Source: Thermococcus guaymasensis DSM 11113 (GTDB taxonomy: Archaea; Methanobacteriota_B; Thermococci; Thermococcales; Thermococcaceae). Taken from it: a stretch of 64,000 nucleotides of DNA. The notes under the pieces were generated by a model. The model worked only from the letters and a program-made list of their open reading frames with translations. It did no database searches and was not told the origin of the DNA. The position numbers were made by a program, and so were the translations under genes. Every line of letters begins with the position of its first letter. Positions within the stretch are counted from its first letter, which is position 1. Location: contig NZ_CP007140.1 of the NCBI RefSeq assembly GCF_000816105.1, positions 124,001 through 188,000 on the forward strand. Direction: 5' to 3'. Shown in pieces: positions 1 to 64,000 of this stretch.

Positions 1-119
1 CCCCCAACTTAATGAGTCTCCAATAGCATAAATAACCCTTGTCGAGGAGACAACAACTGGGCATGTTCTGGTGCGAGACCGTTAAAAGGACTTTCCAAAA
101 CCTTAATCCGGTGGTGGCG

Positions 120-1256
120 ATGTTCTGGCTCAAGACGAGAATCATCGAAGGTAAGGGCTCCATTGAAAAGCTCCGAAAGGAGGCCAAGGAACACGAGAGG
201 GTTCTTATCCTGGCCAGCAACTCGATGAAGAGACACGGCTTCCTGAGCGAGGCTGAGGACTACATTAAAGAGGCAGGGGCGGAGGTTTTCTCAATAACCG
301 GCCTTCCAGCGGAGCCTAGTGTTGAAGCCATAGAGGAGTTCCTGCCGAAGGTCAGGGAGTTCAACCCCGACTTGCTGGTTGCGCTCGGCGGTGGGAGCGT
401 GATAGACACGACGAAGGCCTTGAAGGTCTTTTATGACGCCCCAGAACTTAACTTCGAGGAGATAGCGTTCTTGGACAGGTTTTCAAAGCCTAAGCCCGTT
501 CCAAAGCTGAAGACGAAGCTCATAGCCATTCCCTCGACGAGCGGAGCGGGAAGTGAGGTTTCCGCTGCCAGCGTTCTGAAGAAGGGTGGAATCAAGTACA
601 ACATTGTTACGCCAGAGATAGCGCCAGAGGTGGCTATCCTCGACCCGAGACTGCCGATGACGATGCCGAGGGAAGTTGTGAGGAATTCCGGGTTGGATGT
701 TCTCGTCCACGGAATAGAGGCCTACTCAAGCAGAGTTGCCAACGACTTCAGCGACGCGATGGCAATAAAAGCGATAAAGACCGTTTTCAGCAACCTTGAG
801 AGGAGCCTTGAAGGAGACGAGGAAGCTCGTGAAAAGATGCACTACGCGGCAACGATGGCTGGAATAGCCTTCCTCAACGCGCGCCTCGGCCTGTGCCACG
901 CGATGAGCCACAAGGCGGCGTGGATAGGCCCGCACGGACTGCTGAACGCGATATTCCTTCCCTACGTCATGGAGTTCAACGCAAGCAAAAGCGACTACGC
1001 GAGGAAGCGCTACGACGAGATAGCGAGGGAGCTCGGCCTTAAGGACTGGAGGGCGCTGATCGAGGCCGTTAGGGAGCTCAACGAGAGGACGGGGGTTCCG
1101 AAGCTGAGCGAGCTCGTCGATGAAGAAACCTTCATGGCGAGGCTCGACGAGATGGCGGAGAAAGCCTACCGCGACGGGCTTATAGCCTTCAACCCCGTCG
1201 AAGCGAAGCCAGAAGAGATAAAGGAGCTCTACCTTAGGGCGTTCAAAGGGGAGTGA
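120..1256 (+). CDS. Iron-containing alcohol dehydrogenase
   Basis: Group III (iron-activated) alcohol dehydrogenase, 378 residues, a cytosolic NAD(P)-dependent enzyme that interconverts alcohols and aldehydes or ketones. An LGGGS dinucleotide-binding motif lies near residue 93. The metal-site pattern is visible: D193 and H197 (GLDVLVHGIEAY), then H260, H264 and H272 (HAMSHKAAWIGPHG). The loop between the last ligands is two residues shorter than in E. coli FucO, as I recall that sequence. The ATG at 120 is preferred over the upstream ATG at 39 because GGTGG lies just before it and the protein then begins at the expected place. An A/T-rich TATA-like stretch lies near 82. The true substrate cannot be read from sequence. 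Confidence 0.93.
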   Translation: MFWLKTRIIEGKGSIEKLRKEAKEHERVLILASNSMKRHGFLSEAEDYIKEAGAEVFSITGLPAEPSVEAIEEFLPKVREFNPDLLVALGGGSVIDTTKALKVFYDAPELNFEEIAFLDRFSKPKPVPKLKTKLIAIPSTSGAGSEVSAASVLKKGGIKYNIVTPEIAPEVAILDPRLPMTMPREVVRNSGLDVLVHGIEAYSSRVANDFSDAMAIKAIKTVFSNLERSLEGDEEAREKMHYAATMAGIAFLNARLGLCHAMSHKAAWIGPHGLLNAIFLPYVMEFNASKSDYARKRYDEIARELGLKDWRALIEAVRELNERTGVPKLSELVDEETFMARLDEMAEKAYRDGLIAFNPVEAKPEEIKELYLRAFKGE

Positions 1257-1279
1257 GGAAAAGAAAAGGAACAAACGGA

Positions 1280-2764
1280 CTAAGCAACCTTCACGTCCCT
1301 TTCCCCTTCATTTTCGACCTCGTGTATCCTTCCGCCCTTCATGACCTCTCTGGTCGCGAGGACGAGGAGGGCAAGGAAGAGGTAGATTCCGGCAGAAGTC
1401 CCAAAGAGCACCTCATAGGCCTTCTCCGTCGGGATTTTAATCTGCACGAAGGCCGGCGCTCCCGGCGGGTGGAAGAGAGTGTAGTAGGTGCTCATTACTG
1501 TCCCGGCTATGGCCGGCCCCCAAGTTGAGCCGAAGTTCCTGAAGAGGCTGTTGGCACCTGTCGCGACACCCATGATCCTCGGCGGGACGCTGAAGACGAG
1601 GATGTTTATCAGCGAGATGTTCATGAGGGTAATTCCGGTTCCGACCACTACTATCATCGCGACGTACTGCCACAGTGAGAGGCTGGTGGCGTATTTTGAC
1701 ATGAATGCAAGGCCAGCACTGGCGATGAGGGAGCCGGTAATTGCTATGGGCTTTGCTCCGACCTTTGGCATTATCCTTCCGGCGAGCGGGGCTATTACGA
1801 GCATCACGATGGCCTGTGGGGTCATGAGGAGGCCGCTCTGGAGTATCGTCTTGCCGAAGCCGTAGGGTTCCGGCATCTGGAAGATGTAGGTGTTCGCCTG
1901 GCCCATCATGGATATCCCGAAGGCCGCGAACATTATTCCAACGTTCACTATGGCGGGGTTGCGGGAGGTTATGATGTCAAGCGGGAGGAGCGGGTTCTCC
2001 ACCCTCCTCTCCCAGATACCGAGGAGTACGAAGCCGACTATGGAGACTGCAAAGAGGACGAGCGTTTGAGTCGCCGTCCAGCCGACGTTCGGGGCGCGCG
2101 TTACGGCAACGAGCATCGGCACGACGGCCCAGATCAGGAAGATTACCCCCGGCCAGTCGAGCTTTCCGGGGTTCACATAACGGCTCTCGCGGAGAACCTT
2201 CCAGGCGAGGATGAACATCAGGACTGCGAACGGGGCGGCCGTGTGGTACGTCCACCTCCACCCCCAGTTCTCAGTGACCCAGGCGCCGAGGGGCATGGCT
2301 ATGACCATACCGACTCCAAACATGGCGCTTATCATGCCCTGAACCTGGGGCACCATCTCAGGTGGGAACTCTTCACGGACGAGGGAAAACGCCAGCGGGA
2401 ATATTGCCATTCCAAAGCCCTGAATTGCCCTCGTGAAGAGGAGCCACTCGAAGCTCGGTGCGAAGCCGTTCAGGATGACACCGAACGTGTAGAAGCCCAG
2501 GGCAACGAGGAACATCTTCTTCTTGCCGTACATGTCGCCGAGCTTTCCGAAGAGGGCCACGCTGACCGTTCCAACGAGCAGGTAAATGGTCAGAACCCAG
2601 CTGACGTCGTTGGGATTTATAGCGAACTCCTTCTGTATGGTGGGTAGAGCGGGTGTGAGCATCGCCTCGGTGTACATGACGAGCAGCGGAAGGATGACGA
2701 CGACCAGCATCGCCTTCTTCGCGTAGCTGAGGTCGTAGGTTTCACCGTTCGTCTTGACTTCCAT
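1280..2764 (-). CDS. MFS multidrug-type transporter (DHA2/EmrB-like)
   Basis: Major facilitator protein of about 494 residues with roughly 14 hydrophobic segments, the number usual for the DHA2 (EmrB/QacA) drug:proton antiporters. The loop after the second helix, GKLGDMYGKKKMF, matches the MFS signature G-x-L-x-D-x-x-G-R/K-K. It should sit in the cytoplasmic membrane and export hydrophobic compounds using the proton or sodium gradient. Of four possible starts (TTG, GTG, ATG, ATG) the second ATG is chosen because GGTG lies exactly six bases before it. It converges on the alcohol dehydrogenase and diverges from the TauE-like permease. The substrate is unknown. Confidence 0.93.
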   Translation of the reverse strand: MEVKTNGETYDLSYAKKAMLVVVILPLLVMYTEAMLTPALPTIQKEFAINPNDVSWVLTIYLLVGTVSVALFGKLGDMYGKKKMFLVALGFYTFGVILNGFAPSFEWLLFTRAIQGFGMAIFPLAFSLVREEFPPEMVPQVQGMISAMFGVGMVIAMPLGAWVTENWGWRWTYHTAAPFAVLMFILAWKVLRESRYVNPGKLDWPGVIFLIWAVVPMLVAVTRAPNVGWTATQTLVLFAVSIVGFVLLGIWERRVENPLLPLDIITSRNPAIVNVGIMFAAFGISMMGQANTYIFQMPEPYGFGKTILQSGLLMTPQAIVMLVIAPLAGRIMPKVGAKPIAITGSLIASAGLAFMSKYATSLSLWQYVAMIVVVGTGITLMNISLINILVFSVPPRIMGVATGANSLFRNFGSTWGPAIAGTVMSTYYTLFHPPGAPAFVQIKIPTEKAYEVLFGTSAGIYLFLALLVLATREVMKGGRIHEVENEGERDVKVA

Positions 2765-2870
2765 TTTCATCACCAACGTGTCGAACGATATATCGCTTTA
2801 TAAAGTTAACGGTGAAGACCTCCTATTGCTATGTGCAAACCGTTTAATACTTTCCAGCTTAGATGCAACC

Positions 2871-3596
2871 ATGGAAGAACTACTCATAATTCCGCTCGCA
2901 CTCTTTGGAGGTTTCATCGGCTCGCTGATGAGCGGGGGTAGTCTAATCGTCTTCTTCATCTTAACCTCCCTCGGCCTGCCGGTTAAAGTTGCAGTGGGCA
3001 CGCTCAAAATGGTGATAGCCGGCCTTACCTTCGTGTCAACTCTCACCTACTACCGCGAGGGCGTTCTTGAGCTGAGACGAGCTTTTCTTCTAACGGCTTC
3101 TGCCCTCCTAGGGGCGTACCTTGGGAGCCTGCTGCTCCTCAGCGTTCCGGACTGGCTCGCAAAAATTCTGGTGGTGCTGACCTTAACGGCCGGGCTCTAC
3201 TTCACGCTGAGGGGAGAGAGCGGGAAGGAAAGACCTCTGAAAAGCATCTATCTTGAGATCCCGGTTGGTCTGGCCCTCGGCCTCTACATCGGCATTCTGG
3301 GCGAGGCCTCAACGCTCGTTGTCATCTCCGCGCTCGGCCTCTTCTTCAGGCTCGACCTCCTCAGCGCCAACGCTACAGCGAAGCTACTCATCTTTGCCAC
3401 AAACACGGTCGCTTTTCTCAGCTATGCATCCAGAGGGGCCGTTGATTATTCCCTCGGCGTTATGATCATGGTTCCCGTCATGATAGGCTCATGGCTGGGG
3501 GCCAAAGTCGCGGTGAAACTCGACCCGAGAATGCTACGGGCGGTGTTCTTCATTCTGGTGACCCTTACCATCCTCAACCTGCTGGGCTGGAGCTAG
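2871..3596 (+). CDS. TauE/SafE (TSUP) family permease
   Basis: Integral membrane protein of 241 residues with about 7 or 8 hydrophobic segments and the glycine-rich N-terminal repeat (GGFIGSLMSGG) typical of TSUP permeases, which move sulfite, sulfonates or other small organic anions. No ribosome binding site precedes the ATG at 2871. Instead a TATA-like TTTAATAC lies at 2842-2849, so the transcript is probably leaderless. Longer upstream in-frame codons (from 2754) would overlap the divergent transporter start and encode no membrane segment, so they are rejected. The substrate is unknown. Confidence 0.88.
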   Translation: MEELLIIPLALFGGFIGSLMSGGSLIVFFILTSLGLPVKVAVGTLKMVIAGLTFVSTLTYYREGVLELRRAFLLTASALLGAYLGSLLLLSVPDWLAKILVVLTLTAGLYFTLRGESGKERPLKSIYLEIPVGLALGLYIGILGEASTLVVISALGLFFRLDLLSANATAKLLIFATNTVAFLSYASRGAVDYSLGVMIMVPVMIGSWLGAKVAVKLDPRMLRAVFFILVTLTILNLLGWS

Positions 3597-3642
3597 CCAC
3601 CCAAAGGTTAGTGTTATAAACATCCTCTTAGGGAGTCCAAAT

Positions 3643-6414
3643 ATGCACCTCCTCCTCAGGAAAGCCATCAAAGAGCGCTTTGGGAAGCTCAACAGGCTCC
3701 AGCAGGACGCTTTTAGAGAGGTTAGCTCGGGGAAGAGCGTTTTGATTATCGCCCCAACTGGTTCCGGAAAGACCGAGGCGGCCGTCCTGCCGGTTTTCAA
3801 CGAGATTCTTGAGGAGGGGCTCAAACCTATCTCGGCGCTCTACATAGCTCCCCTAAAAGCCCTCAACAGGGATCTGCTTGAGAGGCTCGAATGGTGGGGA
3901 AAGAAGCTGGGGATAACGGTCGAGGTCAGACACGGTGACACTTCGGCATACAAAAAGGCGAGGCAGACGAGGAACCCGCCCCAGATGCTAATAATCACCC
4001 CTGAAACTCTTGGCGTCATTCTGACCGTTAAATCGCTCAGGAAGCACCTTGAAAATGTGAAATTTGTAATCGTGGACGAGATAGCCGAGCTTGTGGACAA
4101 CAAGCGCGGGGCGCAGCTCCTCCTCAACCTTGAGCGCCTGGCCGAGATAGCCGACTTCAGAAGGATAGGTATGACTGCAACGGTGGGCAACGAGGACGAG
4201 GTGAGGGAGTGGCTGAAGGCGGACGTCATAGTCAAGCCGAGCTGGAAGAAGAGCTACCGCTTCCACGTGCTCTATCCAAAGCCTACTGAAAAGGACATGG
4301 AGCTGGCCAGAGAACTGAGTCTCTCGCCGGAGATAGCGGCGAGGCTCAGACTTTTGTGGGAGATAGTCGAGGAGCACGGAAAGGCACTCATATTCACCAA
4401 CACGCGCCAGTTCGCGGAGATTCTAGCGCACCGCCTCAAGGCCTGGGGGAAGCCGGTGGAGGTTCACCACGGCTCGCTCTCGAAGGAGGCGCGCGTTAAG
4501 GCGGAGAGGGCGCTGAAGGAGGGTAAAATCAGGGCGCTGATATGCACCTCTTCAATGGAGCTGGGAATAGACATAGGCGATGTGGACGTCGTAATCCAGT
4601 ACATGAGCCCGAGACAGGTGAACAGGCTCGTCCAGCGCGTCGGGAGGGCGAAGCACAGGATTGGCGAAGTCAGCGAGGGCTACATAATAGCGACCAACGT
4701 CGAGGACTATCTCCAGAGCCTTGTCATAGCTAAGCACGCGCTTGAGGGCCGTTTTGAAGCTGTTGAGCCAATCGGTGGACTGGACGTTCTGGCTCACTTT
4801 GTTGTAGGCCTGCTCATCGAGTATAAAAGACTGCCCCGCGAGAGGCCCTACGAGATAGCGAAGCGAGCGTACGTTTACAGGGACTTGAGCTGGAAAGACT
4901 ACCTGGATGTTCTGGGGGTTCTTGAGGACGCACGGCTCGTAGGCTACGACGAGGAGAAAAACCTCCTCTACCTGAGGAGGGGGGCCTTCCAGTACTACTA
5001 CGAGAACCTCTCGACGATTCCGGACGAGGTTTCGTGGAGGGTCTTTGACACCGGAAGCGGGCACGTCATAGGCAGGCTGGACGAGAGCTTTGTGATGGAT
5101 CTGGACGAGGGCATGGACTTCGTAATGAACGGACGGAGCTGGATAGTGCTCAAAATAGACGACGAGGCGAGGCTTCTGAAGGTGCGCGAGAGCAGGAGCC
5201 TTGAGAGCGCGATACCGAGCTGGGAGGGCGAGATGATTCCCGTTCCGTTCAGCGTTGCCCTCGACGTCGGCAGGCTGAAGAGGGAGCTAAGCTTCGACTT
5301 CGAGAAGGCGAAGGGGCTTTTGGAGGGGGTCGAGTTCAGCGAGGAGGAGCTGAGGAGGGCCTTTGAGGAGATAAAAGGCGAGCCGTTTTCGACTGACAGG
5401 GATATAGTAGTGGAGAGCACCCCCAAGGCGCTCGTCATACACGCCGATTTCGGGAACAGGGCCAACGAAGCCCTCGGACGGCTGGTTCACTCGTTCCTGA
5501 TTCTGCGCTACGGGAGGGTTTTCTCCGTCCGCTCACAGGCCCACGCGATAGTATTCAAGACGCCGTTCCAGCTGAACCCGGAGGAGGTGAAGGGCTACCT
5601 CTACCAGGAGCCGGAGAGCCTGGAGTTCATCGTTTCCCGCGCCATGAGGGACTCGCACGCCTACCGCTGGAGAATGCTTAACGTGGCGAAGCGGTTTGGG
5701 GCCCTGAGGAAGGATGCGAGGATAAGGAAGGTGGAGAGGCTCTTCGAGGACACGGTGATTGAGAGGGAAACCCTCAGCGAGCTGTACCACGACAAGGTGG
5801 ACGTTAGGAAGGGGGAGCTGGTCCTTGAGATGCTCAAGAGGGGCACGATGAGGGTGAAGACCGAGCTTAGGAGGGAGCCGTCAACGCTGGCCAGGCTCAA
5901 CATGACCGTTGGCGGTGAGTTCCTGCTCTCCGGCGTCCTGGAGAGGGACGAGATACTGGAGCTGTTCAGGAAGAGACTGCTCGAGCATGAGGTCGTCTTA
6001 GTCTGCACCAACTGCGGCTGGAACTCGAAGACGAAGGTTGTAAGGCTCCAAAACGTAAAGCTGAGGCAGTGCCCGCGCTGCGGCTCGAAGATGCTGGCTG
6101 TGGCTCATCCCATCGATGCCGAAGAGTTCCTCCCGGTGCTTGAGAAGGTTCGCCACGGGAAGCCGCTGGAGCGGAAGGAGGAGAGAACCTACAGGAAGCT
6201 CCTGAAGGCCGCTGATTTGGTCGATACCTACGGCTTTGAGGCGGTCTTAGCCCTGGCGAGCTATGGGACTGGCCCAGACACTGCGGCAAGGATTTTGGCC
6301 CAGTACAAAGGAGACGCCCTGCTCGTCGCCCTCATGGAGAGGGAGCGGCAGTTCATAAGGACGAGGCGGTTCTGGGTTGATAGGAAGGAGGAAAACAGAG
6401 AAGAGAATCAATGA
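3643..6414 (+). CDS. Lhr-family superfamily 2 ATP-dependent helicase
   Basis: Large helicase of 923 residues, the usual size for archaeal Lhr proteins (large helicase-related, SF2). In order: RecA-like domain 1 with motif I (APTGSGKTE, near residue 38), motif II as VDEIAEL instead of DEAH/DEVH, motif III-like MTAT; RecA-like domain 2 with QRVGRAKH (motif VI); a winged-helix and Lhr core; and near residue 787 a C-terminal CxxC...CxxC zinc site (CTNCGW, CPRCGS). Lhr enzymes unwind DNA or DNA/RNA hybrids and are linked to replication-coupled repair. TATA (GTTATAAAC near 3613) is about 25 bases before the ATG, so the message is probably leaderless. Which of the aLhr subgroups it belongs to is not settled here. 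Confidence 0.93.
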   Translation: MHLLLRKAIKERFGKLNRLQQDAFREVSSGKSVLIIAPTGSGKTEAAVLPVFNEILEEGLKPISALYIAPLKALNRDLLERLEWWGKKLGITVEVRHGDTSAYKKARQTRNPPQMLIITPETLGVILTVKSLRKHLENVKFVIVDEIAELVDNKRGAQLLLNLERLAEIADFRRIGMTATVGNEDEVREWLKADVIVKPSWKKSYRFHVLYPKPTEKDMELARELSLSPEIAARLRLLWEIVEEHGKALIFTNTRQFAEILAHRLKAWGKPVEVHHGSLSKEARVKAERALKEGKIRALICTSSMELGIDIGDVDVVIQYMSPRQVNRLVQRVGRAKHRIGEVSEGYIIATNVEDYLQSLVIAKHALEGRFEAVEPIGGLDVLAHFVVGLLIEYKRLPRERPYEIAKRAYVYRDLSWKDYLDVLGVLEDARLVGYDEEKNLLYLRRGAFQYYYENLSTIPDEVSWRVFDTGSGHVIGRLDESFVMDLDEGMDFVMNGRSWIVLKIDDEARLLKVRESRSLESAIPSWEGEMIPVPFSVALDVGRLKRELSFDFEKAKGLLEGVEFSEEELRRAFEEIKGEPFSTDRDIVVESTPKALVIHADFGNRANEALGRLVHSFLILRYGRVFSVRSQAHAIVFKTPFQLNPEEVKGYLYQEPESLEFIVSRAMRDSHAYRWRMLNVAKRFGALRKDARIRKVERLFEDTVIERETLSELYHDKVDVRKGELVLEMLKRGTMRVKTELRREPSTLARLNMTVGGEFLLSGVLERDEILELFRKRLLEHEVVLVCTNCGWNSKTKVVRLQNVKLRQCPRCGSKMLAVAHPIDAEEFLPVLEKVRHGKPLERKEERTYRKLLKAADLVDTYGFEAVLALASYGTGPDTAARILAQYKGDALLVALMERERQFIRTRRFWVDRKEENREENQ

Positions 6415-6473
6415 ATTACCAGTATCAAAAGTTATTTAAGTATCGCCCCAATACTTGTATAGGGGTGTTTACG

Positions 6474-7547
6474 TTGTTCAGTACACGGCCTGTAAGGGAA
6501 GAAGAAGAGCTGTTTGGCAAAGCACATAAAAGAGCCATTGAGACGCTCTGGGAAGCTACGCAGGACGGGGAGTTTGTGGCAGTTCTCGGACCCAGAAGAG
6601 TGGGAAAGACCAGCGTCATAAATGTTTTCCTGAACAAATACGGTTCAAGATTTTACTATCTGTACTACGACCTTGCCTTTGGGATGGGGCGAGAAGCGAT
6701 AAGCTACACCGAGCTGACACCGGTCAAACTCAGAGTTCCCCAGAGGAAACTCGAGTATTCGGCTTTATTGAACTTGGGTATCGTGAAAATGGATGTCCGT
6801 CCGAGGAACATCGTGGAGTTCCAGAACGCGTTTTTGGGCCTCTTAAGGTTTCTAAACGAAAAGGGGGCAAAAACCCTAATCGTTTTTGATGAAGCCCAAG
6901 TTCTTCCAAGGTTCACGCCCCTGAACACGCTCGGATTACTCCAGACGATCTCAGACTCATTCGAAAATATTTCCGTTGTTCTCACGGGTTCAATGCCCGG
7001 ACTCCTCGAAAGGATGATAAACCCAAGCGGGGAGAAGCCTTTCTTCGCCAGGTATGTGGAGAGAATCAACATAGAACGCTGGAATACCGAAGAAGGTTTT
7101 GAGTATCTAAGACGGGGCCTGCCCAACGTTGAACCGGAGGAGCTGAGGGAAGCCGTCACTGAACTCTCGGGGGTTCCTGGATTTCTCGCGTACTACGGGA
7201 AACTGAGAACAAAAGGCCTTTCCCATCTCCGTGCCCTTGAGGAGACCACGAACTACGCAGTCAGGCTTTGGAGTGAAGACCTGAGGAACTTTATCCGGAT
7301 ATACCACTCTCCAGGCTATATCGTCGCGCTCAAGAGGGTTGCCAAGGGGCCTTCATCGGGGACGAGCACGGAGGAGATAATAACCGAGGTAAAGGCAGTC
7401 CTCGGGCTCTCGGAGGTGAGAATAAAGAACATACTACGAAACCTTGTGGATGCGGGTTTGCTTCTCCGCCCAAGGAGGGGTCGTTACGTAATTCCCGAAA
7501 GGCCCCTCAGAAAGGCCGTTCTCAGATTCAACCTCCGAACCTTTTAA
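6474..7547 (+). CDS. Archaeal P-loop ATPase (PF01637 type) with winged helix
   Basis: STAND-like archaeal ATPase of about 357 residues. Walker A is GPRRVGKTS; Walker B is LIVFDEAQVL; VVLTGSMPGLL fits sensor 1. The last 100 residues look like a winged-helix domain (EVRIKNILRNLVDAGLL). Unlike its two neighbours at 8.6 and 10.3 kb it has no DUF234-like C-terminal domain. The start is taken as TTG 6474: GGGGTG lies six bases before it, and a TATA-like TTATTTAAG at 6432 would otherwise be inside the gene. The family is widespread in archaea and poorly understood; roles in mobile-element control have been suggested. The 3' end overlaps the opposite-strand gene by about 20 bases. Confidence 0.85.
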   Translation: MFSTRPVREEEELFGKAHKRAIETLWEATQDGEFVAVLGPRRVGKTSVINVFLNKYGSRFYYLYYDLAFGMGREAISYTELTPVKLRVPQRKLEYSALLNLGIVKMDVRPRNIVEFQNAFLGLLRFLNEKGAKTLIVFDEAQVLPRFTPLNTLGLLQTISDSFENISVVLTGSMPGLLERMINPSGEKPFFARYVERINIERWNTEEGFEYLRRGLPNVEPEELREAVTELSGVPGFLAYYGKLRTKGLSHLRALEETTNYAVRLWSEDLRNFIRIYHSPGYIVALKRVAKGPSSGTSTEEIITEVKAVLGLSEVRIKNILRNLVDAGLLLRPRRGRYVIPERPLRKAVLRFNLRTF

Positions 7548-8538
7548 TCCCCTCCGCCTCTCCCTTCTGAACGAGCCTCAGCAGTTTGACCGCGTGGAAG
7601 AGGGCCTCGGCATCTTCTTCCTCGATGAAACGATCTATCATCTTCAAGAGCTCTTTCTCGGCCTTTTCATGGCCTTCTCCGAGAAGTCCGAGAACTCAAG
7701 GGCCTTCGCTATCGAGAGAACCTCAGGCGGGATTCCCCCCTCAACGCCCTTCCTCGCTTTGGAGCCCTTCGGCTCTACCTTCTTTCCGCTGATCTCCGCC
7801 AAGAACTGCCTGAACTCTTCCAGTTCCGGCTCTATGTCGATGCCCGCATTCCGGAGGATCTGGAACGGGTCGTCTGCAGCTCCAGAAACAGCACGTGATG
7901 TTGCCTTCAGGTGCTTTAGGCTTTCTACTGTGGGAATCATCTTGTCGAGCACTTTAGCAGATTTCTGGATTGCCCTTACAATTACATCTTTTGTCGTATC
8001 CCTGTTTATGGGCGCGGTCCCGTATTGTTCCAGGTAGTCCAAAACGTATTCTGCAAATTCTGCTGGGTTTTTCTTGAGTTCTTCCCAGCCCTTTCCCAGG
8101 TCTGTCCAATCGTATAGCGCATCACCGATGGCATCTCCGATAGAAGAAGAACTCTTTCCCATGTGGTGAACAAGGGCCAGCGTCAGAAAACCGTGGAGCA
8201 ACGGGAGGTGAACGGCTTTTGGATTATACTCGTCACTATTTTTTTGTGATAGGGGTGTTTGTGGATCCCCTTAATATATATCCGTCTGCCTGCTTTTCTG
8301 CAGAAAGGGCCTTTGCAACCCTCTTGTATGATCCGTCGGGGCTTGCTCGGGCGAGGATCTTCAGGAAACCAATTGACGGGCTGAGATACGTGTACGCGAT
8401 GTATTTAACGTTCTCCTTCGGAAGTCCGTACTTCTTTGCGAACTCTTCCAGCTCTTCATCCCATGTTTTCTTCTTTGGTTTCTCCCCTTTCTTCTTCCCT
8501 CCGAAGATGAACATCCCTGCCACTGCCAGAAGCGACAA
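7528..8538 (-). pseudogene. Membrane-anchored protein broken by two frameshifts
   Basis: Three open segments in two frames form one gene of about 336 codons. Segment 1 starts at TTG 8538 (GGTG six bases before) with a short hydrophobic anchor ending AGMFIFGGKK. Its frame runs into a stop just after an A7 run (8241-8247); skipping one A continues it without a stop (SDEYNPKAVHLPLL) into segment 2. Near 7650-7695 a second shift, needing one extra base, leads into segment 3 (HEKAEKELLKMIDRFIEEED), which ends at 7528. Both its ends match the small gene at 9965-10288, which fixes the reading. No known domain is recognised. Either the gene is decaying, or these are homopolymer read errors; one of the two shifts lies in a homopolymer. 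Confidence 0.72.
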
Positions 8539-8620
8539 CCTCACCACCTCTCAAACTTCGACGGAATAAGAGAAAAGGTTTTCGAAACCGTTAAATAGTT
8601 GCAGTGCGATTAGTCTAATC

Positions 8621-9970
8621 ATGATGCAACAATTCGTCAACAGGAGGAGCCAGCTCGATGCCCTCAGGAGGGCCTTTGAGGGCGACAAAGCGGAGCTGAT
8701 AGTGGTTTACGGGAGGAGAAGGGTTGGGAAGACGGCGCTCGTCCTGAAGGCCGCCGAAGGGTTCAGGCACGTCTACTTCCTCGCGGACGAGAGGAGCGAA
8801 GCGGAGAACCTCGCGGAGTTCAGGAGGAAGGTGGCACAATTCCTGGGCGATGAGGTAGTTGCCCGCTCCGACCTCGGCTGGGTCGAGCTGTTCCGTCTCA
8901 TCGCGGAGCGTGGAAATGGAGTTGTCGTGATAGACGAGCTCCCCTACCTCGTTGAAGGAAACCCGGCTTTCCCCTCGGTTCTCCAGAAGGCATGGGATTT
9001 GCATCTCCAGAACTCGAAGGTCAAGCTCGTTCTCGTCGGCTCGTCAATCGGCATGATGGAGAGGCTCCTCGGCCACAAGAGCCCCCTCTACGGCAGGAGG
9101 ACGATGCAAATTGACCTCAAGCCCCTCAGGTACTGGCACGTTCCGGAGTTCCTGCCCGGCTACTCCCCCGAGGACTGGATGAGGGTTTACGGCGTTGCCG
9201 ACGGGATACCCCTCTACCTGAAGCAGTTCGACGGTAGTTCATCGTTCTGGGAGAACGTCGAGAAGCTGTTCCTCAGAAAGGAGAGCCCCCTCTACACCGA
9301 GGCGGAGTTCCTTCTCAGACAGGAGTTCAGGGAGCCGGCGCGGTACTTCTCGATACTGAAGGCGATAGCCTTTGGGAAGACGAGCTTCGGGGAGATAGTG
9401 AACTTCACTGGCTTTGACAGGGGGACAGTTTCGCGCTACCTCGACAACCTCGCCAGAATAAGGGTGATAGCCAAGGTTCACCCGGCGTTCGAGCCCGAGA
9501 AGAGGAGGAACACCCGCTACGAGTTCGCCGATAATTACTTCCGCTTCTGGTTCCGCTTCGTCTATCCGAACAGAGAGAGGATTGAGCGGGAGCTCTACAC
9601 CGAGGTTCTGAAGGACGTTAAGGCGAACTTCGACCACTACATGGGGCATGTGTTTGAGAGGGCCGCTGAGGATTTCCTGTGGCGGAGGTTCGCCTTCGAG
9701 CGGGGCGGAAGGTGGTGGCGCAGGGGAGAAGAGGTTGACTTCGTGGGCGTGAAGAACGGAACCGCGTACTTCTTCGAGGTCAAGTGGAGTAATTTAGACC
9801 ATCGGGAGGCCCTCAGAGTTCTTAAAAGGCTTGAGGAAAAGGCCGAGAACGTCAGAACCGGGGCAAAGAAAAGGTGCTTCGGCATCGTTGCAAGGGCCGT
9901 AGAGGACAAGGAAAGGCTTGAGGAGAGTGGCTTCCTCGTCTTCGAGCTCGATAACCTGTTCGCCCTATAG
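8621..9970 (+). CDS. Archaeal ATPase with C-terminal DUF234 nuclease-like domain
   Basis: Protein of 449 residues. N-terminal P-loop ATPase: Walker A YGRRRVGKTAL near residue 32, Walker B VVVIDELPYL, sensor VLVGSSIGMME. Middle winged helix (TGFDRGTVSRYLDNL). C-terminal DUF234-type region with GRWWRRGEEVDFVG...YFFEVKW, which has the D-x(n)-E-x-K spacing of the PD-(D/E)XK nuclease fold. No ribosome binding site is seen before ATG 8621, but CCGTTAAATAG near 8588 gives a TATA about 25 to 30 bases upstream, so the transcript is probably leaderless. It is paralogous to the ATPase at 10301-11692 and diverges from the broken membrane gene. The biological role of the family is not established. Confidence 0.88.
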   Translation: MMQQFVNRRSQLDALRRAFEGDKAELIVVYGRRRVGKTALVLKAAEGFRHVYFLADERSEAENLAEFRRKVAQFLGDEVVARSDLGWVELFRLIAERGNGVVVIDELPYLVEGNPAFPSVLQKAWDLHLQNSKVKLVLVGSSIGMMERLLGHKSPLYGRRTMQIDLKPLRYWHVPEFLPGYSPEDWMRVYGVADGIPLYLKQFDGSSSFWENVEKLFLRKESPLYTEAEFLLRQEFREPARYFSILKAIAFGKTSFGEIVNFTGFDRGTVSRYLDNLARIRVIAKVHPAFEPEKRRNTRYEFADNYFRFWFRFVYPNRERIERELYTEVLKDVKANFDHYMGHVFERAAEDFLWRRFAFERGGRWWRRGEEVDFVGVKNGTAYFFEVKWSNLDHREALRVLKRLEEKAENVRTGAKKRCFGIVARAVEDKERLEESGFLVFELDNLFAL

Positions 9971-10288
9971 CTCCCTCAGTCTCTCCAGTTTTCCCCTCTT
10001 TATGGCCTCAATGGCGTAGGTGTAGAGGCCGAGCCGGAGGAGAACCTCCTCCGTGGGCTTTTCCTTCGACAGCTCGGCTATCCGCGAAGAGAGCTTTTCC
10101 ACCGCCTTCCTCTTTGCCTCCTCGGTGTAGCCAGCGAACTCAAGGCCGTTGAGGATTGAGATGACTTCAAGCTTTGCCTCGGCCAGTTCTTCGGAGGGTT
10201 TGGGAACCCCTGCCATCTGCCTTTGTTTCTGGGGTTCTATCTTCTTCCCACCAAAGATGAACATCCCTGCCAACGGTAGAAGCGACAA
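9965..10288 (-). CDS. Small membrane-anchored protein, short paralogue of the broken gene at 7.5-8.5 kb
   Basis: About 107 residues starting at TTG 10288 (GGTG six bases before). It opens with LSLLPLAGMFIFGGKK, nearly the same anchor as the broken gene at 8538, and its C-terminal half (LEFAGYTEEAKRKAVEKLSS to the end) lines up with the C-terminus of that gene, so it looks like an internally deleted version. It lies immediately downstream of the ATPase gene ending at 10301, so the two are probably cotranscribed. Its stop shares the palindrome CTATAG with the stop of the convergent ATPase gene. No function is recognised; the constant pairing with ATPases suggests a membrane partner. Confidence 0.72.
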   Translation of the reverse strand: MSLLPLAGMFIFGGKKIEPQKQRQMAGVPKPSEELAEAKLEVISILNGLEFAGYTEEAKRKAVEKLSSRIAELSKEKPTEEVLLRLGLYTYAIEAIKRGKLERLREL

Positions 10289-10300
10289 GGACACCACCCC

Positions 10301-11692
10301 TCACCCTACGGCATCAGGAGAAATAAGGCTTTCGAAATCCTCCAAATCCCAGACGAGATAGCCCTCTTCCCTAAGCTCATCTTTCCCCTCGACGCTCCTC
10401 GCGATGAGGCCGAACCTGAAAGCACCGTCAAAGCGGACGAGCGTTGATTTGCCCTCCAGCGTCCTAAGAACCCTTCTCGCGTCCCTCTCGCTCAGGTCTC
10501 GCCACTTGACCTCAATCAGCAAAGCCTCCTTCTCCCGCTCGTTCAGAGCGAGCAGGTCAATCTCCTCTCCCCTGTGCCACCAGCGGCCGATTTTGGCGAA
10601 TCTAAAGGGAAGCCTTCCACTCCCGTTGAGTCTGATGAGAAACTCCTTCGCAATTTCCTCAAAGACCCAGCCGAGATATTCGTTGAAGTCCTCCATAGCA
10701 AGCTCGACGAGGATATCACCCTGCCCCGTCTCTATCAGGTCGGCGTTGGGGTGGACGTAGCGGAACCAGAAGGCGAAGTAGGGGTCGCTTATATAGTAGC
10801 GCCCCTTCCTGCTCTTCCTGCTCGCGGTAACGGGAATCTCTCGCCTCACAAAGCCCAGGTCGCTTAAAACGCTTAAATATTTGGCCGCGGTTCCGCGCTC
10901 AAGGCCCGTCTCGTTCATTATCTCGCCGAGCGTTGTCTTCCCTCTGGCTATGGCCTCCATCACAGCGAAGTAGTTCCTCGGCTCCTCAAGCTCCTCCATG
11001 AGGACGAACCGGGCATCCCCGTAGAGGAAAGAGTCCGGGCGGAAGTAGTCTAAGAGGTTCTCCTCTATGCTTTTAGAGTCGTCGAACTCCAGCAGGTAGG
11101 CCGGTGTACCCCCGAGGATTCCGTAGGCCTTCACAAAGTCTTCAAGCGAATATCTCGGCAAAAATTCCCCCGCCTCAAAGAAGCCAAGCGGCGAGACCTT
11201 CAGCTGGGCGGTTCTTCTTCCGTAAATCGGGCTTTTGTAGCCAAGCAGTTTTTCCATCATGCTTATTGACGAGCCGCAGATTACGAGGAAGATTCTGCCC
11301 TTGGAGAGCTTTAAGTCCCAGTACTCCTGGAGTATTGAGGGCAGGGAGGGGTTTCCCTTAACGAGGTAAGGGAACTCGTCAATGACCACGGCGAGCCTTT
11401 TCCCTACCCTCTGATGGAGGTATTCAAAGAAAGCGTCCCAGCTTCTGAAGGGGTTTTTCATGAGGAACTCGTCCCCAAAGTGCTCGGCAATCCTTTGGGA
11501 AAAGCGCCTGAGGTTTTCCGCCTCGCTGGTCTCCCTCGCAAGGAGGTAAATCCCCCCTCTCCTCCGCAGAAATTCGAGGAGCAGAGCCGTTTTACCCACT
11601 CTCCGCCTCCCGTAGACGACTATGAACTCTGCTCTATTGCTTTTAAATCTCTCCTCAAGAAGTGAGAGCTCGGACTTTCTGTTGATGAACAT
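10301..11692 (-). CDS. Archaeal ATPase with C-terminal DUF234 nuclease-like domain
   Basis: About 463 residues. Walker A YGRRRVGKTALL, Walker B VVIDEFPYL, sensor ICGSSISMME, then a winged helix (TGLERGTAAKYLSVL) and a DUF234 region with GRWWHRGEEIDLL...LIEVKW (PD-(D/E)XK-like spacing). Clearly paralogous to the gene at 8621. The start is ATG 11692 with GGTG six bases before; a TATA box (TTTTTAAATAG on the minus strand, about 11724-11734) precedes it, and a 23-bp perfect palindrome lies just upstream of that. It is followed within a few bases by the small membrane-anchored gene, a likely two-gene operon. Confidence 0.88.
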   Translation of the reverse strand: MFINRKSELSLLEERFKSNRAEFIVVYGRRRVGKTALLLEFLRRRGGIYLLARETSEAENLRRFSQRIAEHFGDEFLMKNPFRSWDAFFEYLHQRVGKRLAVVIDEFPYLVKGNPSLPSILQEYWDLKLSKGRIFLVICGSSISMMEKLLGYKSPIYGRRTAQLKVSPLGFFEAGEFLPRYSLEDFVKAYGILGGTPAYLLEFDDSKSIEENLLDYFRPDSFLYGDARFVLMEELEEPRNYFAVMEAIARGKTTLGEIMNETGLERGTAAKYLSVLSDLGFVRREIPVTASRKSRKGRYYISDPYFAFWFRYVHPNADLIETGQGDILVELAMEDFNEYLGWVFEEIAKEFLIRLNGSGRLPFRFAKIGRWWHRGEEIDLLALNEREKEALLIEVKWRDLSERDARRVLRTLEGKSTLVRFDGAFRFGLIARSVEGKDELREEGYLVWDLEDFESLISPDAVG

Positions 11693-11748
11693 TATACTCA
11701 CCAGTAAATTACCCGCGAGTAAACTATTTAAAAATTACGGAAGCAATG

Positions 11749-11771
11749 CCCCCACCAGTTACTGGTGGGGG
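11749..11771. promoter_or_regulatory. 23-bp perfect palindrome upstream of ATPase promoter
   Basis: CCCCCACCAGT, one T, then ACTGGTGGGGG: an 11-bp perfect inverted repeat. It lies about 15 bases upstream of the TATA box of the minus-strand ATPase gene and about 43 bases past the stop of the M20 hydrolase gene on the same strand. As DNA it could be an operator for a dimeric regulator; as RNA it would form a very stable hairpin, but no T-run follows it directly on the minus strand, so an ordinary terminator is less likely. Confidence 0.5.
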
Positions 11772-11813
11772 ATCCTGCTTAAAAAGATGGGGTCAAAAGG
11801 GAAAAAGAAATGC

Positions 11814-12869
11814 TCACCCGCCTTTCCCATAAATCTCGTTCAGGGCCTTCAAAAACTCACTGGCAGTTACCACATCCCTCACATCAATGCGCTCGAACTT
11901 TGTATGCGAGATGTCAAGGTTACCTGGGCCAAACACTATCGTCCTTGTCCCGTTGTACATGAAGTTTATAGCATCGGTCCAGCTCCTCATTCCGCCGAAT
12001 TCATCCAATCCAGTCTTCTCCATTGCCTTCTTGGCGAGCTGGACGATTTCCTCATCAGGATCAAGGTGGTAGCCGTCCCATATCTCTGTGTACTCGTAGC
12101 TCTTGGTGTACTCGTCGAGTATTGGATCCATCATGTCCAGGACGTCCTCAACCTCCTGCTCTGGTAAGAGTCTCGCCTCAATCCTCCCCCTGCAAAGTGC
12201 TGGAATTAGGTAGACCGGGTTCTCGCAGACGAGCTCCTGAATGCCGATGTGCGGGTCAAAGAACTCCCCCTTGGCCTGGAAGGGTTCGAGGTTTTTGAGT
12301 TCTTCGAGCATCTTGTAGGTCTCTTCAATCGCGTTGACACCGCTCTCGGGACAGGCACCGTGAGCTTCCTTGCCGTCCACCTCAAAGTAGGCCTCGATGT
12401 TGCCAGCGTGAGCTATGTGGACTTCTAGGTCCGTCGGCTCCAGAACGACGGCCATTTTCGGTCTATAGCGCTCCAAGAAAAGCGCGCTTCCGCGGCCGCC
12501 GAGTTCCTCGTCGCTGACGAAAACGATGCCGACGTTGAGATCTTTGTTTTCCCTCTTCAGGCTTTCGAGCATGAGGAGTATTGCCGCGGCACCGCCCTTT
12601 ATGTCGCTCGCTCCGGTGCCGTAGATTATGTTGCCCCTGACAAAGGGCTCAGCGCGAATCGGTATGGTATCGACGTGAACCTCGTAGAAAAGCTCCGCCT
12701 CGGGGTTCACGACGAGGTCTATTATCTCGCCGTCGCTCTCGATGTGGACGTCGTAGTCGAGCTTGTGGAGGAACTCCATGATATGAAGCATTATCCTGTC
12801 TTCTTGGCCCGAAGGCGAGGGTATCTTCAAAAGCTGGAGGAGTATCTCCTTCGCGCGCTCGGTTTTCAT
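11814..12869 (-). CDS. M20-family metallohydrolase (ArgE/DapE/LysK-like deacylase)
   Basis: Zinc peptidase-like hydrolase of about 351 residues. Visible family features: FYEVHVDTIP (first metal histidine and aspartate), GTGASDIKGG (bridging aspartate), SDEELGGRG (catalytic glutamate pair), LEPTDLEV (metal ligand) and ISHTKFERID (last histidine). Members remove acyl or peptide groups from amino acids; the substrate is not evident, and it is longer than typical LysK. The start is ATG 12869, with GGTG six bases before. A TATA (GTTTATAAAG, about 12899-12908 on the minus strand) precedes it. Downstream there is a T-rich stretch and a palindrome. Confidence 0.88.
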   Translation of the reverse strand: MKTERAKEILLQLLKIPSPSGQEDRIMLHIMEFLHKLDYDVHIESDGEIIDLVVNPEAELFYEVHVDTIPIRAEPFVRGNIIYGTGASDIKGGAAAILLMLESLKRENKDLNVGIVFVSDEELGGRGSALFLERYRPKMAVVLEPTDLEVHIAHAGNIEAYFEVDGKEAHGACPESGVNAIEETYKMLEELKNLEPFQAKGEFFDPHIGIQELVCENPVYLIPALCRGRIEARLLPEQEVEDVLDMMDPILDEYTKSYEYTEIWDGYHLDPDEEIVQLAKKAMEKTGLDEFGGMRSWTDAINFMYNGTRTIVFGPGNLDISHTKFERIDVRDVVTASEFLKALNEIYGKGG

Positions 12870-12961
12870 TTGGTTCACCTAATTAACCTTCGGCGGCCCC
12901 CTTTATAAACCTCGGTATTCCAAGCATTCTGGAGCCATGTGAAAAGACATTACATGCCCTT

Positions 12962-13605
12962 TCAGATTTTACTCTCGTCCGCTGACAGCCACTCCATCAA
13001 AGCCCGATTAATCACCCGCAAGAATTCCTCCTTCGTTCCTCCTTTTTTGTAGAACTCGTCCAGCAGTTTCCTGAGGCGTTTTTCCTACTCAGTGAACTTT
13101 TCATTCTTCCAGCAGAAGATTTTGAACCTCTCGCCAAGGAGCTCAACGATGTGGAAGCCGCTATCTCTGGGTGTTGGTTCCAAGTCCTTCACGAGCTCGA
13201 TGGTGTTTATCGTGTCGTAGCCGAGCTTTTCCAGAAGGCTATGGCGTCCTTGTCCTGCGGCAGGATGAGGAGGTAAAGAGCTGAATCCCACTTCAGAACC
13301 TCTTTCTCGGCCCGCTCCGCGAGCGCCCTTCCGATGCCCCTCCCCCTGAAATCGGGCCTTACAAAGAGCTCTTCAATCCAGAAACTTCCGTCCCGGCTTG
13401 AAACCCTGATGAAGCCAACAGCTTCTCCGTTTTCAAGGGCGAGAAAGATTATGTCACCCCTTTTGAAGTAATGCGTCGCCTCCGCCCTGTATTCGGTCTC
13501 GGCATGTGGCTTCCACCCCTGCTTTCCCCTCAGTTCCTTAAAGAACTCGACGTAAAGCTCCTGAAAATCTCGAAGACGCCCCTCATCGAGACGGAGTATC
13601 TCCAT
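12962..13605 (-). pseudogene. GNAT acetyltransferase with frameshift and internal stop
   Basis: The N-terminal part (from ATG 13605, GGTG six bases before) is a clear GNAT fold with the acetyl-CoA loop RPDFRGRGIGRAL. At about 13231 the frame breaks after DKDAIAFW; restoring one base gives EKLGYDTINTIELVKDLEPT, the normal end of such a domain. The restored frame then meets a TAG at 13085-13087 and, past it, continues as good coding sequence (EKRLRKLLDEFYKKGG) to a TGA at 12962. Either the GNAT ends at the TAG, or a C-terminal extension has been cut off. A missing base outside a long homopolymer plus a stop favours real decay. It lies just downstream of another GNAT gene. Confidence 0.7.
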
Positions 13606-13616
13606 ACTCATCACCC

Positions 13617-14429
13617 TCAAATCAACTTCTTCCGGAACACCAGCACGTTAGGCTCTTCCGTCTCGTCCCACAGGAAGAGACCGAGCCTTTTAATGCCGGG
13701 CAGGAGAGATTTGACCCCGCTGGGGAACATAAGGTCGAACTCCTCGACCCCCCGCTCGCGGGCGACCCACGCCATCGCAGGGAGCATGGCCTTGAGCGTT
13801 GCCAGCCCAACGTCGAGGGGCGTGAAAGTCGTCCCCTTCTTCGGGGCGAGGAAGCGGAGGCCGTTGAGGTCGTAGAAGTCTGCGTTCCCCCTGAGCCATT
13901 CCAACGCCTCCTCACACCTCTTCACGAAGCGCCAGCCGACCGGAATCAGGCCGAGGGTCAGGTCTTCCATTCCCGGCTCAATTTTTTCTGGCTCTTCCGG
14001 CTCAAAGTCCCCCACTTTGGCCCCGAAGTTGAAGAACCTGGCCTTGATGTAGAAGCCCGTTTTCTGCGCCATCGAGATGGTGTGTTTGTTAAGGAAGTCA
14101 GTCGTGAACTCAAGGGCTTCAATCTTCCCTTCCCTCGCGAGCCTTTCACCCAGTTCGAGCAGAAAGTTGTGGAGCTTCCTCCCGTACCCCCTGCCCCTGT
14201 AGTCCGGGTGAACCCTTAGGCCCTCCATCCAGCCAATCTTTCCCGGGAGAAAAGTCAGCTTCGCCGTGCCGATAACCTTTCCGTCCAGCTCAAGCACGTA
14301 GAAGTTTCCATCTTTAAGCCACTCGCCGAAGACCCTCGCGAGGTAGTCCTCGCCGTCCCAGGTGAGCCTCGCTATCTCTTCTATGAACGGCCTGTCCTCC
14401 GGCCTAGCCTCGCGGATGAGCGGTTCCAT
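13617..14429 (-). CDS. GNAT family N-acetyltransferase
   Basis: 270 residues. The N-terminal half is a GNAT domain with the acetyl-CoA-binding loop HPDYRGRGYGRKLHNFLLE; the C-terminal half (from about residue 140) has no recognised motif and may bind the acceptor. It transfers an acetyl group from acetyl-CoA to an unknown amine. GGTG lies five bases before ATG 14429. The stop overlaps the leader of the following (broken) GNAT gene, so the pair was probably one operon. Confidence 0.85.
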   Translation of the reverse strand: MEPLIREARPEDRPFIEEIARLTWDGEDYLARVFGEWLKDGNFYVLELDGKVIGTAKLTFLPGKIGWMEGLRVHPDYRGRGYGRKLHNFLLELGERLAREGKIEALEFTTDFLNKHTISMAQKTGFYIKARFFNFGAKVGDFEPEEPEKIEPGMEDLTLGLIPVGWRFVKRCEEALEWLRGNADFYDLNGLRFLAPKKGTTFTPLDVGLATLKAMLPAMAWVARERGVEEFDLMFPSGVKSLLPGIKRLGLFLWDETEEPNVLVFRKKLI

Positions 14430-14479
14430 AGTATCACCTGAGAGACTTTGAGGCCGAAGCTTAAAGCCTTTCCGGGCAA

Positions 14480-15646
14480 TTAAGCAGAAGAAGTTATTCG
14501 GTTAAGAAATTCTCCCAGAATGAACGCGGAGATGACTGCCAGAACTGCCGCAGCGGAGGAGAGGTGTGTAACTTTTAAACCATCTTCCAAAAGCCATGCA
14601 AAAACCAGCTGCGACAGCGGTATCACCAGCGTCGCGAGGGCGTCAAAGATGCCCCTGACGGTTCCAAGGCTCTCCAGGGGGATGAACTTCTGCATCAGGC
14701 TGTTGAATGAAACGTTGAGGAGCTCTCCGCCGAAGCCAAGGATGAAAACCGCCGGGAACAGCGCTATCACCGCGGGGACGCCGACAATGAGGAGTGCGAT
14801 GCTCTGGAGTAACATTCCGAGGATCAGCGGCCGTTTTAGTCCGGCCAGCCTCTTCCGGGCTAGGTAGGTCAGCCCCACGACTGCCACGAGGCTTCCAACG
14901 GTCGTGAGCGACTGCAGGAGACCGTATAGAACCTTACCCTCGGTGAGTTCCCTCAGGGAGGCAAAGACGAATATCCTGAAGGAGCCGATGGCGAAGTTGA
15001 AGAGCAGCACCGAGGCGAGTATTCCAACCACGAGCCGACGGCTGATTTGTAGCCGTTTCTCTTCCCTTGCCTCCTCTGTCCCTTCGCGCTTCACCTCGAC
15101 GTTCAGGTAGGGAAGGAGCGTGAGTGCCCCGAGGAGAAGGAGAACCGCGTCGAGGAACATTGCCCTTATTCCGAAGCGATACGCTAAAAATCCGGCCAGC
15201 GGAAACGCCACGAGTGAGACACCGCTCCCTACAGTTGCCAGCGCCGCGTTCAGCCCCTGAAGCTCAGACTCGTCAAGGGTCATTGAGGCTACCAGCGAAA
15301 GCCCGTAGTAGCGGTGGAGTATGTCCAGGGCGGAGATGCCCGAGACTATGAGGTAGAAGGCCGGGACGTTCGAGGATAGCGGTACTATGAGAACCGCCAG
15401 CAGGGCCTGAAGGATGAGCGCGAGAAAGGCGAGCCTCACCTTTTTGACCGTTCTATCGAGGGTTCTCCCGAGGATTGGGGGAAGGATGACCCACGGTAGG
15501 TGGGTGAAGAGCGCAAAGCCGCCGATGCTCAGTAGCGAGCCGGTTGTGTCCAGCAGGCTCCAGGGCAGGGCGACGCTCTCGATTGCATCCCCCACTATTC
15601 TGAGGGACGATGTGAGCATATGCAGGCGGTAGAGGGTTCGCTTCAT
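14480..15646 (-). CDS. MFS transporter, 12-span type
   Basis: 388 residues with about 12 hydrophobic segments in two halves and a charged central loop (residues about 180-195, rich in E/K/R), the plan of small MFS carriers that resemble MFS_1/MFS_3 exporters. The loop PPILGRTLDRTVKKVRL after helix 2 matches the MFS signature. No ribosome binding site precedes ATG 15646; a TATA (CTTTTAAATC on the minus strand, 15667-15676) is about 25 bases upstream, so the message is leaderless. It is divergent from the methyltransferase at 15709. The substrate is unknown. Confidence 0.88.
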   Translation of the reverse strand: MKRTLYRLHMLTSSLRIVGDAIESVALPWSLLDTTGSLLSIGGFALFTHLPWVILPPILGRTLDRTVKKVRLAFLALILQALLAVLIVPLSSNVPAFYLIVSGISALDILHRYYGLSLVASMTLDESELQGLNAALATVGSGVSLVAFPLAGFLAYRFGIRAMFLDAVLLLLGALTLLPYLNVEVKREGTEEAREEKRLQISRRLVVGILASVLLFNFAIGSFRIFVFASLRELTEGKVLYGLLQSLTTVGSLVAVVGLTYLARKRLAGLKRPLILGMLLQSIALLIVGVPAVIALFPAVFILGFGGELLNVSFNSLMQKFIPLESLGTVRGIFDALATLVIPLSQLVFAWLLEDGLKVTHLSSAAAVLAVISAFILGEFLNRITSSA

Positions 15647-15681
15647 GAGGGGAAAGTCGGAGGGAGGATTTAAAAGAATTG

Positions 15682-15695
15682 TGAAATGAATTTCA
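15682..15695. promoter_or_regulatory. Palindrome TGAAATGAATTTCA in a divergent promoter
   Basis: Inverted repeat TGAAAT-GA-ATTTCA between the divergent MFS (15646) and methyltransferase (15709) genes. The A/T-rich GATTTAAAAG just to its left could act as TATA for both directions. The palindrome lies between that box and the methyltransferase start, a position where a bound regulator would block transcription. Such short A/T-rich palindromes also arise by chance. Confidence 0.35.
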
Positions 15696-15708
15696 TACGG
15701 GATTTGAA

Positions 15709-16302
15709 ATGGGAAAGTGGGACTTTGACAACTGGGCGGAGAGCTACGACGAAGATGTGAAAACGGATGACTGGATACACAGAGATTACTTAACTGTTCT
15801 CAAGCTCGTTGCGGAGAGGGCCAAGGGCCTTGTTGTGGACATTGGCTGTGGCACCGGAAACATCTTGGGCTTTCTCAACTGTGAGGAGTACATAGGCGTT
15901 GAGCCATCCGCTGGTATGAGAGGGAAGTTTTTAGGAAAACACGGCTTTGAGCCGCTCAACGGCCACTTCCTGGCGCTTCCCCTGCCGGACGGATCAGTGG
16001 ACACCGTAATAACGACCTACGCATTCCACCACGTGCCGGATGAGGAGAAGGAGGACGCAATAAGGGAAATGCTCCGGGTTCTGAAACCCGGCGGGAAAAT
16101 CATAATAGCGGATGTGATGTTCGAGTCGGAGGAGGAAAAAAGGCGCATCGGCGAGATGGACGGCATAACCGAGGAGATAGAGGACGAGTACTTCGCCACG
16201 GTTGATGGGCTGAAGGAAATCTCCGCAAGGCTGGGGCTGGAGTGCCGTTTCCAAAGGGTCAACCGCTACGTGTGGGTTGAGGAGATGAAAAGGGCCACCT
16301 GA
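15709..16302 (+). CDS. Class I SAM-dependent methyltransferase
   Basis: 197 residues with motif I VVDIGCGTGN, an acidic residue ending motif II (YIGVEPS), motif for the adenine pocket (LPLPDGSVDTVI) and the post-motif VLKPGGKIIIAD. It resembles UbiE/Methyltransf_11 enzymes, which methylate small molecules such as quinones or lipids; the substrate cannot be told. No strong ribosome binding site is seen before ATG 15709. The gene stands alone, divergent from an MFS carrier, which could export its product. Confidence 0.85.
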   Translation: MGKWDFDNWAESYDEDVKTDDWIHRDYLTVLKLVAERAKGLVVDIGCGTGNILGFLNCEEYIGVEPSAGMRGKFLGKHGFEPLNGHFLALPLPDGSVDTVITTYAFHHVPDEEKEDAIREMLRVLKPGGKIIIADVMFESEEEKRRIGEMDGITEEIEDEYFATVDGLKEISARLGLECRFQRVNRYVWVEEMKRAT

Positions 16303-16356
16303 TGGCCCATGCATTTTTCATAGGGGGTTGAACAATGAAAGGAAATTAAAAGGCGT

Positions 16357-16470
16357 TCAAATGACTCTGTTTCTGAAATCCACGGCATCCTTGAGCGCCC
16401 ACTCCCTGACAACGCCCGGGCTGCCACGGCTCACTTTCTTCCAGAACTTCAAACACTCGCAGTCAAACAT
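16357..16470 (-). CDS. Very small protein of 37 residues, unknown
   Basis: A 38-codon frame starting at ATG 16470 and ending with TGA at 16357. It begins MFDCECLKFWKK and contains VVREWALKDAVDF. The support is the perfect ribosome binding site GGTG followed by six bases before the ATG, an A/T-rich promoter-like stretch upstream (CTATTAATT) and reasonable codon use; it also fills an otherwise empty 335-base gap. The CxC pair could bind metal. It resembles nothing I recognise. Confidence 0.5.
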   Translation of the reverse strand: MFDCECLKFWKKVSRGSPGVVREWALKDAVDFRNRVI

Positions 16471-16637
16471 TGGCATCACCAATTAATAGTAGTGTGCTCA
16501 AAGTAGAACTAACAACCGGTCAAAATAGAACAGACCTCGTTTTCGGAGCATAAAAGCTGCTTACTCCAGATATCACCATTGATAATAGCCAGAGAAAGCT
16601 TTTTAAGGAGTTTTCCTAATTACGATCGGTGGTGTAA

Positions 16638-17138
16638 ATGAAACATATCGCGTCTCTGATAATCGCCCTGCTCTTGGTCGTTTCAGGCGTCCTCGGTTAC
16701 TCATACCACCAGAAGAGCACCGAGGCAGAAGACGCCAAAAGTGGCCTTCTTTCTGTTTCAAACACCGCCCTGTTCTGCCTTACGGACATGGATGCCCTCG
16801 TGACTATGGTCGAGAACAACGTGAGCGACTCCGTTATTAGGGAGAGGGTGAGCCGTTATGCCTTCTGCTCTCTCATGCTCAGAGAGGCCTCGGCATCACT
16901 CTATGATGCTACCGGAGAGAAGATTTATTGGGACGTTCACGCCGCATCTACAAACCTCGCCGACTTCTTCAACCATGTGAGAAACCAGTACTCCCGTGAG
17001 GGCATCGAGAGAAATGCAGACCTCTTTGAAGAACTTGGCGAGGCAATTCTTCAGGTGCACGATGCATTGGGAAAGGGTAACTTAACTGAAACTCAGACCG
17101 AGCGGCTGCTCAACCTGACGGAAAGCCTCTCATGGTAG
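16638..17138 (+). CDS. Exported or membrane-anchored protein, unknown
   Basis: 166 residues. It starts with a charged residue then a 16-residue hydrophobic stretch (signal peptide or anchor, residues 5-20), followed by a mostly helical domain with two cysteines near residues 47 and 77 and an NLTET sequon near the end. GGTG lies six bases before ATG 16638 and a TATA-like CTTTTTAAGG lies near 16599. No family is recognised. It stands alone upstream of the small regulator operon. Confidence 0.7.
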   Translation: MKHIASLIIALLLVVSGVLGYSYHQKSTEAEDAKSGLLSVSNTALFCLTDMDALVTMVENNVSDSVIRERVSRYAFCSLMLREASASLYDATGEKIYWDVHAASTNLADFFNHVRNQYSREGIERNADLFEELGEAILQVHDALGKGNLTETQTERLLNLTESLSW

Positions 17139-17217
17139 ATTCCCTAATTCTCTTTTCTTCAAAAAGTGCTCACCCGTGACCGGAAAGACTAAATGGTTGA
17201 GCACCCAACTATTAACC

Positions 17218-17661
17218 ATGCCTGAGGAAGACCTAGCCAGGGAAGTCCAGGAGCTCAGAAAGGCCCTCGATGCAATGAAGGCCAGCTTTGAGCTGGTCTC
17301 TCAGATGGCCCAGTCATATCTCAGGCTCCTCAACATCTACGCCGAGTACGGGGGCCTTAGTATAGACGTTGTTATCCCGGAGATAAAGCACGACCCGATA
17401 GCGAGGGAGATAGTCAAGGTGCTTTTCGACCTCAAGAGGGCCAACGTGAGCCAGATAACGCGGGAGCTCAAGGGGAGGCGCGGAAAGGCCTCGCGGAACA
17501 CGGTGCGGGCCAAGCTGGAAGAGCTGAAGGGGCTTGGCGTTGTCAGGGAAATTCCGAGCGATGACAGGGGAAAGGTCTATGCGCTCTCCCGTGACGTGGT
17601 CAAGAAGTGGTTAGATTTGATCGGAATGCCGATTAGGTTTGAGCAGGCTAAAGATTATTGA
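17218..17661 (+). CDS. Winged-helix transcriptional regulator-like protein
   Basis: 147 residues. Residues 1-40 form a helix that may dimerise; the C-terminal 80 residues read as a winged helix (IVKVLFDLKRANVSQITREL as the first helices, RNTVRAKLEELKGLGVV as the recognition helix and wing). It probably binds DNA and may regulate the two following genes. The start is ATG 17218 (leaderless; A/T-rich ACTAAATGG box about 25 bases before) rather than GTG 17176. Its end overlaps the leader of the next gene. Confidence 0.75.
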   Translation: MPEEDLAREVQELRKALDAMKASFELVSQMAQSYLRLLNIYAEYGGLSIDVVIPEIKHDPIAREIVKVLFDLKRANVSQITRELKGRRGKASRNTVRAKLEELKGLGVVREIPSDDRGKVYALSRDVVKKWLDLIGMPIRFEQAKDY

Positions 17662-17671
17662 GGTGGTTGAT

Positions 17672-18178
17672 GTGGTTGACACTGAGAAGATTGAGAAAAT
17701 GATGGAGGAACTCCTTGAGGAGATGAAGAACGCCAAGACTCCGGAGGAGCTCGAAGCCCTCCAGAAGAAGGTGGAGGTACTTGAAAACCTTATAGAGGCC
17801 GTCGAGGGCGACAGGGACATCGACAAGGCCGCCCAGCTGATGGACAAGATAGGCCCGATGATGGAGGACATCATCGGCCCGATAAAGGACCTCCTGGCCG
17901 AGCTCTACAACCCCGAGAAGATGGCGGCAATGGGCAAGAGCGTGGCCGACTTCTACAAGAACCTCGTTGAAGCTGGCATGGACAAAGAGGCGGCCCTTGA
18001 GCTTACCAAGGAGTACATGGCAAACATAAACGTCGCCAAGACCATCGCGGAGACCTTCGCGGGCCTCATGAAGGGTAAGTCAAAGAACGTGCATGTGATA
18101 GATATGCCCGGTGGGTCTAAGAGGAGACCCATTGTTGATGTTGAAGAAGAGCATGAGGAACCGGAGGATGAAGAGTGA
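17672..18178 (+). CDS. Helical acidic protein, unknown
   Basis: 168 residues, rich in Glu, Lys and Met, predicted nearly all helical with a coiled-coil-like start (KIEKMMEELLEEMKNA) and an acidic tail (EEEHEEPEDEE). The start is GTG 17672, six bases after GGTG, not the upstream TTG that would overlap the regulator gene. No family is recognised with confidence; the pattern of short hydrophobic helices with Met and Gly (MDKIGPMMEDIIGPIKDLL) suggests membrane association or a scaffold. It is coupled to the next gene by a GTGA overlap. Confidence 0.72.
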   Translation: MVDTEKIEKMMEELLEEMKNAKTPEELEALQKKVEVLENLIEAVEGDRDIDKAAQLMDKIGPMMEDIIGPIKDLLAELYNPEKMAAMGKSVADFYKNLVEAGMDKEAALELTKEYMANINVAKTIAETFAGLMKGKSKNVHVIDMPGGSKRRPIVDVEEEHEEPEDEE

Positions 18179-18387
18179 GGGTTCTGCCCTTTCTAAGCTT
18201 TTTCCTTTATTATCTTCCCAGGCTCATGTTTCACATCGCAGGGCTATTCCGGATTTTCAACCGCGGGAAGAAGGCCTTCAGAAAAGCCTTGAGAAGGGAA
18301 GGCCTCCCTGATGATGTCGTTGAAGTCCTCGTCGAGGAGCTCTCGCCGGATGTGGACTGGAAAGAACTTCTGAGGAGAAATATGTAA
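18175..18387 (+). CDS. Small membrane protein, unknown
   Basis: 70 residues with a hydrophobic N-terminus (VLPFLSFFLYYLPRLMFHIAG) followed by a basic, helical cytosolic part (RGKKAFRKALRREGLPDDVV). Its GTG start overlaps the stop of the preceding gene (GTGA), which indicates translational coupling and a shared role. It is probably anchored with the basic part inside. The three genes 17218, 17672 and 18175 form one operon. Confidence 0.7.
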   Translation: MRVLPFLSFFLYYLPRLMFHIAGLFRIFNRGKKAFRKALRREGLPDDVVEVLVEELSPDVDWKELLRRNM

Positions 18388-18437
18388 AGAGAAAATGCTG
18401 AATCTGACGGAAGCTTTGGGGGAGTTACACACTGATT

Positions 18438-19572
18438 TCAATCCCCGCCACGTCTCTGACTATCTCTGCTGAACCTTTCGAAGTCCACGCTCTCGGCCTC
18501 AACGAGCCTTTTCAGAATCTCATAGAAGTCATCTCCAGTCCTCTTGTGGAGTTCGTGAAGAATCAGGGCGCCCTTTGTGTATGAAAGCTCCCAGAGGCCG
18601 AGCCCTCCCCACTCAGAGGGCTTAAGCCTCTCCGCGTAGGGGAACCTTCTGATGAGAGTCTCGTAGTTCCTTCTCAGGCCTTCGATGAAGCGGTTGAAGG
18701 CCTTCTCGCCGTGAATTTCCCTAACCGCCAGCGCAGTCAGGTAGTTGGCAAAGGCCTCGTCAAAGAATCTGCTGAGGTGCGCCTCAGGCGTTATCCTCGG
18801 GTTCCAGAGGTGGGCGAGCTCGTGGTAGAGGTTTGCTGGTATCTCCGCCCTTAGAGAGCTCCCGGCGACGAGCGCGTAGCCTTTCCCAGCCTGCCCGCCG
18901 TAGTTCTCAGGCGTCTCGATGACGGTAAACTTCTCCCCCCTGCGACCTAAGATGGACGAATAAAACCAGTATGCCTTCTCAAGCAGCTCAATGGCTCTGT
19001 TAATTCCTTCCTCGCTAAGAATGAAGAGCCTGAAGGGTTCCTCTTCAATGACCTTGAAAGGTGCCACCGCGATGTCGAGCCTTTTTGTGCCCTCGATTCT
19101 CAGCATGTTCCCGTCGATTTCTCCTCCAAACGCAACCACTAACCCCTCTGGAACTCCCTCTATCTCTATTTCCGCCTCGAACTCCGAGCCAACGACAGAC
19201 TTGACTAGACTTTCAAAGTCCGGCTCCGATGGAATTGGATAGAAAAGCGAGTCAGTCCTGAGGAGGGTGAACTCTGGGTTTATCGAGTCCTTGAGGTACG
19301 GGAGAACGCTTTCATAGCTCTCAAGCCTACCGGAGTACATCAGCTCAACTTCTTCAAGTGGCTTCTCAAGCCGAACGACGGTGACCTTGTAGGCCTCAAG
19401 TCCATTAAGCCCTTCAACACGCTGGGAAAGGGGAGCGCTCGCGGAGTCCACTCTCAAACCCCCTGTTGAGGAGGAAGGTCGCCGCTTTTCCAGCTAGCTT
19501 TAACTTTGCATCCCCTTCCAGCGTCCCCCTCTCAAAGTCGAGGCCCAGGCGGAGTTTCAGGCGCTCAATCAT
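18438..19572 (-). pseudogene. M1-like (aminopeptidase N fold) metallopeptidase with one frameshift
   Basis: The large open segment (from 19457 down) has the zinc motif HELAH followed 17 residues later by E in FFDEAFANYL, as in M1 peptidases, and a C-terminal helical part. Its N-terminus is missing in this frame. The other frame supplies it: ATG 19572 (GGGG six bases before) reads MIERLKLRLGLDFERGTLEG up to FLLNRG, the start of an M1 beta-sandwich, and joins the main segment if one base of the G5 run (19459-19463) is removed. So the full gene is about 378 codons with one extra base. The family cleaves N-terminal residues from peptides. Sequencing error in a homopolymer is a real possibility. 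Confidence 0.75.
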
Positions 19573-20104
19573 TTTCTTCCCCTCTGAACCTCTCGTAAAT
19601 CAGCTCGTCTAAGTATCTCCCGTCGCTCCAGACGTGCTCCCGGAACCGTCCGCTCAAAGAGAAGCCGTTCTTCTCGAGAATGCGGATTGAGGGAATGTTG
19701 TCGCTGTGAACCTTCGCCCAGACCTTGTGGAGGTTGAGATGAGCAAAGGCGTAATCACAGAGGAGCTTCACTGTCTCCGCTCCGTAGCCCTTTCCCCTCT
19801 CTTCCGGTGAAAGGTAGTAGAGTATCTCCCCCCACCTCGCCTGCCAGTTAATCCAGTTGAAGCCGGCTATGCCCACGAGCTTTCCGCTCTCGTTTTCTAT
19901 CACCGCGAAAGTGGGACTTTTCTCCCTGTTCTTCTTCAGCTCCTCGTAGAACTCCTCCTCTTCCTCGGGCAGGGTGAAGTGAGCAGAGTTAAAGAGGCCT
20001 CTAACGGTGCTCCTATCGTTGAACCACTCCCAGCTCTTTTGGAGGTCTTCCCTGAGGAGAATCGCCAGGGAGACCTTTTCACCCCTCAGCACTATCGGGC
20101 GCAT
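19565..20104 (-). CDS. GNAT N-acetyltransferase, RimJ/RimL-like
   Basis: About 179 residues of the Acetyltransf_3 kind: an N-terminal IVLRGEKVSLAILLREDL start, the acetyl-CoA loop SPEERGKGYGAETVKLL and the typical end NIPSIRILEKNGFSLSGRF. Such enzymes acetylate protein N-termini, polyamines or antibiotics; the acceptor is unknown. The start is ATG 20104 with GGTG six bases before. Its end overlaps the start of the M1-like gene (ATGATTGA). Confidence 0.87.
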   Translation of the reverse strand: MRPIVLRGEKVSLAILLREDLQKSWEWFNDRSTVRGLFNSAHFTLPEEEEEFYEELKKNREKSPTFAVIENESGKLVGIAGFNWINWQARWGEILYYLSPEERGKGYGAETVKLLCDYAFAHLNLHKVWAKVHSDNIPSIRILEKNGFSLSGRFREHVWSDGRYLDELIYERFRGEEND

Positions 20105-20114
20105 GGGCATCACC

Positions 20115-20789
20115 TCACAGGATCATGCTGAGCAACCACACGAAAATCGGAATTTTGAGACTTTTAGTCCGCCGGGCAACGAAATACGTGAGTAGTGCAA
20201 ACGTTGCCATATAAATCCCAAGAAGGAACGCCTGGGTAGACGGAACAATTATAACGTTGAGGACATGGACAAGGCCCCAGAGAAACGTTGGTAATAAAAC
20301 CGCCGGTTTTTTACCACCCAGTTTCACCGCTCCAGCGTACAGGAGATTGACTGCCAAAATTTCGAGGAAGTAGTAGAGGTACTCGGAGATCAAAGAAACA
20401 ACGGCAAGCCACTCATTGGGAGAGATTCCAAGGTGATGCCGAAATTCCCTGAGAATCTGAAGTGAATAGCCGTCTCCAAGGTAGGCCACCTCAACGGCAA
20501 GGAAGGAGAGAACGATAGCAAGTGAATACGTTAGTTCCTTTTTCCCGAATCTCCCTTTCCAGAGGTCTCTGAAATTCATACCAAGCCATCTGAGCATAGC
20601 AGACATGATTAAAAATCTCAGGAGGTTTATAGCCCACACTTTTGATAGATATATTGTCGAGCTCTGGGAAATCCAAGAGCCTGTGATTGATTTAAAGACC
20701 CACGCTACTCCAATCTCAAGGCCCCAGATAACGAAGAGAAACCAGAGGAGTGCAAAGAGGATTAGATGTTTGGTTCTCTCATTCACCAT
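20115..20789 (-). CDS. Multi-span membrane protein, distant CPBP-like
   Basis: 224 residues, about six or seven hydrophobic segments. The segment pair SEYLYYFLEILAVNLLYAG and LPTFLWGLVHVLN resembles the two motifs of CPBP (CaaX protease/bacteriocin-processing) membrane proteins, but the EExxxR pair of the first motif is not clean, so activity is doubtful. It is followed within 11 bases by the GNAT gene, probably one operon. Its promoter region faces the next CPBP gene (20889), which is better conserved. Confidence 0.6.
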   Translation of the reverse strand: MVNERTKHLILFALLWFLFVIWGLEIGVAWVFKSITGSWISQSSTIYLSKVWAINLLRFLIMSAMLRWLGMNFRDLWKGRFGKKELTYSLAIVLSFLAVEVAYLGDGYSLQILREFRHHLGISPNEWLAVVSLISEYLYYFLEILAVNLLYAGAVKLGGKKPAVLLPTFLWGLVHVLNVIIVPSTQAFLLGIYMATFALLTYFVARRTKSLKIPIFVWLLSMIL

Positions 20790-20888
20790 TCATCTCCCTG
20801 AAAGTCATAACGAAAAAGCGCTTTATAAACGTTTACACCGCGAAATAGTTTTAAATGTTTTCCATGAAGTTGGTTTCCGGTGGCGTTA

Positions 20889-21731
20889 ATGAACCCGCTC
20901 GCTGTCTTCGTCTTGGCCTTCTTCCTCTGGCTCTCCAAGGGGCTCTACCTCCGTCCGCTGGTGGAACGCCTCAGCAGGGTAACGAATGAGCTTGTAGCCT
21001 ACTGGAGTGTTGTCTCCGGCGTTGATGTTCTCCTTGCAGTCCTCGTAACGCTCCTCTGTCCGAATGTTTATTTTGTCCGCTGGAACTTTCCCGTAAAGGT
21101 CTTCCTTGTGCTGTTCGCTTTCTCAGTCCTGAGCTTTCTGCCGGCAGTTAGTGAGCTCAAGCGTTTCCTTAATCCCAAGACAAAGGAAGACATCGAAGCT
21201 GTAAAACTCCTGAAAACCGCGACTTTTGCCCAGCTTGCCTTCATCCAAGTGATAAGCGCGGCACTTCCGGAGGAGCTCGTCTTTCGCTACGTCTTTCTTG
21301 GTCTTCTCTCGCTCTGGAACCCCTTCGCCGGGCTTGTTGCGATTTCAGGTTTCTTCGGCATCAGCCACAGATTCTCCCACCCCAACAGGAAATGGAACGT
21401 TCTGCTCTCAAACACACTCGCGGGACTGGTCTTTGGCCTCGGTTATCTCTACACGAAAAGTCTAATCGTCGTCATGGCCGTCCACTGGCTCGGCAACCTG
21501 ATTCCTGAGCTCTACGTTAAGTACGAGCGGGCGAGAAAGGCAATAGCGGTAGCTGTAGCGCTCTCCCTGCTCTCTCCAGTGGTCCTTTGGGACCAGACCG
21601 CGAGGCTCATCGCATACCTCCGTGATATCTTCTCGCTCTCGGGCCTCCTGTGGGGCATCGCTATTGGCGTTGCCATGCCAGGCGTTGTCTATGCCAGAAC
21701 AAAAGCCCTCAAAGGGAGAGGCGGGCGATAA
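20889..21731 (+). CDS. CPBP-family intramembrane glutamic protease
   Basis: About 280 residues with seven or eight membrane spans. Motif 1 is PEELVFRYVFLG (EExxxR), motif 2 is FFGISHRFSH (FxxxH) and motif 3 is HWLGNLIPE (HxxxN), all present and in order, as in Rce1/CPBP proteases that cut prenylated or other membrane proteins. The start is ATG 20889 with GGTG six bases before; an upstream in-frame ATG at 20880 is less well placed. It is divergent from the weaker CPBP-like gene and its 3' end overlaps the next convergent gene by about 20 bases. Confidence 0.83.
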   Translation: MNPLAVFVLAFFLWLSKGLYLRPLVERLSRVTNELVAYWSVVSGVDVLLAVLVTLLCPNVYFVRWNFPVKVFLVLFAFSVLSFLPAVSELKRFLNPKTKEDIEAVKLLKTATFAQLAFIQVISAALPEELVFRYVFLGLLSLWNPFAGLVAISGFFGISHRFSHPNRKWNVLLSNTLAGLVFGLGYLYTKSLIVVMAVHWLGNLIPELYVKYERARKAIAVAVALSLLSPVVLWDQTARLIAYLRDIFSLSGLLWGIAIGVAMPGVVYARTKALKGRGGR

Positions 21732-22638
21732 CCATCTCCCAATCTCTTGTGACGCCCGCGACGATTCCTCTCCCCAAAACCTCGACCCAGCCGTTCTCCC
21801 AGAGCTCCCGAACTTTCGGTTCTTTTCCGCCAGTGATTTCAACAACGACTGCATTCCCTTCGAGCTCACCCCCGACGAGGAGCCACTCGCCGGCGGACAG
21901 GAGCGAGGTCGCACTTCCCTCGCCAAGCTCGATTCTCTGCTCACCGACCTGAACCCAGAAGCTTTCCCCGCGGTAACCGGCCAGGACAAGCTCATCTTTC
22001 CATGTGCAGGCACTCAGAGCTGTACCCTCTGCGAGGACTCCCTCTCCTGCTGGCTCCCCCTCGTCGTTGAAGTCGAAGGCCTTCACTTCCCAGCGCCCGT
22101 TTTCAGCTTTGACGCTCCCTATGGCCCTCACACCATTCTTCAAGGGCAGGAATGCCGTGAAAACCCCATCCTCCCAGCTCCCGAAATCCTTCAGCCAGAG
22201 GAGCTTCCCCTCCGGGGAAACCTTCCCGATGAAGAATCCCTTGTCGCCTGGCCTTCCTGCCTCTCCCGCGATGAAAAAGCCGTCTCTGCTCGGAAGAATC
22301 GAGTAAACACACCCATTGCCCCTAACGTTAAGCTTCAGCTCCCAGAGCGGATTTAAGCTTCCATCGAGCCTCGCCAGGAAGGCCTTCCAGCCCTCGCCGC
22401 CCTCGGGCGTTGCAATGCCCTCAACCGCTCCACCGATCAGGTAGCCGTCGCCGAGATTGAGCGCGCTGTGCCCCTCCCAGTCGTTTTCTCCCGCTAAAAA
22501 GCGGGTCTCGACTATCTCTTCGCCGTCGAGCCTTGCGAGCATTGTTTTGTAGTTCTTCCCGTCGTGGACGCTTCCGACGACGAGGTCACCGGCCATAGCC
22601 ACAGGAACAGTCTCGGTGCCGAAGGAGTAAATCCTCAT
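21709..22638 (-). CDS. Beta-propeller-like repeat protein, unknown
   Basis: 309 residues built of repeated blades of the form G-hydrophobic-x-aromatic-GG/GY...ARLDG..LW (for example GYLIGGAVEG, GFFIAGEAGR, ELVLAGYRGE, EWLLVGGELE). This is the delta-60-like pattern also seen in the large surface protein at 58880. There is no signal peptide, so it should be cytosolic. GGTG lies five bases before ATG 22638. The function is unknown; propellers usually bind proteins or ligands. Confidence 0.7.
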   Translation of the reverse strand: MRIYSFGTETVPVAMAGDLVVGSVHDGKNYKTMLARLDGEEIVETRFLAGENDWEGHSALNLGDGYLIGGAVEGIATPEGGEGWKAFLARLDGSLNPLWELKLNVRGNGCVYSILPSRDGFFIAGEAGRPGDKGFFIGKVSPEGKLLWLKDFGSWEDGVFTAFLPLKNGVRAIGSVKAENGRWEVKAFDFNDEGEPAGEGVLAEGTALSACTWKDELVLAGYRGESFWVQVGEQRIELGEGSATSLLSAGEWLLVGGELEGNAVVVEITGGKEPKVRELWENGWVEVLGRGIVAGVTRDWEMVIARLSL

Positions 22639-22642
22639 GGGC

Positions 22643-23350
22643 TCACCTCTCTGGATGGCTTATTATCAAATCTCGCTCCTTAAACTCAACTTGGAATCCA
22701 TTCTTCTCCAGGACATACCTCAGGATCCATGGAGACCATATGTAGAATTTATCCTTCGAAAAGACTTCCTTCTCAAAATCTATCAGCAACCTGTCAAGGT
22801 AACCCTCGTACACGTTCACATCTATGTTTATTCTCACCAATCCTTCCGCCTCAAGCCCCGGCTGATTGAAACCCCTTATGAGCGTCCAGAGAAAGTCGCT
22901 TTCCTGGATCACAATCCAGCCCTGAGGCTTCAGAACTCGCTTAACCTGCTGCAGAACCTCATCAAAATCCCAGATGCTAAAGTGGGCTAAGGGGTACCCA
23001 AGTAAGGCCACAAGGTCAAAAGTATTCTCGTCGAACTCCAGATTTTTGGCGTCCATAACATAAAACTCCGCCTTTGAGCCCTGCTTTCTGGCCAGCTCCT
23101 TAGCGCGCTTCACTGCCTTTTCCTGGATGTCAATCCCGACGACCTCAAAACCCAGCTCCTCCAAAACAAAGCTGCTTAGCCCCGCATTGCAGCCGATGTC
23201 CAAGGCCTTTCCGCTTCTAACAGGCAGATTCCCCGAAAGAATTTCCATTAACTCTGTAAATCTCTCTCTACCCCTTTCGGTTTCTATGTCGTATTCATCC
23301 CGGGTCTTTTCATAGAGGGGTGCGTCTGTGTATCCAAGATTCTTGAACAT
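22643..23350 (-). CDS. SAM-dependent methyltransferase
   Basis: 235 residues, class I fold: motif I ALDIGCNAGL, acidic end of strand 2 (VVGIDIQEK), YVMDAKNLEF for the adenine contact and VLKPQGWIVIQES for the post-motif. The substrate is unknown. The C-terminal half is longer than the core and may bind the substrate. It lies four bases upstream of the propeller gene on the same strand, so the two are likely cotranscribed; the intergenic region with the next methyltransferase (23426) holds a shared A/T box (TTTTAAAC). Confidence 0.84.
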   Translation of the reverse strand: MFKNLGYTDAPLYEKTRDEYDIETERGRERFTELMEILSGNLPVRSGKALDIGCNAGLSSFVLEELGFEVVGIDIQEKAVKRAKELARKQGSKAEFYVMDAKNLEFDENTFDLVALLGYPLAHFSIWDFDEVLQQVKRVLKPQGWIVIQESDFLWTLIRGFNQPGLEAEGLVRINIDVNVYEGYLDRLLIDFEKEVFSKDKFYIWSPWILRYVLEKNGFQVEFKERDLIISHPER

Positions 23351-23425
23351 AGCAGATCACTGGCGTATCATACTGCGAAAGAGTTTTAAACCTTTTCGGC
23401 ATCATAGTAAAAGAGGGGATCGCTT

Positions 23426-24049
23426 GTGAACATTCTTGAACTTGAAATAGTTTATAAAGAAGCACTGGAAGTGTTTCACCAAGCCGGCGGGAGCAATGAG
23501 GAGTTCTACTGGCTCGTCAGCAGTGTGTTAGTTAGATATCCAGCATACAAACGGGAGCTCGAAATTAGAAGGAAACTAATGGACTTGATAGTCCAGGAGG
23601 TTGAAGGAAGAGTCCTGGATGTTGGTTGCGGCCTTGGAATCCTAACGTTCAGAATGGCCTCTAAAGATGAAGTCAAAAAAGCTGTTGGTATTGATAGCAG
23701 CTGTGAACTGATCGAGTTCTGCAATCGTTTGAGAAGCAGGATCATGGAAAAAGCAGAATTCTTGTGCAGCGATTTCCTGAGTGTGGATATTGATGAGAAG
23801 TTTGACTGCATCGTCTTTCTCTACACCCTTCACGACTATGAGCCTGAAGTATTTTTGGAAAAAGCCCTCAAAATACTGGAGAACGGCGGGAAGATAATAA
23901 TCGGCGATTTTGACGTCAAGGGGCTTGGGAAGAAAGTCAAGGCATTTGCACAAGAAAACAGGCTGGAAATCGTTAAAGACACCACCCTTGGAAAGGCAAA
24001 GACGCACGGAGATTCTTACGAAGCGTTTTTAATCGTTGCTAGGAGGTAG
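23426..24049 (+). CDS. SAM-dependent methyltransferase
   Basis: 207 residues with motif I VLDVGCGLGI, AVGIDSSCELIEFCN for strand 2 and its helix, CSDFLSVDI for the adenine contact and ILENGGKIIIGD for the post-motif. The start is GTG 23426 after GAGGGG. It ends six bases before the nitrilase gene, whose ribosome binding site (GGAGG) lies in its last codons, so the two are cotranscribed. It is divergent from another methyltransferase but not closely similar. Confidence 0.82.
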   Translation: MNILELEIVYKEALEVFHQAGGSNEEFYWLVSSVLVRYPAYKRELEIRRKLMDLIVQEVEGRVLDVGCGLGILTFRMASKDEVKKAVGIDSSCELIEFCNRLRSRIMEKAEFLCSDFLSVDIDEKFDCIVFLYTLHDYEPEVFLEKALKILENGGKIIIGDFDVKGLGKKVKAFAQENRLEIVKDTTLGKAKTHGDSYEAFLIVARR

Positions 24050-24054
24050 AAGAC

Positions 24055-24720
24055 ATGAGGGTCGCCCTAATACCCATGCACGTTGAGACCGGAAACTTCG
24101 AGGCCAACTGGAGGGAGTTCGAGAAGCGCTTTAACGAGGCCTTGAAGCACGAACCGGACTTCCTCGTCTTCCCGGAGTACTGTCTGACGGGCTTTGAGGA
24201 GTGGGACTTCAGCGGGGCGAAGCTTTACGGCGAAATTGTGGAGATGGTGAGCGGACTGGCTAGGAAAACAGGCGTTTACATCGTCTTCGGCCTCCTTGAG
24301 CCCTACAAGAACTGTGTTTACAACTCGGCCCTGCTCATCGGCCGGAACGGCGAGGTTCTGCTGAAGCACCGCAAGTTCCAGGAGCCGATGAAGTTCTGCA
24401 CCGGCAACACCGTAAAGACCGCAAGGACGGAATTCGGAAAGGTTGCGATAATCATATGCGGCGACCTCTACAACAAGCGCATAGCCAAGTGGGTGCGGAG
24501 GAAGAGGCCGGATTTCATCTTCGTGCCGATGGAGTACTCCCCTGATTACGGCGAGCCCAACGATGAGGACGTTGAGGCTATGGCAGGGCGAGTACGGCTC
24601 TTCGGCGCTAAAACCTTCGTCGTAAACAGCCACCCGCCGGGGGGTGCCTGGGTCTTTGACTCCGATGGAAATCTCCTGGCGTTATCGAGGGGTGATGAGA
24701 TGCTGGTTGTGGATGTCTGA
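24055..24720 (+). CDS. Carbon-nitrogen hydrolase (nitrilase superfamily)
   Basis: 221 residues. The Glu-Lys-Cys triad is visible: E41 in FPEYCLTG, K in LKHRKFQEP and C in IICGDLYN. These enzymes hydrolyse amides or nitriles, or act as amidases in nitrogen metabolism; at 221 residues it is shorter than the usual 260 or more, lacking some C-terminal sequence. The substrate is unknown. It follows the methyltransferase in one operon. Confidence 0.88.
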   Translation: MRVALIPMHVETGNFEANWREFEKRFNEALKHEPDFLVFPEYCLTGFEEWDFSGAKLYGEIVEMVSGLARKTGVYIVFGLLEPYKNCVYNSALLIGRNGEVLLKHRKFQEPMKFCTGNTVKTARTEFGKVAIIICGDLYNKRIAKWVRRKRPDFIFVPMEYSPDYGEPNDEDVEAMAGRVRLFGAKTFVVNSHPPGGAWVFDSDGNLLALSRGDEMLVVDV

Positions 24721-24769
24721 GCTCCGAAACCCTTAAGCCCAGCCCTTCCAAAGATTATCGGGTGGTTCC

Positions 24770-25099
24770 ATGGAGCTCTACGATGTTTCCGAATTCTGGA
24801 AGTTTGACCTCCGAGTCGGCCTCGTGAGGAAGGCCGAGAAGCTTAGGCGTACTAAAAAGCTGATAAAGCTCGACGTTGACTTCGGAACCGAGCGGAGGAC
24901 GATAATAACGGGCATAGCCGACCAGTACAGCCCGGAGGAGCTCGAAGGGAGAAAGTTCATCTTCGTCCTCAACCTGAAGCCGAAGGAGTTCTCCGGCGTG
25001 AAGAGCGAGGGCATGCTCATAGTGGCGGAAACCGAGGAGGGAAGGGTTTACCTCCTGCCCGTTCCGGAGGAGGTTCCAGAGGGAACGAAGGTGTGGTAG
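24770..25099 (+). CDS. tRNA-binding OB-fold protein (EMAPII/CsaA/MetRS-beta-like)
   Basis: 109 residues that form one OB-fold tRNA-binding domain: DLRVGLVRKAEKLRRTKKL at the start, then KLDVDFG, TIITGIADQYSPEEL and GVKSEGMLIVAE. This is the pattern of the free-standing beta subunit of archaeal methionyl-tRNA synthetase and of CsaA. It probably binds the elbow of tRNA, possibly in complex with MetRS. GGTG lies five bases before ATG 24770. It ends two bases before the phosphatase start, so the two are one operon. Confidence 0.88.
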   Translation: MELYDVSEFWKFDLRVGLVRKAEKLRRTKKLIKLDVDFGTERRTIITGIADQYSPEELEGRKFIFVLNLKPKEFSGVKSEGMLIVAETEEGRVYLLPVPEEVPEGTKVW

Positions 25100-25100
25100 G

Positions 25101-25553
25101 GTGTGGCGCTCGGCCAAATTCGTTGACGATAACGTTGCCTTCTCGAGGATGCCGACGAGGCGTGAAATAGACGAAGTTGCCGAAACATTCGATGCGGTGG
25201 TTGTGCTCGTTGAGGAGTTTGAGCTTCCCTACAGCCTAAACGAATGGCAGAAACGGGGCGTTGAGGTTTTCCACAGTCCCGTTCGCGATTTCTCGGCCCC
25301 CACTCTGAAGCAGCTCCTTGAAATCCTCCGCTGGATCGAGGCGAGGGTTGCGGAGGGCAAGAAGGTTCTGATTCACTGCATGGGAGGTCTCGGGAGGAGC
25401 GGGACGGTTGCAGTGGCTTGGCTGATGTACTCCAAGAGACTCCCGCTAAGGGAAGCGCTGAGACAGGTTCGCATGGTGAGACCCGGTGCGGTTGAGGTGG
25501 AGGAGCAGATGGGGGTTCTGAAGGAGCTGGAAAGGCTCCTCAGAAGCCGTTGA
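25101..25553 (+). CDS. Protein tyrosine/dual-specificity phosphatase
   Basis: 150 residues, with the P-loop HCMGGLGRS giving the catalytic C93 and R99, and the upstream general-acid region PVRDFSAP. Size and active-site numbering agree with the small archaeal phosphatase studied in Thermococcus kodakarensis. It removes phosphate from phosphotyrosine and probably other phosphoproteins in the cytosol. The start is GTG 25101, immediately after the preceding stop. The 3' end overlaps the convergent nitroreductase by 14 bases. Confidence 0.9.
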   Translation: MWRSAKFVDDNVAFSRMPTRREIDEVAETFDAVVVLVEEFELPYSLNEWQKRGVEVFHSPVRDFSAPTLKQLLEILRWIEARVAEGKKVLIHCMGGLGRSGTVAVAWLMYSKRLPLREALRQVRMVRPGAVEVEEQMGVLKELERLLRSR

Positions 25554-26103
25554 AGCTCACTACATCTTCCAGTTTCTTTCTCTCGTATTTCGGCTTCGGA
25601 TCCGCTGGATAGCCAATGGGCAGAATCGTCTGGAGCTTGTAGTCCTTTGGAGCATTCAAAAGCTCCTCGACGGGCTTCGGGTTGGGCGGAGTGTAGGTTA
25701 CCGTCCCGAGGCCGAGCTCTTCAAGCGCTAGCAGGAGGTAGCCGACCGCTATCCAGGTTGATTGAAGCCAGTAAGGTGCCTTCGTGTGGCCGAAGACGAG
25801 TATCAGGTAGGGCGCCTCGCTGAGAAACGGCTTCTCCGGCTTAAAGCCCTTGGCGTTCAGCCAGGCCATCAGGTCGCCTTTGGTTGTGGAGTAGAACTTT
25901 TCCTCCTCCCTCTCGCAGAGCTCCCTTATCTTGGCTTTCAGCCAGTCGTCGTCGATGACAACGAACTTCCAGGGCTGGGCGTTCATTCCGCTCGGCGCTT
26001 CCTTCGCCGCTTTGAGCGCCTTCATTATCTCATCCTTTGGAGGTTTATCAGGAAGGAACTCTCGCACAGTTTTTCTACGCTTTGCAAGCTCAAGGACGCG
26101 CAT
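25540..26103 (-). CDS. Nitroreductase-family flavoprotein
   Basis: 187 residues with the FMN-binding N-terminus RRKTVREFLPDKP, the SGMNAQPWKFVVIDD motif and, near the C-terminus, LGLGTVTYTPP...LPIGYPADP. These homodimers bind FMN and use NAD(P)H to reduce nitro compounds, quinones or flavins; some act in cofactor biosynthesis. The physiological substrate is unknown. It is convergent with the phosphatase. Confidence 0.9.
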   Translation of the reverse strand: MRVLELAKRRKTVREFLPDKPPKDEIMKALKAAKEAPSGMNAQPWKFVVIDDDWLKAKIRELCEREEEKFYSTTKGDLMAWLNAKGFKPEKPFLSEAPYLILVFGHTKAPYWLQSTWIAVGYLLLALEELGLGTVTYTPPNPKPVEELLNAPKDYKLQTILPIGYPADPKPKYERKKLEDVVSFNGF

Positions 26104-26200
26104 GAGACCACCGTATTAGATACGCAGACATGTGTTTTAGGGCTTTTGGGTGCAACTCTAAAAACACAAACCCTTTATCCACCTTCTCAAACTTTCTGTG

Positions 26201-27046
26201 ATGTACAGGCCAAAGCTCCTCATCGTTGCCCTCGCGCTTCTCATTGCCATCGCTGTTTTCCAGCTAACAACCGAGCCCACACTCCGTCCCCCAGCTCCCA
26301 ACGTCACAGCCATGAGGGCTTTCCTTGAGTCTCAGTACGTCCCTGAAGCTGGCCTTCTGCGCGCCTCCCTGAGCTCTTATCCGGACAACGAGACGATCTG
26401 GATAGCCAACGACAACCTCCTTGCCGTCAGGGCGCTGAAGCTCCTCGGCTCTCCACTCTGGGTAAACGTGAGCAAATCTCTGGCCCGCTACAACGTCTCG
26501 TCCAACGGAAGGGTTGACCCCCTTCTCGGAAGACTTCTTGACGGCTTTTTCTGTCCCGAGGTTAGGACGCTCGGGAGTGTCCACTCGGAGAAGTTCAACG
26601 TAACCTTCACACTTAAGATTGAGGTGGCGAACCGTTCCTGCATCCTCTCAGACTGGAGCTCCTACGCGGATTTGGTCGTGTACGGGGCTCTGAGCGATCT
26701 TTTACTCGGAAAGAAAAGCGAAGCGTTTCGCCTCTACTCTCACCTGCTTTCCATGTGGGACGGAAACGGTTTCAGGGATAAGGCATTTGCTGGCACGTAC
26801 CAATCCTATAAGTGTGCCCTCTTTGTCTACCTCCATCGCGCTCTCGGAGAGCCCGGAGGGGGACATGATGTTTACTTCAGGTGTCTCGAAATCTTGAGCG
26901 CGCTCCAGTCAGAAAATGGTGGGATTATCACTGGTTACAAGGTTGAAAAGGAAAGAATAATTCCAATTGGTGACCCAAACACCGAAACGACGGCGATGGT
27001 AGTCATCGGGCTGTACGGAGACCCGCCGCAGGCCTTTCAGACGTAG
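26201..27046 (+). CDS. Membrane-anchored extracellular protein, all-helical, unknown
   Basis: 281 residues. An N-terminal hydrophobic stretch (LLIVALALLIAIAVFQL) anchors it; the rest has several N-glycosylation sequons (NVTA, NETI, NVSK, NVSS, NVTF, NRSC) and looks helical with a repeat-like rhythm (NDNLLAVRALKLLGS, CLEILSALQSENGG), like alpha/alpha-toroid domains of carbohydrate or terpene enzymes, but this is only a resemblance. Start ATG 26201 appears leaderless (TATA-like CCTTTATCC near 26171). Cysteines are paired in the outer part. Confidence 0.7.
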   Translation: MYRPKLLIVALALLIAIAVFQLTTEPTLRPPAPNVTAMRAFLESQYVPEAGLLRASLSSYPDNETIWIANDNLLAVRALKLLGSPLWVNVSKSLARYNVSSNGRVDPLLGRLLDGFFCPEVRTLGSVHSEKFNVTFTLKIEVANRSCILSDWSSYADLVVYGALSDLLLGKKSEAFRLYSHLLSMWDGNGFRDKAFAGTYQSYKCALFVYLHRALGEPGGGHDVYFRCLEILSALQSENGGIITGYKVEKERIIPIGDPNTETTAMVVIGLYGDPPQAFQT

Positions 27047-27786
27047 AACACCATACCGTCGTAGGCCACCAGGACTTTGTTTCCCCACCTCTTCCTCACG
27101 TACTCGGTCAGCTGGAGGAACGGCAGGTTCTTGTGGGAAATGTGGCTGAGAACTGTCCTCTTGGCGAGCTTGAGGCCAATCTCCGCAGCCTCGTCCACGT
27201 TGTTATGATAGGGATCGTTGGTTCCCGGGGGATAAGTCGCGTCAACTATTGCCAGCCGTAGGGGCGCCTTTTCCTCAAGGAACTCCCACGTTCCCTCGGG
27301 AAGGCCTTTTGTGTCGTAGAGCAGGGCGATACTCTTTCCGTCCTCCTCGATGAGGTAGCCAAGGGTCTCGACTTGGTGGTTCAGGTGGAGCGCTGTGATT
27401 TTAAGGGTGTCTATTTCAACGGTGTCGCCCGGCTTTATCGTCTTCGGGCGGAGATTCTTGGGCTCGTTTAGAATCAGCGCGTCAGCTTGGCCCTCCGGCG
27501 CGTAGAGCGGCGTTTCCAGCGCCATCCAGCGGAGCTTGTAGAGACCGTAGATGTGGTCGTGGTGCCAGTGAGTCAGGAAGATTGCCTCCAGCGGGACTTG
27601 GAGAGCATCCCTTATGTCCGTCCCGACGTCGAAGAGGACGGCTTTCTTGTTCTCTGTGATTATAGCCACCGTTGAAGGCAGCCTTCGGGCGAAGCCAAAT
27701 TTCCTTGCCTCGTTGCAGGTCGGGCAGGTACACAGGTGCGCCGGGATTCCCTCGCTTCCTCCGGTGCCTATGAAGTAGACTATCAA
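27037..27786 (-). CDS. Metallo-beta-lactamase-fold hydrolase (RNase Z/PhnP-like)
   Basis: About 249 residues. The zinc motif THWHHDHIYG is intact, with further ligands in HLNHQVETLGY, YDTKG and SHISHKNL. A CTCPTCNEA pair near residue 20 would form the extra structural zinc site seen in PhnP-type cyclic phosphodiesterases. It probably hydrolyses a phosphodiester in a small molecule or nucleic acid. The start is taken as TTG 27786 (GGTG six bases before), giving LIVYFIGTGGSEG; upstream GTG codons lie within the binding site. It is divergent from the DUF82 gene. Confidence 0.86.
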   Translation of the reverse strand: MIVYFIGTGGSEGIPAHLCTCPTCNEARKFGFARRLPSTVAIITENKKAVLFDVGTDIRDALQVPLEAIFLTHWHHDHIYGLYKLRWMALETPLYAPEGQADALILNEPKNLRPKTIKPGDTVEIDTLKITALHLNHQVETLGYLIEEDGKSIALLYDTKGLPEGTWEFLEEKAPLRLAIVDATYPPGTNDPYHNNVDEAAEIGLKLAKRTVLSHISHKNLPFLQLTEYVRKRWGNKVLVAYDGMVFYV

Positions 27787-27819
27787 GCCCACCACCTATT
27801 TTACAGCAGTGAAATAGTC

Positions 27820-27831
27820 CCCTTATAAGGG
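27820..27831. promoter_or_regulatory. Palindromic TATA box between divergent genes
   Basis: CCCTTATAAGGG, a 12-base perfect palindrome. For the plus-strand gene it lies 25 bases before ATG 27851, the right distance for a leaderless transcript. For the minus-strand gene it would place the transcript start near 27800, leaving a short leader that contains its GGTG. It may therefore serve both directions. This is read from position only. Confidence 0.5.
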
Positions 27832-27850
27832 TTGTCTCAAATTTTAGAAC

Positions 27851-28312
27851 ATGAAGTTCATCGCCGACATGATGCTTGGCCGGCTCGCGAGGTGGCTCAG
27901 GCTTTACGGCTACGACACGCTCTACGGCGTCGAGGACGACGACGAGATACTAGAGATTGCCGGGAGAGAGGACAGAATAATCCTCACCCGCGATTCCGGG
28001 CTTGCTGAGAGGGCGAGAAAGTTCGGCCTCAAGGTAATCCTGCTAAGCTCAAACTCCCTTGAGGAGCAGGTTAGGGAGCTCAAGAGCTTCGGCGTTGAGT
28101 TTAGAGAGCTTTTTCCACCGAACGCCCGCTGCCCGAAGTGTAACGGGCTTATACGAACTGTCTCAAAGGAAGACGTTAGAGACAAAGTTCCCCCAAAGGT
28201 TTACGAGAGCTACGACGAGTTCTACGTCTGCGAGGACTGCGGCCAGGTTTACTGGCCCGGGAGACAGTGGAGGGAGATGTTAAAAATCGACGAAAGGCTT
28301 AGGAGAGTTTAA
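27851..28312 (+). CDS. Mut7-C (DUF82) RNase-like protein with zinc ribbon
   Basis: 153 residues. The N-terminal 80 residues follow the PIN-like Mut7-C pattern (MKFIADMMLGRLARWLRLYG, then ILTRDSGLAERA, with the conserved Asp residues), and the C-terminal part has CPKC...CEDC, a zinc ribbon. The family is related to PIN nucleases and is thought to act on RNA. The start lies 25 bases after a TATA box, so the transcript is leaderless. The next gene (28345) follows after 32 bases with its own binding site. Confidence 0.87.
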   Translation: MKFIADMMLGRLARWLRLYGYDTLYGVEDDDEILEIAGREDRIILTRDSGLAERARKFGLKVILLSSNSLEEQVRELKSFGVEFRELFPPNARCPKCNGLIRTVSKEDVRDKVPPKVYESYDEFYVCEDCGQVYWPGRQWREMLKIDERLRRV

Positions 28313-28344
28313 AAACCTCCATTCCAACCCCTGCCGGTGAGCCG

Positions 28345-29049
28345 ATGAAGTGGAAAGACTGGGAGCCCTTCTACCTCCGCATCGTCAGGGAGATGGGTTA
28401 CTCCATCGAGAAAGACCGTGAGGCCGCGCGGGTGCTAAGGGCCCTCCTTCTTGAGGGGGACAAGTACATCCTGAAGGAAGAGCTTGCGTCTGTTGTGAAA
28501 AAGAAGGCGTATGTATTCGGAGCCGGCCCGAGTCTTGAATGGGCTTTGAAAGAATTCGAGTTCTCTGACGGGACGCTTATAGCGGCCGACGGGGCAACCT
28601 CCGCACTCCTAGAGCGGGATATAGTGCCCGACATCATCGTCTCCGACCTTGACGGCAGGATTCCCGACATAAAGCTGGCGAACGACCGGGGAGCTTTCAT
28701 AGCAGTTCATGCCCACGGCGACAACGTTGACAAGCTGACCGCCTACGTGCCGCTCTTCTTGAGAGTTCTGGGAACGACCCAAACGGAACCGCTGGACATC
28801 GTTTATAACTTCGGCGGCTTTACCGACGGCGACAGGGCCGCTTTTCTGGCCGAGGAGCTGGGCGCGAGGGAGATAGTTCTGGTCGGCTTCGACTTCGGCG
28901 AAACCGTGGGGAGGTGGAGCAAGCCCGGCTTAAGGGAGCACGCCCCGATATGGGAGAGCAAGAGGAAGAAGTTCGAGTTCGCGAAAGAGCTCCTTGAATG
29001 GCTGGAGAAGAACGGAAGAGCGAGAATTAAGTACTTCTCTCCGCGTTGA
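28345..29049 (+). CDS. mptE: 6-hydroxymethylpterin pyrophosphokinase, MptE type (DUF115)
   Basis: 234 residues. The DUF115 signatures are present: VFGAGPSLEWAL, IAADGATSALLERDIVPD, VSDLDG and AVHAHGDN, then VLVGFDFGE. Archaeal MptE transfers pyrophosphate from ATP to 6-hydroxymethyl-7,8-dihydropterin on the way to tetrahydrofolate or tetrahydromethanopterin-like cofactors. GGTG lies five bases before ATG 28345. The gene ends 14 bases before the attL copy, so insertion of the element has not damaged it. Confidence 0.88.
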   Translation: MKWKDWEPFYLRIVREMGYSIEKDREAARVLRALLLEGDKYILKEELASVVKKKAYVFGAGPSLEWALKEFEFSDGTLIAADGATSALLERDIVPDIIVSDLDGRIPDIKLANDRGAFIAVHAHGDNVDKLTAYVPLFLRVLGTTQTEPLDIVYNFGGFTDGDRAAFLAEELGAREIVLVGFDFGETVGRWSKPGLREHAPIWESKRKKFEFAKELLEWLEKNGRARIKYFSPR

Positions 29050-29062
29050 ACTATTCCATTAA

Positions 29063-29110
29063 AGAATATCTGGCGGGCCGGGCGGGATTTGAACCCGCGA
29101 CCTTCGGCTC
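29063..29110. repeat. attL, left copy of the 48-bp attachment site
   Basis: Identical over 48 bases to 54719-54766; the match begins AGAATATCTGGCGGGCCGGG and ends at CGGCTC. It contains the 3' third of tRNA-Arg (antisense to the plus strand, with the encoded CCA as TGG at 29071-29073) but not the rest of the tRNA, so it is the chromosomal end left behind. In the other strand sense it also encodes the peptide EYLAGRAGFEPATFG of the integrase. It starts 14 bases after the mptE stop. Confidence 0.95.
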
Positions 29111-29951
29111 GTCGAGAAGCCTTAACGAAATGTGGGACCTCTACAAAGACCAATTCAGAGAATGGCTCTCAGGCAAAGTAACGGGCCCACGCACAGTGAA
29201 GGACTACATGAACTCGCTCAACAGGTTTTTGGAGCGCCACAAAATCAGCACAATCGGCGAGTTGGTCTCGGCCCTACAAAGCATCAACTACAAACATCAC
29301 ACTGTCTCGGCCCTCAGGAACTTTGTTACCTTCCTTGAACTCAACGGGATCATAGACGAAGACGACGCCAACAGGATTAGGAAATACGCAAAAATCAAGA
29401 AGACGAGCGCGGACAGGACATTTATAACAAATGACGAGCTAAGAGAGGCATGGAAACAAGTCAAGGCATACAACGAAAAGCGTCGCGAGCTGACGTTTAA
29501 ACTGCTCGTCTTCTCCGGGCTTCGCTTATCCCATATTCACTACCTACTCACCACATTCGACCCTGAAAAGCTGATTTTCCTCGGCGATATAGCAAAGTAT
29601 CCTCTGCAGGAAGCCGGCAAAGGTACAAAGAGGGTGTTCTACGCCTACATGCCGACAGAACTCGCGCTGGAGCTTGAAAGACTCTCAGACAGCTACGATG
29701 CTATGAGAGAGTGGGTAAAGAATTTCAAACCACCAGCACACCGTGTCAAGGCGAGAACGATTAGAAAATGGCACTACAACTTTCTCATCAGGCACGACGT
29801 CTCTTTTGAGGTTGCGGACTTCATTCAAGGCCGTTCTGCAAAGAGTGTGGGGGAACGACATTACGCCAACCTAGAACTCCTAGCTGACGAGGCATATTCC
29901 ACGGTTGTTAATGACCTGAAAAAGGTGCTGGAGGGTGATCGGGATGATTGA
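29063..29951 (+). CDS. Integrase, C-terminal part (split tyrosine recombinase, intC)
   Basis: From attL the frame continues with a SAM-like core-binding domain (DYMNSLNRFLERHKISTIGE) and a tyrosine-recombinase catalytic domain: SGLRLSHIHYLL (first arginine), GTKRVFYAYMP (the beta-hairpin lysine region), HRVKARTIRKWHYNFLIRH and GRSAKSVGERHYANLE (last His and Tyr). The N-terminal 70 residues are at the right end (54513-54766). An in-frame TTG at 29046 lets the fragment read from chromosomal DNA, but it would lack the N-terminal region. In the circular form the whole integrase would have about 364 residues. Confidence 0.9.
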
Positions 29952-30249
29952 GCTGATTAGATGGGCACTGTTTATCTTGGTGGTCTCAATGTGGGCTTTC
30001 TATGCCGTGCTGATGCTGTACGATGTTCTCTTCCGCCCCTGGAGACTCGTGGAAGAGCAAATCATAACGATTGAAAGGAACATCGAGACTCTCAAAAGGG
30101 GCGGTTGGAGGGCGAAGCTCCACAGCTGGATTTCAATGCCGCTCTGGCATGGTGATGTTGGAAGGCATTTGAAATACCTGCTCGGCCTGCGCGAGTTGAA
30201 GCGGGCCGAGTTAGAGCTTTTTGAAAGACTGAAATCCGAAAGGAGGTGA
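29944..30249 (+). CDS. Small single-span membrane protein, unknown
   Basis: 101 residues with one hydrophobic helix near the start (WALFILVVSMWAFYAVLML) and a basic/amphipathic remainder (EEQIITIERNIETLKRG, HLKYLLGLRELKRAELELFE) likely in the cytosol. The start is ATG 29944, six bases after GGTG, inside the last codons of the integrase. It is followed by two overlapping or adjacent genes, so it belongs to a short left-end operon. No family is recognised. Confidence 0.65.
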   Translation: MIELIRWALFILVVSMWAFYAVLMLYDVLFRPWRLVEEQIITIERNIETLKRGGWRAKLHSWISMPLWHGDVGRHLKYLLGLRELKRAELELFERLKSERR

Positions 30250-30256
30250 GCGGAGG

Positions 30257-30463
30257 ATGGCCCGGAGAATCGGGGAGAAAGGGGTAATCGTTAGGGGAAT
30301 AGCAACCGATGCGAACACTGAGTTGATGGCTAAGGTTCTGGCTCATGTGAAAAAGTCCTCAAAGGCTCAAGTTTACAGGGAGGCAGTAGCAAAGCTTTTT
30401 AGGGACGAATTTGGAAATAAGTCGGTTCACCAAGTGATCAAGGAGCTCGGGGTTGAGCTATGA
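30257..30463 (+). CDS. Small basic protein, possible DNA-binding regulator
   Basis: 68 residues. It starts at ATG 30257 (AGGAGG-like site GGCGGAGG, partly) and contains two predicted helices (TELMAKVLAHVKKSSKAQVY, REAVAKLFRDEFG). The pattern of a short strand (GVIVRGIATDAN) followed by two helices suggests a ribbon-helix-helix fold but the match is weak. Its stop overlaps the start of the next gene (ATGA), so the two are translationally coupled. Confidence 0.6.
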   Translation: MARRIGEKGVIVRGIATDANTELMAKVLAHVKKSSKAQVYREAVAKLFRDEFGNKSVHQVIKELGVEL

Positions 30464-31995
30464 GAAGACTAAGGAGTCTAATTTCTCTAGAGCTAGTGTG
30501 GCTTCTACTCATAGCATTTTTTATCAACTTTTCAATCATTTACGGAAGAAAAATGCCGGTTGGGGCAAACGGGGGAGACACAGTAATCCACATGGGTATC
30601 ATCAGAGGGATATACCTTGGCAGAAACCCCTTCCTTGACCAGCATTACAATGTCCCGCCTAACTGGTATCCTTTCCTGTACCATCTTCTGATAGCAGCAC
30701 TCTCAAAGCTCACAAACATTTCAATTTGGACTCTCATGATCTGGACTCCCCTAATTTTTGCCATGCTGATGGTGACTGCATGGTACTTCCTCGGACGGGA
30801 ACTCAACAAAGAATATGGCGGCCTGTTATTAGGAGCTCTTTCCTTCCTTATAATGGGTTCACAACTTTTCCCAAACCCAAAAGCTCTCATTCCGATATTA
30901 CTTGCTCTTCTCTATCTGGAAATTGTAAAATACTTGAGGAAAAGAAAGAGAAAACACGCAGTATATGCGGGAGTTCTTTTGGGCCTTATGCTGTGGAGCC
31001 ATGTCGGAGCGAGCTTTCCTGTTCTGGCTGGAGTCCTTCTGTACGCTCTGCTCAAACTCAAAGAGGATAAAAACTTGTTGCTTATCCCGTTGGTTGCAGT
31101 AGTCGTGATCTCACCCTACCTCATTAACATAGCCCTACATGTGCAACCCGAAGCAACAGGAATGGTTGAGGGCTTGTGGTTGAAAGAATTGACGCTAAAC
31201 AGAACATGGGTAAGAATAAAGCCTCCCTTGTGGGGTTTTGCCTTACTTTTGACTGCCTTAGTCATTGCGTTCAGGAAGAAAGAAAATGAAGAGTTTTGGA
31301 AGTTCATGCTTGTGAGTATTAGTGCAATGCTACTTGTCAACATTCTCCCCTCGATTTTATATTCAACGATGGGCTTGGAGATTTTTCCCTCCCGCTTTGC
31401 GATACCATTGCGTTATTCCTCTGTCTTACTGTACTTCTACGCAATAACAGAGCTCATAAGGAGTGCAAAGGTTCGGAAAATCGTAGTTTATGCTATTGCT
31501 ACTATACTGGTCCTGCACGGATCATTAGGATTTCTTCACTACAATTATACACACATCAGCTCAAAAGTCACATACAAGAATTTCACAGAATTAAGGGACG
31601 GTTATGGTGGAAAATATGTTACGGGGCTCGTGAAAGTATCCGAATGGGTTAACAAAAACACACAACGAGACGACTACATTATTGGACACCCTTATACTTT
31701 GGAATGGATTGCGGGTTTCACGGGACGGCCTGTCGTGGCTGTAACATTTGGACATGGAAATCCGTTTATCGATATGGAGGAACGGAGGGAGGACATAAAG
31801 CGATTTTTCAAAGATCCTCAAGATAGAAAAGAAGTCGTTGAAAAGTATGGGGTTAGATATGCTATCGTTGATCCTTTTGTTGTGAGAACATATAACGTCA
31901 CTGTGGACTCGTTTTCAAGTGATTTTAGAGTTGTATTTGAATGGGGAGATTTCTATGTGTTAGAAATTCAAAATTCTTCGCTAATTTTTAGCTAA
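30460..31995 (+). CDS. GT-C-like membrane glycosyltransferase
   Basis: 511 residues. About 10 to 12 hydrophobic helices fill residues 8-370, with an N-terminal outer loop carrying NGGDTVIHMGIIRGI, the acidic motif expected after the first helix of GT-C enzymes, followed by a soluble outer domain of about 140 residues with NYTH, NFTE and NVTV sequons. GT-C enzymes use dolichyl-phosphate sugars to modify proteins or lipids outside the membrane. The gene is clearly more A/T-rich than its neighbours, so it may have a separate origin. It may glycosylate the element's own secreted proteins; that link is inference. Confidence 0.65.
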   Translation: MRRLRSLISLELVWLLLIAFFINFSIIYGRKMPVGANGGDTVIHMGIIRGIYLGRNPFLDQHYNVPPNWYPFLYHLLIAALSKLTNISIWTLMIWTPLIFAMLMVTAWYFLGRELNKEYGGLLLGALSFLIMGSQLFPNPKALIPILLALLYLEIVKYLRKRKRKHAVYAGVLLGLMLWSHVGASFPVLAGVLLYALLKLKEDKNLLLIPLVAVVVISPYLINIALHVQPEATGMVEGLWLKELTLNRTWVRIKPPLWGFALLLTALVIAFRKKENEEFWKFMLVSISAMLLVNILPSILYSTMGLEIFPSRFAIPLRYSSVLLYFYAITELIRSAKVRKIVVYAIATILVLHGSLGFLHYNYTHISSKVTYKNFTELRDGYGGKYVTGLVKVSEWVNKNTQRDDYIIGHPYTLEWIAGFTGRPVVAVTFGHGNPFIDMEERREDIKRFFKDPQDRKEVVEKYGVRYAIVDPFVVRTYNVTVDSFSSDFRVVFEWGDFYVLEIQNSSLIFS

Positions 31996-32164
31996 ATCTT
32001 AGCTGATACGGGCTTAAAGGAGTTTTTCGACGATTCTGTTAGTTACATTGGGCCTTCCTCCGCTCTAATCAGTTCTCTCAACTCAGATTCATGGTAGAGG
32101 GCTGAGCCGGCAGGGCGGGCACGCCCACGGCGATGAGGCCGTCATTGCTTCCGGGGGTGGTAGT

Positions 32165-32341
32165 ATGGACTCTCTTGAGGGGATTGCTCGGGAGATTGAG
32201 GCTCTTGACAAGTATGCAGTGAGGCTTCGAGAGCAGATTAATGCAGCACAGCGCGAGCTCGCGAGGGTCACGCGTAAGAAACAACAACTGGTGACAGAGC
32301 TTTCTCGGCTCAAAAAGGCGCGGAAGGTGACGGCAGTATGA
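32165..32341 (+). CDS. Short coiled-coil protein, 58 residues
   Basis: ATG 32165 (GGTG five bases before) to TGA 32341. It is one long charged helix: IAREIEALDKYAVRLREQIN then RELARVTRKKQQLVTELSRL, ending in a basic tail. No cysteines, no hydrophobic segment. Its stop overlaps the next start (ATGA), which couples it to the membrane protein at 32338. It is the first gene of the long operon that reaches 41106; the 169 bases before it hold no gene I can support. Confidence 0.68.
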   Translation: MDSLEGIAREIEALDKYAVRLREQINAAQRELARVTRKKQQLVTELSRLKKARKVTAV

Positions 32342-32763
32342 GGTCAAAAAGCCTCGCTCAGCTGGTTCTCTTTGTCCTCATCGCAGCATTCTGGTACAAG
32401 ATTGCATGGTCAATCATGACGAAGGAGGCTTTAGCGGTCGGCGCGATCGGTGGTTTGATGATGCATTGGGCGCTGACGAACAAGGGGAACAGGAACATCG
32501 TGCTGATAAGGCCTCTCACGAGTGGCTGGAGGGTTCTACTGTACGACATGATGCTGTTGAGCTTCATCTACGCGCTCTGGCAGGCGAATGGCACGGCTCT
32601 TCTCGACGCGCTTAAGAACTCGGTGCAGAACCTCGCGCTTTTCCTCGCCCTCGCGGGCGGGATTGGGGTTGACTACTCGGTTGGGGGGGTGAAAAATGGA
32701 CGTTATCGGGCTGGTTCTCGCGTTTGGATTGATTGGGCTCGGTGTTGTCATGCTTGGGCTTAG
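32338..32763 (+). CDS. Membrane protein with about four spans; 3' end uncertain
   Basis: 141 residues as read. The first 117 have three or four hydrophobic helices (LVLFVLIAAFWYKIAW, LAVGAIGGLMMHWAL, VLLYDMMLLSFIYALW, LALFLALAGGIGV). After a G7 run (32683-32689) the remaining 24 residues (NGRYRAGSRVWIDWARCC) look unlike a natural end and overlap the next gene by 68 bases. With six Gs the frame would stop at once (VGG then TGA), with the next ATG four bases on, as elsewhere in this operon. So the true end may be near 32691. Confidence 0.62.
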   Translation: MRSKSLAQLVLFVLIAAFWYKIAWSIMTKEALAVGAIGGLMMHWALTNKGNRNIVLIRPLTSGWRVLLYDMMLLSFIYALWQANGTALLDALKNSVQNLALFLALAGGIGVDYSVGGVKNGRYRAGSRVWIDWARCCHAWA

Positions 32764-32803
32764 CATTGACACGTGGGCGCTCTCAAGGAGGTGGTCTAGA
32801 TGA
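32696..32803 (+). CDS. Single-span membrane peptide, 35 codons
   Basis: ATG 32696 to TGA 32803, 34-35 residues: MDVIGLVLAFGLIGLGVVML then a short polar end with WALSRRW. GGGGTG lies five bases before the ATG. Its stop overlaps the ATG of the next large secreted protein (ATGA). It is almost only a membrane helix; such peptides occur as holin-like or coat-like proteins in other systems, but nothing here proves either. Confidence 0.6.
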   Translation: MDVIGLVLAFGLIGLGVVMLGLSIDTWALSRRWSR

Positions 32804-34764
32804 AGAAGCTCGGAGTTGTGCTCGCTCTGCTGGTGTTGTTTGGATCCATGACATGGGGATATACCAACGCAAGGACGCTGGCGATTTTCAGCGTTGATTT
32901 TTCGACAGATACCAGTCTTGTTGATACGTATAGCACGGGCTCATGGGTTACAGATGTAGATCTGGAGCATTGGTTCTTAGATGCGATTTGTCAGGGCTCA
33001 AAGGGCGGGATTGGCTACGATGATACGAAGAAGGCGTTTTATCTTAAGCTGGACAGTTCTGGCAACACGGGGCATCACAGGGCGAGGGTTGCAATTCTGA
33101 AGGAGAATATCACGAATGTTCCTGAGAACCTCACGGTCAAAATGACGATTTACGCAACTACTAACAGGGGTGCGGCTGTTGGTGCTGTGATTTTCACTAA
33201 GAGCGGGATCGTTTATTCAGTAATGCACTACGGCGGTGATAATTGGGAAATTGGGACAGATTACGGCTCAGAGACTATGGGAAAACTGGCATGGGTCGAT
33301 AATGATTACAGATTTAATGATTTAAACTGGACGGCTGTTAATGCTGGATTTACCACAGTATCTTTCTCACCGTTCGATGATTTGGCGGCAAAAGGTGTAC
33401 AGCTTTCGCCCGACGATGTGGATCATATAAATGTGTTCTTTGGCGGTATGATATACAATGATGTTGTCCAGTATGTTTACCTCAAGAGCATCGAGGTCAC
33501 AGGTCCCGGCGGAGTCGTTACCTTCTACCTCAAGGATGGCCTAACCGGTCAGGGGCTTACTGAGGTAACAGTAAAGGAGTCAGACGGCTCCGTTTTGGGA
33601 GTTCTTAGTGATGGGGACAGTTTAGAGCTGCCAGTGGGCACTTATGTGCTGACTTTTGAAAAGAGTGGTTACTGGACGGCCACCGAGACCATCAATGTTC
33701 AAGGCGACATGACTGTCACCGTTGAGCTTTATCCGACCACGGCAGCATTTATGTTCAAGAACTTCCCGACGAGTATAAACGTATATGAGAATACGATCCA
33801 CGAGCTGACGTTCACGATCAGCCCAATAAACACAAATTCGACCTATGCCACCTACATGAGCATAAGTGGGCTTTCTAATGTTCTTGAAGTTAGAAGAGAG
33901 GGCTCCATCGTCTCTCCAGAGGGCGGAAAGTACTACCTCGGTGACATAAGCGGCCCAACGCAGGTCAGCATTAAGTTCAAGGCCAGTAGCGTGGGCACTT
34001 ATGCTTTTTCAATAACACTCGAGAGCTCGGATGCCTTCGGGGCGAATACTTACACGGCCACGAAACAGGTAACGTACACGGTTAATCCGCTGCCCTTCTC
34101 TATCCAAATGCCTTCGGAGTGGCAGGTGGGCGATAACGAGCTGAGGATCAGCGAGGCCAGCGGGCAGAGCTATTCAATGATTGTAATCCTCAAAGACTCA
34201 AGCGGAGCAGAAGTCTGGAGCGGTTCCTACGCCTTCAGCCCGTATGAGGTTCATACGTTTACCGTGAACGTTCCGCAGGAAGGCACTTACATGCTTGAGT
34301 TCCAGTGGGCTGGCAAGGTTGCGAGTTACACGATCAACGTGGGCACGGGCATTACCCTTCTCACTAAGTCCGTGAGCGTCAAGAAGGGTGGTGTTGGGAC
34401 TGTTCAGGTGCAGCTCAAGAATCCGAGCGATGCAACGAAGTACTACACAATCAAGCTTGAGGGCGGCTTTCTGGATGTTCCGGTGAATCAGACTGTTGCG
34501 ATCGCTCCCTCTTCGACCAAGACGGTAAGCATCGCCTTCGCGGTCCCTGACAATGTACAATTTGATGCTTACGATTTGACGCTGAAGGTTCTCGAGGGCG
34601 ATGCAGTGAGGTATAGTGATACTGTGCACGTGATTATCACGGGTTCTGAGGGATCCGGCCTCCTCCCCATTGGTGGCGGTTCTAGCGGTTCAACACTCCT
34701 CCTCTTGGGTGCAGCCGCTGCGGTAGGCTTAGTGGCAATTCTGGCAGCGTCACGGCGGGGGTGA
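32800..34764 (+). CDS. Large secreted surface protein with C-terminal membrane anchor
   Basis: 654 residues. Signal peptide at residues 1-20 (LGVVLALLVLFGSMTWG), a first domain rich in beta strands, then a carboxypeptidase-regulatory/PEGA-like module (VTFYLKDGLTGQGLTEVTV to VTVELYPTT, about residues 240-310), two or three Ig-like modules, and a C-terminal helix (STLLLLGAAAAVGLVAILAA) followed by SRRG. It should be displayed outside the cell, anchored at its C-terminus. Several N-x-S/T sequons. In a virus it would be a spike; in the pT26-2-like view it is part of a surface structure. Confidence 0.75.
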   Translation: MKKLGVVLALLVLFGSMTWGYTNARTLAIFSVDFSTDTSLVDTYSTGSWVTDVDLEHWFLDAICQGSKGGIGYDDTKKAFYLKLDSSGNTGHHRARVAILKENITNVPENLTVKMTIYATTNRGAAVGAVIFTKSGIVYSVMHYGGDNWEIGTDYGSETMGKLAWVDNDYRFNDLNWTAVNAGFTTVSFSPFDDLAAKGVQLSPDDVDHINVFFGGMIYNDVVQYVYLKSIEVTGPGGVVTFYLKDGLTGQGLTEVTVKESDGSVLGVLSDGDSLELPVGTYVLTFEKSGYWTATETINVQGDMTVTVELYPTTAAFMFKNFPTSINVYENTIHELTFTISPINTNSTYATYMSISGLSNVLEVRREGSIVSPEGGKYYLGDISGPTQVSIKFKASSVGTYAFSITLESSDAFGANTYTATKQVTYTVNPLPFSIQMPSEWQVGDNELRISEASGQSYSMIVILKDSSGAEVWSGSYAFSPYEVHTFTVNVPQEGTYMLEFQWAGKVASYTINVGTGITLLTKSVSVKKGGVGTVQVQLKNPSDATKYYTIKLEGGFLDVPVNQTVAIAPSSTKTVSIAFAVPDNVQFDAYDLTLKVLEGDAVRYSDTVHVIITGSEGSGLLPIGGGSSGSTLLLLGAAAAVGLVAILAASRRG

Positions 34765-34768
34765 TGGC

Positions 34769-36979
34769 ATGCTCCGCTCTCTGTTTTCAATTTTCAGGCG
34801 AAAAGAGGAAGAGGAAAATCCAAAGATCGAGGAGAAGCAGGAAAAGCAAAAGAAGCGCAGGGATTGGAGGAGCTTCACTTCAATAGCACTAATGCTGATG
34901 CTTTTAGTCAGTGTTTACGCTGAACCTGTTGCGGCTTGGCCGGGCGAGGGGCTCTTTAAGGCCGCGGGCGATGCCTTGAGCTCGGCAGTTAATGCTGTAA
35001 AAGACAACATTGAGGGTGGCATAGCTGGAGCTTTAGCGGGTGCAGCTACTGGAGCAATGGTGGGTTCTGCAATACCAGGAGTTGGTACTGCAATCGGTGC
35101 GGGGGTTGGTGCTGTTGTGGGGTTCTTTACGGGCGTATATGCTGAGGACAAAGTAAAGCAGACGATACATGATATAACTCATCCCGGTGGGCCAGGGATT
35201 AGTATTTCATATGAGGGGATCAATGCAACTGCTGATGACTTAGAAAAAGATAGTGATCTGCTTGAGAAATATCATGTAGTTGATGATGCACAAAACCAGG
35301 CCTATTCCGAGCTTACTGAGCTCCTCGCCAAGCTGGCGACGACCTCAGTTAAGTACGACGTCTCCATGAGCGGTGCGACTGGAAACATCCAGCTTGACCT
35401 CTATGGGCCCGATGAGATCCTTGGCTTCTCGGCCTTTCCGGTCAAGTTGAGACTCTACTTTGCGAGTGATCCAATTGAGTACAACAAGATACACCTGCAA
35501 AAGGTCACGATGTACGTGGTTAGGGCCGACACCGGGACAGCTTACTATACTTATGAGAGAACATTCACTAATCTCACGTTCAACGGCGATGCTTATGATA
35601 TTAATACATTCCTCAAGGTTCCGGACGACCTTGACTATGAAGTCGCGAACGCCCTCTCAACCGGCCAAATCACTCCAGATCTCATCGAGAAACTGAAATC
35701 CGCAAAAACCCCACAGTTTGAGATCTATGTGAGAATTGACGCTTATAAAGAAGACTGGAGCCTGGTCAACGGCACGTGGGTACATGTGAGAGATATTCCG
35801 CTAACCGTCACCGCGCAGACGCAGAGCGTTTGGAGGCACGTTACGAGCGACAGCGACGTGGTCTTGTTCCAGACTGGCTTAAACGCCTCGATGCCTGCCG
35901 AGCTCCTGAGCCTTGCGATGGGCAAGTTCGCTCCGTTCATCGCCCAACAATGGGGCGCTGTTTCTGACGTCCTCATCAGACCATACTCAACGCCCGTCCA
36001 TGTGCAGGAGTCAACAGCGACCTGGAAGTTCTTCGTCGCGCCTAACCACGACTTCCTCACGATGTTTGACTCAAGTCCTCGCATCTATGATGACTTTGAA
36101 GTCTTTGCAGTCAGAGTTCTCCAAAACGGAGCCTTCGAGATGGCTGACCGGAGGCCAAACATCCTCGGGGACATGACAACGGGAATAAAGGAGGCCTACG
36201 GTGCTGTTAAGTACACATTCGGGCCTGACATTGTGAATTACAGGGTCTATGCCTTGGGCCTCATCTGGTTCGAGCGCGATGATGGTACCAAAATCCCGGC
36301 TTGGGTTCTGATTCAACCCCACATGAGTGTCCTGAGCATGGAAAAGCTGGCCCTCGATGATACTAGACTGCAGAAGATCCTCCCGATTTTCGATGACAAG
36401 CAGATAACCGAGCTTGAGCTCCAGACCCTCAAGGCCGAGCTTGAGTCCGTTAAGCAGGACATTCAGGAGAAGATTCAGGCTGCGGAGCAGTTGAAGAAGA
36501 TGGCCGAGGCTAACGGCAATACTGAGGCTGCGGAGTACGCTGACAGGGCGATCAAGTACTACCAGCTTGAGCTTCAGATGTTAGACCAGGCTACGAGCGT
36601 TGAAGACGCGCAACTCGCACTTAACTACCTTAACGCGGCTAAGAAGTATGAGTACGCTGCAGACTTCGAGAAACAGGCTGCGGATAAGGCTTACAAGGGT
36701 GATTCTGAGGGTGCTAAAGCCCTTGACAGTCAGGCGCAGGAGTACAAGAAGGACGGTGACAAGTATGTTCCTCACTTCAGTGTTGGCGGCTTGGCGAATA
36801 CGATTCTCGGGAACCTGAAGGACTGGAAGATGTTACTGCTCCTGGCGGTTCTGCTCATCGGCGGCTACTACTTGTTCGGAAGGATGGGCGCGCTGATCGG
36901 GCTTGGGATTTGGCTGGCTATTGTGATTGGTATTCCCGCGTTAAAGGCCCTCGTGGCCTGGTTGGGAACAAAACTCTGA
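34769..36979 (+). CDS. Large membrane protein with glycine zipper and coiled coil
   Basis: 736 residues. A basic/charged cytosolic start (residues 1-35), a membrane helix or signal (SIALMLMLLVSVYAEPVAA), then a glycine-zipper hairpin (IAGALAGAATGAMVGSAIPG and onward to VVGFFTGVY, about residues 90-130). A beta-rich part follows, then a long helical coiled coil (residues about 535-660, KAELESVKQDIQEKIQAAEQ) and two C-terminal membrane helices (LLLLAVLLIGGYYLF, LIGLGIWLAIVIGIPAL). Glycine zippers insert into membranes in pore formers and tail proteins. GGTG precedes ATG 34769. No family recognised. Confidence 0.72.
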   Translation: MLRSLFSIFRRKEEEENPKIEEKQEKQKKRRDWRSFTSIALMLMLLVSVYAEPVAAWPGEGLFKAAGDALSSAVNAVKDNIEGGIAGALAGAATGAMVGSAIPGVGTAIGAGVGAVVGFFTGVYAEDKVKQTIHDITHPGGPGISISYEGINATADDLEKDSDLLEKYHVVDDAQNQAYSELTELLAKLATTSVKYDVSMSGATGNIQLDLYGPDEILGFSAFPVKLRLYFASDPIEYNKIHLQKVTMYVVRADTGTAYYTYERTFTNLTFNGDAYDINTFLKVPDDLDYEVANALSTGQITPDLIEKLKSAKTPQFEIYVRIDAYKEDWSLVNGTWVHVRDIPLTVTAQTQSVWRHVTSDSDVVLFQTGLNASMPAELLSLAMGKFAPFIAQQWGAVSDVLIRPYSTPVHVQESTATWKFFVAPNHDFLTMFDSSPRIYDDFEVFAVRVLQNGAFEMADRRPNILGDMTTGIKEAYGAVKYTFGPDIVNYRVYALGLIWFERDDGTKIPAWVLIQPHMSVLSMEKLALDDTRLQKILPIFDDKQITELELQTLKAELESVKQDIQEKIQAAEQLKKMAEANGNTEAAEYADRAIKYYQLELQMLDQATSVEDAQLALNYLNAAKKYEYAADFEKQAADKAYKGDSEGAKALDSQAQEYKKDGDKYVPHFSVGGLANTILGNLKDWKMLLLLAVLLIGGYYLFGRMGALIGLGIWLAIVIGIPALKALVAWLGTKL

Positions 36980-36990
36980 GGTGGTGAAAA

Positions 36991-37557
36991 GTGGGGAATG
37001 CAAACAAAGATGAAAACCGGCCTGGATTTGGGGAAAGGGCCGGGACTTTCTTTTTCAACAAAGTGGGCTTCCGCCTCGCGGCAACGGGCATGATGGCCTT
37101 GATGGCCTGGTACGCTCAAGCAAAGAGCGTCACGATAGCAGAATTCAACGCCGCCTACGCAAGCATCCCGCTCGTCGGCATAATCCTCGCCCTCGTCTTC
37201 GACTATGGTCTTGACACTGGAAAACTCTACAACAGAATGCTCGGCAGGGGCAAGAGCGGGCTTTCAAAGCTCGCCTTTGCCTTCGGAGCAGTGTTCGTCT
37301 TCTTCATGACGTTCACATGGCTCCTAGCAGGAACTATTACGCTGAATCTTGCAACAATCACGCCAGCTACTCTCGTCGCTTCAGCCCTCGTCGCCCTCAT
37401 TGTCCTCCTGCCGAACACGGGAACATCGGAATGGCTCCTCTGGCTCTGGATTGCAGAGACAATCGTGACCGGCGGCGCGCACCTGACAATCTTCCCGGCA
37501 ATCAAGCTCCTCAACATGGCTCTTACAGTGCTTCTCGGGGGTGGTGTTCTTGGTTGA
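36991..37557 (+). CDS. Four-span membrane protein, paralogue A
   Basis: 188 residues starting at GTG 36991 after GGTGGTG. Four or five hydrophobic segments. The block LLAGTITLNLATITPATL then LLPNTGTSEWLLWLW is matched in the next gene by IMTGTITMNMNAYSPGVF then VMPETGDDELILFLW, so the two genes arose by duplication. No known family. The neighbours suggest a membrane complex encoded by the element. Confidence 0.72.
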   Translation: MGNANKDENRPGFGERAGTFFFNKVGFRLAATGMMALMAWYAQAKSVTIAEFNAAYASIPLVGIILALVFDYGLDTGKLYNRMLGRGKSGLSKLAFAFGAVFVFFMTFTWLLAGTITLNLATITPATLVASALVALIVLLPNTGTSEWLLWLWIAETIVTGGAHLTIFPAIKLLNMALTVLLGGGVLG

Positions 37558-38101
37558 TTGGGCTGCTCAAAGGGCCAAACTCAAAACTGCAAACTGGCTT
37601 GTGAAACTGCTTATAGTCGTAGTAATCGGTGGATATGGCCTTATGTGGGCGGCAGACAAGGCAGTGACCGTTGGCGACTACGTTACTGCCATAGCAAAAA
37701 CGCCAATCTGGCTCGTCGTGGCGATAGAACTCTTTGACAAGCTCGCAGACAAGAAGGACTACACCACTTGGGGCATCTACATGAGTAGGCAGTGGGGCGG
37801 CAATTCCGTCCTGTGGGGCATTGTAATCGGCCTGATAGCATTCCTTGGCGTCCTTTACATCATGACGGGCACGATAACCATGAATATGAACGCATACTCG
37901 CCAGGCGTGTTCCTCGCGGCAATGACCTTCGCGCTTTACATAGTCATGCCAGAAACCGGAGACGACGAGCTCATACTCTTCCTATGGCTCGCAGCGCAGG
38001 TTGCCACGAAGGGACAGTACCTCCACGAGGCCGTCTTCAGCCTGCCCATCATAAGCAAGCTAATGACTGTCATCCTCAGCAGGCTCCCATTACCGCTCTG
38101 A
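37550..38101 (+). CDS. Four-span membrane protein, paralogue B
   Basis: 183 residues, start TTG 37550 (GGTG six bases before), overlapping the end of paralogue A. Hydrophobic segments: LLIVVVIGGYGLMWAA, PIWLVVAIELFD, VLWGIVIGLIAFLGVLYIM, FLAAMTFALYIVM, ILFLWLAAQVA. Conserved GTIT-M/L-N and P-x-TG-x-x-E/D motifs are shared with paralogue A. Shared motifs between two different hydrophobic proteins point to a specific packing or ion/lipid contact. The function is unknown. Confidence 0.72.
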   Translation: MVDWAAQRAKLKTANWLVKLLIVVVIGGYGLMWAADKAVTVGDYVTAIAKTPIWLVVAIELFDKLADKKDYTTWGIYMSRQWGGNSVLWGIVIGLIAFLGVLYIMTGTITMNMNAYSPGVFLAAMTFALYIVMPETGDDELILFLWLAAQVATKGQYLHEAVFSLPIISKLMTVILSRLPLPL

Positions 38102-38112
38102 GGTGACTCAAC

Positions 38113-38451
38113 ATGCTCGGCAGGGTTGCAGTGAGTCTCATCGCTTACCTCCTCTGCATTTTCAAGTTCCAGGACAGCATGGTTACAGTGGGCCACCTCC
38201 TCGGCCTCAGCGGCTTTTGGGCGCTCTTCATTCCCTCGGCCCTCATCGGGCTGAGCGTTTACAGGATTGCAGACCTGGACCATTGGGGCCTGTGGGACGC
38301 GGCCAGTTTCCTCGTGATTGGTAGTATCGCAATGCTCGCAATGACCGGAGACCCAAAGGCGACAACATACGAGCTAATCAAAGGCGTCGTGAGCTTTTCA
38401 GTTGCCGCGATACTTGGTGCAAGAGCCGCAATCACAGGGGGGAGGCACTGA
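38113..38451 (+). CDS. Three- or four-span membrane protein, probable third paralogue
   Basis: 112 residues with hydrophobic segments RVAVSLIAYLLCIF, LLGLSGFWALFIPSALIGL, AASFLVIGSIAMLAM and SFSVAAILGARAAI. Its second segment (MVTVGHLLGLSGFWALFI) aligns with AVTVGDYVTAIAKTPIWLVV in paralogue B, so it is probably a shorter member of the same set. GGTGACTCAAC precedes ATG 38113, giving GGTG with seven bases. The stop overlaps the next start. Confidence 0.65.
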   Translation: MLGRVAVSLIAYLLCIFKFQDSMVTVGHLLGLSGFWALFIPSALIGLSVYRIADLDHWGLWDAASFLVIGSIAMLAMTGDPKATTYELIKGVVSFSVAAILGARAAITGGRH

Positions 38452-38684
38452 TGGACATCAACGCAATAATTGACCAGGCCTACAGCCTCGCCCAAACCCA
38501 TCCATACCTCGGCCTTGCAATAATCCTCTTCCTGCTTTCGTTCCTCTCAAAGAATAAGGTTCTCGACTACCTACTCTGGTTCCTCGCGGCCCTCGCGCTC
38601 CTGAAGGAGTTTTCGTTGTTTGGAACTTTGGTTGAGTTCCTCAAAGGCATTCCTGAAATGTTGAAACAGATTGGAGGTGTTTGA
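38451..38684 (+). CDS. Small two-span membrane protein (coat-like size), unknown
   Basis: 77 residues: a polar helix (INAIIDQAYSLAQTHP), two hydrophobic helices separated by SKNK (YLGLAIILFLLSFL, YLLWFLAALALLKEF) and an amphipathic end (TLVEFLKGIPEMLKQIGG). The size and the two close hydrophobic helices recall the major coat proteins of archaeal spindle-shaped viruses, but many unrelated small membrane proteins look like this. It overlaps the previous gene by one base (tgATGg) and is followed after three bases by the next. Confidence 0.65.
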   Translation: MDINAIIDQAYSLAQTHPYLGLAIILFLLSFLSKNKVLDYLLWFLAALALLKEFSLFGTLVEFLKGIPEMLKQIGGV

Positions 38685-38687
38685 AGA

Positions 38688-39473
38688 ATGAGAAAGTCGG
38701 AAAGGCAGCTCATAACGATTGGGTTGGTGGTACTCTTTGCGGCCATAGCCTGGTGGGCTTACAACCAGTACGGAGCCGACACGGGCGTCCTCCTGAACCT
38801 TGACAATCAGAGCAACAGCACAGAAACCTACCAGCTGGCCATCTCTGACCTCTCCGCCAGCGTTGACCAGTCAACTGGCCACGTGATCGTGGCTTTCAAG
38901 CTCGCGAATGAGGAGCACTTCAACATCAGCAGCGTTGAGGTCCTCTATGCACTCAACGTCGCCGATCCCAACAACGCCACCTATGCCCCAATTAATGCTA
39001 CCGAGGCTAACGGCACTTACAAGGCCGAGATTCCGGCCAGTTTCGGCGATACCGTCTATTACAAGGTCAAAGTCGTCTACGACACCGGCAAGGAGCTCGT
39101 GACCGACGTCCACACCATAACCGTCGTTGACACGACTGCTCCGACCGCGACCCTGAGCATTGACTACAACGCCACGACTGGCAACGCGACCATCACCGTC
39201 AACGCTACCGACAACGACGCCATAGACAAGGTTATCCTGTTCTATGCAGTCACCGCAGACGGGAACCTGACCAACGTGGCCTTCAGCAACGTCACCCTCA
39301 ACGTCAGCCCGTACTCCTACACGCTCACCGTTGACAGCAACACGACTGACAGCACATACTACTACCTTGATGTCTACGCAGAAGTCTATGACCTGAGCGG
39401 CAACATGGCCAGAGTGCCGGCGAACGGCACCGTCCAGCTCTACGCGAACGAGACCAAGACCATAACCGGCTGA
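38688..39473 (+). CDS. Type II membrane protein with Ig-like, sequon-rich outer domain
   Basis: 261 residues. A cytosolic start RKSERQ, one helix (LITIGLVVLFAAIAWWAY), then an outer part of two beta-sandwich-like repeats (DLSASVDQSTGHVIVAFKL and TAPTATLSIDYNATTGNATI as starts). I count 15 N-x-S/T sequons in about 240 outer residues, which is far above chance and means heavy glycosylation is expected. VVDTTAPTATLSID is typical of bacterial Ig-like repeats. It is probably a spike or adhesion subunit of the operon's surface structure. Confidence 0.7.
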   Translation: MRKSERQLITIGLVVLFAAIAWWAYNQYGADTGVLLNLDNQSNSTETYQLAISDLSASVDQSTGHVIVAFKLANEEHFNISSVEVLYALNVADPNNATYAPINATEANGTYKAEIPASFGDTVYYKVKVVYDTGKELVTDVHTITVVDTTAPTATLSIDYNATTGNATITVNATDNDAIDKVILFYAVTADGNLTNVAFSNVTLNVSPYSYTLTVDSNTTDSTYYYLDVYAEVYDLSGNMARVPANGTVQLYANETKTITG

Positions 39474-39484
39474 GGTGGGCTGGA

Positions 39485-39970
39485 ATGATGCCCACCTACC
39501 GTTCTTCCCCATCTTTTCCAAAGGTGATTCTCCGCCTTTTTGCAGTGGTTACGCTAATTTTTTTGCTCTACTACGGCTATTCGACGTTCAACGAGACTGA
39601 CCCACTCAAGGAGCGCCTCTATGAGTTAGGTTACCCCGAAAACGGCCACATAATCCAGGGAAACAAAATCCTCTGGAGCGACGGCCACCTAACAATCCTT
39701 CAAGGAGAATACATCGAGAACTACCCCATCACCGCAGAGCAAGCCTACAACATCGTTCTCCAGTACCTCGCGAGCTACAATGCAAAACTCAAGCAGTATG
39801 ATTACAAACTCTACCCCAAGAAATCCAGCCTCACCGAGAAGGAGAAGGACGGTCAGCTCTATTGGGTTTTCGAATTGAAGCTCAAGGCTGGCCGGGATTC
39901 AATGTTCGCGGGTTTTGCGTGGGTGAACCGGAAGACTGGAACCGTTGATATAAAGGGCATTTTGGGGTGA
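39485..39970 (+). CDS. Membrane-anchored small protein, PepSY-like shape, unknown
   Basis: 160-161 residues; either ATG 39485 or 39488. One hydrophobic helix (VILRLFAVVTLIFLLYYGY) then an outer domain with ITAEQAYNIVLQYLASYNAK followed by strands ending YWVFELKLKAGRDSMF...FAWVNRKTGTVDIKGIL. This helix-plus-hairpin with a closing NRKTGTV resembles PepSY domains, which often inhibit or chaperone other exported proteins; the match is by eye only. The stop overlaps the next gene's leader. Confidence 0.62.
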   Translation: MMPTYRSSPSFPKVILRLFAVVTLIFLLYYGYSTFNETDPLKERLYELGYPENGHIIQGNKILWSDGHLTILQGEYIENYPITAEQAYNIVLQYLASYNAKLKQYDYKLYPKKSSLTEKEKDGQLYWVFELKLKAGRDSMFAGFAWVNRKTGTVDIKGILG

Positions 39971-39975
39971 TTGTG

Positions 39976-41106
39976 GTGAGAAGGCTCGCTTCCATAGTAT
40001 TCATGTATATATTAATAGGAAGTCTCGGGCAGGTTCTGGCGGCTGGATCCTACACCTGGCAGGGGACCCTTCAAGCCGGCCAAACCCTCTACATCTCGGA
40101 CAATTACCTCAACGCTAGCATTACAGTTTTGAACAGGCCCATTGCCCTCATTGAAGTCAATACAATCCCCTACTTCCTCGCCAATGGGACAGTAATCATC
40201 GGCCAGATGAATGTGACGGTTGTCCCTCTCAACGAGAGCGCAATGGAAGTGATAATTCAGTCAGATAAGCCATTTTCGGCCACGTTCTGGCCGGTTGTAG
40301 TGACGAGAACCGTCGTCGTCAACCAAACAAACGAGACTATGATTAGAGAGCTCCAAGCGCTGGTTAATCAGCTCAACGCAACTCTCCAGGAAAAAGAGGC
40401 CCTGGTTCAAAACCTCACCTTCCAGATCGAGGGCCTTCAGGAGCTGATAAAGACTCTGGAAGGTAGGGCCGCAGAACTTGAGGCTAACAACTCGATTCTC
40501 CTTGAAGACCTTGAGAATCTAACTGCAACATTGAACTCCAAAGAGGTCCTTATCTCCCAACTCAACGCGACCATCCGGGAGAAAGATCTCTTGATTGCCA
40601 ACTTAACCGGGGCTCTGAATGAAAGTAAGGCTCTCATTGAGCAGCTTAACGCAACCCTTCACGAAAAGAACCTCATGATCGAGAACATGACCGCGAGGAT
40701 TTCAGAGCTCGAAGGTGAAAATAACAAGCTAAAGAGCCAGATTACTACTCTTGAGAACAGACTGAAAACTTCAAACCTCACCGCTCTCCAGGCGCGGCTT
40801 TTGAACCTTACGAAGGAGAACCGCGAGCTCAAGGCCGAGCTGGCCAACCTCACGAGCAGGTACAATCAGCTCAAGGCGAAGGCGGATTTTCTTGAGCAGC
40901 AGAACGAGGAATACAGGCAGATTATCCAGCAGGTGATGGAGGGGGAGAGTCAACAAGAGGAGCAGAGTTACATTGAGAAGGCGAAGAAAGAGCGCCTCAT
41001 CGGCTCGGTTCTGTGGAAAAGCCTGATTGGAAGCGTCATCGTGGTTGGGCTGATCGGGTACGGGCTCTATAAAAAGAAAAGGTCGTGGGAGCTTGGAGGC
41101 CTCTAA
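39976..41106 (+). CDS. Secreted coiled-coil stalk protein with C-terminal anchor
   Basis: About 376 residues, start GTG 39976 (GGTG six bases before). Signal peptide (LASIVFMYILIGSLGQVLAA), a beta-rich head (YTWQGTLQAGQTLYISDNYL, about residues 20-115), a heptad coiled coil of some 210 residues (repeats such as LVNQLNATLQEKEALVQNLT and IEQLNATLHEKNLMIENMT), then a single helix (LWKSLIGSVIVVGLIGYGLY) and a basic end. Internal repeats show the stalk grew by duplication; many NLT/NAT sequons. It should stick out from the cell as a rod. It is the last gene of the operon. Confidence 0.75.
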   Translation: MRRLASIVFMYILIGSLGQVLAAGSYTWQGTLQAGQTLYISDNYLNASITVLNRPIALIEVNTIPYFLANGTVIIGQMNVTVVPLNESAMEVIIQSDKPFSATFWPVVVTRTVVVNQTNETMIRELQALVNQLNATLQEKEALVQNLTFQIEGLQELIKTLEGRAAELEANNSILLEDLENLTATLNSKEVLISQLNATIREKDLLIANLTGALNESKALIEQLNATLHEKNLMIENMTARISELEGENNKLKSQITTLENRLKTSNLTALQARLLNLTKENRELKAELANLTSRYNQLKAKADFLEQQNEEYRQIIQQVMEGESQQEEQSYIEKAKKERLIGSVLWKSLIGSVIVVGLIGYGLYKKKRSWELGGL

Positions 41107-41264
41107 AAAGGCATTGTGGGAAAGTTGCATAGTTTTATTTTCAAAGCACAAAAGTAGAGGCCTCGAATTAGATAAAACAGCGATGATAAGCCTCATTTCA
41201 CTCGAATGAGATAGTTTGATGGAGTTGGGAGGAATCATGGAAAGCGCCTGGAGGTGCGGGTTAG

Positions 41265-42566
41265 ATGGGGGTATCAATTTATATCGGGAAGAATAGCGAT
41301 AAAGAGAAACGGTACATCGATTTAAAGGAAACCGAGGCTAACCACATTACTTTCCTCGGACCAAGTGGAAGCGGAAAGACCACAGTCATGAGGGCCATTG
41401 CCGAGGAGATATTTGACAAGGTTCCAGGGGCCCTCATCATAGTCATCGAGCAGAAGTACGACAAGAACAAGGCCCGAGAGCTCATGAACTTCCTCGCACT
41501 TATCACCAAAAGAAAAGGCTCGGACTTCGTCAAAGAGAACTTTCAAGACCTACTGACCTATTATAACATTCTCAAAAACGATGGCGTTCTTCACGGAAAG
41601 CCTGGCGATTTCGCATTCGGTTGGCCCAACTGGCCGTTCACGACAGTCCCTCCATTTCCGAACGACAGACATTCCATCCTCTCCTGGCACGGGCTCAAAC
41701 CAAAATCATTTCCAGTCAAGAGAATAGTCTTTAGACCCACCAGAGACATCTCAGCGATTGAAAAAGACAACAACTGCATAGCCGTAAACGGAAAAATCCG
41801 CTACAAAGACGTTGACTTTGACTTCATCAGCAGGCTTGCTCAAATCAACAGAAACACGATTTACGGACGGGTCATCAAACAGGCGTGGGATCTGGAAAAG
41901 AAACGAGACCCCGACGAGCTGGAGCGCTTTGGCAAAGAGTGGGAGAAAAAGTATCGGCCTAACTCCAACGTACCAAGCCAAACCCTCCTCAGCATTCTCG
42001 AAGTCTGCGCGCTCCTGAGGAGCGATACAATCTTCTCAAAGCACAAAGACTTTACCTCCGAGCTCTCAACCGACGTCATCAACGTGATAGACTTCTCCGC
42101 AAACTCCGAGCTGACACCAGCTGAGGAAGCCTGGATATTCAAACACCTCGTCATGTACATCGTCTCCAAGTTCGTCCGCTTCAGAAACACGCCAGTCTTC
42201 TTCATCATTGACGAAGTTCAGAACCTCCTCCAGCACTCTGACGGCAGGAAAGCCCTCGATAAACTAAACAGGGAGGGCCGCTCCAATTGGGTGAACATTA
42301 TCAGCGGAACCCAATACATGTACGGCCTGCCCGCCTTCCTCGTTTACGGAGCAGCTCACATCGGGATCATTGGCAGGATTGCCAGTGCTGATGACGAGAT
42401 GCTCCTGAGAAAAGTCATCCGGGACTTCCACCGCATCAGGAACCCCAAGGTGAAAAGCTTCACCGAGTACAAGAACGTTAAGCCCTGGTTAAAGGGCCGC
42501 GGCTGGTTCTCTTTTGATAAAATGTACACCGAGCGGATGTACTTCCGCCCACCACAGAGTTTGTGA
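41265..42566 (+). CDS. HerA/FtsK-like P-loop ATPase (DNA or protein pump motor)
   Basis: 433 residues. Walker A FLGPSGSGKTTVMRAI near residue 31; Walker B VFFIIDEVQNLL near residue 310; sensor region NIISGTQYMYGLP. The layout (beta-hairpin start, P-loop, long insert, DEVQNLL) matches the HerA/FtsK/VirB4-like group that drives conjugation, DNA packaging or secretion. It follows a 158-base gap after the surface operon; the gap holds an inverted repeat CTCATT/AATGAG (about 41191-41209) and no gene I trust. The family's exact role here is not known. Confidence 0.82.
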   Translation: MGVSIYIGKNSDKEKRYIDLKETEANHITFLGPSGSGKTTVMRAIAEEIFDKVPGALIIVIEQKYDKNKARELMNFLALITKRKGSDFVKENFQDLLTYYNILKNDGVLHGKPGDFAFGWPNWPFTTVPPFPNDRHSILSWHGLKPKSFPVKRIVFRPTRDISAIEKDNNCIAVNGKIRYKDVDFDFISRLAQINRNTIYGRVIKQAWDLEKKRDPDELERFGKEWEKKYRPNSNVPSQTLLSILEVCALLRSDTIFSKHKDFTSELSTDVINVIDFSANSELTPAEEAWIFKHLVMYIVSKFVRFRNTPVFFIIDEVQNLLQHSDGRKALDKLNREGRSNWVNIISGTQYMYGLPAFLVYGAAHIGIIGRIASADDEMLLRKVIRDFHRIRNPKVKSFTEYKNVKPWLKGRGWFSFDKMYTERMYFRPPQSL

Positions 42567-42576
42567 GGTGATGAAA

Positions 42577-43272
42577 ATGTTCGGGTTTAGGAAAAAGAAG
42601 AATGAAAAAGCTCAACAAGTTGATGCCCTCCAGGAGAAGACCGAGACAATCCCCATACTCCCAAGCACTCGCCTTGAAGAACGCGCAAAGAAACTCCGCG
42701 AGCTGAACTACAAGTTCGCCCAAGTTTACGAGCCAAAGCAGAGAGTCATCATCTGGTTCAACGGGAAAGAAAGCCGAGTGATCGGTTATCCAATCGGACT
42801 CCGCGAGGACCTCAACGACTACGTTATACTCTACCAAGTCAGACCCCCGAACTGGCTCGATAGCTTGGTCCACAGCCTCTTAAGAGTAGTGGGTAAAAGC
42901 CCACCGACAGCCTTAATCCGCGTTCCCAAGAAAATCGCCTACTTCGGCGACGAGACAATAACAATCCTCGCCAGCGCCTTCATCATGAACGAGCACTATG
43001 AATACGAGGCCGTTCCTCTGTCCCTGGACGAGACTGACGCGAAGCTTTACCTAGCTTTGAAGAAGGAGAACGACATGCTTTGGGACCTGATAAGCATCAT
43101 CCGCTATCGCGTGCCCGAAGTCGTCGAGGACGCTATGAAAATGAACCCAAGGATAAAGACTTACATGAGCACCAAACAGCAAAACCCGGACGAGGGGACA
43201 AAGGAAGAGAAGTTTGGTGGCGTTGAGGTGGCCTTCGAGGACAACCCGTTCAGACGCTGGAGGTTGCCGTAA
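42577..43272 (+). CDS. Unknown protein paired with the HerA-like ATPase
   Basis: About 231 residues, start ATG 42577 (GGTG six bases before), ten bases after the ATPase stop. A basic/charged first 20 residues (FGFRKKKNEKAQQ), a domain with strands (QRVIIWFNGKESRVIGYPIG), an amphipathic segment (NWLDSLVHSLLRVVG) and a helical C-terminus. There is no clear membrane helix. The tight spacing on both sides makes it a likely partner of the ATPase. No family recognised. Confidence 0.68.
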   Translation: MFGFRKKKNEKAQQVDALQEKTETIPILPSTRLEERAKKLRELNYKFAQVYEPKQRVIIWFNGKESRVIGYPIGLREDLNDYVILYQVRPPNWLDSLVHSLLRVVGKSPPTALIRVPKKIAYFGDETITILASAFIMNEHYEYEAVPLSLDETDAKLYLALKKENDMLWDLISIIRYRVPEVVEDAMKMNPRIKTYMSTKQQNPDEGTKEEKFGGVEVAFEDNPFRRWRLP

Positions 43273-43571
43273 TGGGGGAAGGTGCATATCAAACCGTGCC
43301 GGCAGACCTTGACGAACTGTTCAGCGAACCCAAAGAGAAGCCAGCTAAAAAAGCAACTTCAGGAGACAGTAGACCCGGAAAGCTTCCCAAAGCAAAATTG
43401 AACAAGAAACTAATTGCTGCCATAGTCCGCCGCCTCCGCATTCTTTACCTCGACGCTCCTAAGAAAGAAGACAGGATCCTTATCAATGAAATCTTGGACG
43501 ATTTGGAGCAGTTGATGATACTAAACGGCATTGGTCTTGAACTCTTGGGGGAAAAGAAAGAAGGGGAATAA
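43272..43571 (+). CDS. Small unknown protein, third gene of the ATPase operon
   Basis: 99 residues. The first 40 are polar and probably disordered (FSEPKEKPAKKATSGDS); the rest is helical (NKKLIAAIVRRLRILYLDA, RILINEILDDLEQLMILNG). Its ATG overlaps the preceding stop (taATGg). The helical part could bind the ATPase or its partner. No family recognised. Confidence 0.66.
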   Translation: MGEGAYQTVPADLDELFSEPKEKPAKKATSGDSRPGKLPKAKLNKKLIAAIVRRLRILYLDAPKKEDRILINEILDDLEQLMILNGIGLELLGEKKEGE

Positions 43572-43596
43572 AACTCTGCATCACCACCGATTTGTT

Positions 43597-43692
43597 CTAA
43601 TTTTCTTTTGGAGAGTGTTTTTCAAGCTCAGAGCGAATTGCATCATGGATTACTTTAAATAAAGCAGCACCAGCAAAAACAAATAGAAACAT
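43597..43692 (-). CDS. Possible 31-residue membrane peptide
   Basis: An ATG-to-TAG frame of 32 codons, with a hydrophobic start (MFLFVFAGAALFKVI) and a charged end (RSELEKHSPKEN). It fits a tiny single-span protein by composition, and it is on the same strand as the two genes just to its right. Against it: no GGTG-type site before the ATG, and A/T-rich DNA easily gives such a frame. It lies in the 162-base gap between convergent genes. Confidence 0.28.
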   Translation of the reverse strand: MFLFVFAGAALFKVIHDAIRSELEKHSPKEN

Positions 43693-43733
43693 ACGGATCT
43701 AAAGACCCAACATCCTTTAACTTTTTACTTTCA

Positions 43734-44471
43734 TTATTTCTGCTTTTGAGGAGTGAATAAATCAGGATTTACTTTTCTCCTTCTCAAGTTAAGGAGGAGT
43801 AACTTTGTACTCATTGACAAGTTCTCAATGATCCCCAACAGGAAGCTAGGCATTTTATTTGATTGGAATGTAACAAAAGTATCTGCATCTTTTGGTTTTA
43901 TGAATGCGACACTCCTAGTGTCATTCGTAAACGAAGTGTATGTCACGTCTACGTTGATTCTAGACTTGATGAATGTCTCCCGGTTTATACCGGATGAGAA
44001 ATGGTAGATAAGTCTTTCTGCACCAGGGGGTATTGTATCGAGCATGAGCGTCTTAGAGTCTTCTTCAAAATTCTTTGGTTCACTAAAATTCACAGTTACA
44101 TGAACTAGTATATTAAATGCGGGAAACCTCCCAACATTTTTTAGAACAATGCCTCCATAAGGATTATCTCCAACATATTTTGTGAACTGAACTTTTTCGT
44201 CATCTTCATAGAGAACATCTCCTTTTCTAGTGATTACTCTGAATACAGGCAGATAACTTAATTTTGCAAGAGTTTCATTCCGTAGAGACAATTCAGCTTG
44301 AAAGGCCAAAATATACAACTGTACTATCATAACAAACGCGAGAACCAAGTTTTGTATGTCATTCCTAAGGTACCACCAAACTAAAACAAATGGCAATACA
44401 AAGATCAGAAAAAACTGGATAAGGCTCAGGAAAAACCACTTAAACAAATGTTTTACATTTATTGTGGCCAT
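43734..44471 (-). CDS. Two-span membrane protein, unknown
   Basis: About 245 residues from ATG 44471 (GGTG seven bases before). Two hydrophobic helices fill the first 65 residues (FFLSLIQFFLIFVLPFVLVWWY, LVLAFVMIVQLYILAF), then an outer or cytosolic beta-rich domain (GGIVLKNVGRFPAFNILVHV, NVDVTYTSFTND). The GIVLKNVGRFPAFNI pattern resembles the CARDB-like beta-sandwiches seen in many prokaryotic membrane proteins of unknown role. It is downstream of, and close to, the gene at 44483 on the same strand. A/T-rich. Confidence 0.65.
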   Translation of the reverse strand: MATINVKHLFKWFFLSLIQFFLIFVLPFVLVWWYLRNDIQNLVLAFVMIVQLYILAFQAELSLRNETLAKLSYLPVFRVITRKGDVLYEDDEKVQFTKYVGDNPYGGIVLKNVGRFPAFNILVHVTVNFSEPKNFEEDSKTLMLDTIPPGAERLIYHFSSGINRETFIKSRINVDVTYTSFTNDTRSVAFIKPKDADTFVTFQSNKMPSFLLGIIENLSMSTKLLLLNLRRRKVNPDLFTPQKQK

Positions 44472-44482
44472 AGTCAACCACC

Positions 44483-45271
44483 TCACGGCAACCGGCCGAC
44501 CTCGCGGCCATCCACGAAGAAACCAGTCTTCTTGAAAAACCTGCCCACCATCTTAATTTCCAAAATATGCTCATCATTCGGGCCAATCCTAAACTTATCG
44601 CCAGGCTTGACTTTTGAATCAAGAGTGACACCATTCACCGCAACGTTTACCTTTCCCCAATTCGTGGGCCAAAACTCATAAGTTTCGTCCCCAACTCTTA
44701 TCATAAGTCGTTTCTGCCCTATCATAAGGCCAATAAGGCTCACCACTAATACTATAAAACCAAAGAAGAGGAACAATCCTCCAGGCACATAATCATAATA
44801 ATGCCTGATGAGTTCCAAGTGGAGGATCTTAGAACTCACCAAGCTCATACTGTTGTCGATATACAACGTATAATTTCCATCCTCAGGCGCTGTGAAAATA
44901 ACATCAACCGGACTCTTGACAAGCTTAAAATCCTCGACTGTCCGCCCGCCCTCTTTAACATAAATCCAGATATCATTATTCCCACCACGCACAGTTCCCC
45001 TCACTTCAAGTTTCTCACCCTTCTTAAGCACAAACCAAGGATGGAAGTAATACTGCGGCTTTAACTCATCATCTATAGTGTATGCAACCTTCGAACTCAT
45101 CGGTGGGTGCACTATAAGCGCAAGGCCAATGGCCACCATAATCAGTGAGATTATAAAAACTGCCCACGTTCCTTTGGTTCTAACTCTCCGATACCCAACC
45201 ACAACACCCGGAGCCGGCTTCAAAGACCTCGGCTCCGCTATCCTCTTCAAACTCGGAACATCCTCACTCAT
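44483..45271 (-). CDS. Membrane protein with outer beta domain and FHA-like end, unknown
   Basis: About 262 residues. The start is taken as ATG 45271 (GGAGG before it); the longer frame to 45352 would include the TATA-like TTTTTATAC (about 45324-45332). Helix 1 is TWAVFIISLIMVAIGLALIV, helix 2 is LFLFFGFIVLVVSLIGLMI; between them lies an outer beta-sandwich (FVLKKGEKLEVRGTVRGG, TAPEDGNYTLYIDNS) like the GOLD/emp24 fold. The C-terminus ends DKFRIGPNDEHILEIKMVG, which has the look of an FHA-like or small beta fold. It overlaps the leader of the gene at 44471. Confidence 0.65.
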   Translation of the reverse strand: MSEDVPSLKRIAEPRSLKPAPGVVVGYRRVRTKGTWAVFIISLIMVAIGLALIVHPPMSSKVAYTIDDELKPQYYFHPWFVLKKGEKLEVRGTVRGGNNDIWIYVKEGGRTVEDFKLVKSPVDVIFTAPEDGNYTLYIDNSMSLVSSKILHLELIRHYYDYVPGGLFLFFGFIVLVVSLIGLMIGQKRLMIRVGDETYEFWPTNWGKVNVAVNGVTLDSKVKPGDKFRIGPNDEHILEIKMVGRFFKKTGFFVDGREVGRLP

Positions 45272-45437
45272 TCCAGGGCCCTCCTCCGCTCTTTTTAGAG
45301 CGCTGAAGATTTTACTCCGGAGTATAAAAACCCATCGCCAACCCAAAGCCATTTCGCAAACCTTATTTAAGAGAAAGCCTATTTAACAGGGGAACAAAAC
45401 ATTATGATAACCATCTAAACCCACAGGAGGGAGAAAC

Positions 45438-45479
45438 TTGACAGACCAAGACCAAGCTAAAATCGAAAACTCCAAATAA
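45438..45479 (+). pseudogene. Remnant of an AbrB-gene start (13 codons)
   Basis: TTG 45438 reads MTDQDQAKIENSK then TAA. Its first 14 bases (TGACAGACCAAGAC) are identical to the start of the AbrB gene at 49058, and the strong site AGGAGGG lies six bases before it. A 12-base promoter box AAACCTTATTTA is also shared (45358-45369 and 48993-49004). So this is a shortened copy of the AbrB gene's front, left of the AT-rich cassette. It could still act as a leader peptide. Confidence 0.55.
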
Positions 45480-45495
45480 AGATTTATTAAGATGA

Positions 45496-45516
45496 TATCA
45501 CAACATTAGTGTGATA
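45496..45516. promoter_or_regulatory. Operator-like inverted repeat before the AT-rich cassette
   Basis: TATCACA, seven bases, TGTGATA: a perfect 7-bp inverted repeat ending three bases before ATG 45520. A TATA-like GATTTATTAAG (45481-45491) lies directly to its left, so a bound protein would cover the transcription start. The word CACAACATTAG within it occurs again just inside the gene (about 45529). This is a good candidate for the control site of the four-gene cassette. Confidence 0.5.
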
Positions 45517-45519
45517 ACG

Positions 45520-46683
45520 ATGTCGCTCACAACATTAGGACAACGGACACATATACCAGATATAAAAACTCGGGGAGATCTTTATGAATGGTTAGAAGTT
45601 AATATGTCCCGCAGTTATATGGAAATTCTCGAAGAACAAAAATTAGAACCCGACCAAAATCTCGTCAAGACATATGTTGTCGAGTCAAATATTTCGCCAA
45701 AATTTCTTCAATACATTTTCAGAGGTCTCTTTAGTTCGATTAAGGTTGTTTCTCTTGAAGATTACATGCTATACAGGATAGATATTGAGGATAAGGAAAA
45801 ACGACTTCAGGTTCATTTCTTCTTAGATGCCAAAGACAAAAGATTCTGGAGAGTATTTACCCTCGACAAGGCACAAGATGTAGATAATACCTATAACAAG
45901 TTTGTTAATCAAATAAAATCACGATTAGATAAGCTATGGTTATCAAATAAACTTTTGGAGAAGTTTCTAAACGTCTCCTTCAAAGATACCTATCTCAGAA
46001 GCATATCAATTAAACACGACGAGACTCCCCTAAGCACTGAAGAAGAAAAGAGAGAAAACAAAGTTAGTAAATTGAAAATTGATGGCTCCGGTGAATTAGT
46101 TAACGACCTCCTCAATATCATCAAAAGACACGACAGGTTCCAACATATGGTAAGGCTGACGAAAATTGGAATCAAGATTGCCGAGAAAGAGGACAGGAAC
46201 AAATTCGTCTTGGAGGATTTGTACTATTGGGGCAAATTCACAGTAAAAGGGACATCCCTTGATGAGCATCTGGAATTCGTTGACAATGTTGTGAGCACAT
46301 ACAGGAATAACCTGAAATATATAGAAGACTCCCTCATCGATTATTCCTCCCTAGATTGGGAGAAAAAAATTCCACTAGTGTATGAGTTCAAAAAAGAAAT
46401 CTCCGACCTAGAGCTCTTCGTAAAAGCCATTACAAGCCCCAAAGAACCCTTTAGAATTTGGGGCCTTGCAAAAAAGGTAGAAAACGATATGTACGTTGTA
46501 ATTGGGACCGACCTCCACAATGGCGATAATTTCTCACTTGAAGTTACCCCCTGGTGGGCAAGACTATACCTACCAAAAGGGTCCTGCGGAAACACTGCGC
46601 TAAGACTTCTTACAAACATCCAACAATCATATGATGCCAAGACTTACCTTGAGGTGCCCCAATATGGAGTCAAGATTAGATAA
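45520..46683 (+). CDS. Unknown protein, first gene of AT-rich cassette
   Basis: 387 residues, start ATG 45520 next to a leaderless-type promoter. No membrane span and no motif I recognise. Mostly helical, charged and rich in Lys, Asp, Ile and Asn in line with the A/T-rich DNA. Notable stretches: SRSYMEILEEQKLEPDQNLV near the start and EVTPWWARLYLPKGSCGNTA near the end, the latter looking like a conserved core. It overlaps the nuclease-like gene by 20 bases, so the two are tied in expression. Confidence 0.68.
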   Translation: MSLTTLGQRTHIPDIKTRGDLYEWLEVNMSRSYMEILEEQKLEPDQNLVKTYVVESNISPKFLQYIFRGLFSSIKVVSLEDYMLYRIDIEDKEKRLQVHFFLDAKDKRFWRVFTLDKAQDVDNTYNKFVNQIKSRLDKLWLSNKLLEKFLNVSFKDTYLRSISIKHDETPLSTEEEKRENKVSKLKIDGSGELVNDLLNIIKRHDRFQHMVRLTKIGIKIAEKEDRNKFVLEDLYYWGKFTVKGTSLDEHLEFVDNVVSTYRNNLKYIEDSLIDYSSLDWEKKIPLVYEFKKEISDLELFVKAITSPKEPFRIWGLAKKVENDMYVVIGTDLHNGDNFSLEVTPWWARLYLPKGSCGNTALRLLTNIQQSYDAKTYLEVPQYGVKIR

Positions 46684-48034
46684 ATTTCTCCAACCCAAAC
46701 AGGGAGGCATCCAAATTCGCTCTCTCGAAGAGCTAGCCAAATTTCAGAAGGCACACACAAAGTTAATGAATATCATCCTAAACCTCGCCACACCAGTTAC
46801 CAAATTCCCAAGCACTTTTTATGAAAAAGGATACAGAATCGTAAAAGGTAGCATAGAACCCCATATTCATTTTAAACAAGGTGAACTCCGTGGAAAGAGT
46901 GTAACCCCCGATATCCTATTGCCAAATTACGAGAACGAGCACATAATCACATTTGAATGTAAAAGCTTCCAAGCAAACCCCGAGCAGTTACAAAAATACC
47001 TCTATCTCGCAGAACATCCAGAGTTGATACTTGACCAAGCAGTGATACCATTTAGAGAACTCCCCACGAATCTTCAGATAGACATCTCATATTTCTCTCA
47101 TAAAGATTTAACTAATAATAGTGTCCTCTCTAATGAAGAAGGGATTCAAATTCTCCGAATCATAGCAGTCGACCCACCAGATAAATCCAATGACCCAACT
47201 AATCCCATTGTAGGAAAAATCGAGTTAGTACAGGGCGAATATAGGAATCCTGAGTTGAATTCAGTCTTCCCAATAACATGGAGACTAAAAGAAAAACCCT
47301 CCTACGTCCTATTTCCATTTGACCCAAGCCAAGACGCTGAAATCTTTCAAATTCACATCATAAACAAACTAATTGAATTTGCAACCTTGGGACAAGAATT
47401 CCCAACAAAAGGCATGGTTTTCAGCAAGGACATCATTATCCCAAAGGGAACAACAATCAAAAAAGAAAAGCTACTCGTGGATGACCCCAAAGAGCAAGAC
47501 GAAAAATGGGAACAACTACTGAACACCCTCGAAAAGATAGCTCCTGGAAAATACGAAGTAAAAGACGAGAAAATCAAAATTCTTGAGGACATCCTACTCC
47601 TAAAAGCAGGCAACGCTCTGGATGAAATGAGAGCCGAGTTAATCACGCTAATCGGGCTTAACGTTGATATGAGCACTTTAACAGAACGGGAATTCAGCCC
47701 CGGAGAACTCGCGTATGAACTATACACCTCAGGCCCATACTCAATATACCAGTTCTTCCACAGAGAATACAAAAACCTAATTCTCAAAAGAGTTGACGCC
47801 TCACTAAAAAGACTCTCAACAGGCCCATTAAAAGGATACCTAAAACCGCAGAAACGCGGCAAACGTGTCTGGAGGATAAAAATCATAGACAAAAAACAGC
47901 TCTCCGCCTTCAGAGACACCTGTGAAAAAGCCGTACGCGAATTAGAAAGCAAATTTAAGATGAAGTATCTCGATGAATACATAAAAATATTCTTCCCGCC
48001 TCAAACTGACACTCAAGATGACAAAGAGAGGTGA
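46664..48034 (+). CDS. PD-(D/E)XK nuclease-like protein, second gene of AT-rich cassette
   Basis: 456 residues from ATG 46664 (GGTG seven bases before); longer frames from 46631 would overlap more. In the first third the sequence VTPDILLPNYENEHIITFEC followed by KSF gives P-D, a 13-residue gap and E-x-K on predicted strands, the arrangement of the PD-(D/E)XK nuclease fold. The rest is helical, with a possible winged-helix-like part near residues 350-420 (GELAYELYTSGPYSIYQFFH). It may cut nucleic acid as an effector; this is inference from motif shape. Confidence 0.66.
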   Translation: MESRLDKFLQPKQGGIQIRSLEELAKFQKAHTKLMNIILNLATPVTKFPSTFYEKGYRIVKGSIEPHIHFKQGELRGKSVTPDILLPNYENEHIITFECKSFQANPEQLQKYLYLAEHPELILDQAVIPFRELPTNLQIDISYFSHKDLTNNSVLSNEEGIQILRIIAVDPPDKSNDPTNPIVGKIELVQGEYRNPELNSVFPITWRLKEKPSYVLFPFDPSQDAEIFQIHIINKLIEFATLGQEFPTKGMVFSKDIIIPKGTTIKKEKLLVDDPKEQDEKWEQLLNTLEKIAPGKYEVKDEKIKILEDILLLKAGNALDEMRAELITLIGLNVDMSTLTEREFSPGELAYELYTSGPYSIYQFFHREYKNLILKRVDASLKRLSTGPLKGYLKPQKRGKRVWRIKIIDKKQLSAFRDTCEKAVRELESKFKMKYLDEYIKIFFPPQTDTQDDKER

Positions 48035-48036
48035 GT

Positions 48037-48435
48037 ATGGTGGAAGATGTAAAGATTGAAATCCCCATAGTCGTTAAGTACCTAGGCCAGAATCCCCTTA
48101 CAGAGTATATAGACAAGGAAATCACTCCTGGTGTTGTCCTTAAAAGTGAGTGGATTGAATTCCACAAAGCATTGGATGTCCCCAACATTGACCATCTAAA
48201 ACTTATAATCGATTTCACTAAGGATGTTGCTATTCCCCTAATTGCAACGATACTCGCCAACAAACTCACAGAAAAGAAATCCACAGGAACCATTTCACAA
48301 GTTATAACTGTGAACATTGAGAACGTGACAATAAACCTAATCCAGCAAAATCCAGAAGAAGTCAGAAAAACAATAGAATCCGTGCTAACCAGAATTCTTC
48401 AGCAGAATACTACAAAGAGAGACACACAGAGGTGA
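48037..48435 (+). CDS. Small unknown protein, third gene of AT-rich cassette
   Basis: 131-132 residues; ATG 48037 or GTG 48040 (the latter has GGTG six bases before). Beta-strand start (VKIEIPIVVKYLGQNP), a hydrophobic helix (FTKDVAIPLIATILANKL) that could enter a membrane, then strands (ITVNIENVTINLIQ) and a last helix. It overlaps the previous stop region (gtgagTATGG) and the next gene's leader, so all four genes are one operon. No family recognised. Confidence 0.62.
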   Translation: MVEDVKIEIPIVVKYLGQNPLTEYIDKEITPGVVLKSEWIEFHKALDVPNIDHLKLIIDFTKDVAIPLIATILANKLTEKKSTGTISQVITVNIENVTINLIQQNPEEVRKTIESVLTRILQQNTTKRDTQR

Positions 48436-48440
48436 CCCCA

Positions 48441-48944
48441 ATGAGAACCATATTTGAGGTATGGGCCCAAATCTCCAAGTCCAAAAGATACACCATTGAC
48501 ATCGTGGACCACCTAAGACAATTAATCGAATGGGAATTTGACGAACCTTACGAGGACTACATCACCCTAATCTCAGAGCAAATAGCCCGCGCCGAGCTCT
48601 TAGGAACAGCACAAAACCCCGACGGAACCTCTGGAGGCAAATACATATTCTACCTCATGGAAATACAATGCCTCGGAAACAGCCTCTACTACATACTGCA
48701 AGCCAAAAAGTATTATTGCAAATCGCAGAACAAAGAATGCACGATGCTCTATGCCATATATGTGGAACCACAGGATTACAAGCACCTAACCCAAATATTC
48801 AAGATATTAAGAAAACTCGACGACTTCAACAACAAAGCACTTGACAAAGCCCTGAAAACCCTCCCACAAGACACACAAGACGAAATTTGGGACCAGTTCT
48901 TAGGGAATGTCCAATCAGGAATTATGGACAACCTAAGACTCTAG
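48441..48944 (+). CDS. Small helical protein, fourth gene of AT-rich cassette
   Basis: 167 residues from ATG 48441 (GGTG six bases before). Helical, with two cysteines close together (YYCKSQNKECTM) that could form a disulfide or bind metal, and acidic helices (IVDHLRQLIEWEFDEPYEDY). It closes the cassette; a T-rich stretch (TTCTTACTCTTTCTT) just after 48944 could end transcription. No family recognised. Confidence 0.62.
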   Translation: MRTIFEVWAQISKSKRYTIDIVDHLRQLIEWEFDEPYEDYITLISEQIARAELLGTAQNPDGTSGGKYIFYLMEIQCLGNSLYYILQAKKYYCKSQNKECTMLYAIYVEPQDYKHLTQIFKILRKLDDFNNKALDKALKTLPQDTQDEIWDQFLGNVQSGIMDNLRL

Positions 48945-49022
48945 TAGGCTTTCCCGTTCTTACTCTTTCTTAGGATATCCCTCTGAAAAGATAAACCTTA
49001 TTTAGCCAACGCCATATTAGTT

Positions 49023-49037
49023 CCGTAATAAATACGG
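49023..49037. promoter_or_regulatory. Inverted repeat before the AbrB gene (autoregulation site)
   Basis: CCGTA-ATAAA-TACGG lies between a TATA-like TTATTTA (48998-49004) and ATG 49058. Similar TTCC(C)G words recur near 49050, 49914-49921 and 50003-50009. This spacing and the presence of two AbrB-like genes directly after it make an autoregulatory operator likely; AbrB proteins often bind such loose A/T-flanked repeats. Confidence 0.45.
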
Positions 49038-49057
49038 GAAATACCGGGGGTTCCCAC

Positions 49058-49468
49058 ATGACAGACCAAGACAGCGGAGCCGCTCAAATCATCGAACCAC
49101 TCGCGAAATATCCTACCAAAGTGATGGTGCAAGGCAGGATTACTCTCTTGAGCACGATTAGAGAGTATTATAACATTGATTTGGGAGATTTTATTGAGCT
49201 AATTGTACGCAAGTACTGTCCGGATGATGTGTTAAGGGGGCACTTCTTGGCCAGGGTTTATGATAAAGGGTACATGACGATACCTAAAGGCCTAAGGGAT
49301 GAGTTAGGAATTCAAAAAGGAGATTTCGTGGAGGTACTTATCATTGACATCATCAAACCCGGGGACCTCCTTGGCGAGAAAGCCAAGCTCCTAAGTGGTG
49401 TGCTTAAGGGTAAATACGAACTATTGACCCCCGAAAAAGAATCGGTCTTAATGGAGGGAGTCCAATGA
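49058..49468 (+). CDS. Double AbrB/SpoVT-like DNA-binding regulator 1
   Basis: 136 residues with two swapped-hairpin units: KVMVQGRITLLSTIREYYNI then GDFIELIV, and ARVYDKGYMTIPKGLRDELG then KGDFVEVLIID. The second unit is a standard AbrB consensus (G-x-x-TIPK-x-LR-x-x-L-G-I-x-x-GD-x-VEV). AbrB proteins are dimeric repressors or transition regulators. Such double-AbrB proteins occur in Thermococcales plasmids. ATG 49058 has no strong site, but the promoter with its inverted repeat lies just upstream. The end overlaps the next gene (ATGA). Confidence 0.83.
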   Translation: MTDQDSGAAQIIEPLAKYPTKVMVQGRITLLSTIREYYNIDLGDFIELIVRKYCPDDVLRGHFLARVYDKGYMTIPKGLRDELGIQKGDFVEVLIIDIIKPGDLLGEKAKLLSGVLKGKYELLTPEKESVLMEGVQ

Positions 49469-49887
49469 CTACCAGCGAAGCCAGAGTAGTCGAGCCATTG
49501 GCGAAGTTTCACGCAAAAGTATACGTCAAAGGGAGAATCAGGATAATCAACAATGAACGGGAGTTTTTGGGGCTTACCGATGGGGATATTGTAAAACTAA
49601 TCATTCGGACTCTCGACGAAGAGAAAAAGCCAATTGCCAGGGCATATTTTGAGGGCATGTTAGTTTCAGGAGGAAATGTAACCATCCCCAAAGACCTCAT
49701 ACAAAAGCTCAACATCAAAAAGGGAGACATGGTGGAAGTCCTACTCGTCGGTTATACCAAACTAAACGAAATCATACCTAAGGAACACTACAGACTCCTC
49801 AAACAGTTCAAGTATGGAAAGTTCAAACTCATCACTGCTGACGAAGAGAAACAGTTGCTTGAGAGCATTACTTCTATTCTTTATTGA
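49465..49887 (+). CDS. Double AbrB/SpoVT-like DNA-binding regulator 2
   Basis: 140 residues, homologous to the previous gene: first unit KVYVKGRIRIINNEREFLGL then DGDIVKLIIR; second unit ARAYFEGMLVSGGNVTIPKD, LIQKLNIKKGDMVEVLLV. Its ATG overlaps the stop of gene 1, so they are made together and may form a heterodimer. Both begin with a similar motif before the first unit (IIEPLAKY, VVEPLAKF), a sign of recent duplication. A large inverted repeat follows the stop at 49891. Confidence 0.82.
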   Translation: MTTSEARVVEPLAKFHAKVYVKGRIRIINNEREFLGLTDGDIVKLIIRTLDEEKKPIARAYFEGMLVSGGNVTIPKDLIQKLNIKKGDMVEVLLVGYTKLNEIIPKEHYRLLKQFKYGKFKLITADEEKQLLESITSILY

Positions 49888-50227
49888 AGGCGGAATTATA
49901 TATATCTATAAATTAATTCCGTGAAAAGAAGAAAGAAGAGAAGAGAAAAAGCATGTTTTATCCGTTCCCATGCCTGCAATTTTGAAAAGTCAAATGTGAT
50001 ATCATTAATTCCCGCTAATTTTGAGTTGTGTTAGTAATTCAGGCCTTTTCATGATAGCTATAAATAAACAATTTCACAGCTCCGCAAGTTTGAGTTTTTG
50101 TGGTCTGATTAGTGTATTGTTCTGTCCAAAATGCTTGTTCAATTGGATTCAGCAGTTCACGAAAGGTTTTTATAGTTTGGAACAAGAAATTTGTTCGAAC
50201 AAAAATCTTGTCCTAAGGGTGAGGGCG
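49888..50227. other. 340-base intergenic region, candidate origin or control region
   Basis: No gene supported. It opens with the inverted repeat CGGAATTA (49891-49898), a 15-base A/T core, TAATTCCG (49914-49921). Then follow a purine-rich stretch (GAAAAGAAGAAAGAAGAGAA), A/T-rich DNA with TATAAATAAAC near 50061, and the TTGTTC/GAACAA boxes and TATA of the next gene. The inverted repeat around an A/T core, the iterated boxes, and the position between the regulators and the right-hand operon fit an origin of replication or a major control region of the element. That is inference. Confidence 0.4.
50117..50202. promoter_or_regulatory. Cluster of TTGTTC/GAACAA boxes around the promoter of the right operon
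   Basis: The six-base word occurs five times: TTGTTC at 50117 and 50135, GAACAA at 50180, TTGTTC at 50191 and GAACAA at 50197. The middle three form overlapping palindromes (GAACAAGAAATTTGTTC and TTGTTCGAACAA). A TATA box (TTTTTATAG, about 50167-50175) lies inside the cluster, and the AT-hook gene starts at 50228. The layout is that of a repressor with several operators. Confidence 0.5.
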
Positions 50228-50410
50228 ATGGGAAGACCAGGACGACCCCGAAAGTATGGCCCTGTGAAGAGGATTGGCTTTGAGCTACCCTACGAGACAT
50301 ATCTCGAAATGGAGCGCGTAAGGGACGGAAAAACATGGGCCGAGTTTTTCATCGACCTTTTTGACTTTGCCAAGACTCACGGCAAGTTCTCACAGATTCA
50401 GGAGGTCTAA
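50228..50410 (+). CDS. AT-hook-containing small DNA-binding protein
   Basis: 60 residues, start ATG 50228 (GGTG six bases before). It begins GRPGRPRKYGP, an AT-hook core (GRP flanked by basic residues), followed by a strand (IGFELPYETYLEMERVRDG) and helix (WAEFFIDLFDFAKTHG) that could form a ribbon-helix-helix dimer. It should bind A/T-rich DNA, and the TTGTTC boxes before it are a likely target. It is the first gene of the right-hand operon, two bases before the coiled-coil gene. Confidence 0.7.
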   Translation: MGRPGRPRKYGPVKRIGFELPYETYLEMERVRDGKTWAEFFIDLFDFAKTHGKFSQIQEV

Positions 50411-50412
50411 AG

Positions 50413-51081
50413 ATGGCAAGAAGAGGAGCCCCGAAGAGACGCAAGGAACCCGTGGAAGAATGGCTCATCAGAATTGAAGTTAGCTATGCCCGCAGATATG
50501 ACCAGATGCGGGGCTCCAAGTCGAGGCCCGAGTTTCTGAAGGACCTTATTGATGCAACCACAATAGCAAATGTTGCCGTCGTTCTCCGTGAGCGCGATGA
50601 ATACAAAGCCGAGGCAGAGAAGTGGCGCAGGGCCTACGAGGAGCTTGAGGCAAAGCTTCTTCGTGTTGAGCAGGAGAACGAGAAGCTCCGCCTAATCAGG
50701 CAGGTTCTCGAGGAGGACAATAAGCAACTCAAGGCTGAGCTTTCAGAGCTGAGGAAACAGCTCAGGATGTCGGCTCGTGAGCGCAGGGCTGAGGACTTCA
50801 AGAGGGAAATCAGAGAAGTCATCGAGCGCTACGGCAAGAGCGGTAGTATCAAGATGCTTGAACTCCTTAAGAGGCTCGGTTATTCTTCGGACTTCAAGAA
50901 GCACGCGCGGGAGATTCTCGAAGAGTGGTTCATCGACGAGGGAAAGGTACTCGTCTCGGAAGAGCTCGGCCTGGTGGTCGAGAAGAACCCACACTATGGC
51001 GAACCCGCTTGGGTGGTGAGGCTCGCCGACTCCTTTCGTTTCTTCGGGAAAGACTTCGAAGAGGTGACGTCCGATGTCTGA
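50413..51081 (+). CDS. DNA-binding-like coiled-coil protein, unknown
   Basis: 222 residues. A basic start (ARRGAPKRRKEPVEEW), an RHH-like part (IEVSYARRYDQMRGSKSRP), a 60-residue coiled coil (EKWRRAYEELEAKLLRVEQE and on) and a C-terminal winged-helix-like domain (GKSGSIKMLELLKRLGYSSD, EEWFIDEGKVLV). The combination fits a partition, replication-initiation or regulatory protein, but no Rep family is recognised. It is tightly packed between the AT-hook gene and the next gene, which overlaps it. Confidence 0.65.
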   Translation: MARRGAPKRRKEPVEEWLIRIEVSYARRYDQMRGSKSRPEFLKDLIDATTIANVAVVLRERDEYKAEAEKWRRAYEELEAKLLRVEQENEKLRLIRQVLEEDNKQLKAELSELRKQLRMSARERRAEDFKREIREVIERYGKSGSIKMLELLKRLGYSSDFKKHAREILEEWFIDEGKVLVSEELGLVVEKNPHYGEPAWVVRLADSFRFFGKDFEEVTSDV

Positions 51082-51541
51082 CGATAGGGTTGAGGTTGAG
51101 ATTCGGGGCGTTCTCGACCCTGAAAGAGTAACAATGCTTGGTGTTTGGATTGCGGAGGGAGGTTACCTACCGGAGGTCATTACTCTTAGCAAGATACAGG
51201 GATTCGCAGGAGGGCTTAGCTCGCCGCTCGCTGGAGACCTTGCGGGATTAAAGTACAGGCAAGTATCCAGCAAGGAGGTTTGGTTTAACTTCAGGGAGAA
51301 TGTTCTTCGTGTAGGCAACAGGACACTCATTGGCCTTGATTATTTCAAGCGTGCAGTTGACTTCTTCAGGGTCGTGGCCGGTATGACTGCCACGTGGAAG
51401 AAGGCTCTCCAGGACGGCATTATAGACTTCTATGTCGGCCCCGACGAGTACAGCCCTGTGTTGCTCGTTTACGACGATTATGCCGCATTAATCGGACCAA
51501 GACTCCCTGATGAAGACGGTGGGGGTGATTCGGATGAGTGA
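51074..51541 (+). CDS. Unknown protein of the right-hand operon
   Basis: 155 residues. Start ATG 51074 (GGTG seven bases before) overlaps the previous gene. A beta/alpha pattern with GVWIAEGGYLPEVITLSKIQ and a final strand pair (DFYVGPDEYSPVLLVYDDYA), then an acidic Gly/Asp tail (DEDGGGDSDE). No membrane span and no motif recognised. Its last bases form the binding site of the next gene. Confidence 0.63.
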   Translation: MSDDRVEVEIRGVLDPERVTMLGVWIAEGGYLPEVITLSKIQGFAGGLSSPLAGDLAGLKYRQVSSKEVWFNFRENVLRVGNRTLIGLDYFKRAVDFFRVVAGMTATWKKALQDGIIDFYVGPDEYSPVLLVYDDYAALIGPRLPDEDGGGDSDE

Positions 51542-51785
51542 GGTTGCGGTTCCAGAATCGCCAGCTCTGGAGGAGTTCGGCCCTCGGTCGAGGGTTCGGA
51601 TTACTAAGCCGTCGGAGGTTCCGGGCGCGGTGGTGCTCAGCTTGACGACTCCTGCGAGTTGGGACGACTTCCAGGGGTTCCTGAAGGCGGTTGAGGCTTT
51701 GCAGGGTGATGGTTTCGTTGTTCGCTCTGTTGAATCGAGTTACAAGTTGTTCCGCGTCTGGCTGAGGAGGGAGGAAGATGAGTGA
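51534..51785 (+). CDS. Small unknown protein
   Basis: 83 residues from ATG 51534 (GGTG six bases before, within the previous gene). Strand-helix-strand plan: GAVVLSLTTPASWDDFQGFL, KAVEALQGDGFVVRSVESSY. A glutamate-rich end. It overlaps the next gene by eight bases. Nothing recognised. Confidence 0.58.
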   Translation: MSEVAVPESPALEEFGPRSRVRITKPSEVPGAVVLSLTTPASWDDFQGFLKAVEALQGDGFVVRSVESSYKLFRVWLRREEDE

Positions 51786-52113
51786 GGTTGTGTCTGGTTT
51801 GCCTGATAGGGTTCTTGAGCTGGCAGGCTCCGGCCAGGGTTGGGTGACTGTTGCAGAGGCAAGGCTGAAGGCTTCGGATAGGGGCATTGAGCTTGTTAGT
51901 GTCAGTAACGTGTGGGGGGACATTCGGCCGGACGATCCTGGCTGGCTGGAGGAGGAGCTTGAGGTTTGGGGCATCAGGAGGAAGTTCAGGGCTCGGTTTT
52001 ACAGGTGGAAGGGGTTCAGGGATGAGGATGGTGAGTCGGCGCCTGATTTGAACAGGTGGTATATTGCGGTTCCTGACCTCGAGGAGGCTGGAGAGCTTGA
52101 ACTGTGGTTCTGA
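51778..52113 (+). CDS. Small unknown protein
   Basis: 111 residues from ATG 51778 (GGAGG before it), overlapping the previous stop. It is rich in Trp and Glu (VWGDIRPDDPGWLEEELEVW), with strands KFRARFYRWKGF and RWYIAVPDLE. It repeats the start MSEV of the preceding gene, which may be chance. Nothing recognised. Confidence 0.58.
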   Translation: MSEVVSGLPDRVLELAGSGQGWVTVAEARLKASDRGIELVSVSNVWGDIRPDDPGWLEEELEVWGIRRKFRARFYRWKGFRDEDGESAPDLNRWYIAVPDLEEAGELELWF

Positions 52114-52126
52114 GGGGGGTGGGAGT

Positions 52127-52285
52127 ATGAACGGTCCACACAGGGTTGATTGGGCGGGTAGGGAAATCGAAGACGAGGTTTTCGAGGTTGAGGTTGACGG
52201 TGCGATCGTTGAGATGACACCTGAAACGTGGTGGGAGTGGGTTTCTCAGCTACCAGATGACAATGACGAGGAGGGTCGCTCATGA
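52127..52285 (+). CDS. Small acidic protein, 52 residues
   Basis: ATG 52127 with GGTG five bases before, stop at 52285 overlapping the next ATG. The sequence is acidic with several Trp (HRVDWAGREIEDEVFEVEVD, ETWWEWVSQL), and may form a small beta sheet. The longer frame from 52064 lies inside the previous gene and is rejected. Small acidic proteins on mobile elements sometimes mimic DNA; no proof here. Confidence 0.55.
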   Translation: MNGPHRVDWAGREIEDEVFEVEVDGAIVEMTPETWWEWVSQLPDDNDEEGRS

Positions 52286-52650
52286 GGCCAAACGAGGTTT
52301 GGGTGAAGCTCAGTGAGGGTGGGTTGTACAGTCACAAGACGAACTTCTATGCAGTGATTCGCAAGTTGAAGCGCGGTGGTTACTCGCTCAGGTGGGTGGA
52401 GTGGGGCTTCAATGGGTACACTGTCTCGTCAAAGACCAAGCGCTTTGAGAAGCTTGAGGACATTTTTGATGAAGTCTCGCCTGAGGACATTTACCGCGCG
52501 ATTAGGAATCATCCTGAGAAAGAGGAAGCCCGGGAAGTTTGGGCCGAGGAGCTCCTGTTCCTTGGAAAGCTCCTCGGAAGGCCTGTCAGTGGCTGGAAGC
52601 CAAACCCAAAGCCGACGCGCCAAATCACCCTCGCGGAGGTGATTTCATGA
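52282..52650 (+). CDS. Small unknown basic protein
   Basis: 122 residues from ATG 52282, overlapping the previous stop (ATGA). It starts with a strand-rich part (VWVKLSEGGLYSHKTNFYAV, GYSLRWVEWGFNGYTV) and ends in helices with EEAREVWAEELLFLGKLLG and a basic tail. It might bind nucleic acid. The end overlaps the leader of the 56-residue gene. Nothing recognised. Confidence 0.58.
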   Translation: MRPNEVWVKLSEGGLYSHKTNFYAVIRKLKRGGYSLRWVEWGFNGYTVSSKTKRFEKLEDIFDEVSPEDIYRAIRNHPEKEEAREVWAEELLFLGKLLGRPVSGWKPNPKPTRQITLAEVIS

Positions 52651-52817
52651 GTTTTCAAACGGCCCTTGAACTCTTTTCTGAGAATGAAAGAAAAGAGCGG
52701 CGGAAAATCCTCGCGGCGGCGAGGGGACTTAGAAAGCACGTGGAAGCGTACCAGCGGACTTACAGGCGAGACATCATGAGGGAGGTTATTGCTGTCCTCC
52801 TCGGGGGTGAGAGTTGA
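52647..52817 (+). CDS. Small helical basic protein, 56 residues
   Basis: ATG 52647 (GGTG five bases before) to TGA 52817. One or two long helices with many Arg (SENERKERRKILAAARGLRK, AYQRTYRRDIMREVIAVLLG). It overlaps both neighbours by a few bases. The longer frame from 52539 lies inside the previous gene and is rejected. Nothing recognised. Confidence 0.55.
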   Translation: MSFQTALELFSENERKERRKILAAARGLRKHVEAYQRTYRRDIMREVIAVLLGGES

Positions 52818-53341
52818 TGGCCTCCCGTACGGCTTTTGTCTATCAGGATGCCCTCAGCATTGATGATGCCTTTACTTACTTCAAGCGCCTCATGCGGGAC
52901 GCTGAGAACCGCGTGGCCTTTTCGAGGGCCCTCCAGAAGGCCAGGAAGGGCCTGGACGTGCACATGTACGTTACCGACGTTGACAGCCTCATCATTCAGT
53001 ACCTTCGCAGGAACGGCGTCAAGGGCTTCCGTTTCACCGGTTTTGAACTCAAAAACATGAACCCGCGCTCTGCAATCGTGAACGGGAAGGTCAAGGTGAA
53101 TGGGAAGCAGTACGAGGGACACAAGTGGTTTGCGGAGAAGGCAGGCATGGATTTCTACTATCTCGTCAACCTCGGCAGGGAGTTCTTGGTTTGGAATATC
53201 AGGAACACTTACGCGGACTTCAGGTGGTACGGTGAGGGGCACGCGCATGATTACTACGCTTTCGTGGATTTGGATGATGTGATTCGTGTTCCAGCTCAGG
53301 AGTTGCCGGAAACGCTCAGGTTCTTGCTGTGGAGGAGGTGA
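52817..53341 (+). CDS. Unknown protein of the right-hand operon
   Basis: 174 residues from ATG 52817 (GGTG seven bases before; a TTG at 52814 is also possible). A helical first third (DDAFTYFKRLMRDAENRVAF), then VHMYVTDVDSLIIQYLRRNG and a mixed part with KWFAEKAGMDFYYLVNLGRE and WNIRNTYADFRWYGEGHAHD. The last part, with strands and spaced Asp/Glu/Lys, has some look of a resolvase-like or PD-(D/E)XK fold but the motif is not complete. Unknown. Confidence 0.62.
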   Translation: MASRTAFVYQDALSIDDAFTYFKRLMRDAENRVAFSRALQKARKGLDVHMYVTDVDSLIIQYLRRNGVKGFRFTGFELKNMNPRSAIVNGKVKVNGKQYEGHKWFAEKAGMDFYYLVNLGREFLVWNIRNTYADFRWYGEGHAHDYYAFVDLDDVIRVPAQELPETLRFLLWRR

Positions 53342-53347
53342 CGGGGC

Positions 53348-53668
53348 GTGGCGTGGAGGCCTTTTGTGATTAATGATGTTGTGAACCATGAGAAATATGT
53401 TGACAGGGATGGAGTGCTTGTGTTTGCCATGTACAAGGCGCCCAAGATTTTATTCATGTACCCATCGACAGAGAGGGCCTCAATGATTGTTGAGAGCCCT
53501 TCGGGGAAGAGGAAAATTTGGGTCACAATGTCGGTGGAAGAGTTGAAGGTACTCAAACGAGACATTGAGCGTTTCTTTGAGATTCGGGGAAGGGTCCTGA
53601 CTAGGTGGGCGGCTGAAGGACTGAACGAAATGTTCTCAAGAATCGAGGAGCGTGATGGCCGTGAGTGA
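53348..53668 (+). CDS. Small unknown protein
   Basis: 106 residues from GTG 53348 (GGTG seven bases before). Strand-rich start (WRPFVINDVVNHEKYVDRDG, VFAMYKAPKILFMYPS) and a helical end (EELKVLKRDIERFFEIRGRV). It overlaps the next gene by 14 bases. Nothing recognised. Confidence 0.57.
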   Translation: MAWRPFVINDVVNHEKYVDRDGVLVFAMYKAPKILFMYPSTERASMIVESPSGKRKIWVTMSVEELKVLKRDIERFFEIRGRVLTRWAAEGLNEMFSRIEERDGRE

Positions 53669-53915
53669 TTTGAAGCTCTGGAAGGTAACTGTTTATTGTG
53701 AGGATATTGCGCCGTACGAGGAGGCGACTATTATGGATATTCTTGTGATTGCAAAGGACTTTGAAGAAGCCGAGAAGCTTGCATACCAGTACTTTGAGAG
53801 GCACTTTGATGAGGTGAACGTTGACAACATTTCACCAGTTTCACTTAAAGAGCCAAGAGTTCTCGGTGTGGTCTCCCACTTCGCAATAGACGATGAGGAG
53901 GATTGGACAACATGA
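53655..53915 (+). CDS. Small acidic protein, unknown
   Basis: 86 residues from ATG 53655 (GAGGAG before it). A ferredoxin-like strand/helix plan: LWKVTVYCEDIAPYEEATIM, LVIAKDFEEAEKLAYQYFER, then strands and an acidic end (DDEEDW). It is the last gene of the packed operon; about 185 bases without a gene follow, with a hairpin and a new promoter. Confidence 0.57.
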   Translation: MAVSDLKLWKVTVYCEDIAPYEEATIMDILVIAKDFEEAEKLAYQYFERHFDEVNVDNISPVSLKEPRVLGVVSHFAIDDEEDWTT

Positions 53916-54000
53916 TGCCGAATACTAACGTCTCCTGTATATTATCTATCTTTCCAAAAACTTTCCCGCGAATGACCAAGGACAAACGGCTCAGATCCAA

Positions 54001-54025
54001 AATACTTGCACCATCGTGCAGTATT
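54001..54025. promoter_or_regulatory. Hairpin-forming inverted repeat between operons
   Basis: AATACTTGCAC, loop CATC, GTGCAGTATT: a 10-bp stem with one bulged T. It is 30 bases upstream of a TATA-like ATAATTTTAAG (about 54057-54067) that serves the gene at 54101. It may be an operator or may end the upstream operon's transcript; no T-run follows at once, which speaks against a simple terminator. Confidence 0.42.
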
Positions 54026-54100
54026 AACCCCCAACTCGCTCACCGCACCTTTGGGGATAATTTTAAGCCCGTCGCAGTTAATAACTGAGGTGGTGTAACT

Positions 54101-54454
54101 ATGCCAAGGAGAAGACGCCTTCCAGATGTTGTAACCATCAAAATGCCCGTGTTAGTCCAACCTCGCGATGTCTTTGAAGTTGTTTTTGAGAGCGAGGAAG
54201 CCAGGAAAATGGCCGAAGAGATTGTCGAGTACATCAAGAAGAACGGGCGCATGGGGTGGGACGAGTACAAGGACCTCTTCCCGCCCGAAAAGCACTACCT
54301 TTACTTCCGCGTCATCAAGAGGCTTGAGGCCCTTGGCTTCATCAGCAGGGGCGCTTACCACACGTACATTCTCTCAAAGAAGTTTACTGACAGGATGGAA
54401 TATCTTGGAAAACTCTGGCTTTTCAAAATGGGCAAAGTCGAGGAAATCTGGTGA
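54101..54454 (+). CDS. Winged-helix-like protein of the element
   Basis: 117 residues from ATG 54101 (GGTG six bases before). Basic start (PRRRRLPDVVTIKMP), a helix (SEEARKMAEEIVEYIKKNG), then a winged-helix-like part: MGWDEYKDLFPPEKHYLYFR, VIKRLEALGFISRG, with YHTYILSKKFTDRM as the wing. It has its own promoter and lies just before the integrase start, so it may control integration or excision. That role is inference. Confidence 0.66.
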   Translation: MPRRRRLPDVVTIKMPVLVQPRDVFEVVFESEEARKMAEEIVEYIKKNGRMGWDEYKDLFPPEKHYLYFRVIKRLEALGFISRGAYHTYILSKKFTDRMEYLGKLWLFKMGKVEEIW

Positions 54455-54512
54455 TTCCCATGACCATAGCCCTAATAACCCGCGAAGTTGCACTCCGTAG
54501 CGGTGGGACAAT

Positions 54513-54766
54513 ATGCCCAAAAAGGCCCACAAAAATAGCGGCTCTCACACAGCCCAAAAAGCCCGAAAAAGCGAGAAGGTGCGTGTTCATCTGTACCTTG
54601 ATAAGGAGGTTGTCGGAGGCTTACGCGAAGAAGGGTTCAACCTCTCTCGATTGTTCAACAAGCTTGGGAGGGAGCGCCTTATGATGATTCGCTCTCAGAA
54701 GGGTCTCTTTTCCACTTCAGAATATCTGGCGGGCCGGGCGGGATTTGAACCCGCGACCTTCGGCTC
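54513..54766 (+). CDS. Integrase, N-terminal part (intN) up to attR
   Basis: ATG 54513 (GGTG seven bases before) starts a basic region (PKKAHKNSGSHTAQKARKSE) and a ribbon-helix-helix-like unit (KVRVHLYLDKEVVGGLREEG), then enters the attachment site at residue 70 (EYLAGRAGFEPATFG) in the same frame as the C-terminal part at the left end. Past attR the chromosomal frame runs on to 54842, but that part is antisense tRNA. Joined with the left part it gives about 364 residues. The pieces can work only after excision or in the circular form. Confidence 0.88.
54719..54766. repeat. attR, right copy of the 48-bp attachment site
   Basis: Identical to attL (29063-29110) over 48 bases. Here the site is part of the complete tRNA-Arg gene: the element supplied the 3' 37 bases of the tRNA plus CCA, so the tRNA stays functional after integration. 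The identity ends at CGGCTC, where the tRNA continues with its anticodon stem and loop. Crossover takes place somewhere within the 48 bases. Confidence 0.95.
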
Positions 54767-54804
54767 CGGAGGCCGACGCTCTATCCAGGCTAAGCCACCG
54801 GCCC
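54730..54804 (-). tRNA. tRNA-Arg (anticodon CCG)
   Basis: 75 bases on the minus strand, folding into a full cloverleaf: acceptor GGGCCGG/CCGGCCC with discriminator G, D arm, anticodon stem TCGGC/GCCGA with loop CTCCGGA (anticodon CCG, reading CGG), and T arm GCGGG-TTCAAAT-CCCGC. CCA is encoded (54727-54729 as TGG on the plus strand). No intron. The 3' half is shared with attR. The gene is the integration target of the element and remains whole. Confidence 0.97.
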
Positions 54805-54831
54805 AACCCCTTGATAGTTGGGGCAGCCGTT

Positions 54832-54841
54832 TAAAAATCTA
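54832..54841 (-). promoter_or_regulatory. TATA box of tRNA-Arg
   Basis: On the minus strand ATTTTTAAAC lies about 30 bases before the tRNA 5' end (54804), the expected place for an archaeal TATA box. A separate TATA-like GTTTTTAAG on the plus strand (about 54851-54859) serves the TOPRIM gene, so the two promoters are back to back. Confidence 0.6.
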
Positions 54842-54892
54842 ACTCGGCTAAGTTTTTAAGAGAGAACAAATAAACCAAATGGGGTGAAAGAA

Positions 54893-55759
54893 GTGGCGAT
54901 AGTCGATGTCAGGATTCTGGTTGAAGGCGCGAGCGATGTTGAGGTCGTCAGCAAAGCCCTTCAGGGCCTGGCACTGGGAAGTGAATACAACATAACGATC
55001 TCATCAATAATCCCGACGACCAACATAGAGATAGCCAAGAGTGCCGCCGCTGGGGCAGACCTACTGATAATAGCGACCGACGCCGACAGAGTCGGCAGGG
55101 AGCTCGCAGAGAGGCTCTTCAACGAGCTCGGCGAGATGGTAGGCCACATTGAGAGGATGAAGCTCCCCCTCGGCCACGATCTGGAGCACGTTGACGTTGA
55201 ACTCGTCAGGAAAGAGCTAAAAAACACCCTGGTCAGGGCAGGGCTAAAGAGCCTTCGGGTTCTCCCCGAATACATGGAGCTCAGAAAGGAGCTCCTTGAC
55301 ATCAAGGGGCAGTACGACGAGCTGGCCCAGCAATATGAGGGCCTAGAGCACGAACACGAGGAACTGAAGAAGAAGTACGAGGAGCTCAGGAGCGAGTACC
55401 TGAGTCTCAAGCAGGAGAACGAGAGCCTCCAGACCCTTCTGGAAAAGAAGAGCAGACCTGTAAAGATAGAAGAAGCCTGGAAGGCCCTGTTCCCAGCCGA
55501 GCCCGTGCCACCAGAGGAGTACCTCGCGATCGCAGTTGAAAAACTGGGGCTCAACGGAAAGATCGTTGTCGGCCAGGGATACATCTACGCAGAAGACGAA
55601 GAAGCCGTTGGAGAGCTCCTCAAGACGGTATATCTCGGCATGATGATCTCAAAAGAGCTCGCAGAAAAGAAAGCCGCCGAGAGAAAAGAAGAGCCTGAAA
55701 AGAGTAAAGAGCCCATAGAAGAGCTTGAGGGAGTCCTCTCGGAGATCGAGGAGGATTGA
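54893..55759 (+). CDS. TOPRIM-domain protein with coiled coil, upstream of xerA
   Basis: 288 residues, start GTG 54893 (GGTG six bases before). N-terminal TOPRIM domain: [16 protein letters not shown] (the glutamate) and [14 protein letters not shown] (DxD). A coiled coil follows (residues about 135-195, [20 protein letters not shown]), then a small alpha/beta part and an acidic tail. TOPRIM domains occur in topoisomerases, primases and nucleases; this version is common in Thermococcales without a proven role. It overlaps the start of xerA, so the two are one operon, possibly in chromosome resolution. Confidence 0.8.
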
Positions 55760-56628
55760 TGGCAAAGATGAGCCAGTACGACTCAGATATCCTCGAAGAG
55801 TTTGCAACCTATCTTGACCTAGAGGGCAAAAGCCCAAACACGATAAGGATGTACACCTACTACGTCAGACGGTACCTAGAGGAGAGGGGCGATCTTAACT
55901 TCCGCTCCGCTCTCCGTTTTCTTGCCCGTTTGAGGAGGGAGGGCTATTCAAACAGGAGCCTGAACCTCGTCGTCCAGGCCCTGAGGGCCTATTTCCGTTT
56001 TGAGGGACTAGAGGAAGAAGCTGAGAAGCTCAAGCCCCCTAAAGTCCCCAAAAGCCTGCCAAAGGCCTTAACTCCCGAAGATGTAAGAAAACTGCTCTCG
56101 GTTATTCCTCCCACTAGGAGGAGAGACAGGCTGATCGTCCTCCTTCTTTACGGAGCGGGGCTACGCGTAAGCGAGCTATGCAACCTGAAAAAAAGCGATG
56201 TCGACCTCGATAGAGGCATTATAACGGTCAGAGGGGGAAAGGGTGCAAAAGACCGCGTTGTTCCCATTTCCACCACGCTGGCAAAAGAAATCAAAACCTA
56301 CCTTAAAGAGCGGGACGACAACAGTGAATATCTCCTCGTAGAAGTCAGAAGAAATACAAAGGACAAACTTTCTCCTAAGACCGTCTGGTATCTGCTCAGC
56401 CGGTACGGCAAGAAGGCCGGCGTTAAAGTAACCCCCCACATGCTGAGGCACAGCTTTGCGACCCACATGCTGGAGAGGGGGGTTGACATAAGGGCAATCC
56501 AAGAACTCCTCGGCCATTCAAACCTGTCAACAACGCAGATATATACCAAAGTAACAGTCGAACACCTCAAGAAGGCCCAGGAGAAGGCCAAACTCCTTGA
56601 GAATCTGATGGAGGGCGAAGAAATTTAG
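55759..56628 (+). CDS. xerA: XerA, chromosomal tyrosine recombinase
   Basis: 289 residues. N-terminal SAM-like domain ([20 protein letters not shown]) and the catalytic core with [12 protein letters not shown] (R136), [13 protein letters not shown] (lysine), [12 protein letters not shown] (HxxR) and [15 protein letters not shown] (His and the tyrosine nucleophile). This is the archaeal XerA type that resolves chromosome dimers at dif without FtsK-like partners in vitro. Length fits the Pyrococcus protein. It is unrelated to the element's split integrase though it lies only 1 kb from attR. Confidence 0.92.
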
Positions 56629-56660
56629 GAGAATGGAGGATAAAGAAAGGACTGTGGGGC

Positions 56661-57638
<978 letters not shown>

Positions 57639-57783
57639 TCACCTCAATCTTTGGGTAATATTGGGGTTAGGGAAGGAGATTTATATGGTTTGTGCATGGG
57701 AAGATTTTTAAACGGACTCTTCAACATCAGCCGGGAAAGGGCTGGGCCCAATGAATCCCGCTGATGAGTGGAGGTGGGAGGAA

Positions 57784-58161
57784 ATGGCTACGTTTAAGGT
57801 TGTTATATCCAACCCGAAGAACGGGATTGCCAAGCAGATAGAGATAAGCGGCGATGCCGCGGAGAAGCTCATAGGCAAGCGCATAGGTGACGAGATTCCT
57901 GTCAAGGAGCTCGGCATAAACCTCTCCGAGATCTTCGGCGAGGAGATCCCCGAGGACGCCAAGCTCAAGATAAGGGGCGGTACTGACAAGGACGGCTTCC
58001 CCATGCGTCCGGACGTTCACGGCCCGAGGAGGGTCAAGATACTCCTCTCAACGGGGCCAGGGTTCAGGCCGAAAGAGAGGGGAGAGAGGAGAAAGAAGAC
58101 CGTTAGGGGCAACACCATAAGCCCCGAGATCGTCCAGATAAACGCGGTCCTCGTCTTCTGA
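57784..58161 (+). CDS. rps6e: 30S ribosomal protein S6e
   Basis: 125 residues, a short archaeal eS6: [20 protein letters not shown] at the start, [20 protein letters not shown] in the middle and [18 protein letters not shown] at the end. It belongs to the small ribosomal subunit. The start ATG 57784 has GGTGGGAGGAA before it; the longer frame from 57751 begins upstream without such a site. A TATA-like ATTTTTAAAC near 57706 fits the promoter. Confidence 0.96.
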
Positions 58162-58172
58162 GGACCCTTTTC

Positions 58173-58814
58173 TCAATCTTCAAGCCAGATTTCAAGTCTC
58201 TGCTTTCCTTTTCCGAGACTGGAGCGCTTGAACTTCTTAAGGTGCCCTATCTCTTTTATGTCCTTAACGTGCGTCCCACCGCAGGGAATCACCTCAAAGT
58301 CCATTATCTGAGTGTACCTCGTCTCGCCTTCCCACCAAATTTTTACTTCACCGCCCTCATCAACGAGTCTGTTGAATGTCTCAATGATTTCCTGCTTCCA
58401 CTGGTTCACGTTTTCGGGATACAGAATGTCGTAGCGGCCCTTCTCAACGCTCATTCCGCTTCCATAGAGCTCCCACTTCCCTGGAAGGACGAGGTTAAGG
58501 ACGTGCTCAAGCAGGTGCATCGCGGTGTGTATGCGCATGAGCTTGTAGCGGTAGTCCCAGTCTATTTTGAGCTCTACTTCGTCGCCGGGTTTGAACTTCT
58601 CCGGTTCGGCAACGACGTGCCAGACGTTTCCGGCCTCGTCCTTGTAGACGTCCAGAACCTCTACGCCGTTTATCGTTCCCCTGTCGTGGGGCTGGCCGCC
58701 GCCGGTCGGATAGAAGACTGTCCGGTCGAGGAGAAGGGCGTTGTCTTTTACTTCAAGAACCTTCGCCTTTGCTTCCTTGAGGTATGCGTCCTCGTAGTAG
58801 AGCTTGCGGGTCAT
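58173..58814 (-). CDS. Alanyl-tRNA editing protein AlaX (medium type)
   Basis: About 213 residues, start ATG 58814 (GGTG six bases before). It has the AlaRS editing-domain motifs: DRTVFYPTGGGQPHDRG, then HTAMHLLEHVL (HxxxH) and CGGTHV (CxxxH), the four zinc ligands. It hydrolyses mischarged Ser-tRNA(Ala), or Gly-tRNA(Ala), in trans. The length and the GGGQP motif fit AlaX-M. It is convergent with S6e. Confidence 0.92.
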   Translation of the reverse strand: MTRKLYYEDAYLKEAKAKVLEVKDNALLLDRTVFYPTGGGQPHDRGTINGVEVLDVYKDEAGNVWHVVAEPEKFKPGDEVELKIDWDYRYKLMRIHTAMHLLEHVLNLVLPGKWELYGSGMSVEKGRYDILYPENVNQWKQEIIETFNRLVDEGGEVKIWWEGETRYTQIMDFEVIPCGGTHVKDIKEIGHLKKFKRSSLGKGKQRLEIWLED

Positions 58815-58879
58815 TTTCACCACCTTAGAAAAAAACCGCACTGGAGTTTAAATGGGTATCGAAAAGAGGAAAAAGAACC

Positions 58880-61318
58880 TCAACGCCTCTTCCTCATGAG
58901 AAGGGGAATAGTGGTAAGAACCAACACAGTAGCTGGACCACATATTATCATGCCTTTGTCCGTCCCTGCTGTAGTGGAGGAACCCTCTGTGGTGGTTATT
59001 GTAGTCGTGGTAGTCGTTATGGGGGTGGGAGTTTCTGTAGTTTGAACCGATGTGAGGTTAATGCTCCTCGTGACTTCAAGTCCAGCCCGTATTGTCACAA
59101 CGAAGTCTTCCACTTCATAGCCCTCTTTTTGGATAACAACTTTGTACTGACCGACAGGAAGCCTGTATCCTTCCAGAGGGGTGTTTCCAACCTCATTCCC
59201 ATCTATTATAACAACAGCACCGCTTGGGTGGGAGCTAATAGTTAGGTATCCAAAATCCGGAGTCAACGAAACGTTCAGTTCTTGATGATCTCCAGGGTTT
59301 AATATCCTTTTTGTCGTATACTCCACGTAATCTCTCTTGGAAATTTTTACGTTGTAAAGTCCCGGAACTAGGGTGGTGACCAACGGTGTGGTTCCCAAGT
59401 AGGTATCGTTCACATAAACGCTCGCTCCAGGAGGATTTGAGTTAATGGTAATAGAGGCATATTCGTACTGTGTCTGGACTTCAATTTTAAACGTTCTAAC
59501 ATCTGAGTTTTGAACACGTGCATTACCCTTCCCAACTGTTGCATTCGATTCGTGAACGCTGGGAAAAGGGTCGAGCACTTGAATTTTTGCACTACCGCAG
59601 AATGTACAGTTAGGAAGTTCTCCATCCGAGGGAAGGCGAATGACCCAAACGTCTCTACCGCCCGCGCCAAAGCTGAAGGTGTGCCCTGCCATAAGAATGT
59701 CTCCTTCCTCAGAAAGAGTAAGTCCATTGACCACATCGCCCAATTTTCCGCCGTAGGTCCTCTGCCATATTACACTCCCGTTCTTGTCTAGGCGAAGAAC
59801 CCAAACGTCACCGTTGAGGCCCCACTGATCGATAGATTTGGAATAACCTGCTATGATAATGTCCCCGTTTGGAGCTATTGCGACTGAATTAGCTTGATCA
59901 TAATTGCCTATCCTTCTCTCGTAGTCTCCGTACGCCTTCTGCCACTTAACGTTACCCTGCCCATCAAGCCTTAGAACCCAGGCGTCACAATCCTTAACGT
60001 CAAAGCTTTCAGTATAGCCCGCCACGATTATGTCCCCGTTGGAGGCCAAGGCAATCGCTTTAGCCACGTCTACGTTCTCTCCACCATAGGTTCCCTGCCA
60101 TTCTACGCTCCCGTTTTCATCTAACCTAAGGATTAAGGCGTCCCTTCCACCGGCTTCTGAATTGTCAGTATAGCCCGCTACGATAATATCCCCGTTTGGA
60201 GCGATAGCGAGTGCGTGAGCTTCATCGTACTTCTGTCCTCCGTATGTTTTTTGCCATTTCACATTACCTTCTTTGTCGAGCCTCAGAATCCATACATCCC
60301 TTTCTCCGGCCCCAAAGCTATATGTGTAGCCTGCAACAATGATATCCCCGTTGTCTGTTATTGCAACTGCACTGGCCCTATCGTCACCACTCCCACCGTA
60401 GGTTTTCTGCCATATTACGTTGCCGTTTTCATCCAAGCGAAGAACCCAAAAATCACCCATACCAGCCCCGAAGCTCCATGTATACCCCACCACTACGATG
60501 TCCCTGTTTGAAGCTATTGCAACAGCACAAAGTTCATCTGGAGGAAGAGGATCATTACTTCCACCGTATATTTTTTGCCATCTAATACTACCATTCTCCT
60601 CCAGGCGAAGAATCCACGCATCTGCATTGGTGCTCCAGGCATCAATGACTCCATAATAACCGACCACTACAAAGTCCCCATTGGGCGTCATCGCAATTGC
60701 ATTGGCCCTCTCCGATTTGTTTCCTCCGTAACTCCTTGCCCAGTATGAGCTGGAATTGGCGCTATAGCTAAGGTTGAAATATTGGGTCTGAACTTCAATT
60801 TCTTCCGTTCTAACAATGGCACTTGAGTCTTCAACATGCGCGTCGGTCTCCATAACCGACAGGTGGAGTTCTTTTCCCGGTAGATTAAGGCTATGGCAGA
60901 AACCACAGCCGGGAAGTTTTCCATTCAGAGGAATACGGAGAACCCAAGCATCCGATTTTCCTGCACCGAAGCTGTTAGTACCGCCGATTACTATGATATC
61001 ACCGTTAGGAGCTATTGCAACTCCTTTGGTCCAATCCCAACGACTTCCCCCGTAAGTTCTCTGCCACTTAACATTACCTCTTCCGTCCAGATCAAATACC
61101 CATACATCCAAATTACCCGGGCTAAAGCTGTCAGTGTAACCAACGGCAATAATATCTCCATTGGGAGTTATGGCAACTGCGATAAGCCCGTTATCTTCAC
61201 CATTTCCATAGGTCCTTGCCCACGGGATTGAGGATGTATTCTCTTCCGTAACATTCCCCAAGACTGGGACAGTGCTAATAATCAAAACCACAATCCAAAT
61301 ACTCATTGACCGTTTCAC
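58880..61318 (-). CDS. CGP-CTERM surface protein with propeller repeats and PEGA domains
   Basis: About 812 residues. Signal peptide (SIWIVVLIISTVPVLGNV), then some ten to twelve repeats of about 50 residues (GDIIVAGYTYSFGAGERDVW, ILRLDENGNVIWQKTYGG), the delta-60-like propeller pattern, interrupted by a Cys-containing spacer (CGFCHS, CTFCGS). Near residues 640-790 are two PEGA domains (SNPPGASVYVNDTYLGTTPL, SHPSGAVVIIDGNEVGNTPL). A Thr-rich linker leads to ICGPATVLVLTTIPLLMRKR, the CGP-CTERM anchor of Thermococcales. Start GTG 61318 (GAGGGG six bases before). Cell surface; function unknown. Confidence 0.88.
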   Translation of the reverse strand: MKRSMSIWIVVLIISTVPVLGNVTEENTSSIPWARTYGNGEDNGLIAVAITPNGDIIAVGYTDSFSPGNLDVWVFDLDGRGNVKWQRTYGGSRWDWTKGVAIAPNGDIIVIGGTNSFGAGKSDAWVLRIPLNGKLPGCGFCHSLNLPGKELHLSVMETDAHVEDSSAIVRTEEIEVQTQYFNLSYSANSSSYWARSYGGNKSERANAIAMTPNGDFVVVGYYGVIDAWSTNADAWILRLEENGSIRWQKIYGGSNDPLPPDELCAVAIASNRDIVVVGYTWSFGAGMGDFWVLRLDENGNVIWQKTYGGSGDDRASAVAITDNGDIIVAGYTYSFGAGERDVWILRLDKEGNVKWQKTYGGQKYDEAHALAIAPNGDIIVAGYTDNSEAGGRDALILRLDENGSVEWQGTYGGENVDVAKAIALASNGDIIVAGYTESFDVKDCDAWVLRLDGQGNVKWQKAYGDYERRIGNYDQANSVAIAPNGDIIIAGYSKSIDQWGLNGDVWVLRLDKNGSVIWQRTYGGKLGDVVNGLTLSEEGDILMAGHTFSFGAGGRDVWVIRLPSDGELPNCTFCGSAKIQVLDPFPSVHESNATVGKGNARVQNSDVRTFKIEVQTQYEYASITINSNPPGASVYVNDTYLGTTPLVTTLVPGLYNVKISKRDYVEYTTKRILNPGDHQELNVSLTPDFGYLTISSHPSGAVVIIDGNEVGNTPLEGYRLPVGQYKVVIQKEGYEVEDFVVTIRAGLEVTRSINLTSVQTTETPTPITTTTTTITTTEGSSTTAGTDKGMIICGPATVLVLTTIPLLMRKRR

Positions 61319-61491
61319 GAAGCTCCCCTCCAACTAAACATTAAACTATCACAAGTTCATTCAGTGTATCTATCCCAGCACCTTTTATTACTTTTTTGTT
61401 CAGTAACACATGAGATAGGACATAGCCCCAATGGACATTCAGTTTAACAATTTAACAATATTGAGAAAAGTAATAGAAAACTAAAGAATCT

Positions 61492-62139
61492 TCAACGGTT
61501 CCTCCCTAGGAAGAGGGGAACCATTGCAATCGCGATTATGAGCGCGGGACCGCAGATCCGCTTGTCATTTCCGTTGGTTGTTATGTGAGTTTCATTAGCT
61601 GTTGCCTTGCTGGTGGTTGTATGAGTTTTCTTGGTTGTCGTGGAGGTTTTACTTGGCTCACCCGCCCTTGTGAATAGGTACTGGAGCTTTTCTATGGTTT
61701 CCATGGCTTCAGTTTCGTTGCGGGGGAGAATGTAAGCCCTACCTCCAACAAAGAGGAGCATTCCATGGTTCTCTATAGCTGCCTTGATTATTTCAGGGGT
61801 TGCTGAAACGTTGTACTCACCTTCAATCACGGCCACGAGGGTGCCGTTGTACACTATACCTATCGCGGGGACACCGGTAATGCCAGTAAGCCGGGAGATG
61901 TTACCGAAAACATTGATGTTGTGATTGTTGCCCGTCAATTCGTAGTACGTGAACTTGTCTGAACCGTATGTGGCGGGTATGAGCTCCTTCATGTGCCTGC
62001 AGTGGGGGCAGGTTTTAGCCCCATACATGTAGAAGTGAACCAGCGAGGGGTCAAACTTCCACTCGGAGGCGGAAGCGATTGGAAGGAGCATTGAAGAGAC
62101 TAACAACAGGAGAGTCGCTGACATGACGAATCTCTTCAT
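61492..62139 (-). CDS. CGP-CTERM surface protein with thioredoxin-like domain
   Basis: 215 residues. Signal peptide (VMSATLLLLVSSMLLPIASA), a thioredoxin-like fold with CPHC (YGAKTCPHCRHM) and the cis-proline motif GVPAIGIV, then a long Thr/Ser-rich linker (STTTKKTHTTTSKATANETH) and ICGPALIIAIAMVPLFLGR, the CGP-CTERM anchor. It probably carries out or shuffles disulfides outside the cell membrane. It may act on its neighbour at 58880, which holds CxxC spacers; that is inference. Its promoter faces 62235. Confidence 0.87.
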   Translation of the reverse strand: MKRFVMSATLLLLVSSMLLPIASASEWKFDPSLVHFYMYGAKTCPHCRHMKELIPATYGSDKFTYYELTGNNHNINVFGNISRLTGITGVPAIGIVYNGTLVAVIEGEYNVSATPEIIKAAIENHGMLLFVGGRAYILPRNETEAMETIEKLQYLFTRAGEPSKTSTTTKKTHTTTSKATANETHITTNGNDKRICGPALIIAIAMVPLFLGRNR

Positions 62140-62234
62140 TTTATCACCACTGGGATTATGGGGAGAGGAGTTATAAATTTAGCCGCCGCCAGATTTTTAT
62201 ACTTGCCAGCCGTGCTTTCATCAAGGTGAAGATT

Positions 62235-63041
62235 ATGGAAATAGGAGTGACCATTTATCCAAACTTCGTAACCAAAGACAAGAGCCTCGCATCGATACTC
62301 GCGGACGTGAAGATAAAGTCCTACGACTTCGTCTCGATATTTCCCCACACCCTGGGCATGATAGTCAACGGACAGGTTGTTGAGAAGAGTCTCAGAAACA
62401 TTGAGAGCACCCTAAAGGGCGTTGGGATAGACTACATCGTGAGGATGCCGACTTCTATGAACCTGAGGGACCACATCTACCATAGCAGGCACTTCCGTGT
62501 TGCCAAGGCCGTTGCGGACGTCGCCATAAAGCTCGGGGCCAAGGTTATAGTCATGCAGAGCGGCAAAACCGGAAGGCTGGACCTTGAAATAGAGGCGCTT
62601 CAGCATCTGGCAGACATGGTGAAGCCCTTCGGCATAAAGATAGCCCTTGAGAACACTTATAGCGTCAAGGACACGCTCTACGTTGTCGATAACGTGAACA
62701 GGGACAACGTTGGCTTTGCCCTCGATGTCGCCCACGCCTTCCTGAGCGCACAGGGAGACGAGAACAAGCTTTTGGAGGACGTCAAACTCGGCACTGACAA
62801 GACGATAATCCTGATGATCCACGACAACTTTGGAAAGCTCTTCCCACAGGTCGAGCCCGAGGACGCTTTAGCTTATGGCGTCGGTGACCTCCACCTCCTG
62901 CCCGGGGAAGGCAAGATCCCCTTCGGAAAGGTCTTAAAGCTGTTCGGCGACGTGCCGCTCCTGCTCAAGGTGAAGGATCCAGAGAAGTTCGCAAAAATGC
63001 CGACGAAAAAAGGAGTGATAGAACTCCTGACATCGCTCTGA
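62235..63041 (+). CDS. TIM-barrel sugar isomerase/epimerase-like protein
   Basis: 268 residues of the AP-endonuclease-2/xylose-isomerase-like fold: MEIGVTIYPNFVTKDKSLAS at the start, KVIVMQSGKTGRLD, IALENTYSVKDTLYVVDNV, GFALDVAHAFLSAQGDENKL, and MIHDNFGKLFPQVEPEDALA, with the metal-binding Glu, Asp, His pattern (ALENT, ALDVAHA, IHDN, LPGEG). The start ATG 62235 has GGTG six bases before; the GTG at 62226 is inside that site. TATA ATTTTTATAC lies near 62192. Members isomerise or epimerise sugars or polyols; the substrate is unknown. Confidence 0.85.
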   Translation: MEIGVTIYPNFVTKDKSLASILADVKIKSYDFVSIFPHTLGMIVNGQVVEKSLRNIESTLKGVGIDYIVRMPTSMNLRDHIYHSRHFRVAKAVADVAIKLGAKVIVMQSGKTGRLDLEIEALQHLADMVKPFGIKIALENTYSVKDTLYVVDNVNRDNVGFALDVAHAFLSAQGDENKLLEDVKLGTDKTIILMIHDNFGKLFPQVEPEDALAYGVGDLHLLPGEGKIPFGKVLKLFGDVPLLLKVKDPEKFAKMPTKKGVIELLTSL

Positions 63042-63043
63042 TC

Positions 63044-64000
63044 TCAATTTTCTTCTCCGAATATCAGGTTCACGAACCACTTCTCGTCAAAGGGTCTCAG
63101 GTCGTCGTAGCCTTGGCCAACACCGACGAAGAGTATCGGTGCCCCTATTGCGTGGCTTATGCTCAAAGCGGCTCCTCCCCTTGAATCCGCGTCGAGCTTG
63201 GTCAGGATAACCCCGTCTATTCTCACCGCCTCGTTGAACTGCCTGGCCTGATCGATTATGGAGTTTCCGGCCAAGGAGTCGCCAACGAAGATCACAAGGT
63301 CAGGCTTGGTGACCCTTACGATCTTCTTCATCTCGTCCATGAGGTTCCTGTTGAGCTCGTTTCTACCGGCGGTGTCCACGAGGACGACGTCAATTCCCCT
63401 AGCCTTCGCGTGCTGTATCGCGTCGTAAGCTACCGCCGCTGGGTCTGCCCCGTAGTCGTGCTTTATGACTTTGACGCCAACGCGCTTCGCATGCTCTTCG
63501 ACCTGCTCAATAGCCCCGGCCCTGAAGGTGTCGCTGGCAGCTATGACAACGCTCAGGCCGTTTTTCTTGAGCCAGTGGGCGAGCTTTGCTATTGTTGTGG
63601 TCTTCCCGGAACCGTTGAACCCCACAAAAACTATAACGTAGGGCTTCTCTTTCTTCGCCCGTATCTCCTCAAGGAGGTCTATCTTCCTTGGTGGGGTAAG
63701 CACTTCGAGAACGGCTTCTTTAACGGCTTCCTCAATGATCTTAGCCTTGTTTGTGCCGATTTTAACCTTCTTTCCGACAAGTTTTTTCTTTATGTTCTCT
63801 CTGAGCTCGTCTACAACCTCAAGTGCAACGTCAGCCTCAAGGAGCTCGATCTCAAGGTCGTCAAGGGCCCTCTCAACATCCTTCTCCTTGATCTCAACCT
63901 GAAGGAGTCTCTCAAAGAGACCGGGCTTCTTCTCAGGTTTGGCCTTCTCAACCTTCTTCTCTTCCTCCTCAACGTTCTCCTCGACCTTCTTGACGAAGCC
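63044..64000 (-). CDS. ftsY: FtsY, signal recognition particle receptor (partial)
   Basis: The frame is open to the window end (319 codons, start not in view). From the N-terminal side: an acidic/basic linker ([20 protein letters not shown]), the helical N domain ([20 protein letters not shown]) and the GTPase G domain with G1 [47 protein letters not shown] and [10 protein letters not shown]. It receives ribosome-SRP complexes at the membrane. It is convergent with the TIM-barrel gene; an internal ATG at 63703 is not the start. Confidence 0.95.

Follow-up and report, generated by a model that had tools for sequence, protein, structure and literature searches.

A leader-bearing gene family beside DUF234 ATPases in Thermococcaceae: evidence for a possible slipped-strand phase switch

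Described systems nearest to the locus

Phase variation driven by simple repeats is a classic strategy of bacteria and well known from pathogens. The SSR contingency loci of Haemophilus, Neisseria and Campylobacter carry frame-switching repeats near the 5' end, have ON and OFF alleles among relatives, and occur in several copies per genome with an otherwise conserved reading frame. The gene family described here, "Y", resembles them in all of these respects, but belongs to hyperthermophilic archaea, has mostly short dinucleotide or A tracts, and its switching is one that we infer from sequences. A 2025 review of phase variation mentions archaeal loci solely as a direction for later work (PMC11868660), and our full-text literature search found no case of archaeal SSR phase variation, a phenomenon that is apparently undescribed so far for slipped strands in archaea. 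The frame-transition clusters of GeneTack follow the same logic, with repeats near a recurrent frame transition taken as a sign of phase variation, and the main text of that study contains neither 'Thermococcus' nor 'Pyrococcus' (PMC3711429). NucS-linked homopolymer phase variation in mycobacteria likewise concerns hosts with NucS/EndoMS mismatch repair, but in another domain of life and with other repeats and other genes (PMC11551767). The ATPases adjoining Y match the profiles of PDC-S27 (PF01637-DUF234) and PDC-S01 (AAA_14-DUF4143), with the same fusion of an ATPase to a PD-(D/E)XK-type domain (PMC12988326). These are described as single-gene candidates, whereas an ATPase-plus-Y pair is present at half of the Y loci that include upstream sequence, and in the paired loci the Y promoter lies inside the ATPase 3' end.

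Layout of the locus and range of the family

The window is a stretch of 64,000 nucleotides of Thermococcus guaymasensis DSM 11113 (positions 124,001 to 188,000 of NZ_CP007140.1). The features under study, in window coordinates, are as follows.

6411..7547, + strand: ATPase A, a PF13173/PF01637 ATPase without DUF234, with an AbiEi_4-like winged-helix end
7528..8538, - strand: Y1, in which the leader (MSLLAVAGMFIFGGKKK) is followed by an N part, the helical core, a linker (FRQFLAEISGKK) and the C-module; broken into four frame segments, hence OFF
7655..7675 (approximate), - strand: third frame break of Y1, the one nearest the 3' end; ATGAAAAGGCC lacks one base and has no long repeat, a sign of decay
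8239..8245, - strand: second frame break of Y1, an A7 tract; the N-terminal ORF stop lies immediately 3', at 8236-8238
8274..8281, - strand: first frame break of Y1, an (AT)4 tract; the tract of the L061 homologue has 4 nt more
8539..8620, no strand: intergenic region separating Y1 from ATPase B, which are divergent; it contains TTTCGAAAACCTTTTC, resembling the Y promoter, and an SD-like GAGGTGGTG
8621..9970, + strand: ATPase B, PF01637 plus DUF234, PDC-S27; Walker A GRRRVGKT, PD-(D/E)XK-like EEVDF..FFEVK
9965..10288, - strand: Y2, leader joined in frame to a short C-module, without repeat zone or helical core
10292..10336, - strand: Y2 promoter-like TTCGAAAGCCTTATTTC and SD-like GGGGTGGTG, inside the ATPase C 3' end and stop
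10301..11701, - strand: ATPase C, PF01637 plus DUF234, PDC-S27; GEEIDLL..LIEVK

The original prediction had placed two PF01637 plus DUF234 ATPases here, which the profiles bear out (PF01637 E 2.6e-29 for 8621-9970 and 1.7e-38 for 10301-11701; DUF234 2.6e-24 and 2.6e-35), together with a nearby third ATPase without DUF234, located at 6411-7547 (+), and each DUF234 gene does adjoin a gene with the same leader start, as proposed. The similar helical C-termini that it described are also real: the protein at 9965-10297 has a C-module (LEVISILNGLEFAGYTEEA..) that aligns with the end of the intact L040 homologue. The gene at 7528-8538 does not form a single open frame but consists of four successive segments with three frame breaks. 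Y2 reads as a deletion derivative, its fusion point being the GKK common to the leader (FGGKK) and the linker (SGKKIEP). ATPase A and Y1 are convergent and overlap at their 3' ends, an arrangement that recurs with a 13-nt overlap in L046, L058, L068 and L072, and the intergenic region shares TTGCATCATGATTAGACTAATCG..TTGCAACTATTTAA with L057 and L062. The C-terminus of ATPase C, WDLEDFESLISPDAVG, is encoded by the Y promoter cassette, and a promoter-like/SD-like element of the Y2 type is kept in most Y loci.

The Y leader is most likely MSLLPLAGMFIFGGKK. A TTG start at 8538 for Y1 and at 10288 for Y2, giving MSLLxxAGMFIFGGKK, is suggested by the conserved GGTGGTG SD-like sequence and by the homologues L056, L057 and L061, which have an ATG at the same place. 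A degenerate leader pattern matches 39 places, spread over 28 of the 94 family genomes, and the reversed control pattern matches none, therefore its occurrence is not due to chance. The leader has only 14 hydrophobic residues, or 9 where homologues read MIGMFIFGG, with a mean hydropathy of 1.7-1.9. A transmembrane helix is usually longer, and an N-terminal transmembrane segment of at least about 18 residues, as in an integral membrane anchor, is absent from it. The earlier label "membrane anchor" is thus unproved for a hydrophobic stretch of 9-14 residues, and shallow membrane insertion may be possible.

Y is present in 46 of 94 Thermococcaceae genomes and absent from every other phylum member sampled. 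Its association with PF01637/DUF234 ATPases is strong and far exceeds chance: of 57 copies, 33 have a DUF234 gene no more than 2.5 kb away, compared with a chance expectation of roughly 2-3% (~7-9 DUF234 genes per 2-Mb genome), so that the repeated association predicted from the window extends beyond it. A family found mostly without ATPase neighbours would have spoken against such a pairing; 40 of the 57 copies are near some ATPase. The pairing is not exclusive, since most DUF234 genes are without Y; conversely, ~40% of Y copies lack a DUF234 neighbour within 2.5 kb. In 24 copies the DUF234 ATPase is directly upstream; usually its stop codon precedes the leader motif by ~34 nt, and its 3' end contains the Y promoter. 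At about half of the loci a unit of promoter, Shine-Dalgarno sequence and leader overlaps or closely follows the 3' end of a PD-(D/E)XK ATPase gene, which is PF01637-DUF234 or sometimes AAA_14-DUF4143. A search of genome contigs gave 11 loci, all from MAGs, a set that may leave out relatives of the window genome. No Y was found in plasmids and phages by tblastn, nor in IMG/VR, therefore Y is not obviously viral, and the idea that its copies are captured viral gene fragments was dropped for want of a viral homologue.

Y was also compared with polymorphic toxin systems, which combine a secretion domain, a toxin domain and a cognate immunity gene. The Y body is modular, with swapped N and C modules, but Pfam, PHROGs and NCBIfam gave chance-level matches only for Y and X and so assign it no domain, and a PDB sequence search with the Y profile returned nothing meaningful. 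The AlphaFold model of a Y body, built from 12 sequences, is all-helical with a mean pLDDT of 69, and Foldseek comparison to PDB and BFVD led to no fold assignment (best E 0.3 and 1.0). Rfam found nothing on the locus; a sigma-70 scan was set aside as irrelevant for archaea.

Frame breaks at simple repeats

In nearly every Y gene the coding sequence falls into two reading frames, and the split recurs at one site; 83-88% of copies are broken. This is the dominant feature of the family and one that the first reading had missed. Breaks fall at profile positions 60-100, representing 12% of the gene, in 39 of 55 cases (binomial p 2e-23), and a repeat, (TA)n, (CA)n, (GA)n or A6-8, is at the junction in 38 of these 39 versus 16% of background stretches of the same width. 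In the break zone such repeats are enriched ~50-fold over background DNA. As in SSR contingency loci, the repeat is inside the coding region: 38 of 52 Y genes carry one in nt 160-300, compared with 1.5% of random 140-nt windows. Runs of at least four TA units reach 2.61/kb in nt 160-300 against 0.015/kb in the background, and from nt 300 to the end of the same genes repeat density equals the background. In repeat censuses by pattern search, runs of at least six AC units occur at 4 places across the 94 genomes, 3 of them within the Y superfamily; the longest TA run, (TA)9, lies inside an intact Y gene; and IYI is encoded by at least four TA units in 21 of 25 instances in Y versus 1 of 29 for IYI/YIY elsewhere. 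Bacterial switches generally have longer tracts than those of most Y genes (A7, (TA)4-5).

Such breakage could mean that the family is decaying, a hot spot repeatedly breaking a dispensable gene and leaving pseudogenes with no way back to ON. The share of broken copies, the additional breaks in window Y1, L096, L100 and L088, the solo leader remnants L041, L044 and L049 and the fact that indels arise at repeats anyway would all fit. However, the breaks are confined to a small part of the gene, repeat codons are retained far above chance where erosion is expected in dying genes, copies persist in half of the family, and most downstream halves of broken genes are otherwise open over ~250 codons. 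In OFF genes dN/dS is mostly 0.05-0.3 for the N part and the C part alike, and it is low also between two OFF genes, suggesting that both halves are under purifying selection; these low values could partly predate inactivation. We regard general decay as unlikely, and some copies with extra breaks, window Y1 included, may be true pseudogenes. Window Y1, which reads as OFF and partly degenerate, may be decaying because one extra break lies off the repeats.

In comparisons of one genome per species, repeat number varies between close relatives and shifts the frame, again as in SSR contingency loci: tract lengths form a series (TA 0/-2/-4/-6, A7/A8, GA variants), and L043 and L052, which are syntenic and share 93% identity across 7.3 kb, have an A tract and a GA tract of different length. 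Homopolymer errors are frequent with some sequencing technologies, and the breaks might be sequencing or assembly errors at repeats. This explanation is extremely unlikely, given that the neighbouring ATPases are intact in 47 of 48 cases versus 6 of 51 for Y in one piece, and that 2- and 4-nt dinucleotide indels occur in many independent genomes, single-contig ones included.

The net frames of Y genes are random (15:21:18, p 0.61), and most copies are OFF because repeat length varies between relatives and the net frame is random. ON copies are the minority, with 330-460 aa, OFF copies comprising the leader and N part only, so that ON and OFF alleles of a gene apparently under selection coexist, a further property of SSR contingency loci. 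Split genes could still yield full-length Y if the ribosome shifted frame at the tracts in a programmed way or the polymerase slipped there, and A7-A8 runs, slippery for ribosome and polymerase (PMC3711429), and the conservation of both halves accord with this. Yet shifts in either direction and frame 0 are about equally frequent, the kinds of tract differ (TA, CA, GA, A), and several genes, among them L110, L113 and window Y1, have two tracts; a conserved programmed shift was dropped because the frame classes are uniform, and recoding in general seems very improbable. Slightly less probable still is a two-gene design, with N and C parts as separate proteins and the second having its own start or coupled translation: the two ORFs usually overlap or abut, but an SD-like site and start codon are near the junction in only 5 of 35 C-ORFs, homology begins at the tract and not with any conserved start codon, and intact fusions exist.

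Proposed switch and possible defence role

Slipped-strand switching of Y as a phase-variable family of Thermococcaceae, with the ATPase-linked role set out below, is the reading we favour, at a probability of about 0.68. The unit of promoter, SD and leader at the ATPase 3' end precedes a modular, predicted all-helical Y, and the simple repeats ~60-100 codons into the gene would set the frame and leave most copies OFF. Replication slippage at the repeats would probably escape NucS/EndoMS mismatch repair; in M. smegmatis, NucS leaves 1-2 bp indels unrepaired, a mycobacterial rather than a Thermococcus result (PMC11551767). Each copy would then flip reversibly between ON and OFF, reversibility being only inferred because the comparison lies between species, not clonal populations or strain series. 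A genome with multiple copies would thus give a mosaic population. The presence of a clear family in genetically tractable Thermococcales would open repeat-driven phase variation to experiment in a hyperthermophile whose mismatch repair is of the NucS type.

The PDC-S27 profile, a PADLOC candidate family, matches 8621-9970 with E 6e-48 and 10301-11701 with E 3e-51, the L071 ATPase matches PDC-S01 (E 2e-96), and the Walker A and PD-(D/E)XK residues of the window ATPases are intact as read by eye. Experimental validation is pending for most PDCs, including PDC-S27 as a candidate family (PMC12988326). A role in defence or conflict is plausible for the window system because its ATPases match candidate defence families. 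Y and the adjoining ATPase/nuclease might act against mobile elements or rivals, with Y perhaps acting at the membrane as its partner or as an effector, at a cost to the cell in the ON state. In the fuller version, a true SSR contingency system, each genome would carry several copies of an effector that is polymorphic and membrane-associated, every copy being switched by dinucleotide or homopolymer slippage and paired with a candidate-defence ATPase-nuclease in bet-hedged immunity or antagonism. This version is tentative and falls somewhat short of an even chance; if true, it would be the first such system described in archaea. Y would offer a possible partner for PDC-S27 and PDC-S01, very common uncharacterised candidate defence ATPases of archaea. 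Annotation pipelines may split Y genes or label them pseudogenes. Intact Y genes with interrupted tracts (L040, L042) or without a tract (L093) may for that reason be constitutive.

ATPases and Y genes in the window

The window (G000:C1:124001-188000, in a Thermococcaceae genome of 1.92 Mb) carries three ATPase genes and two copies of Y, a leader-carrying protein family, in the following order across 6411-11701:

6411-7547, + strand: ATPase A, DUF234 absent
7528-8538, - strand: Y1, comprising segment 1, leader to TA tract (8274-8281); segment 2, a short stretch to A7 (8239-8245); segments 3 and 4, core, third break near 7665, and C-module ending 7528-7530
8621-9970, + strand: ATPase B, PF01637-DUF234
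9965-10288, - strand: Y2
10301-11701, - strand: ATPase C, PF01637-DUF234

The same leader opens Y1 and Y2, and ATPases B and C retain Walker A and PD-(D/E)XK-like residues in their sequences and match the PADLOC profile PDC-S27 (E 6e-48 and 3e-51, respectively). The original prediction of a repeated ATPase/leader-protein module, with a third ATPase without DUF234 beside it, is confirmed as an observation. Y1 is a frame-broken (OFF) copy and probably in decay, since two of its breaks fall on repeats and the third off repeats. Y2 lacks the repeat zone; its leader, up to ..FGGKK, meets the C-module in the linker ..SGKKIEP, a junction that an in-frame deletion between similar stretches coding for GKK could have produced. 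Homologues of ATPase A (76-94% identity by tblastn) are convergent to Y in four other genomes (loci L046, L058, L068 and L072), where the 3' ends of the two genes share 13 nt, and because this arrangement recurs, ATPase A may belong to the Y locus. A near-identical stretch, TTGCATCATGATTAGACTAATCG..TTGCAACTATTTAA, occurs in the gap separating Y from a divergent DUF234 ATPase of the B type in the window (8548-8620) and at loci L057 and L062, and is possibly a regulator site. Two more DUF234 genes of this genome bear related cassettes. Behind the one at locus L006 comes an ORF of 129 aa whose short C-module is attached to a different N-terminus; the protein at locus L002 ends in ..ERLISFEGEV.

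Leader, promoter and association with ATPases

A profile built from intact family members (A1) detected Y in 46 of 94 Thermococcaceae genomes, with up to 10 matches per genome, and had 0 matches in 21 other sampled members of the phylum; the family was also not found in the plasmid, phage or viral collections searched. A degenerate leader pattern occurs at 39 places in 28 of the 94 genomes, and the reversed pattern at none. The DNA 5' of the leader is conserved and comprises TTCGAAAGGCTTATCTC, which from its appearance we take to be an archaeal BRE/TATA-like promoter, then GAAGTTTGA and GGGTGGTG, then TTG or ATG, and then TCGCTTCTGCC. Given conservation of this DNA and of the TTG/ATG position, the Y protein most likely starts at MSLLPLAGMFIFGGKK. 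At locus L113 (5256-8373, - strand) a different leader (VVRYVYARTGKKHKKF) behind a DUF234 ATPase is driven by the same promoter and SD, and the promoter cassette therefore serves more than one leader type.

Of the 54 Y loci for which upstream sequence is available, 24 have a DUF234 ATPase immediately 5' of Y in the same orientation, its stop usually 32-37 nt before the leader motif, and in three further loci an AAA_14/DUF4143 ATPase of the PDC-S01 type takes its place at the identical junction. Y-joined ATPases end in ..WDLxDFERLISSxxEV or similar because the Y promoter makes up their final codons; the C-termini of DUF234 ATPases that lack Y are different. The proposed functional pairing of ATPase and membrane anchor is upheld in part. 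A DUF234 gene is found within 2.5 kb of 33 of 57 Y copies, and an ATPase of some kind close to 40 of the 57, compared with 2-3% expected from 7-9 DUF234 genes per genome, which supports a link, but the remaining 24 copies have none within that distance, and conversely the majority of DUF234 genes are without Y. The hydrophobic part of the leader, 14 residues or 9 in the MIGMFIFGG form, is short for a membrane span.

Frame breaks on simple repeats

Intact Y members, readable in one frame (ON), are 329-460 aa long, and in most other Y genes the N and C parts lie in different reading frames. Breaks cluster at profile positions 60-100 (39/55; p 2e-23 versus a uniform spread over 331 positions), and 38 of these 39 contain a repeat tract where the frame changes, as against 16% of background stretches of the same width. 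Tract type varies with subfamily, being (TA)n in DYIYIRSI, A7-8 in YKKY or VKKIL and (GA)n in RERDP, with (CA)n in NTHTH in more distant members. Tracts occur within nt 160-300 in 38 of 52 genes versus 1.5% of random 140-nt windows; TA runs of at least four units reach 2.61 per kb in this zone, against 0.015 per kb for the flanking DNA (942 kb), with none in the remainder of the same genes. IYI is written as such a run in 21 of 25 cases in Y versus 1 of 29 IYI/YIY elsewhere; the repeat is kept by codon choice. Across all 94 genomes, (AC) runs of at least six units occur at four places, three in the Y superfamily and the fourth non-coding, and (TA) runs of at least six also at four, the longest, (TA)9, inside an intact Y gene.

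Tract lengths differ among related Y genes (TA by 0, -2, -4 and -6; A7 and A8; GA variants), and between the syntenic loci L043 and L052 (93% over 7.3 kb) the A tract differs and the GA tract differs by 4 nt. Sequencing error or regional decay fails as an explanation of the breaks because neighbouring DUF234 ATPases are intact in 47 of 48 cases, compared with an unbroken frame in 6 of 51 Y genes. dN/dS is mostly 0.05-0.3 in both Y halves, including comparisons of two broken genes. The net frame across the repeat zone is random (15:21:18, p 0.61), which fits free slippage and argues against programmed frameshifting, which predicts otherwise; only 5 of 35 C-ORFs carry an SD-like site and start codon of their own. 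NucS/EndoMS of M. smegmatis leaves 1-2 bp indels unrepaired, which the authors of that study connect with phase variation in mycobacteria (PMC11551767); mismatch repair in Thermococcus is of this type and would probably also be blind to such indels. From these sequence patterns we infer that Y is an SSR-switched archaeal gene family.

In two Y-related genes (L110 and L113) the frame switches exactly at each of two separate (CA)n tracts ~120 nt apart. An (AT)7 tract at L139 (G071:C1:438882-438893), apparently within another small reading frame (..VEYIYIYDEHGRIKGVIVPPELWEKLKGEL), possibly marks a further repeat-switched gene.

Precedent, possible function and a candidate partner

This kind of switch is known from bacterial phase variation, and the new content is an archaeal gene family probably under it. 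A 2025 review of phase variation refers to archaea only as a direction for the future (PMC11868660), and our full-text literature search, of incomplete coverage, found no archaeal SSR case, so that priority for archaea is unproven.

The body of Y has a predicted all-helical structure without recognisable fold. Phase variation commonly governs surface structures or restriction systems under phage/host selection. The ATPases alongside match PDC families, candidate defence genes whose validation is still pending (PMC12988326). Based on these usual targets and neighbours, a conflict function, with Y costly when ON, seems the most likely role, at somewhat below even odds.

Long intact Y genes (L059, L067 and L071; relatives L107, L114 and L120) lie directly downstream of a second protein, X (6232-7857 in L071, 6774-7715 in L067), detected in 9 of 94 genomes and not found in that of the window. 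X has a Gly-rich hydrophobic segment near its C-terminus followed by a short tail (..GDVDYLTVAINPG..) and is a candidate membrane partner. The X of L071 itself opens with the leader, LSLLALTGMLIFEGKK.

What the first reader, a model, noticed from the sequence alone, without database searches (positions are those of the whole stretch)
32165..41106. Nine-kb operon that could build an extracellular or envelope structure
Eleven to twelve tightly spaced genes encode a coiled-coil peptide, single- and multi-span membrane proteins, a C-anchored surface protein, a glycine-zipper membrane protein, an Ig-like sequon-rich protein and a coiled-coil stalk. Together with the ATPase genes following, this looks like a machine (secretion, DNA transfer, membrane vesicle or virion) with no recognised capsid.
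Basis: inference. Interest (0 to 1): 0.65.

Follow-up and report, generated by a model that had tools for sequence, protein, structure and literature searches.

The report
Known archaeal plasmid's transfer-like gene module
These genes are the shared core of an already described family of archaeal plasmids, here integrated in a Thermococcus chromosome; they probably build a membrane machine that moves the plasmid between cells, and one surface protein in it carries an interchangeable outer head that looks like a recognition part.

Summary
In detail: eleven tightly packed genes at 32165-41106 are intact, under purifying selection and kept in order in about 25 related elements. They are not an unknown operon. 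The window is Thermococcus guaymasensis DSM 11113, and the region is the conserved core (t26-3p to t26-13p, followed by ATPase t26-14p and t26-15p) of TguDSM11113_IP1, an integrated pT26-2-family plasmid published in 2019; published coordinates and the 46-bp att repeat match exactly. What I add: (i) surface protein t26-5p has an almost invariant Ig-like stalk and anchor, but its ~200-residue outer head is swapped between elements: heads show no BLAST similarity where stalks are 80-88% identical, and head type follows neither stalk, ATPase nor host genus. (ii) The ATPase and t26-15p travel as one exchangeable pair; t26-6p and t26-7p are also exchanged independently. (iii) The ATPase model is closest to HerA and VirB4 translocases. 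No capsid or viral relative was found. Best mechanism: a contact-dependent DNA-transfer apparatus with interchangeable recognition heads; a vesicle-like particle is the main rival.

The parts
29065..54766 (.). Integrated plasmid TguDSM11113_IP1 (pT26-2 family), from att repeat to att repeat
   Evidence: Perfect direct repeat of 46 bp at 29065-29110 and 54721-54766; equals the published 153,065-178,766 with the window at genome 124001
29046..29951 (+). C-terminal part of the split integrase
   Evidence: 45% identity to the pT26-2 integrase, residues 84-351
32165..32341 (+). t26-3p homologue, 58-aa coiled-coil peptide
   Evidence: 81% identity to t26-3p
32338..32763 (+). t26-4p homologue, membrane protein
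   Evidence: 72% identity; hydrophobic segment
32800..34764 (+). t26-5p homologue: signal peptide, swapped head (about residues 26-240, nt 32875-33520), tandem Ig-like stalk, C-terminal membrane anchor
   Evidence: Conservation profile and head/body comparison; model
34769..36979 (+). t26-6p homologue, glycine zipper, Ig-like and helical domains; relative solved as 2wb7
   Evidence: Pfam T26-6p domains E 2e-31, 2e-21, 3e-20; PDB match
36991..37557 (+). t26-7p homologue, first copy, about four membrane spans
   Evidence: 28-41% identity to t26-7p relatives
37541..38101 (+). t26-7p homologue, second copy, about four membrane spans
   Evidence: 36-42% identity
38113..38451 (+). t26-8p homologue, about four membrane spans
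   Evidence: 75-82% identity
38451..38684 (+). t26-9p homologue, 77 aa, two membrane spans with a basic loop
   Evidence: 43-46% identity; alignment of 20
38688..39473 (+). t26-10p homologue, N-anchored Ig-like protein, 15 sequons
   Evidence: 61-62% identity; sequon count
39485..39970 (+). t26-11p homologue, single-span protein
   Evidence: 77% identity
39967..41106 (+). t26-13p homologue: signal peptide, coiled coil of variable length, C-terminal anchor, 18 sequons
   Evidence: 58% identity over the C-terminal part; profile
41265..42566 (+). t26-14p, HerA-type ATPase
   Evidence: 96% identity to t26-14p; HerA domain Pfam DUF87 E 5e-8; model closest to HerA/VirB4
42577..43272 (+). t26-15p, soluble partner that covaries with the ATPase
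   Evidence: 88% identity; Mantel rho 0.79 with t26-14p
43272..43571 (+). t26-16p homologue
   Evidence: 72% identity
54513..54842 (+). N-terminal part of the split integrase, overlapping tRNA-Arg
   Evidence: 62% identity to residues 17-66 of the pT26-2 integrase
54727..54804 (-). tRNA-Arg(ccg), integration target
   Evidence: ARAGORN and Rfam

Best explanation
Shown: this is the core module of the integrated pT26-2-family plasmid TguDSM11113_IP1. Inferred: the module makes a contact-dependent DNA-transfer apparatus. The HerA-type ATPase t26-14p, working with its soluble partner t26-15p, drives plasmid DNA through a membrane complex of small multi-span proteins (t26-4p, -7p, -8p, -9p) braced by anchored outer proteins (t26-6p, -10p, -11p, -13p). 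The C-anchored t26-5p stands above the membrane on a tandem Ig-like stalk and presents an exchangeable head that recognises the partner cell's surface and so sets which cells can receive the element.
For: Membership: coordinates, att repeat and gene-by-gene homology. Conserved order and purifying selection. ATPase in the HerA/VirB4/TrwB fold group, nearest solved structures all of that group, and CedB of the archaeal DNA-import system is the top, though weak, NCBIfam profile. Exchangeable head on a conserved stalk, found only in this family. ATPase and t26-15p linked. Many small membrane proteins and no capsid-like product. The module travels only with integrative plasmids (PMC6972569).
Against: No DNA transfer has been shown. 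No component matches VirB2, VirB6 or VirB8 or the CedA1/TedC pilins by sequence; no 6-7-span channel protein is present; the free plasmids are typed non-mobilizable by PLSDB. In T. gammatolerans only three TGV1 proteins were seen by proteomics (PMC2718504). Both structure models rest on four sequences and the head is poorly predicted.
Confidence: 0.5

Rival explanations
1. The module builds a capsid-less membrane particle, a vesicle-like virion in the manner of pleolipoviruses: t26-7p and other small membrane proteins line the vesicle, t26-5p is the receptor-binding spike and t26-14p helps load DNA.
For: C-anchored spike-like protein with a variable outer part plus multi-span membrane proteins plus ATPase, no capsid; pleolipovirus virions are membrane vesicles with one spike type and one internal membrane protein (PMC5882103). 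Thermococcales release many vesicles (cited in PMC12713403).
Against: No relative of t26-5p, -7p, -9p or -14p among 50,697 phage records, nor of t26-6p or t26-14p in IMG/VR. No particles carrying TKV2 genes were detected after its excision (PMC8155482).
Confidence: 0.25
2. The module is a cell-surface or protein-secretion structure that benefits the host (adhesion, aggregation, envelope support) and does not move DNA.
For: Core kept intact in integrated elements without replication genes, and deletion of TKV2 or TKV3 slows growth (PMC6972569). Sequon-rich, Ig-like and coiled-coil outer proteins.
Against: A HerA-type translocase under very strong constraint (dN/dS 0.02-0.07 between elements of one ATPase type) is unusual for a pure surface structure; the module is found only in mobile elements.
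Confidence: 0.15
3. The variable head and ATPase serve exclusion or competition: the module blocks entry of elements with the same head or acts on neighbouring cells.
For: Head types are many and sharply distinct; the ATPase has its best PADLOC match, E 1.6e-16, to the MADS defence ATPase Mad8.
Against: The Mad8 match fits a shared HerA-type fold and no other MADS gene was recognised. T. kodakarensis holds two elements with identical heads (TKV2 and TKV3). The number of membrane components is more than exclusion needs.
Confidence: 0.07

Closest known systems
pT26-2 plasmid family (pT26-2, pGE2, TKV2/TKV3, TGV1, PHV1, pMEFER01); this element is TguDSM11113_IP1
   Same: All seven published core genes (t26-5, -6, -7, -11, -13, -14, -15) in the same order, type I split integrase, tRNA target
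   Different: Two t26-7p copies and a longer t26-13p coiled coil than pT26-2; own head type on t26-5p; accessory glycosyltransferase-like gene upstream; no recognised replication protein
Ced and Ted archaeal DNA-import systems and bacterial type IV secretion (VirB2/VirB4/VirB6)
   Same: HerA/VirB4-type ATPase with a set of small membrane proteins; t26-9p has the size and two-span layout of CedA1/VirB2 pilins (inference)
   Different: No sequence match to pilin or channel; no 6-7-span CedA/VirB6-like protein; large anchored outer proteins absent from Ced/Ted
Pleolipoviridae
   Same: C-anchored surface protein, multi-span membrane protein and ATPase in one block; no capsid
   Different: No sequence relation found; more envelope proteins; no particle reported for this family in the papers read

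Membership tests
pT26-2 plasmid family | Seven core genes t26-5p, 6p, 7p, 11p, 13p, 14p, 15p | tested here: met
   All seven found with E 5e-50 or better for at least one reference except t26-7p copies (E 1e-27 to 1e-31)
pT26-2 plasmid family | Conserved gene order of the 12-gene region | tested here: met
   Order t4-t5-t6-t7-t8-t9-t10-t11-t13-t14-t15 as in pT26-2; t26-12p is absent here
pT26-2 plasmid family | Thermococcales members: type I integrase split by integration at a tRNA 3' end | tested here: met
   Split integrase and 46-bp repeat over tRNA-Arg
Type IV secretion / Ced / Ted | VirB4/CedB-like ATPase | tested here: inconclusive
   Fold group HerA/VirB4/TrwB; CedB profile 25 bits against a cut-off of 700
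Type IV secretion / Ced / Ted | VirB2/CedA1-like pilin | tested here: inconclusive
   t26-9p has the two-span layout but no sequence match to solved pilins; Ced and Ted themselves share no recognisable sequence (PMC9905601)
Type IV secretion / Ced / Ted | VirB6/CedA-like channel with 6-7 spans | tested here: not met
   No product of the module has more than about four spans
Pleolipoviridae | Sequence relation to known spike, membrane protein or ATPase | tested here: not met
   No phage-record match for t5, t7b, t9, t14; no PHROG for t5 or t7
Pleolipoviridae | Extracellular vesicle-like virions | not testable with these tools
   Needs microscopy and proteomics of supernatants

The most novel reading that the evidence does not exclude
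The module is a distinct euryarchaeal DNA-delivery machine, derived from neither known conjugation systems nor known virions, in which target-cell specificity is set by a cassette-swapped head on t26-5p (with t26-6p and t26-7p also exchanged), drawn from a pool of heads shared among elements and partly older than the separation of Thermococcales and Methanococcales elements.
Probability: 0.35. Interest if true: 0.75.

Novelty: already known. Interest (0 to 1): 0.42.

Why it matters
How plasmids spread among hyperthermophilic archaea is largely unknown, and this module, present in about a fifth of the genomes of the window's phylum held here, is a good candidate for a dedicated machine. The interchangeable t26-5p head and the linked ATPase/t26-15p pair turn a vague putative secretion system into testable parts: which head binds which cell surface, and which motor pair fits which envelope set. 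If heads set host range, their sequence could predict which cells can exchange plasmids.

Tried and rejected
Search of IMG/VR with t26-14p and t26-6p alignments: no relatives. tblastn of t5, t7b, t9, t14 and two other head types against phage records: none. Profile searches of t7, t8, t9 and t11 against solved structures: no credible match; the best for t9, E 5e-4, covers 25 residues of a designed coiled coil. Fold search with the t5 model gave hundreds of generic tandem-Ig matches with TM-scores of 0.1-0.2, so it supports a beta-sandwich stalk but names no relative; the head was modelled at low confidence. Tape-measure and lysin PHROG matches of t6 and t13 fall on the glycine-zipper and coiled-coil parts and were set aside as composition. 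Identical element fragments on short contigs of G064 and G105 and in G058 looked like recent transfer but could equally be cross-contamination between assemblies, so they were not used. A search centred on Methanococcales could not be run. The first description of the family (Soler et al. 2010) is not held, so I cannot exclude that head variability was noted there; the 2019 main text does not mention it.

Full report
Identity. The window is bases 124001-188000 of a single-contig genome of 1,920,914 bp. Badel et al. 2019 (PMC6972569) list TguDSM11113_IP1, an integrated plasmid of the pT26-2 family in Thermococcus guaymasensis DSM 11113, at 153,065-178,766 with a 46-bp att site and a tRNA-Arg target. 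In window coordinates these ends are 29065 and 54766, where the sequence shows a perfect 46-bp direct repeat (48 bp if two further matching bases on its left are counted) overlapping tRNA-Arg at 54727-54804, with the integrase split between 29046-29951 and 54513-54842. The finding's region is therefore the published 'highly conserved region' of a named element. The species name is inferred from this exact agreement.

Gene content. From 32165 the genes match pT26-2 one by one: t26-3p (81% identity), 4p (72%), 5p (58% over the stalk), 6p (33%), 7p in two copies (28% and 36%), 8p (75%), 9p (46%), 10p (61%), 11p (77%), 13p (58% over the C-terminal part), then the ATPase 14p (96%), 15p (88%) and 16p (72%). 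Most also match pGE2 and, more weakly, Methanocaldococcus pMEFER01. The 11 genes at 32165-41106 have spacings of -17 to +36 bases; the ATPase starts 158 bases further on. t26-6p has Pfam domains named after this family and a solved relative, 2wb7.

More than chance. A t26-6p profile finds 25 of 115 genomes of the window's phylum, all in the window's family. In 24 loci taken from these genomes, and in three named plasmids, the core genes keep their order wherever the contig is long enough (in pMEFER01 t15 lies at the far end of the linear record, next to t14 on the circle). dN/dS is below 1 in every pair where it could be estimated and lowest for t26-14p and t26-15p (0.02-0.07 between elements of the same ATPase type; 0.36-0.46 in the one pair of different types). 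Sequons are more than three times as frequent as in shuffles in t26-10p and t26-13p and not enriched in the other products.

Main new observation: a swapped head. Across the elements t26-5p has a fairly conserved signal peptide, a variable part of about 200-260 residues, and a body of about 405 residues with column identity mostly 0.6-0.8 against 0.06-0.13 in the variable part. Among 26 sequences only 31 of 325 head pairs show BLAST similarity longer than 60 residues at E below 1e-3, whereas many pairs with bodies 80-88% identical have none, for example L044/L053 (86%) and L002/L043 (85%). Conversely the window's head is 78% identical to that of L039, more than the bodies (73%). Head similarity is uncorrelated with body, t6 or ATPase similarity (Mantel rho 0.07, -0.03, -0.06; p 0.30, 0.60, 0.75). 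At DNA level, similarity between the window and TGV1 (L038) ends inside the signal peptide (32844) and resumes at the stalk (33517). Four head types used as queries against 115 genomes hit only t26-5p genes (positions compared). The largest head group spans four host genera. The pMEFER01 head belongs with the heads of L043 and L045 (29% over 185 residues, E 8e-14, with L043), while the bodies are 35-37% identical, so this head type is probably older than the separation of the two plasmid lineages rather than recently moved (inference). 'Unrelated' here means by BLAST; a shared fold among beta-rich heads is not excluded.

Linked blocks. Distance correlations divide the module: t8, t9, t10, t11 and the t13 C-terminus vary together (rho 0.43-0.82); t14 and t15 vary together (0.79, p 0.001) but only weakly with the rest; the head, t6 and t7 are nearly independent of everything, including their neighbours. 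ATPase and t15 types agree closely (type B of t14 divides into two t15 types, and the singleton L054 joins one of them). TKV2 and TKV3 share about 8.9 kb of the core at 96% DNA identity but carry different motor types, possibly because of the known recombination between them. I read this as a conserved scaffold with an exchangeable motor pair and exchangeable outer parts.

Structure. The t26-5p model (mean pLDDT 70.8) shows a confident tandem beta-sandwich stalk (residues about 241-610, pLDDT 80-93) and a poorly predicted head; Foldseek matches are generic multi-Ig proteins in solved and viral libraries. The ATPase model (mean pLDDT 68, pTM 0.71) matches HerA, TdpA, VirB4 and TrwB structures (E 1.8e-7 to 1e-3). 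Badel et al. had reached VirB4 and the STIV2 packaging ATPase B204 by Phyre2. The closest PADLOC profile is Mad8, E 1.6e-16, and the top NCBIfam profile is CedB, far below its cut-off; both fit a HerA-type motor and do not by themselves decide the function.

Mechanism. Shown: membership, gene order, selection, ATPase class, anchored outer proteins, swapped head, linked motor pair. Inferred: that the ATPase moves DNA, that the small membrane proteins form the channel, that the head recognises the partner cell. Contact-dependent transfer is preferred because the motor belongs to a DNA-translocase group, the module travels with integrative plasmids, and no capsid or viral relative appears. A vesicle-like particle remains a serious rival. 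The 2019 authors proposed a transfer mechanism or gene-transfer-agent-like use and noted that deleting TKV2 or TKV3 slows growth, so the general idea is theirs.

Verdict. Observation confirmed; interpretation partly supported and already published for this element; head swapping and motor pairing appear to be new in the literature I could read, but rest on comparative sequence evidence only.

Noticed in passing
window 32049-32164: A leader upstream of t26-3p is conserved: the motif GGGCCTTCCTCCGCTCAAATCAGTTCTC lies downstream of a TATA-like stretch in 12 aligned elements; no Rfam match. Possibly the promoter/operator or leader of the operon.
   Followed up: partly
window 30460-31995: A 511-aa membrane protein resembling PMT/STT3 glycosyltransferases lies just upstream of the module; homologues in only three other element loci (L046, L047, L054). 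It might glycosylate the sequon-rich products.
   Followed up: partly
window 44000-50000: Low-GC block (about 40-42%) inside the element; the 390-aa and 467-aa genes have relatives only in TKV3 (L053) among the loci compared; no convincing family match.
   Followed up: partly
window 49058-49887: Two adjacent AbrB-like regulators, both related to the single t26-20p of pT26-2.
   Followed up: no
window 44483-45352 (- strand): t26-19p homologue with a weak GOLD/emp24-like match (E 7e-5), conserved in pT26-2 and pGE2.
   Followed up: no
L026, L056, L057: 100% identical element fragments in three genomes placed in two genera, two of them on contigs of 3.5 and 4.8 kb: recent transfer or assembly cross-contamination.
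   Followed up: partly
L053 and L055 (TKV3 and TKV2): The two T. kodakarensis elements share about 8.9 kb of the core at 96% DNA identity but have ATPase/t26-15p pairs of different types.
   Followed up: partly
L014, L019, L023, L030: Four t26-6p matches are listed with one TGA inside the matched stretch although an open frame of about 705-730 aa is given; not checked whether this is the terminal stop.
   Followed up: no
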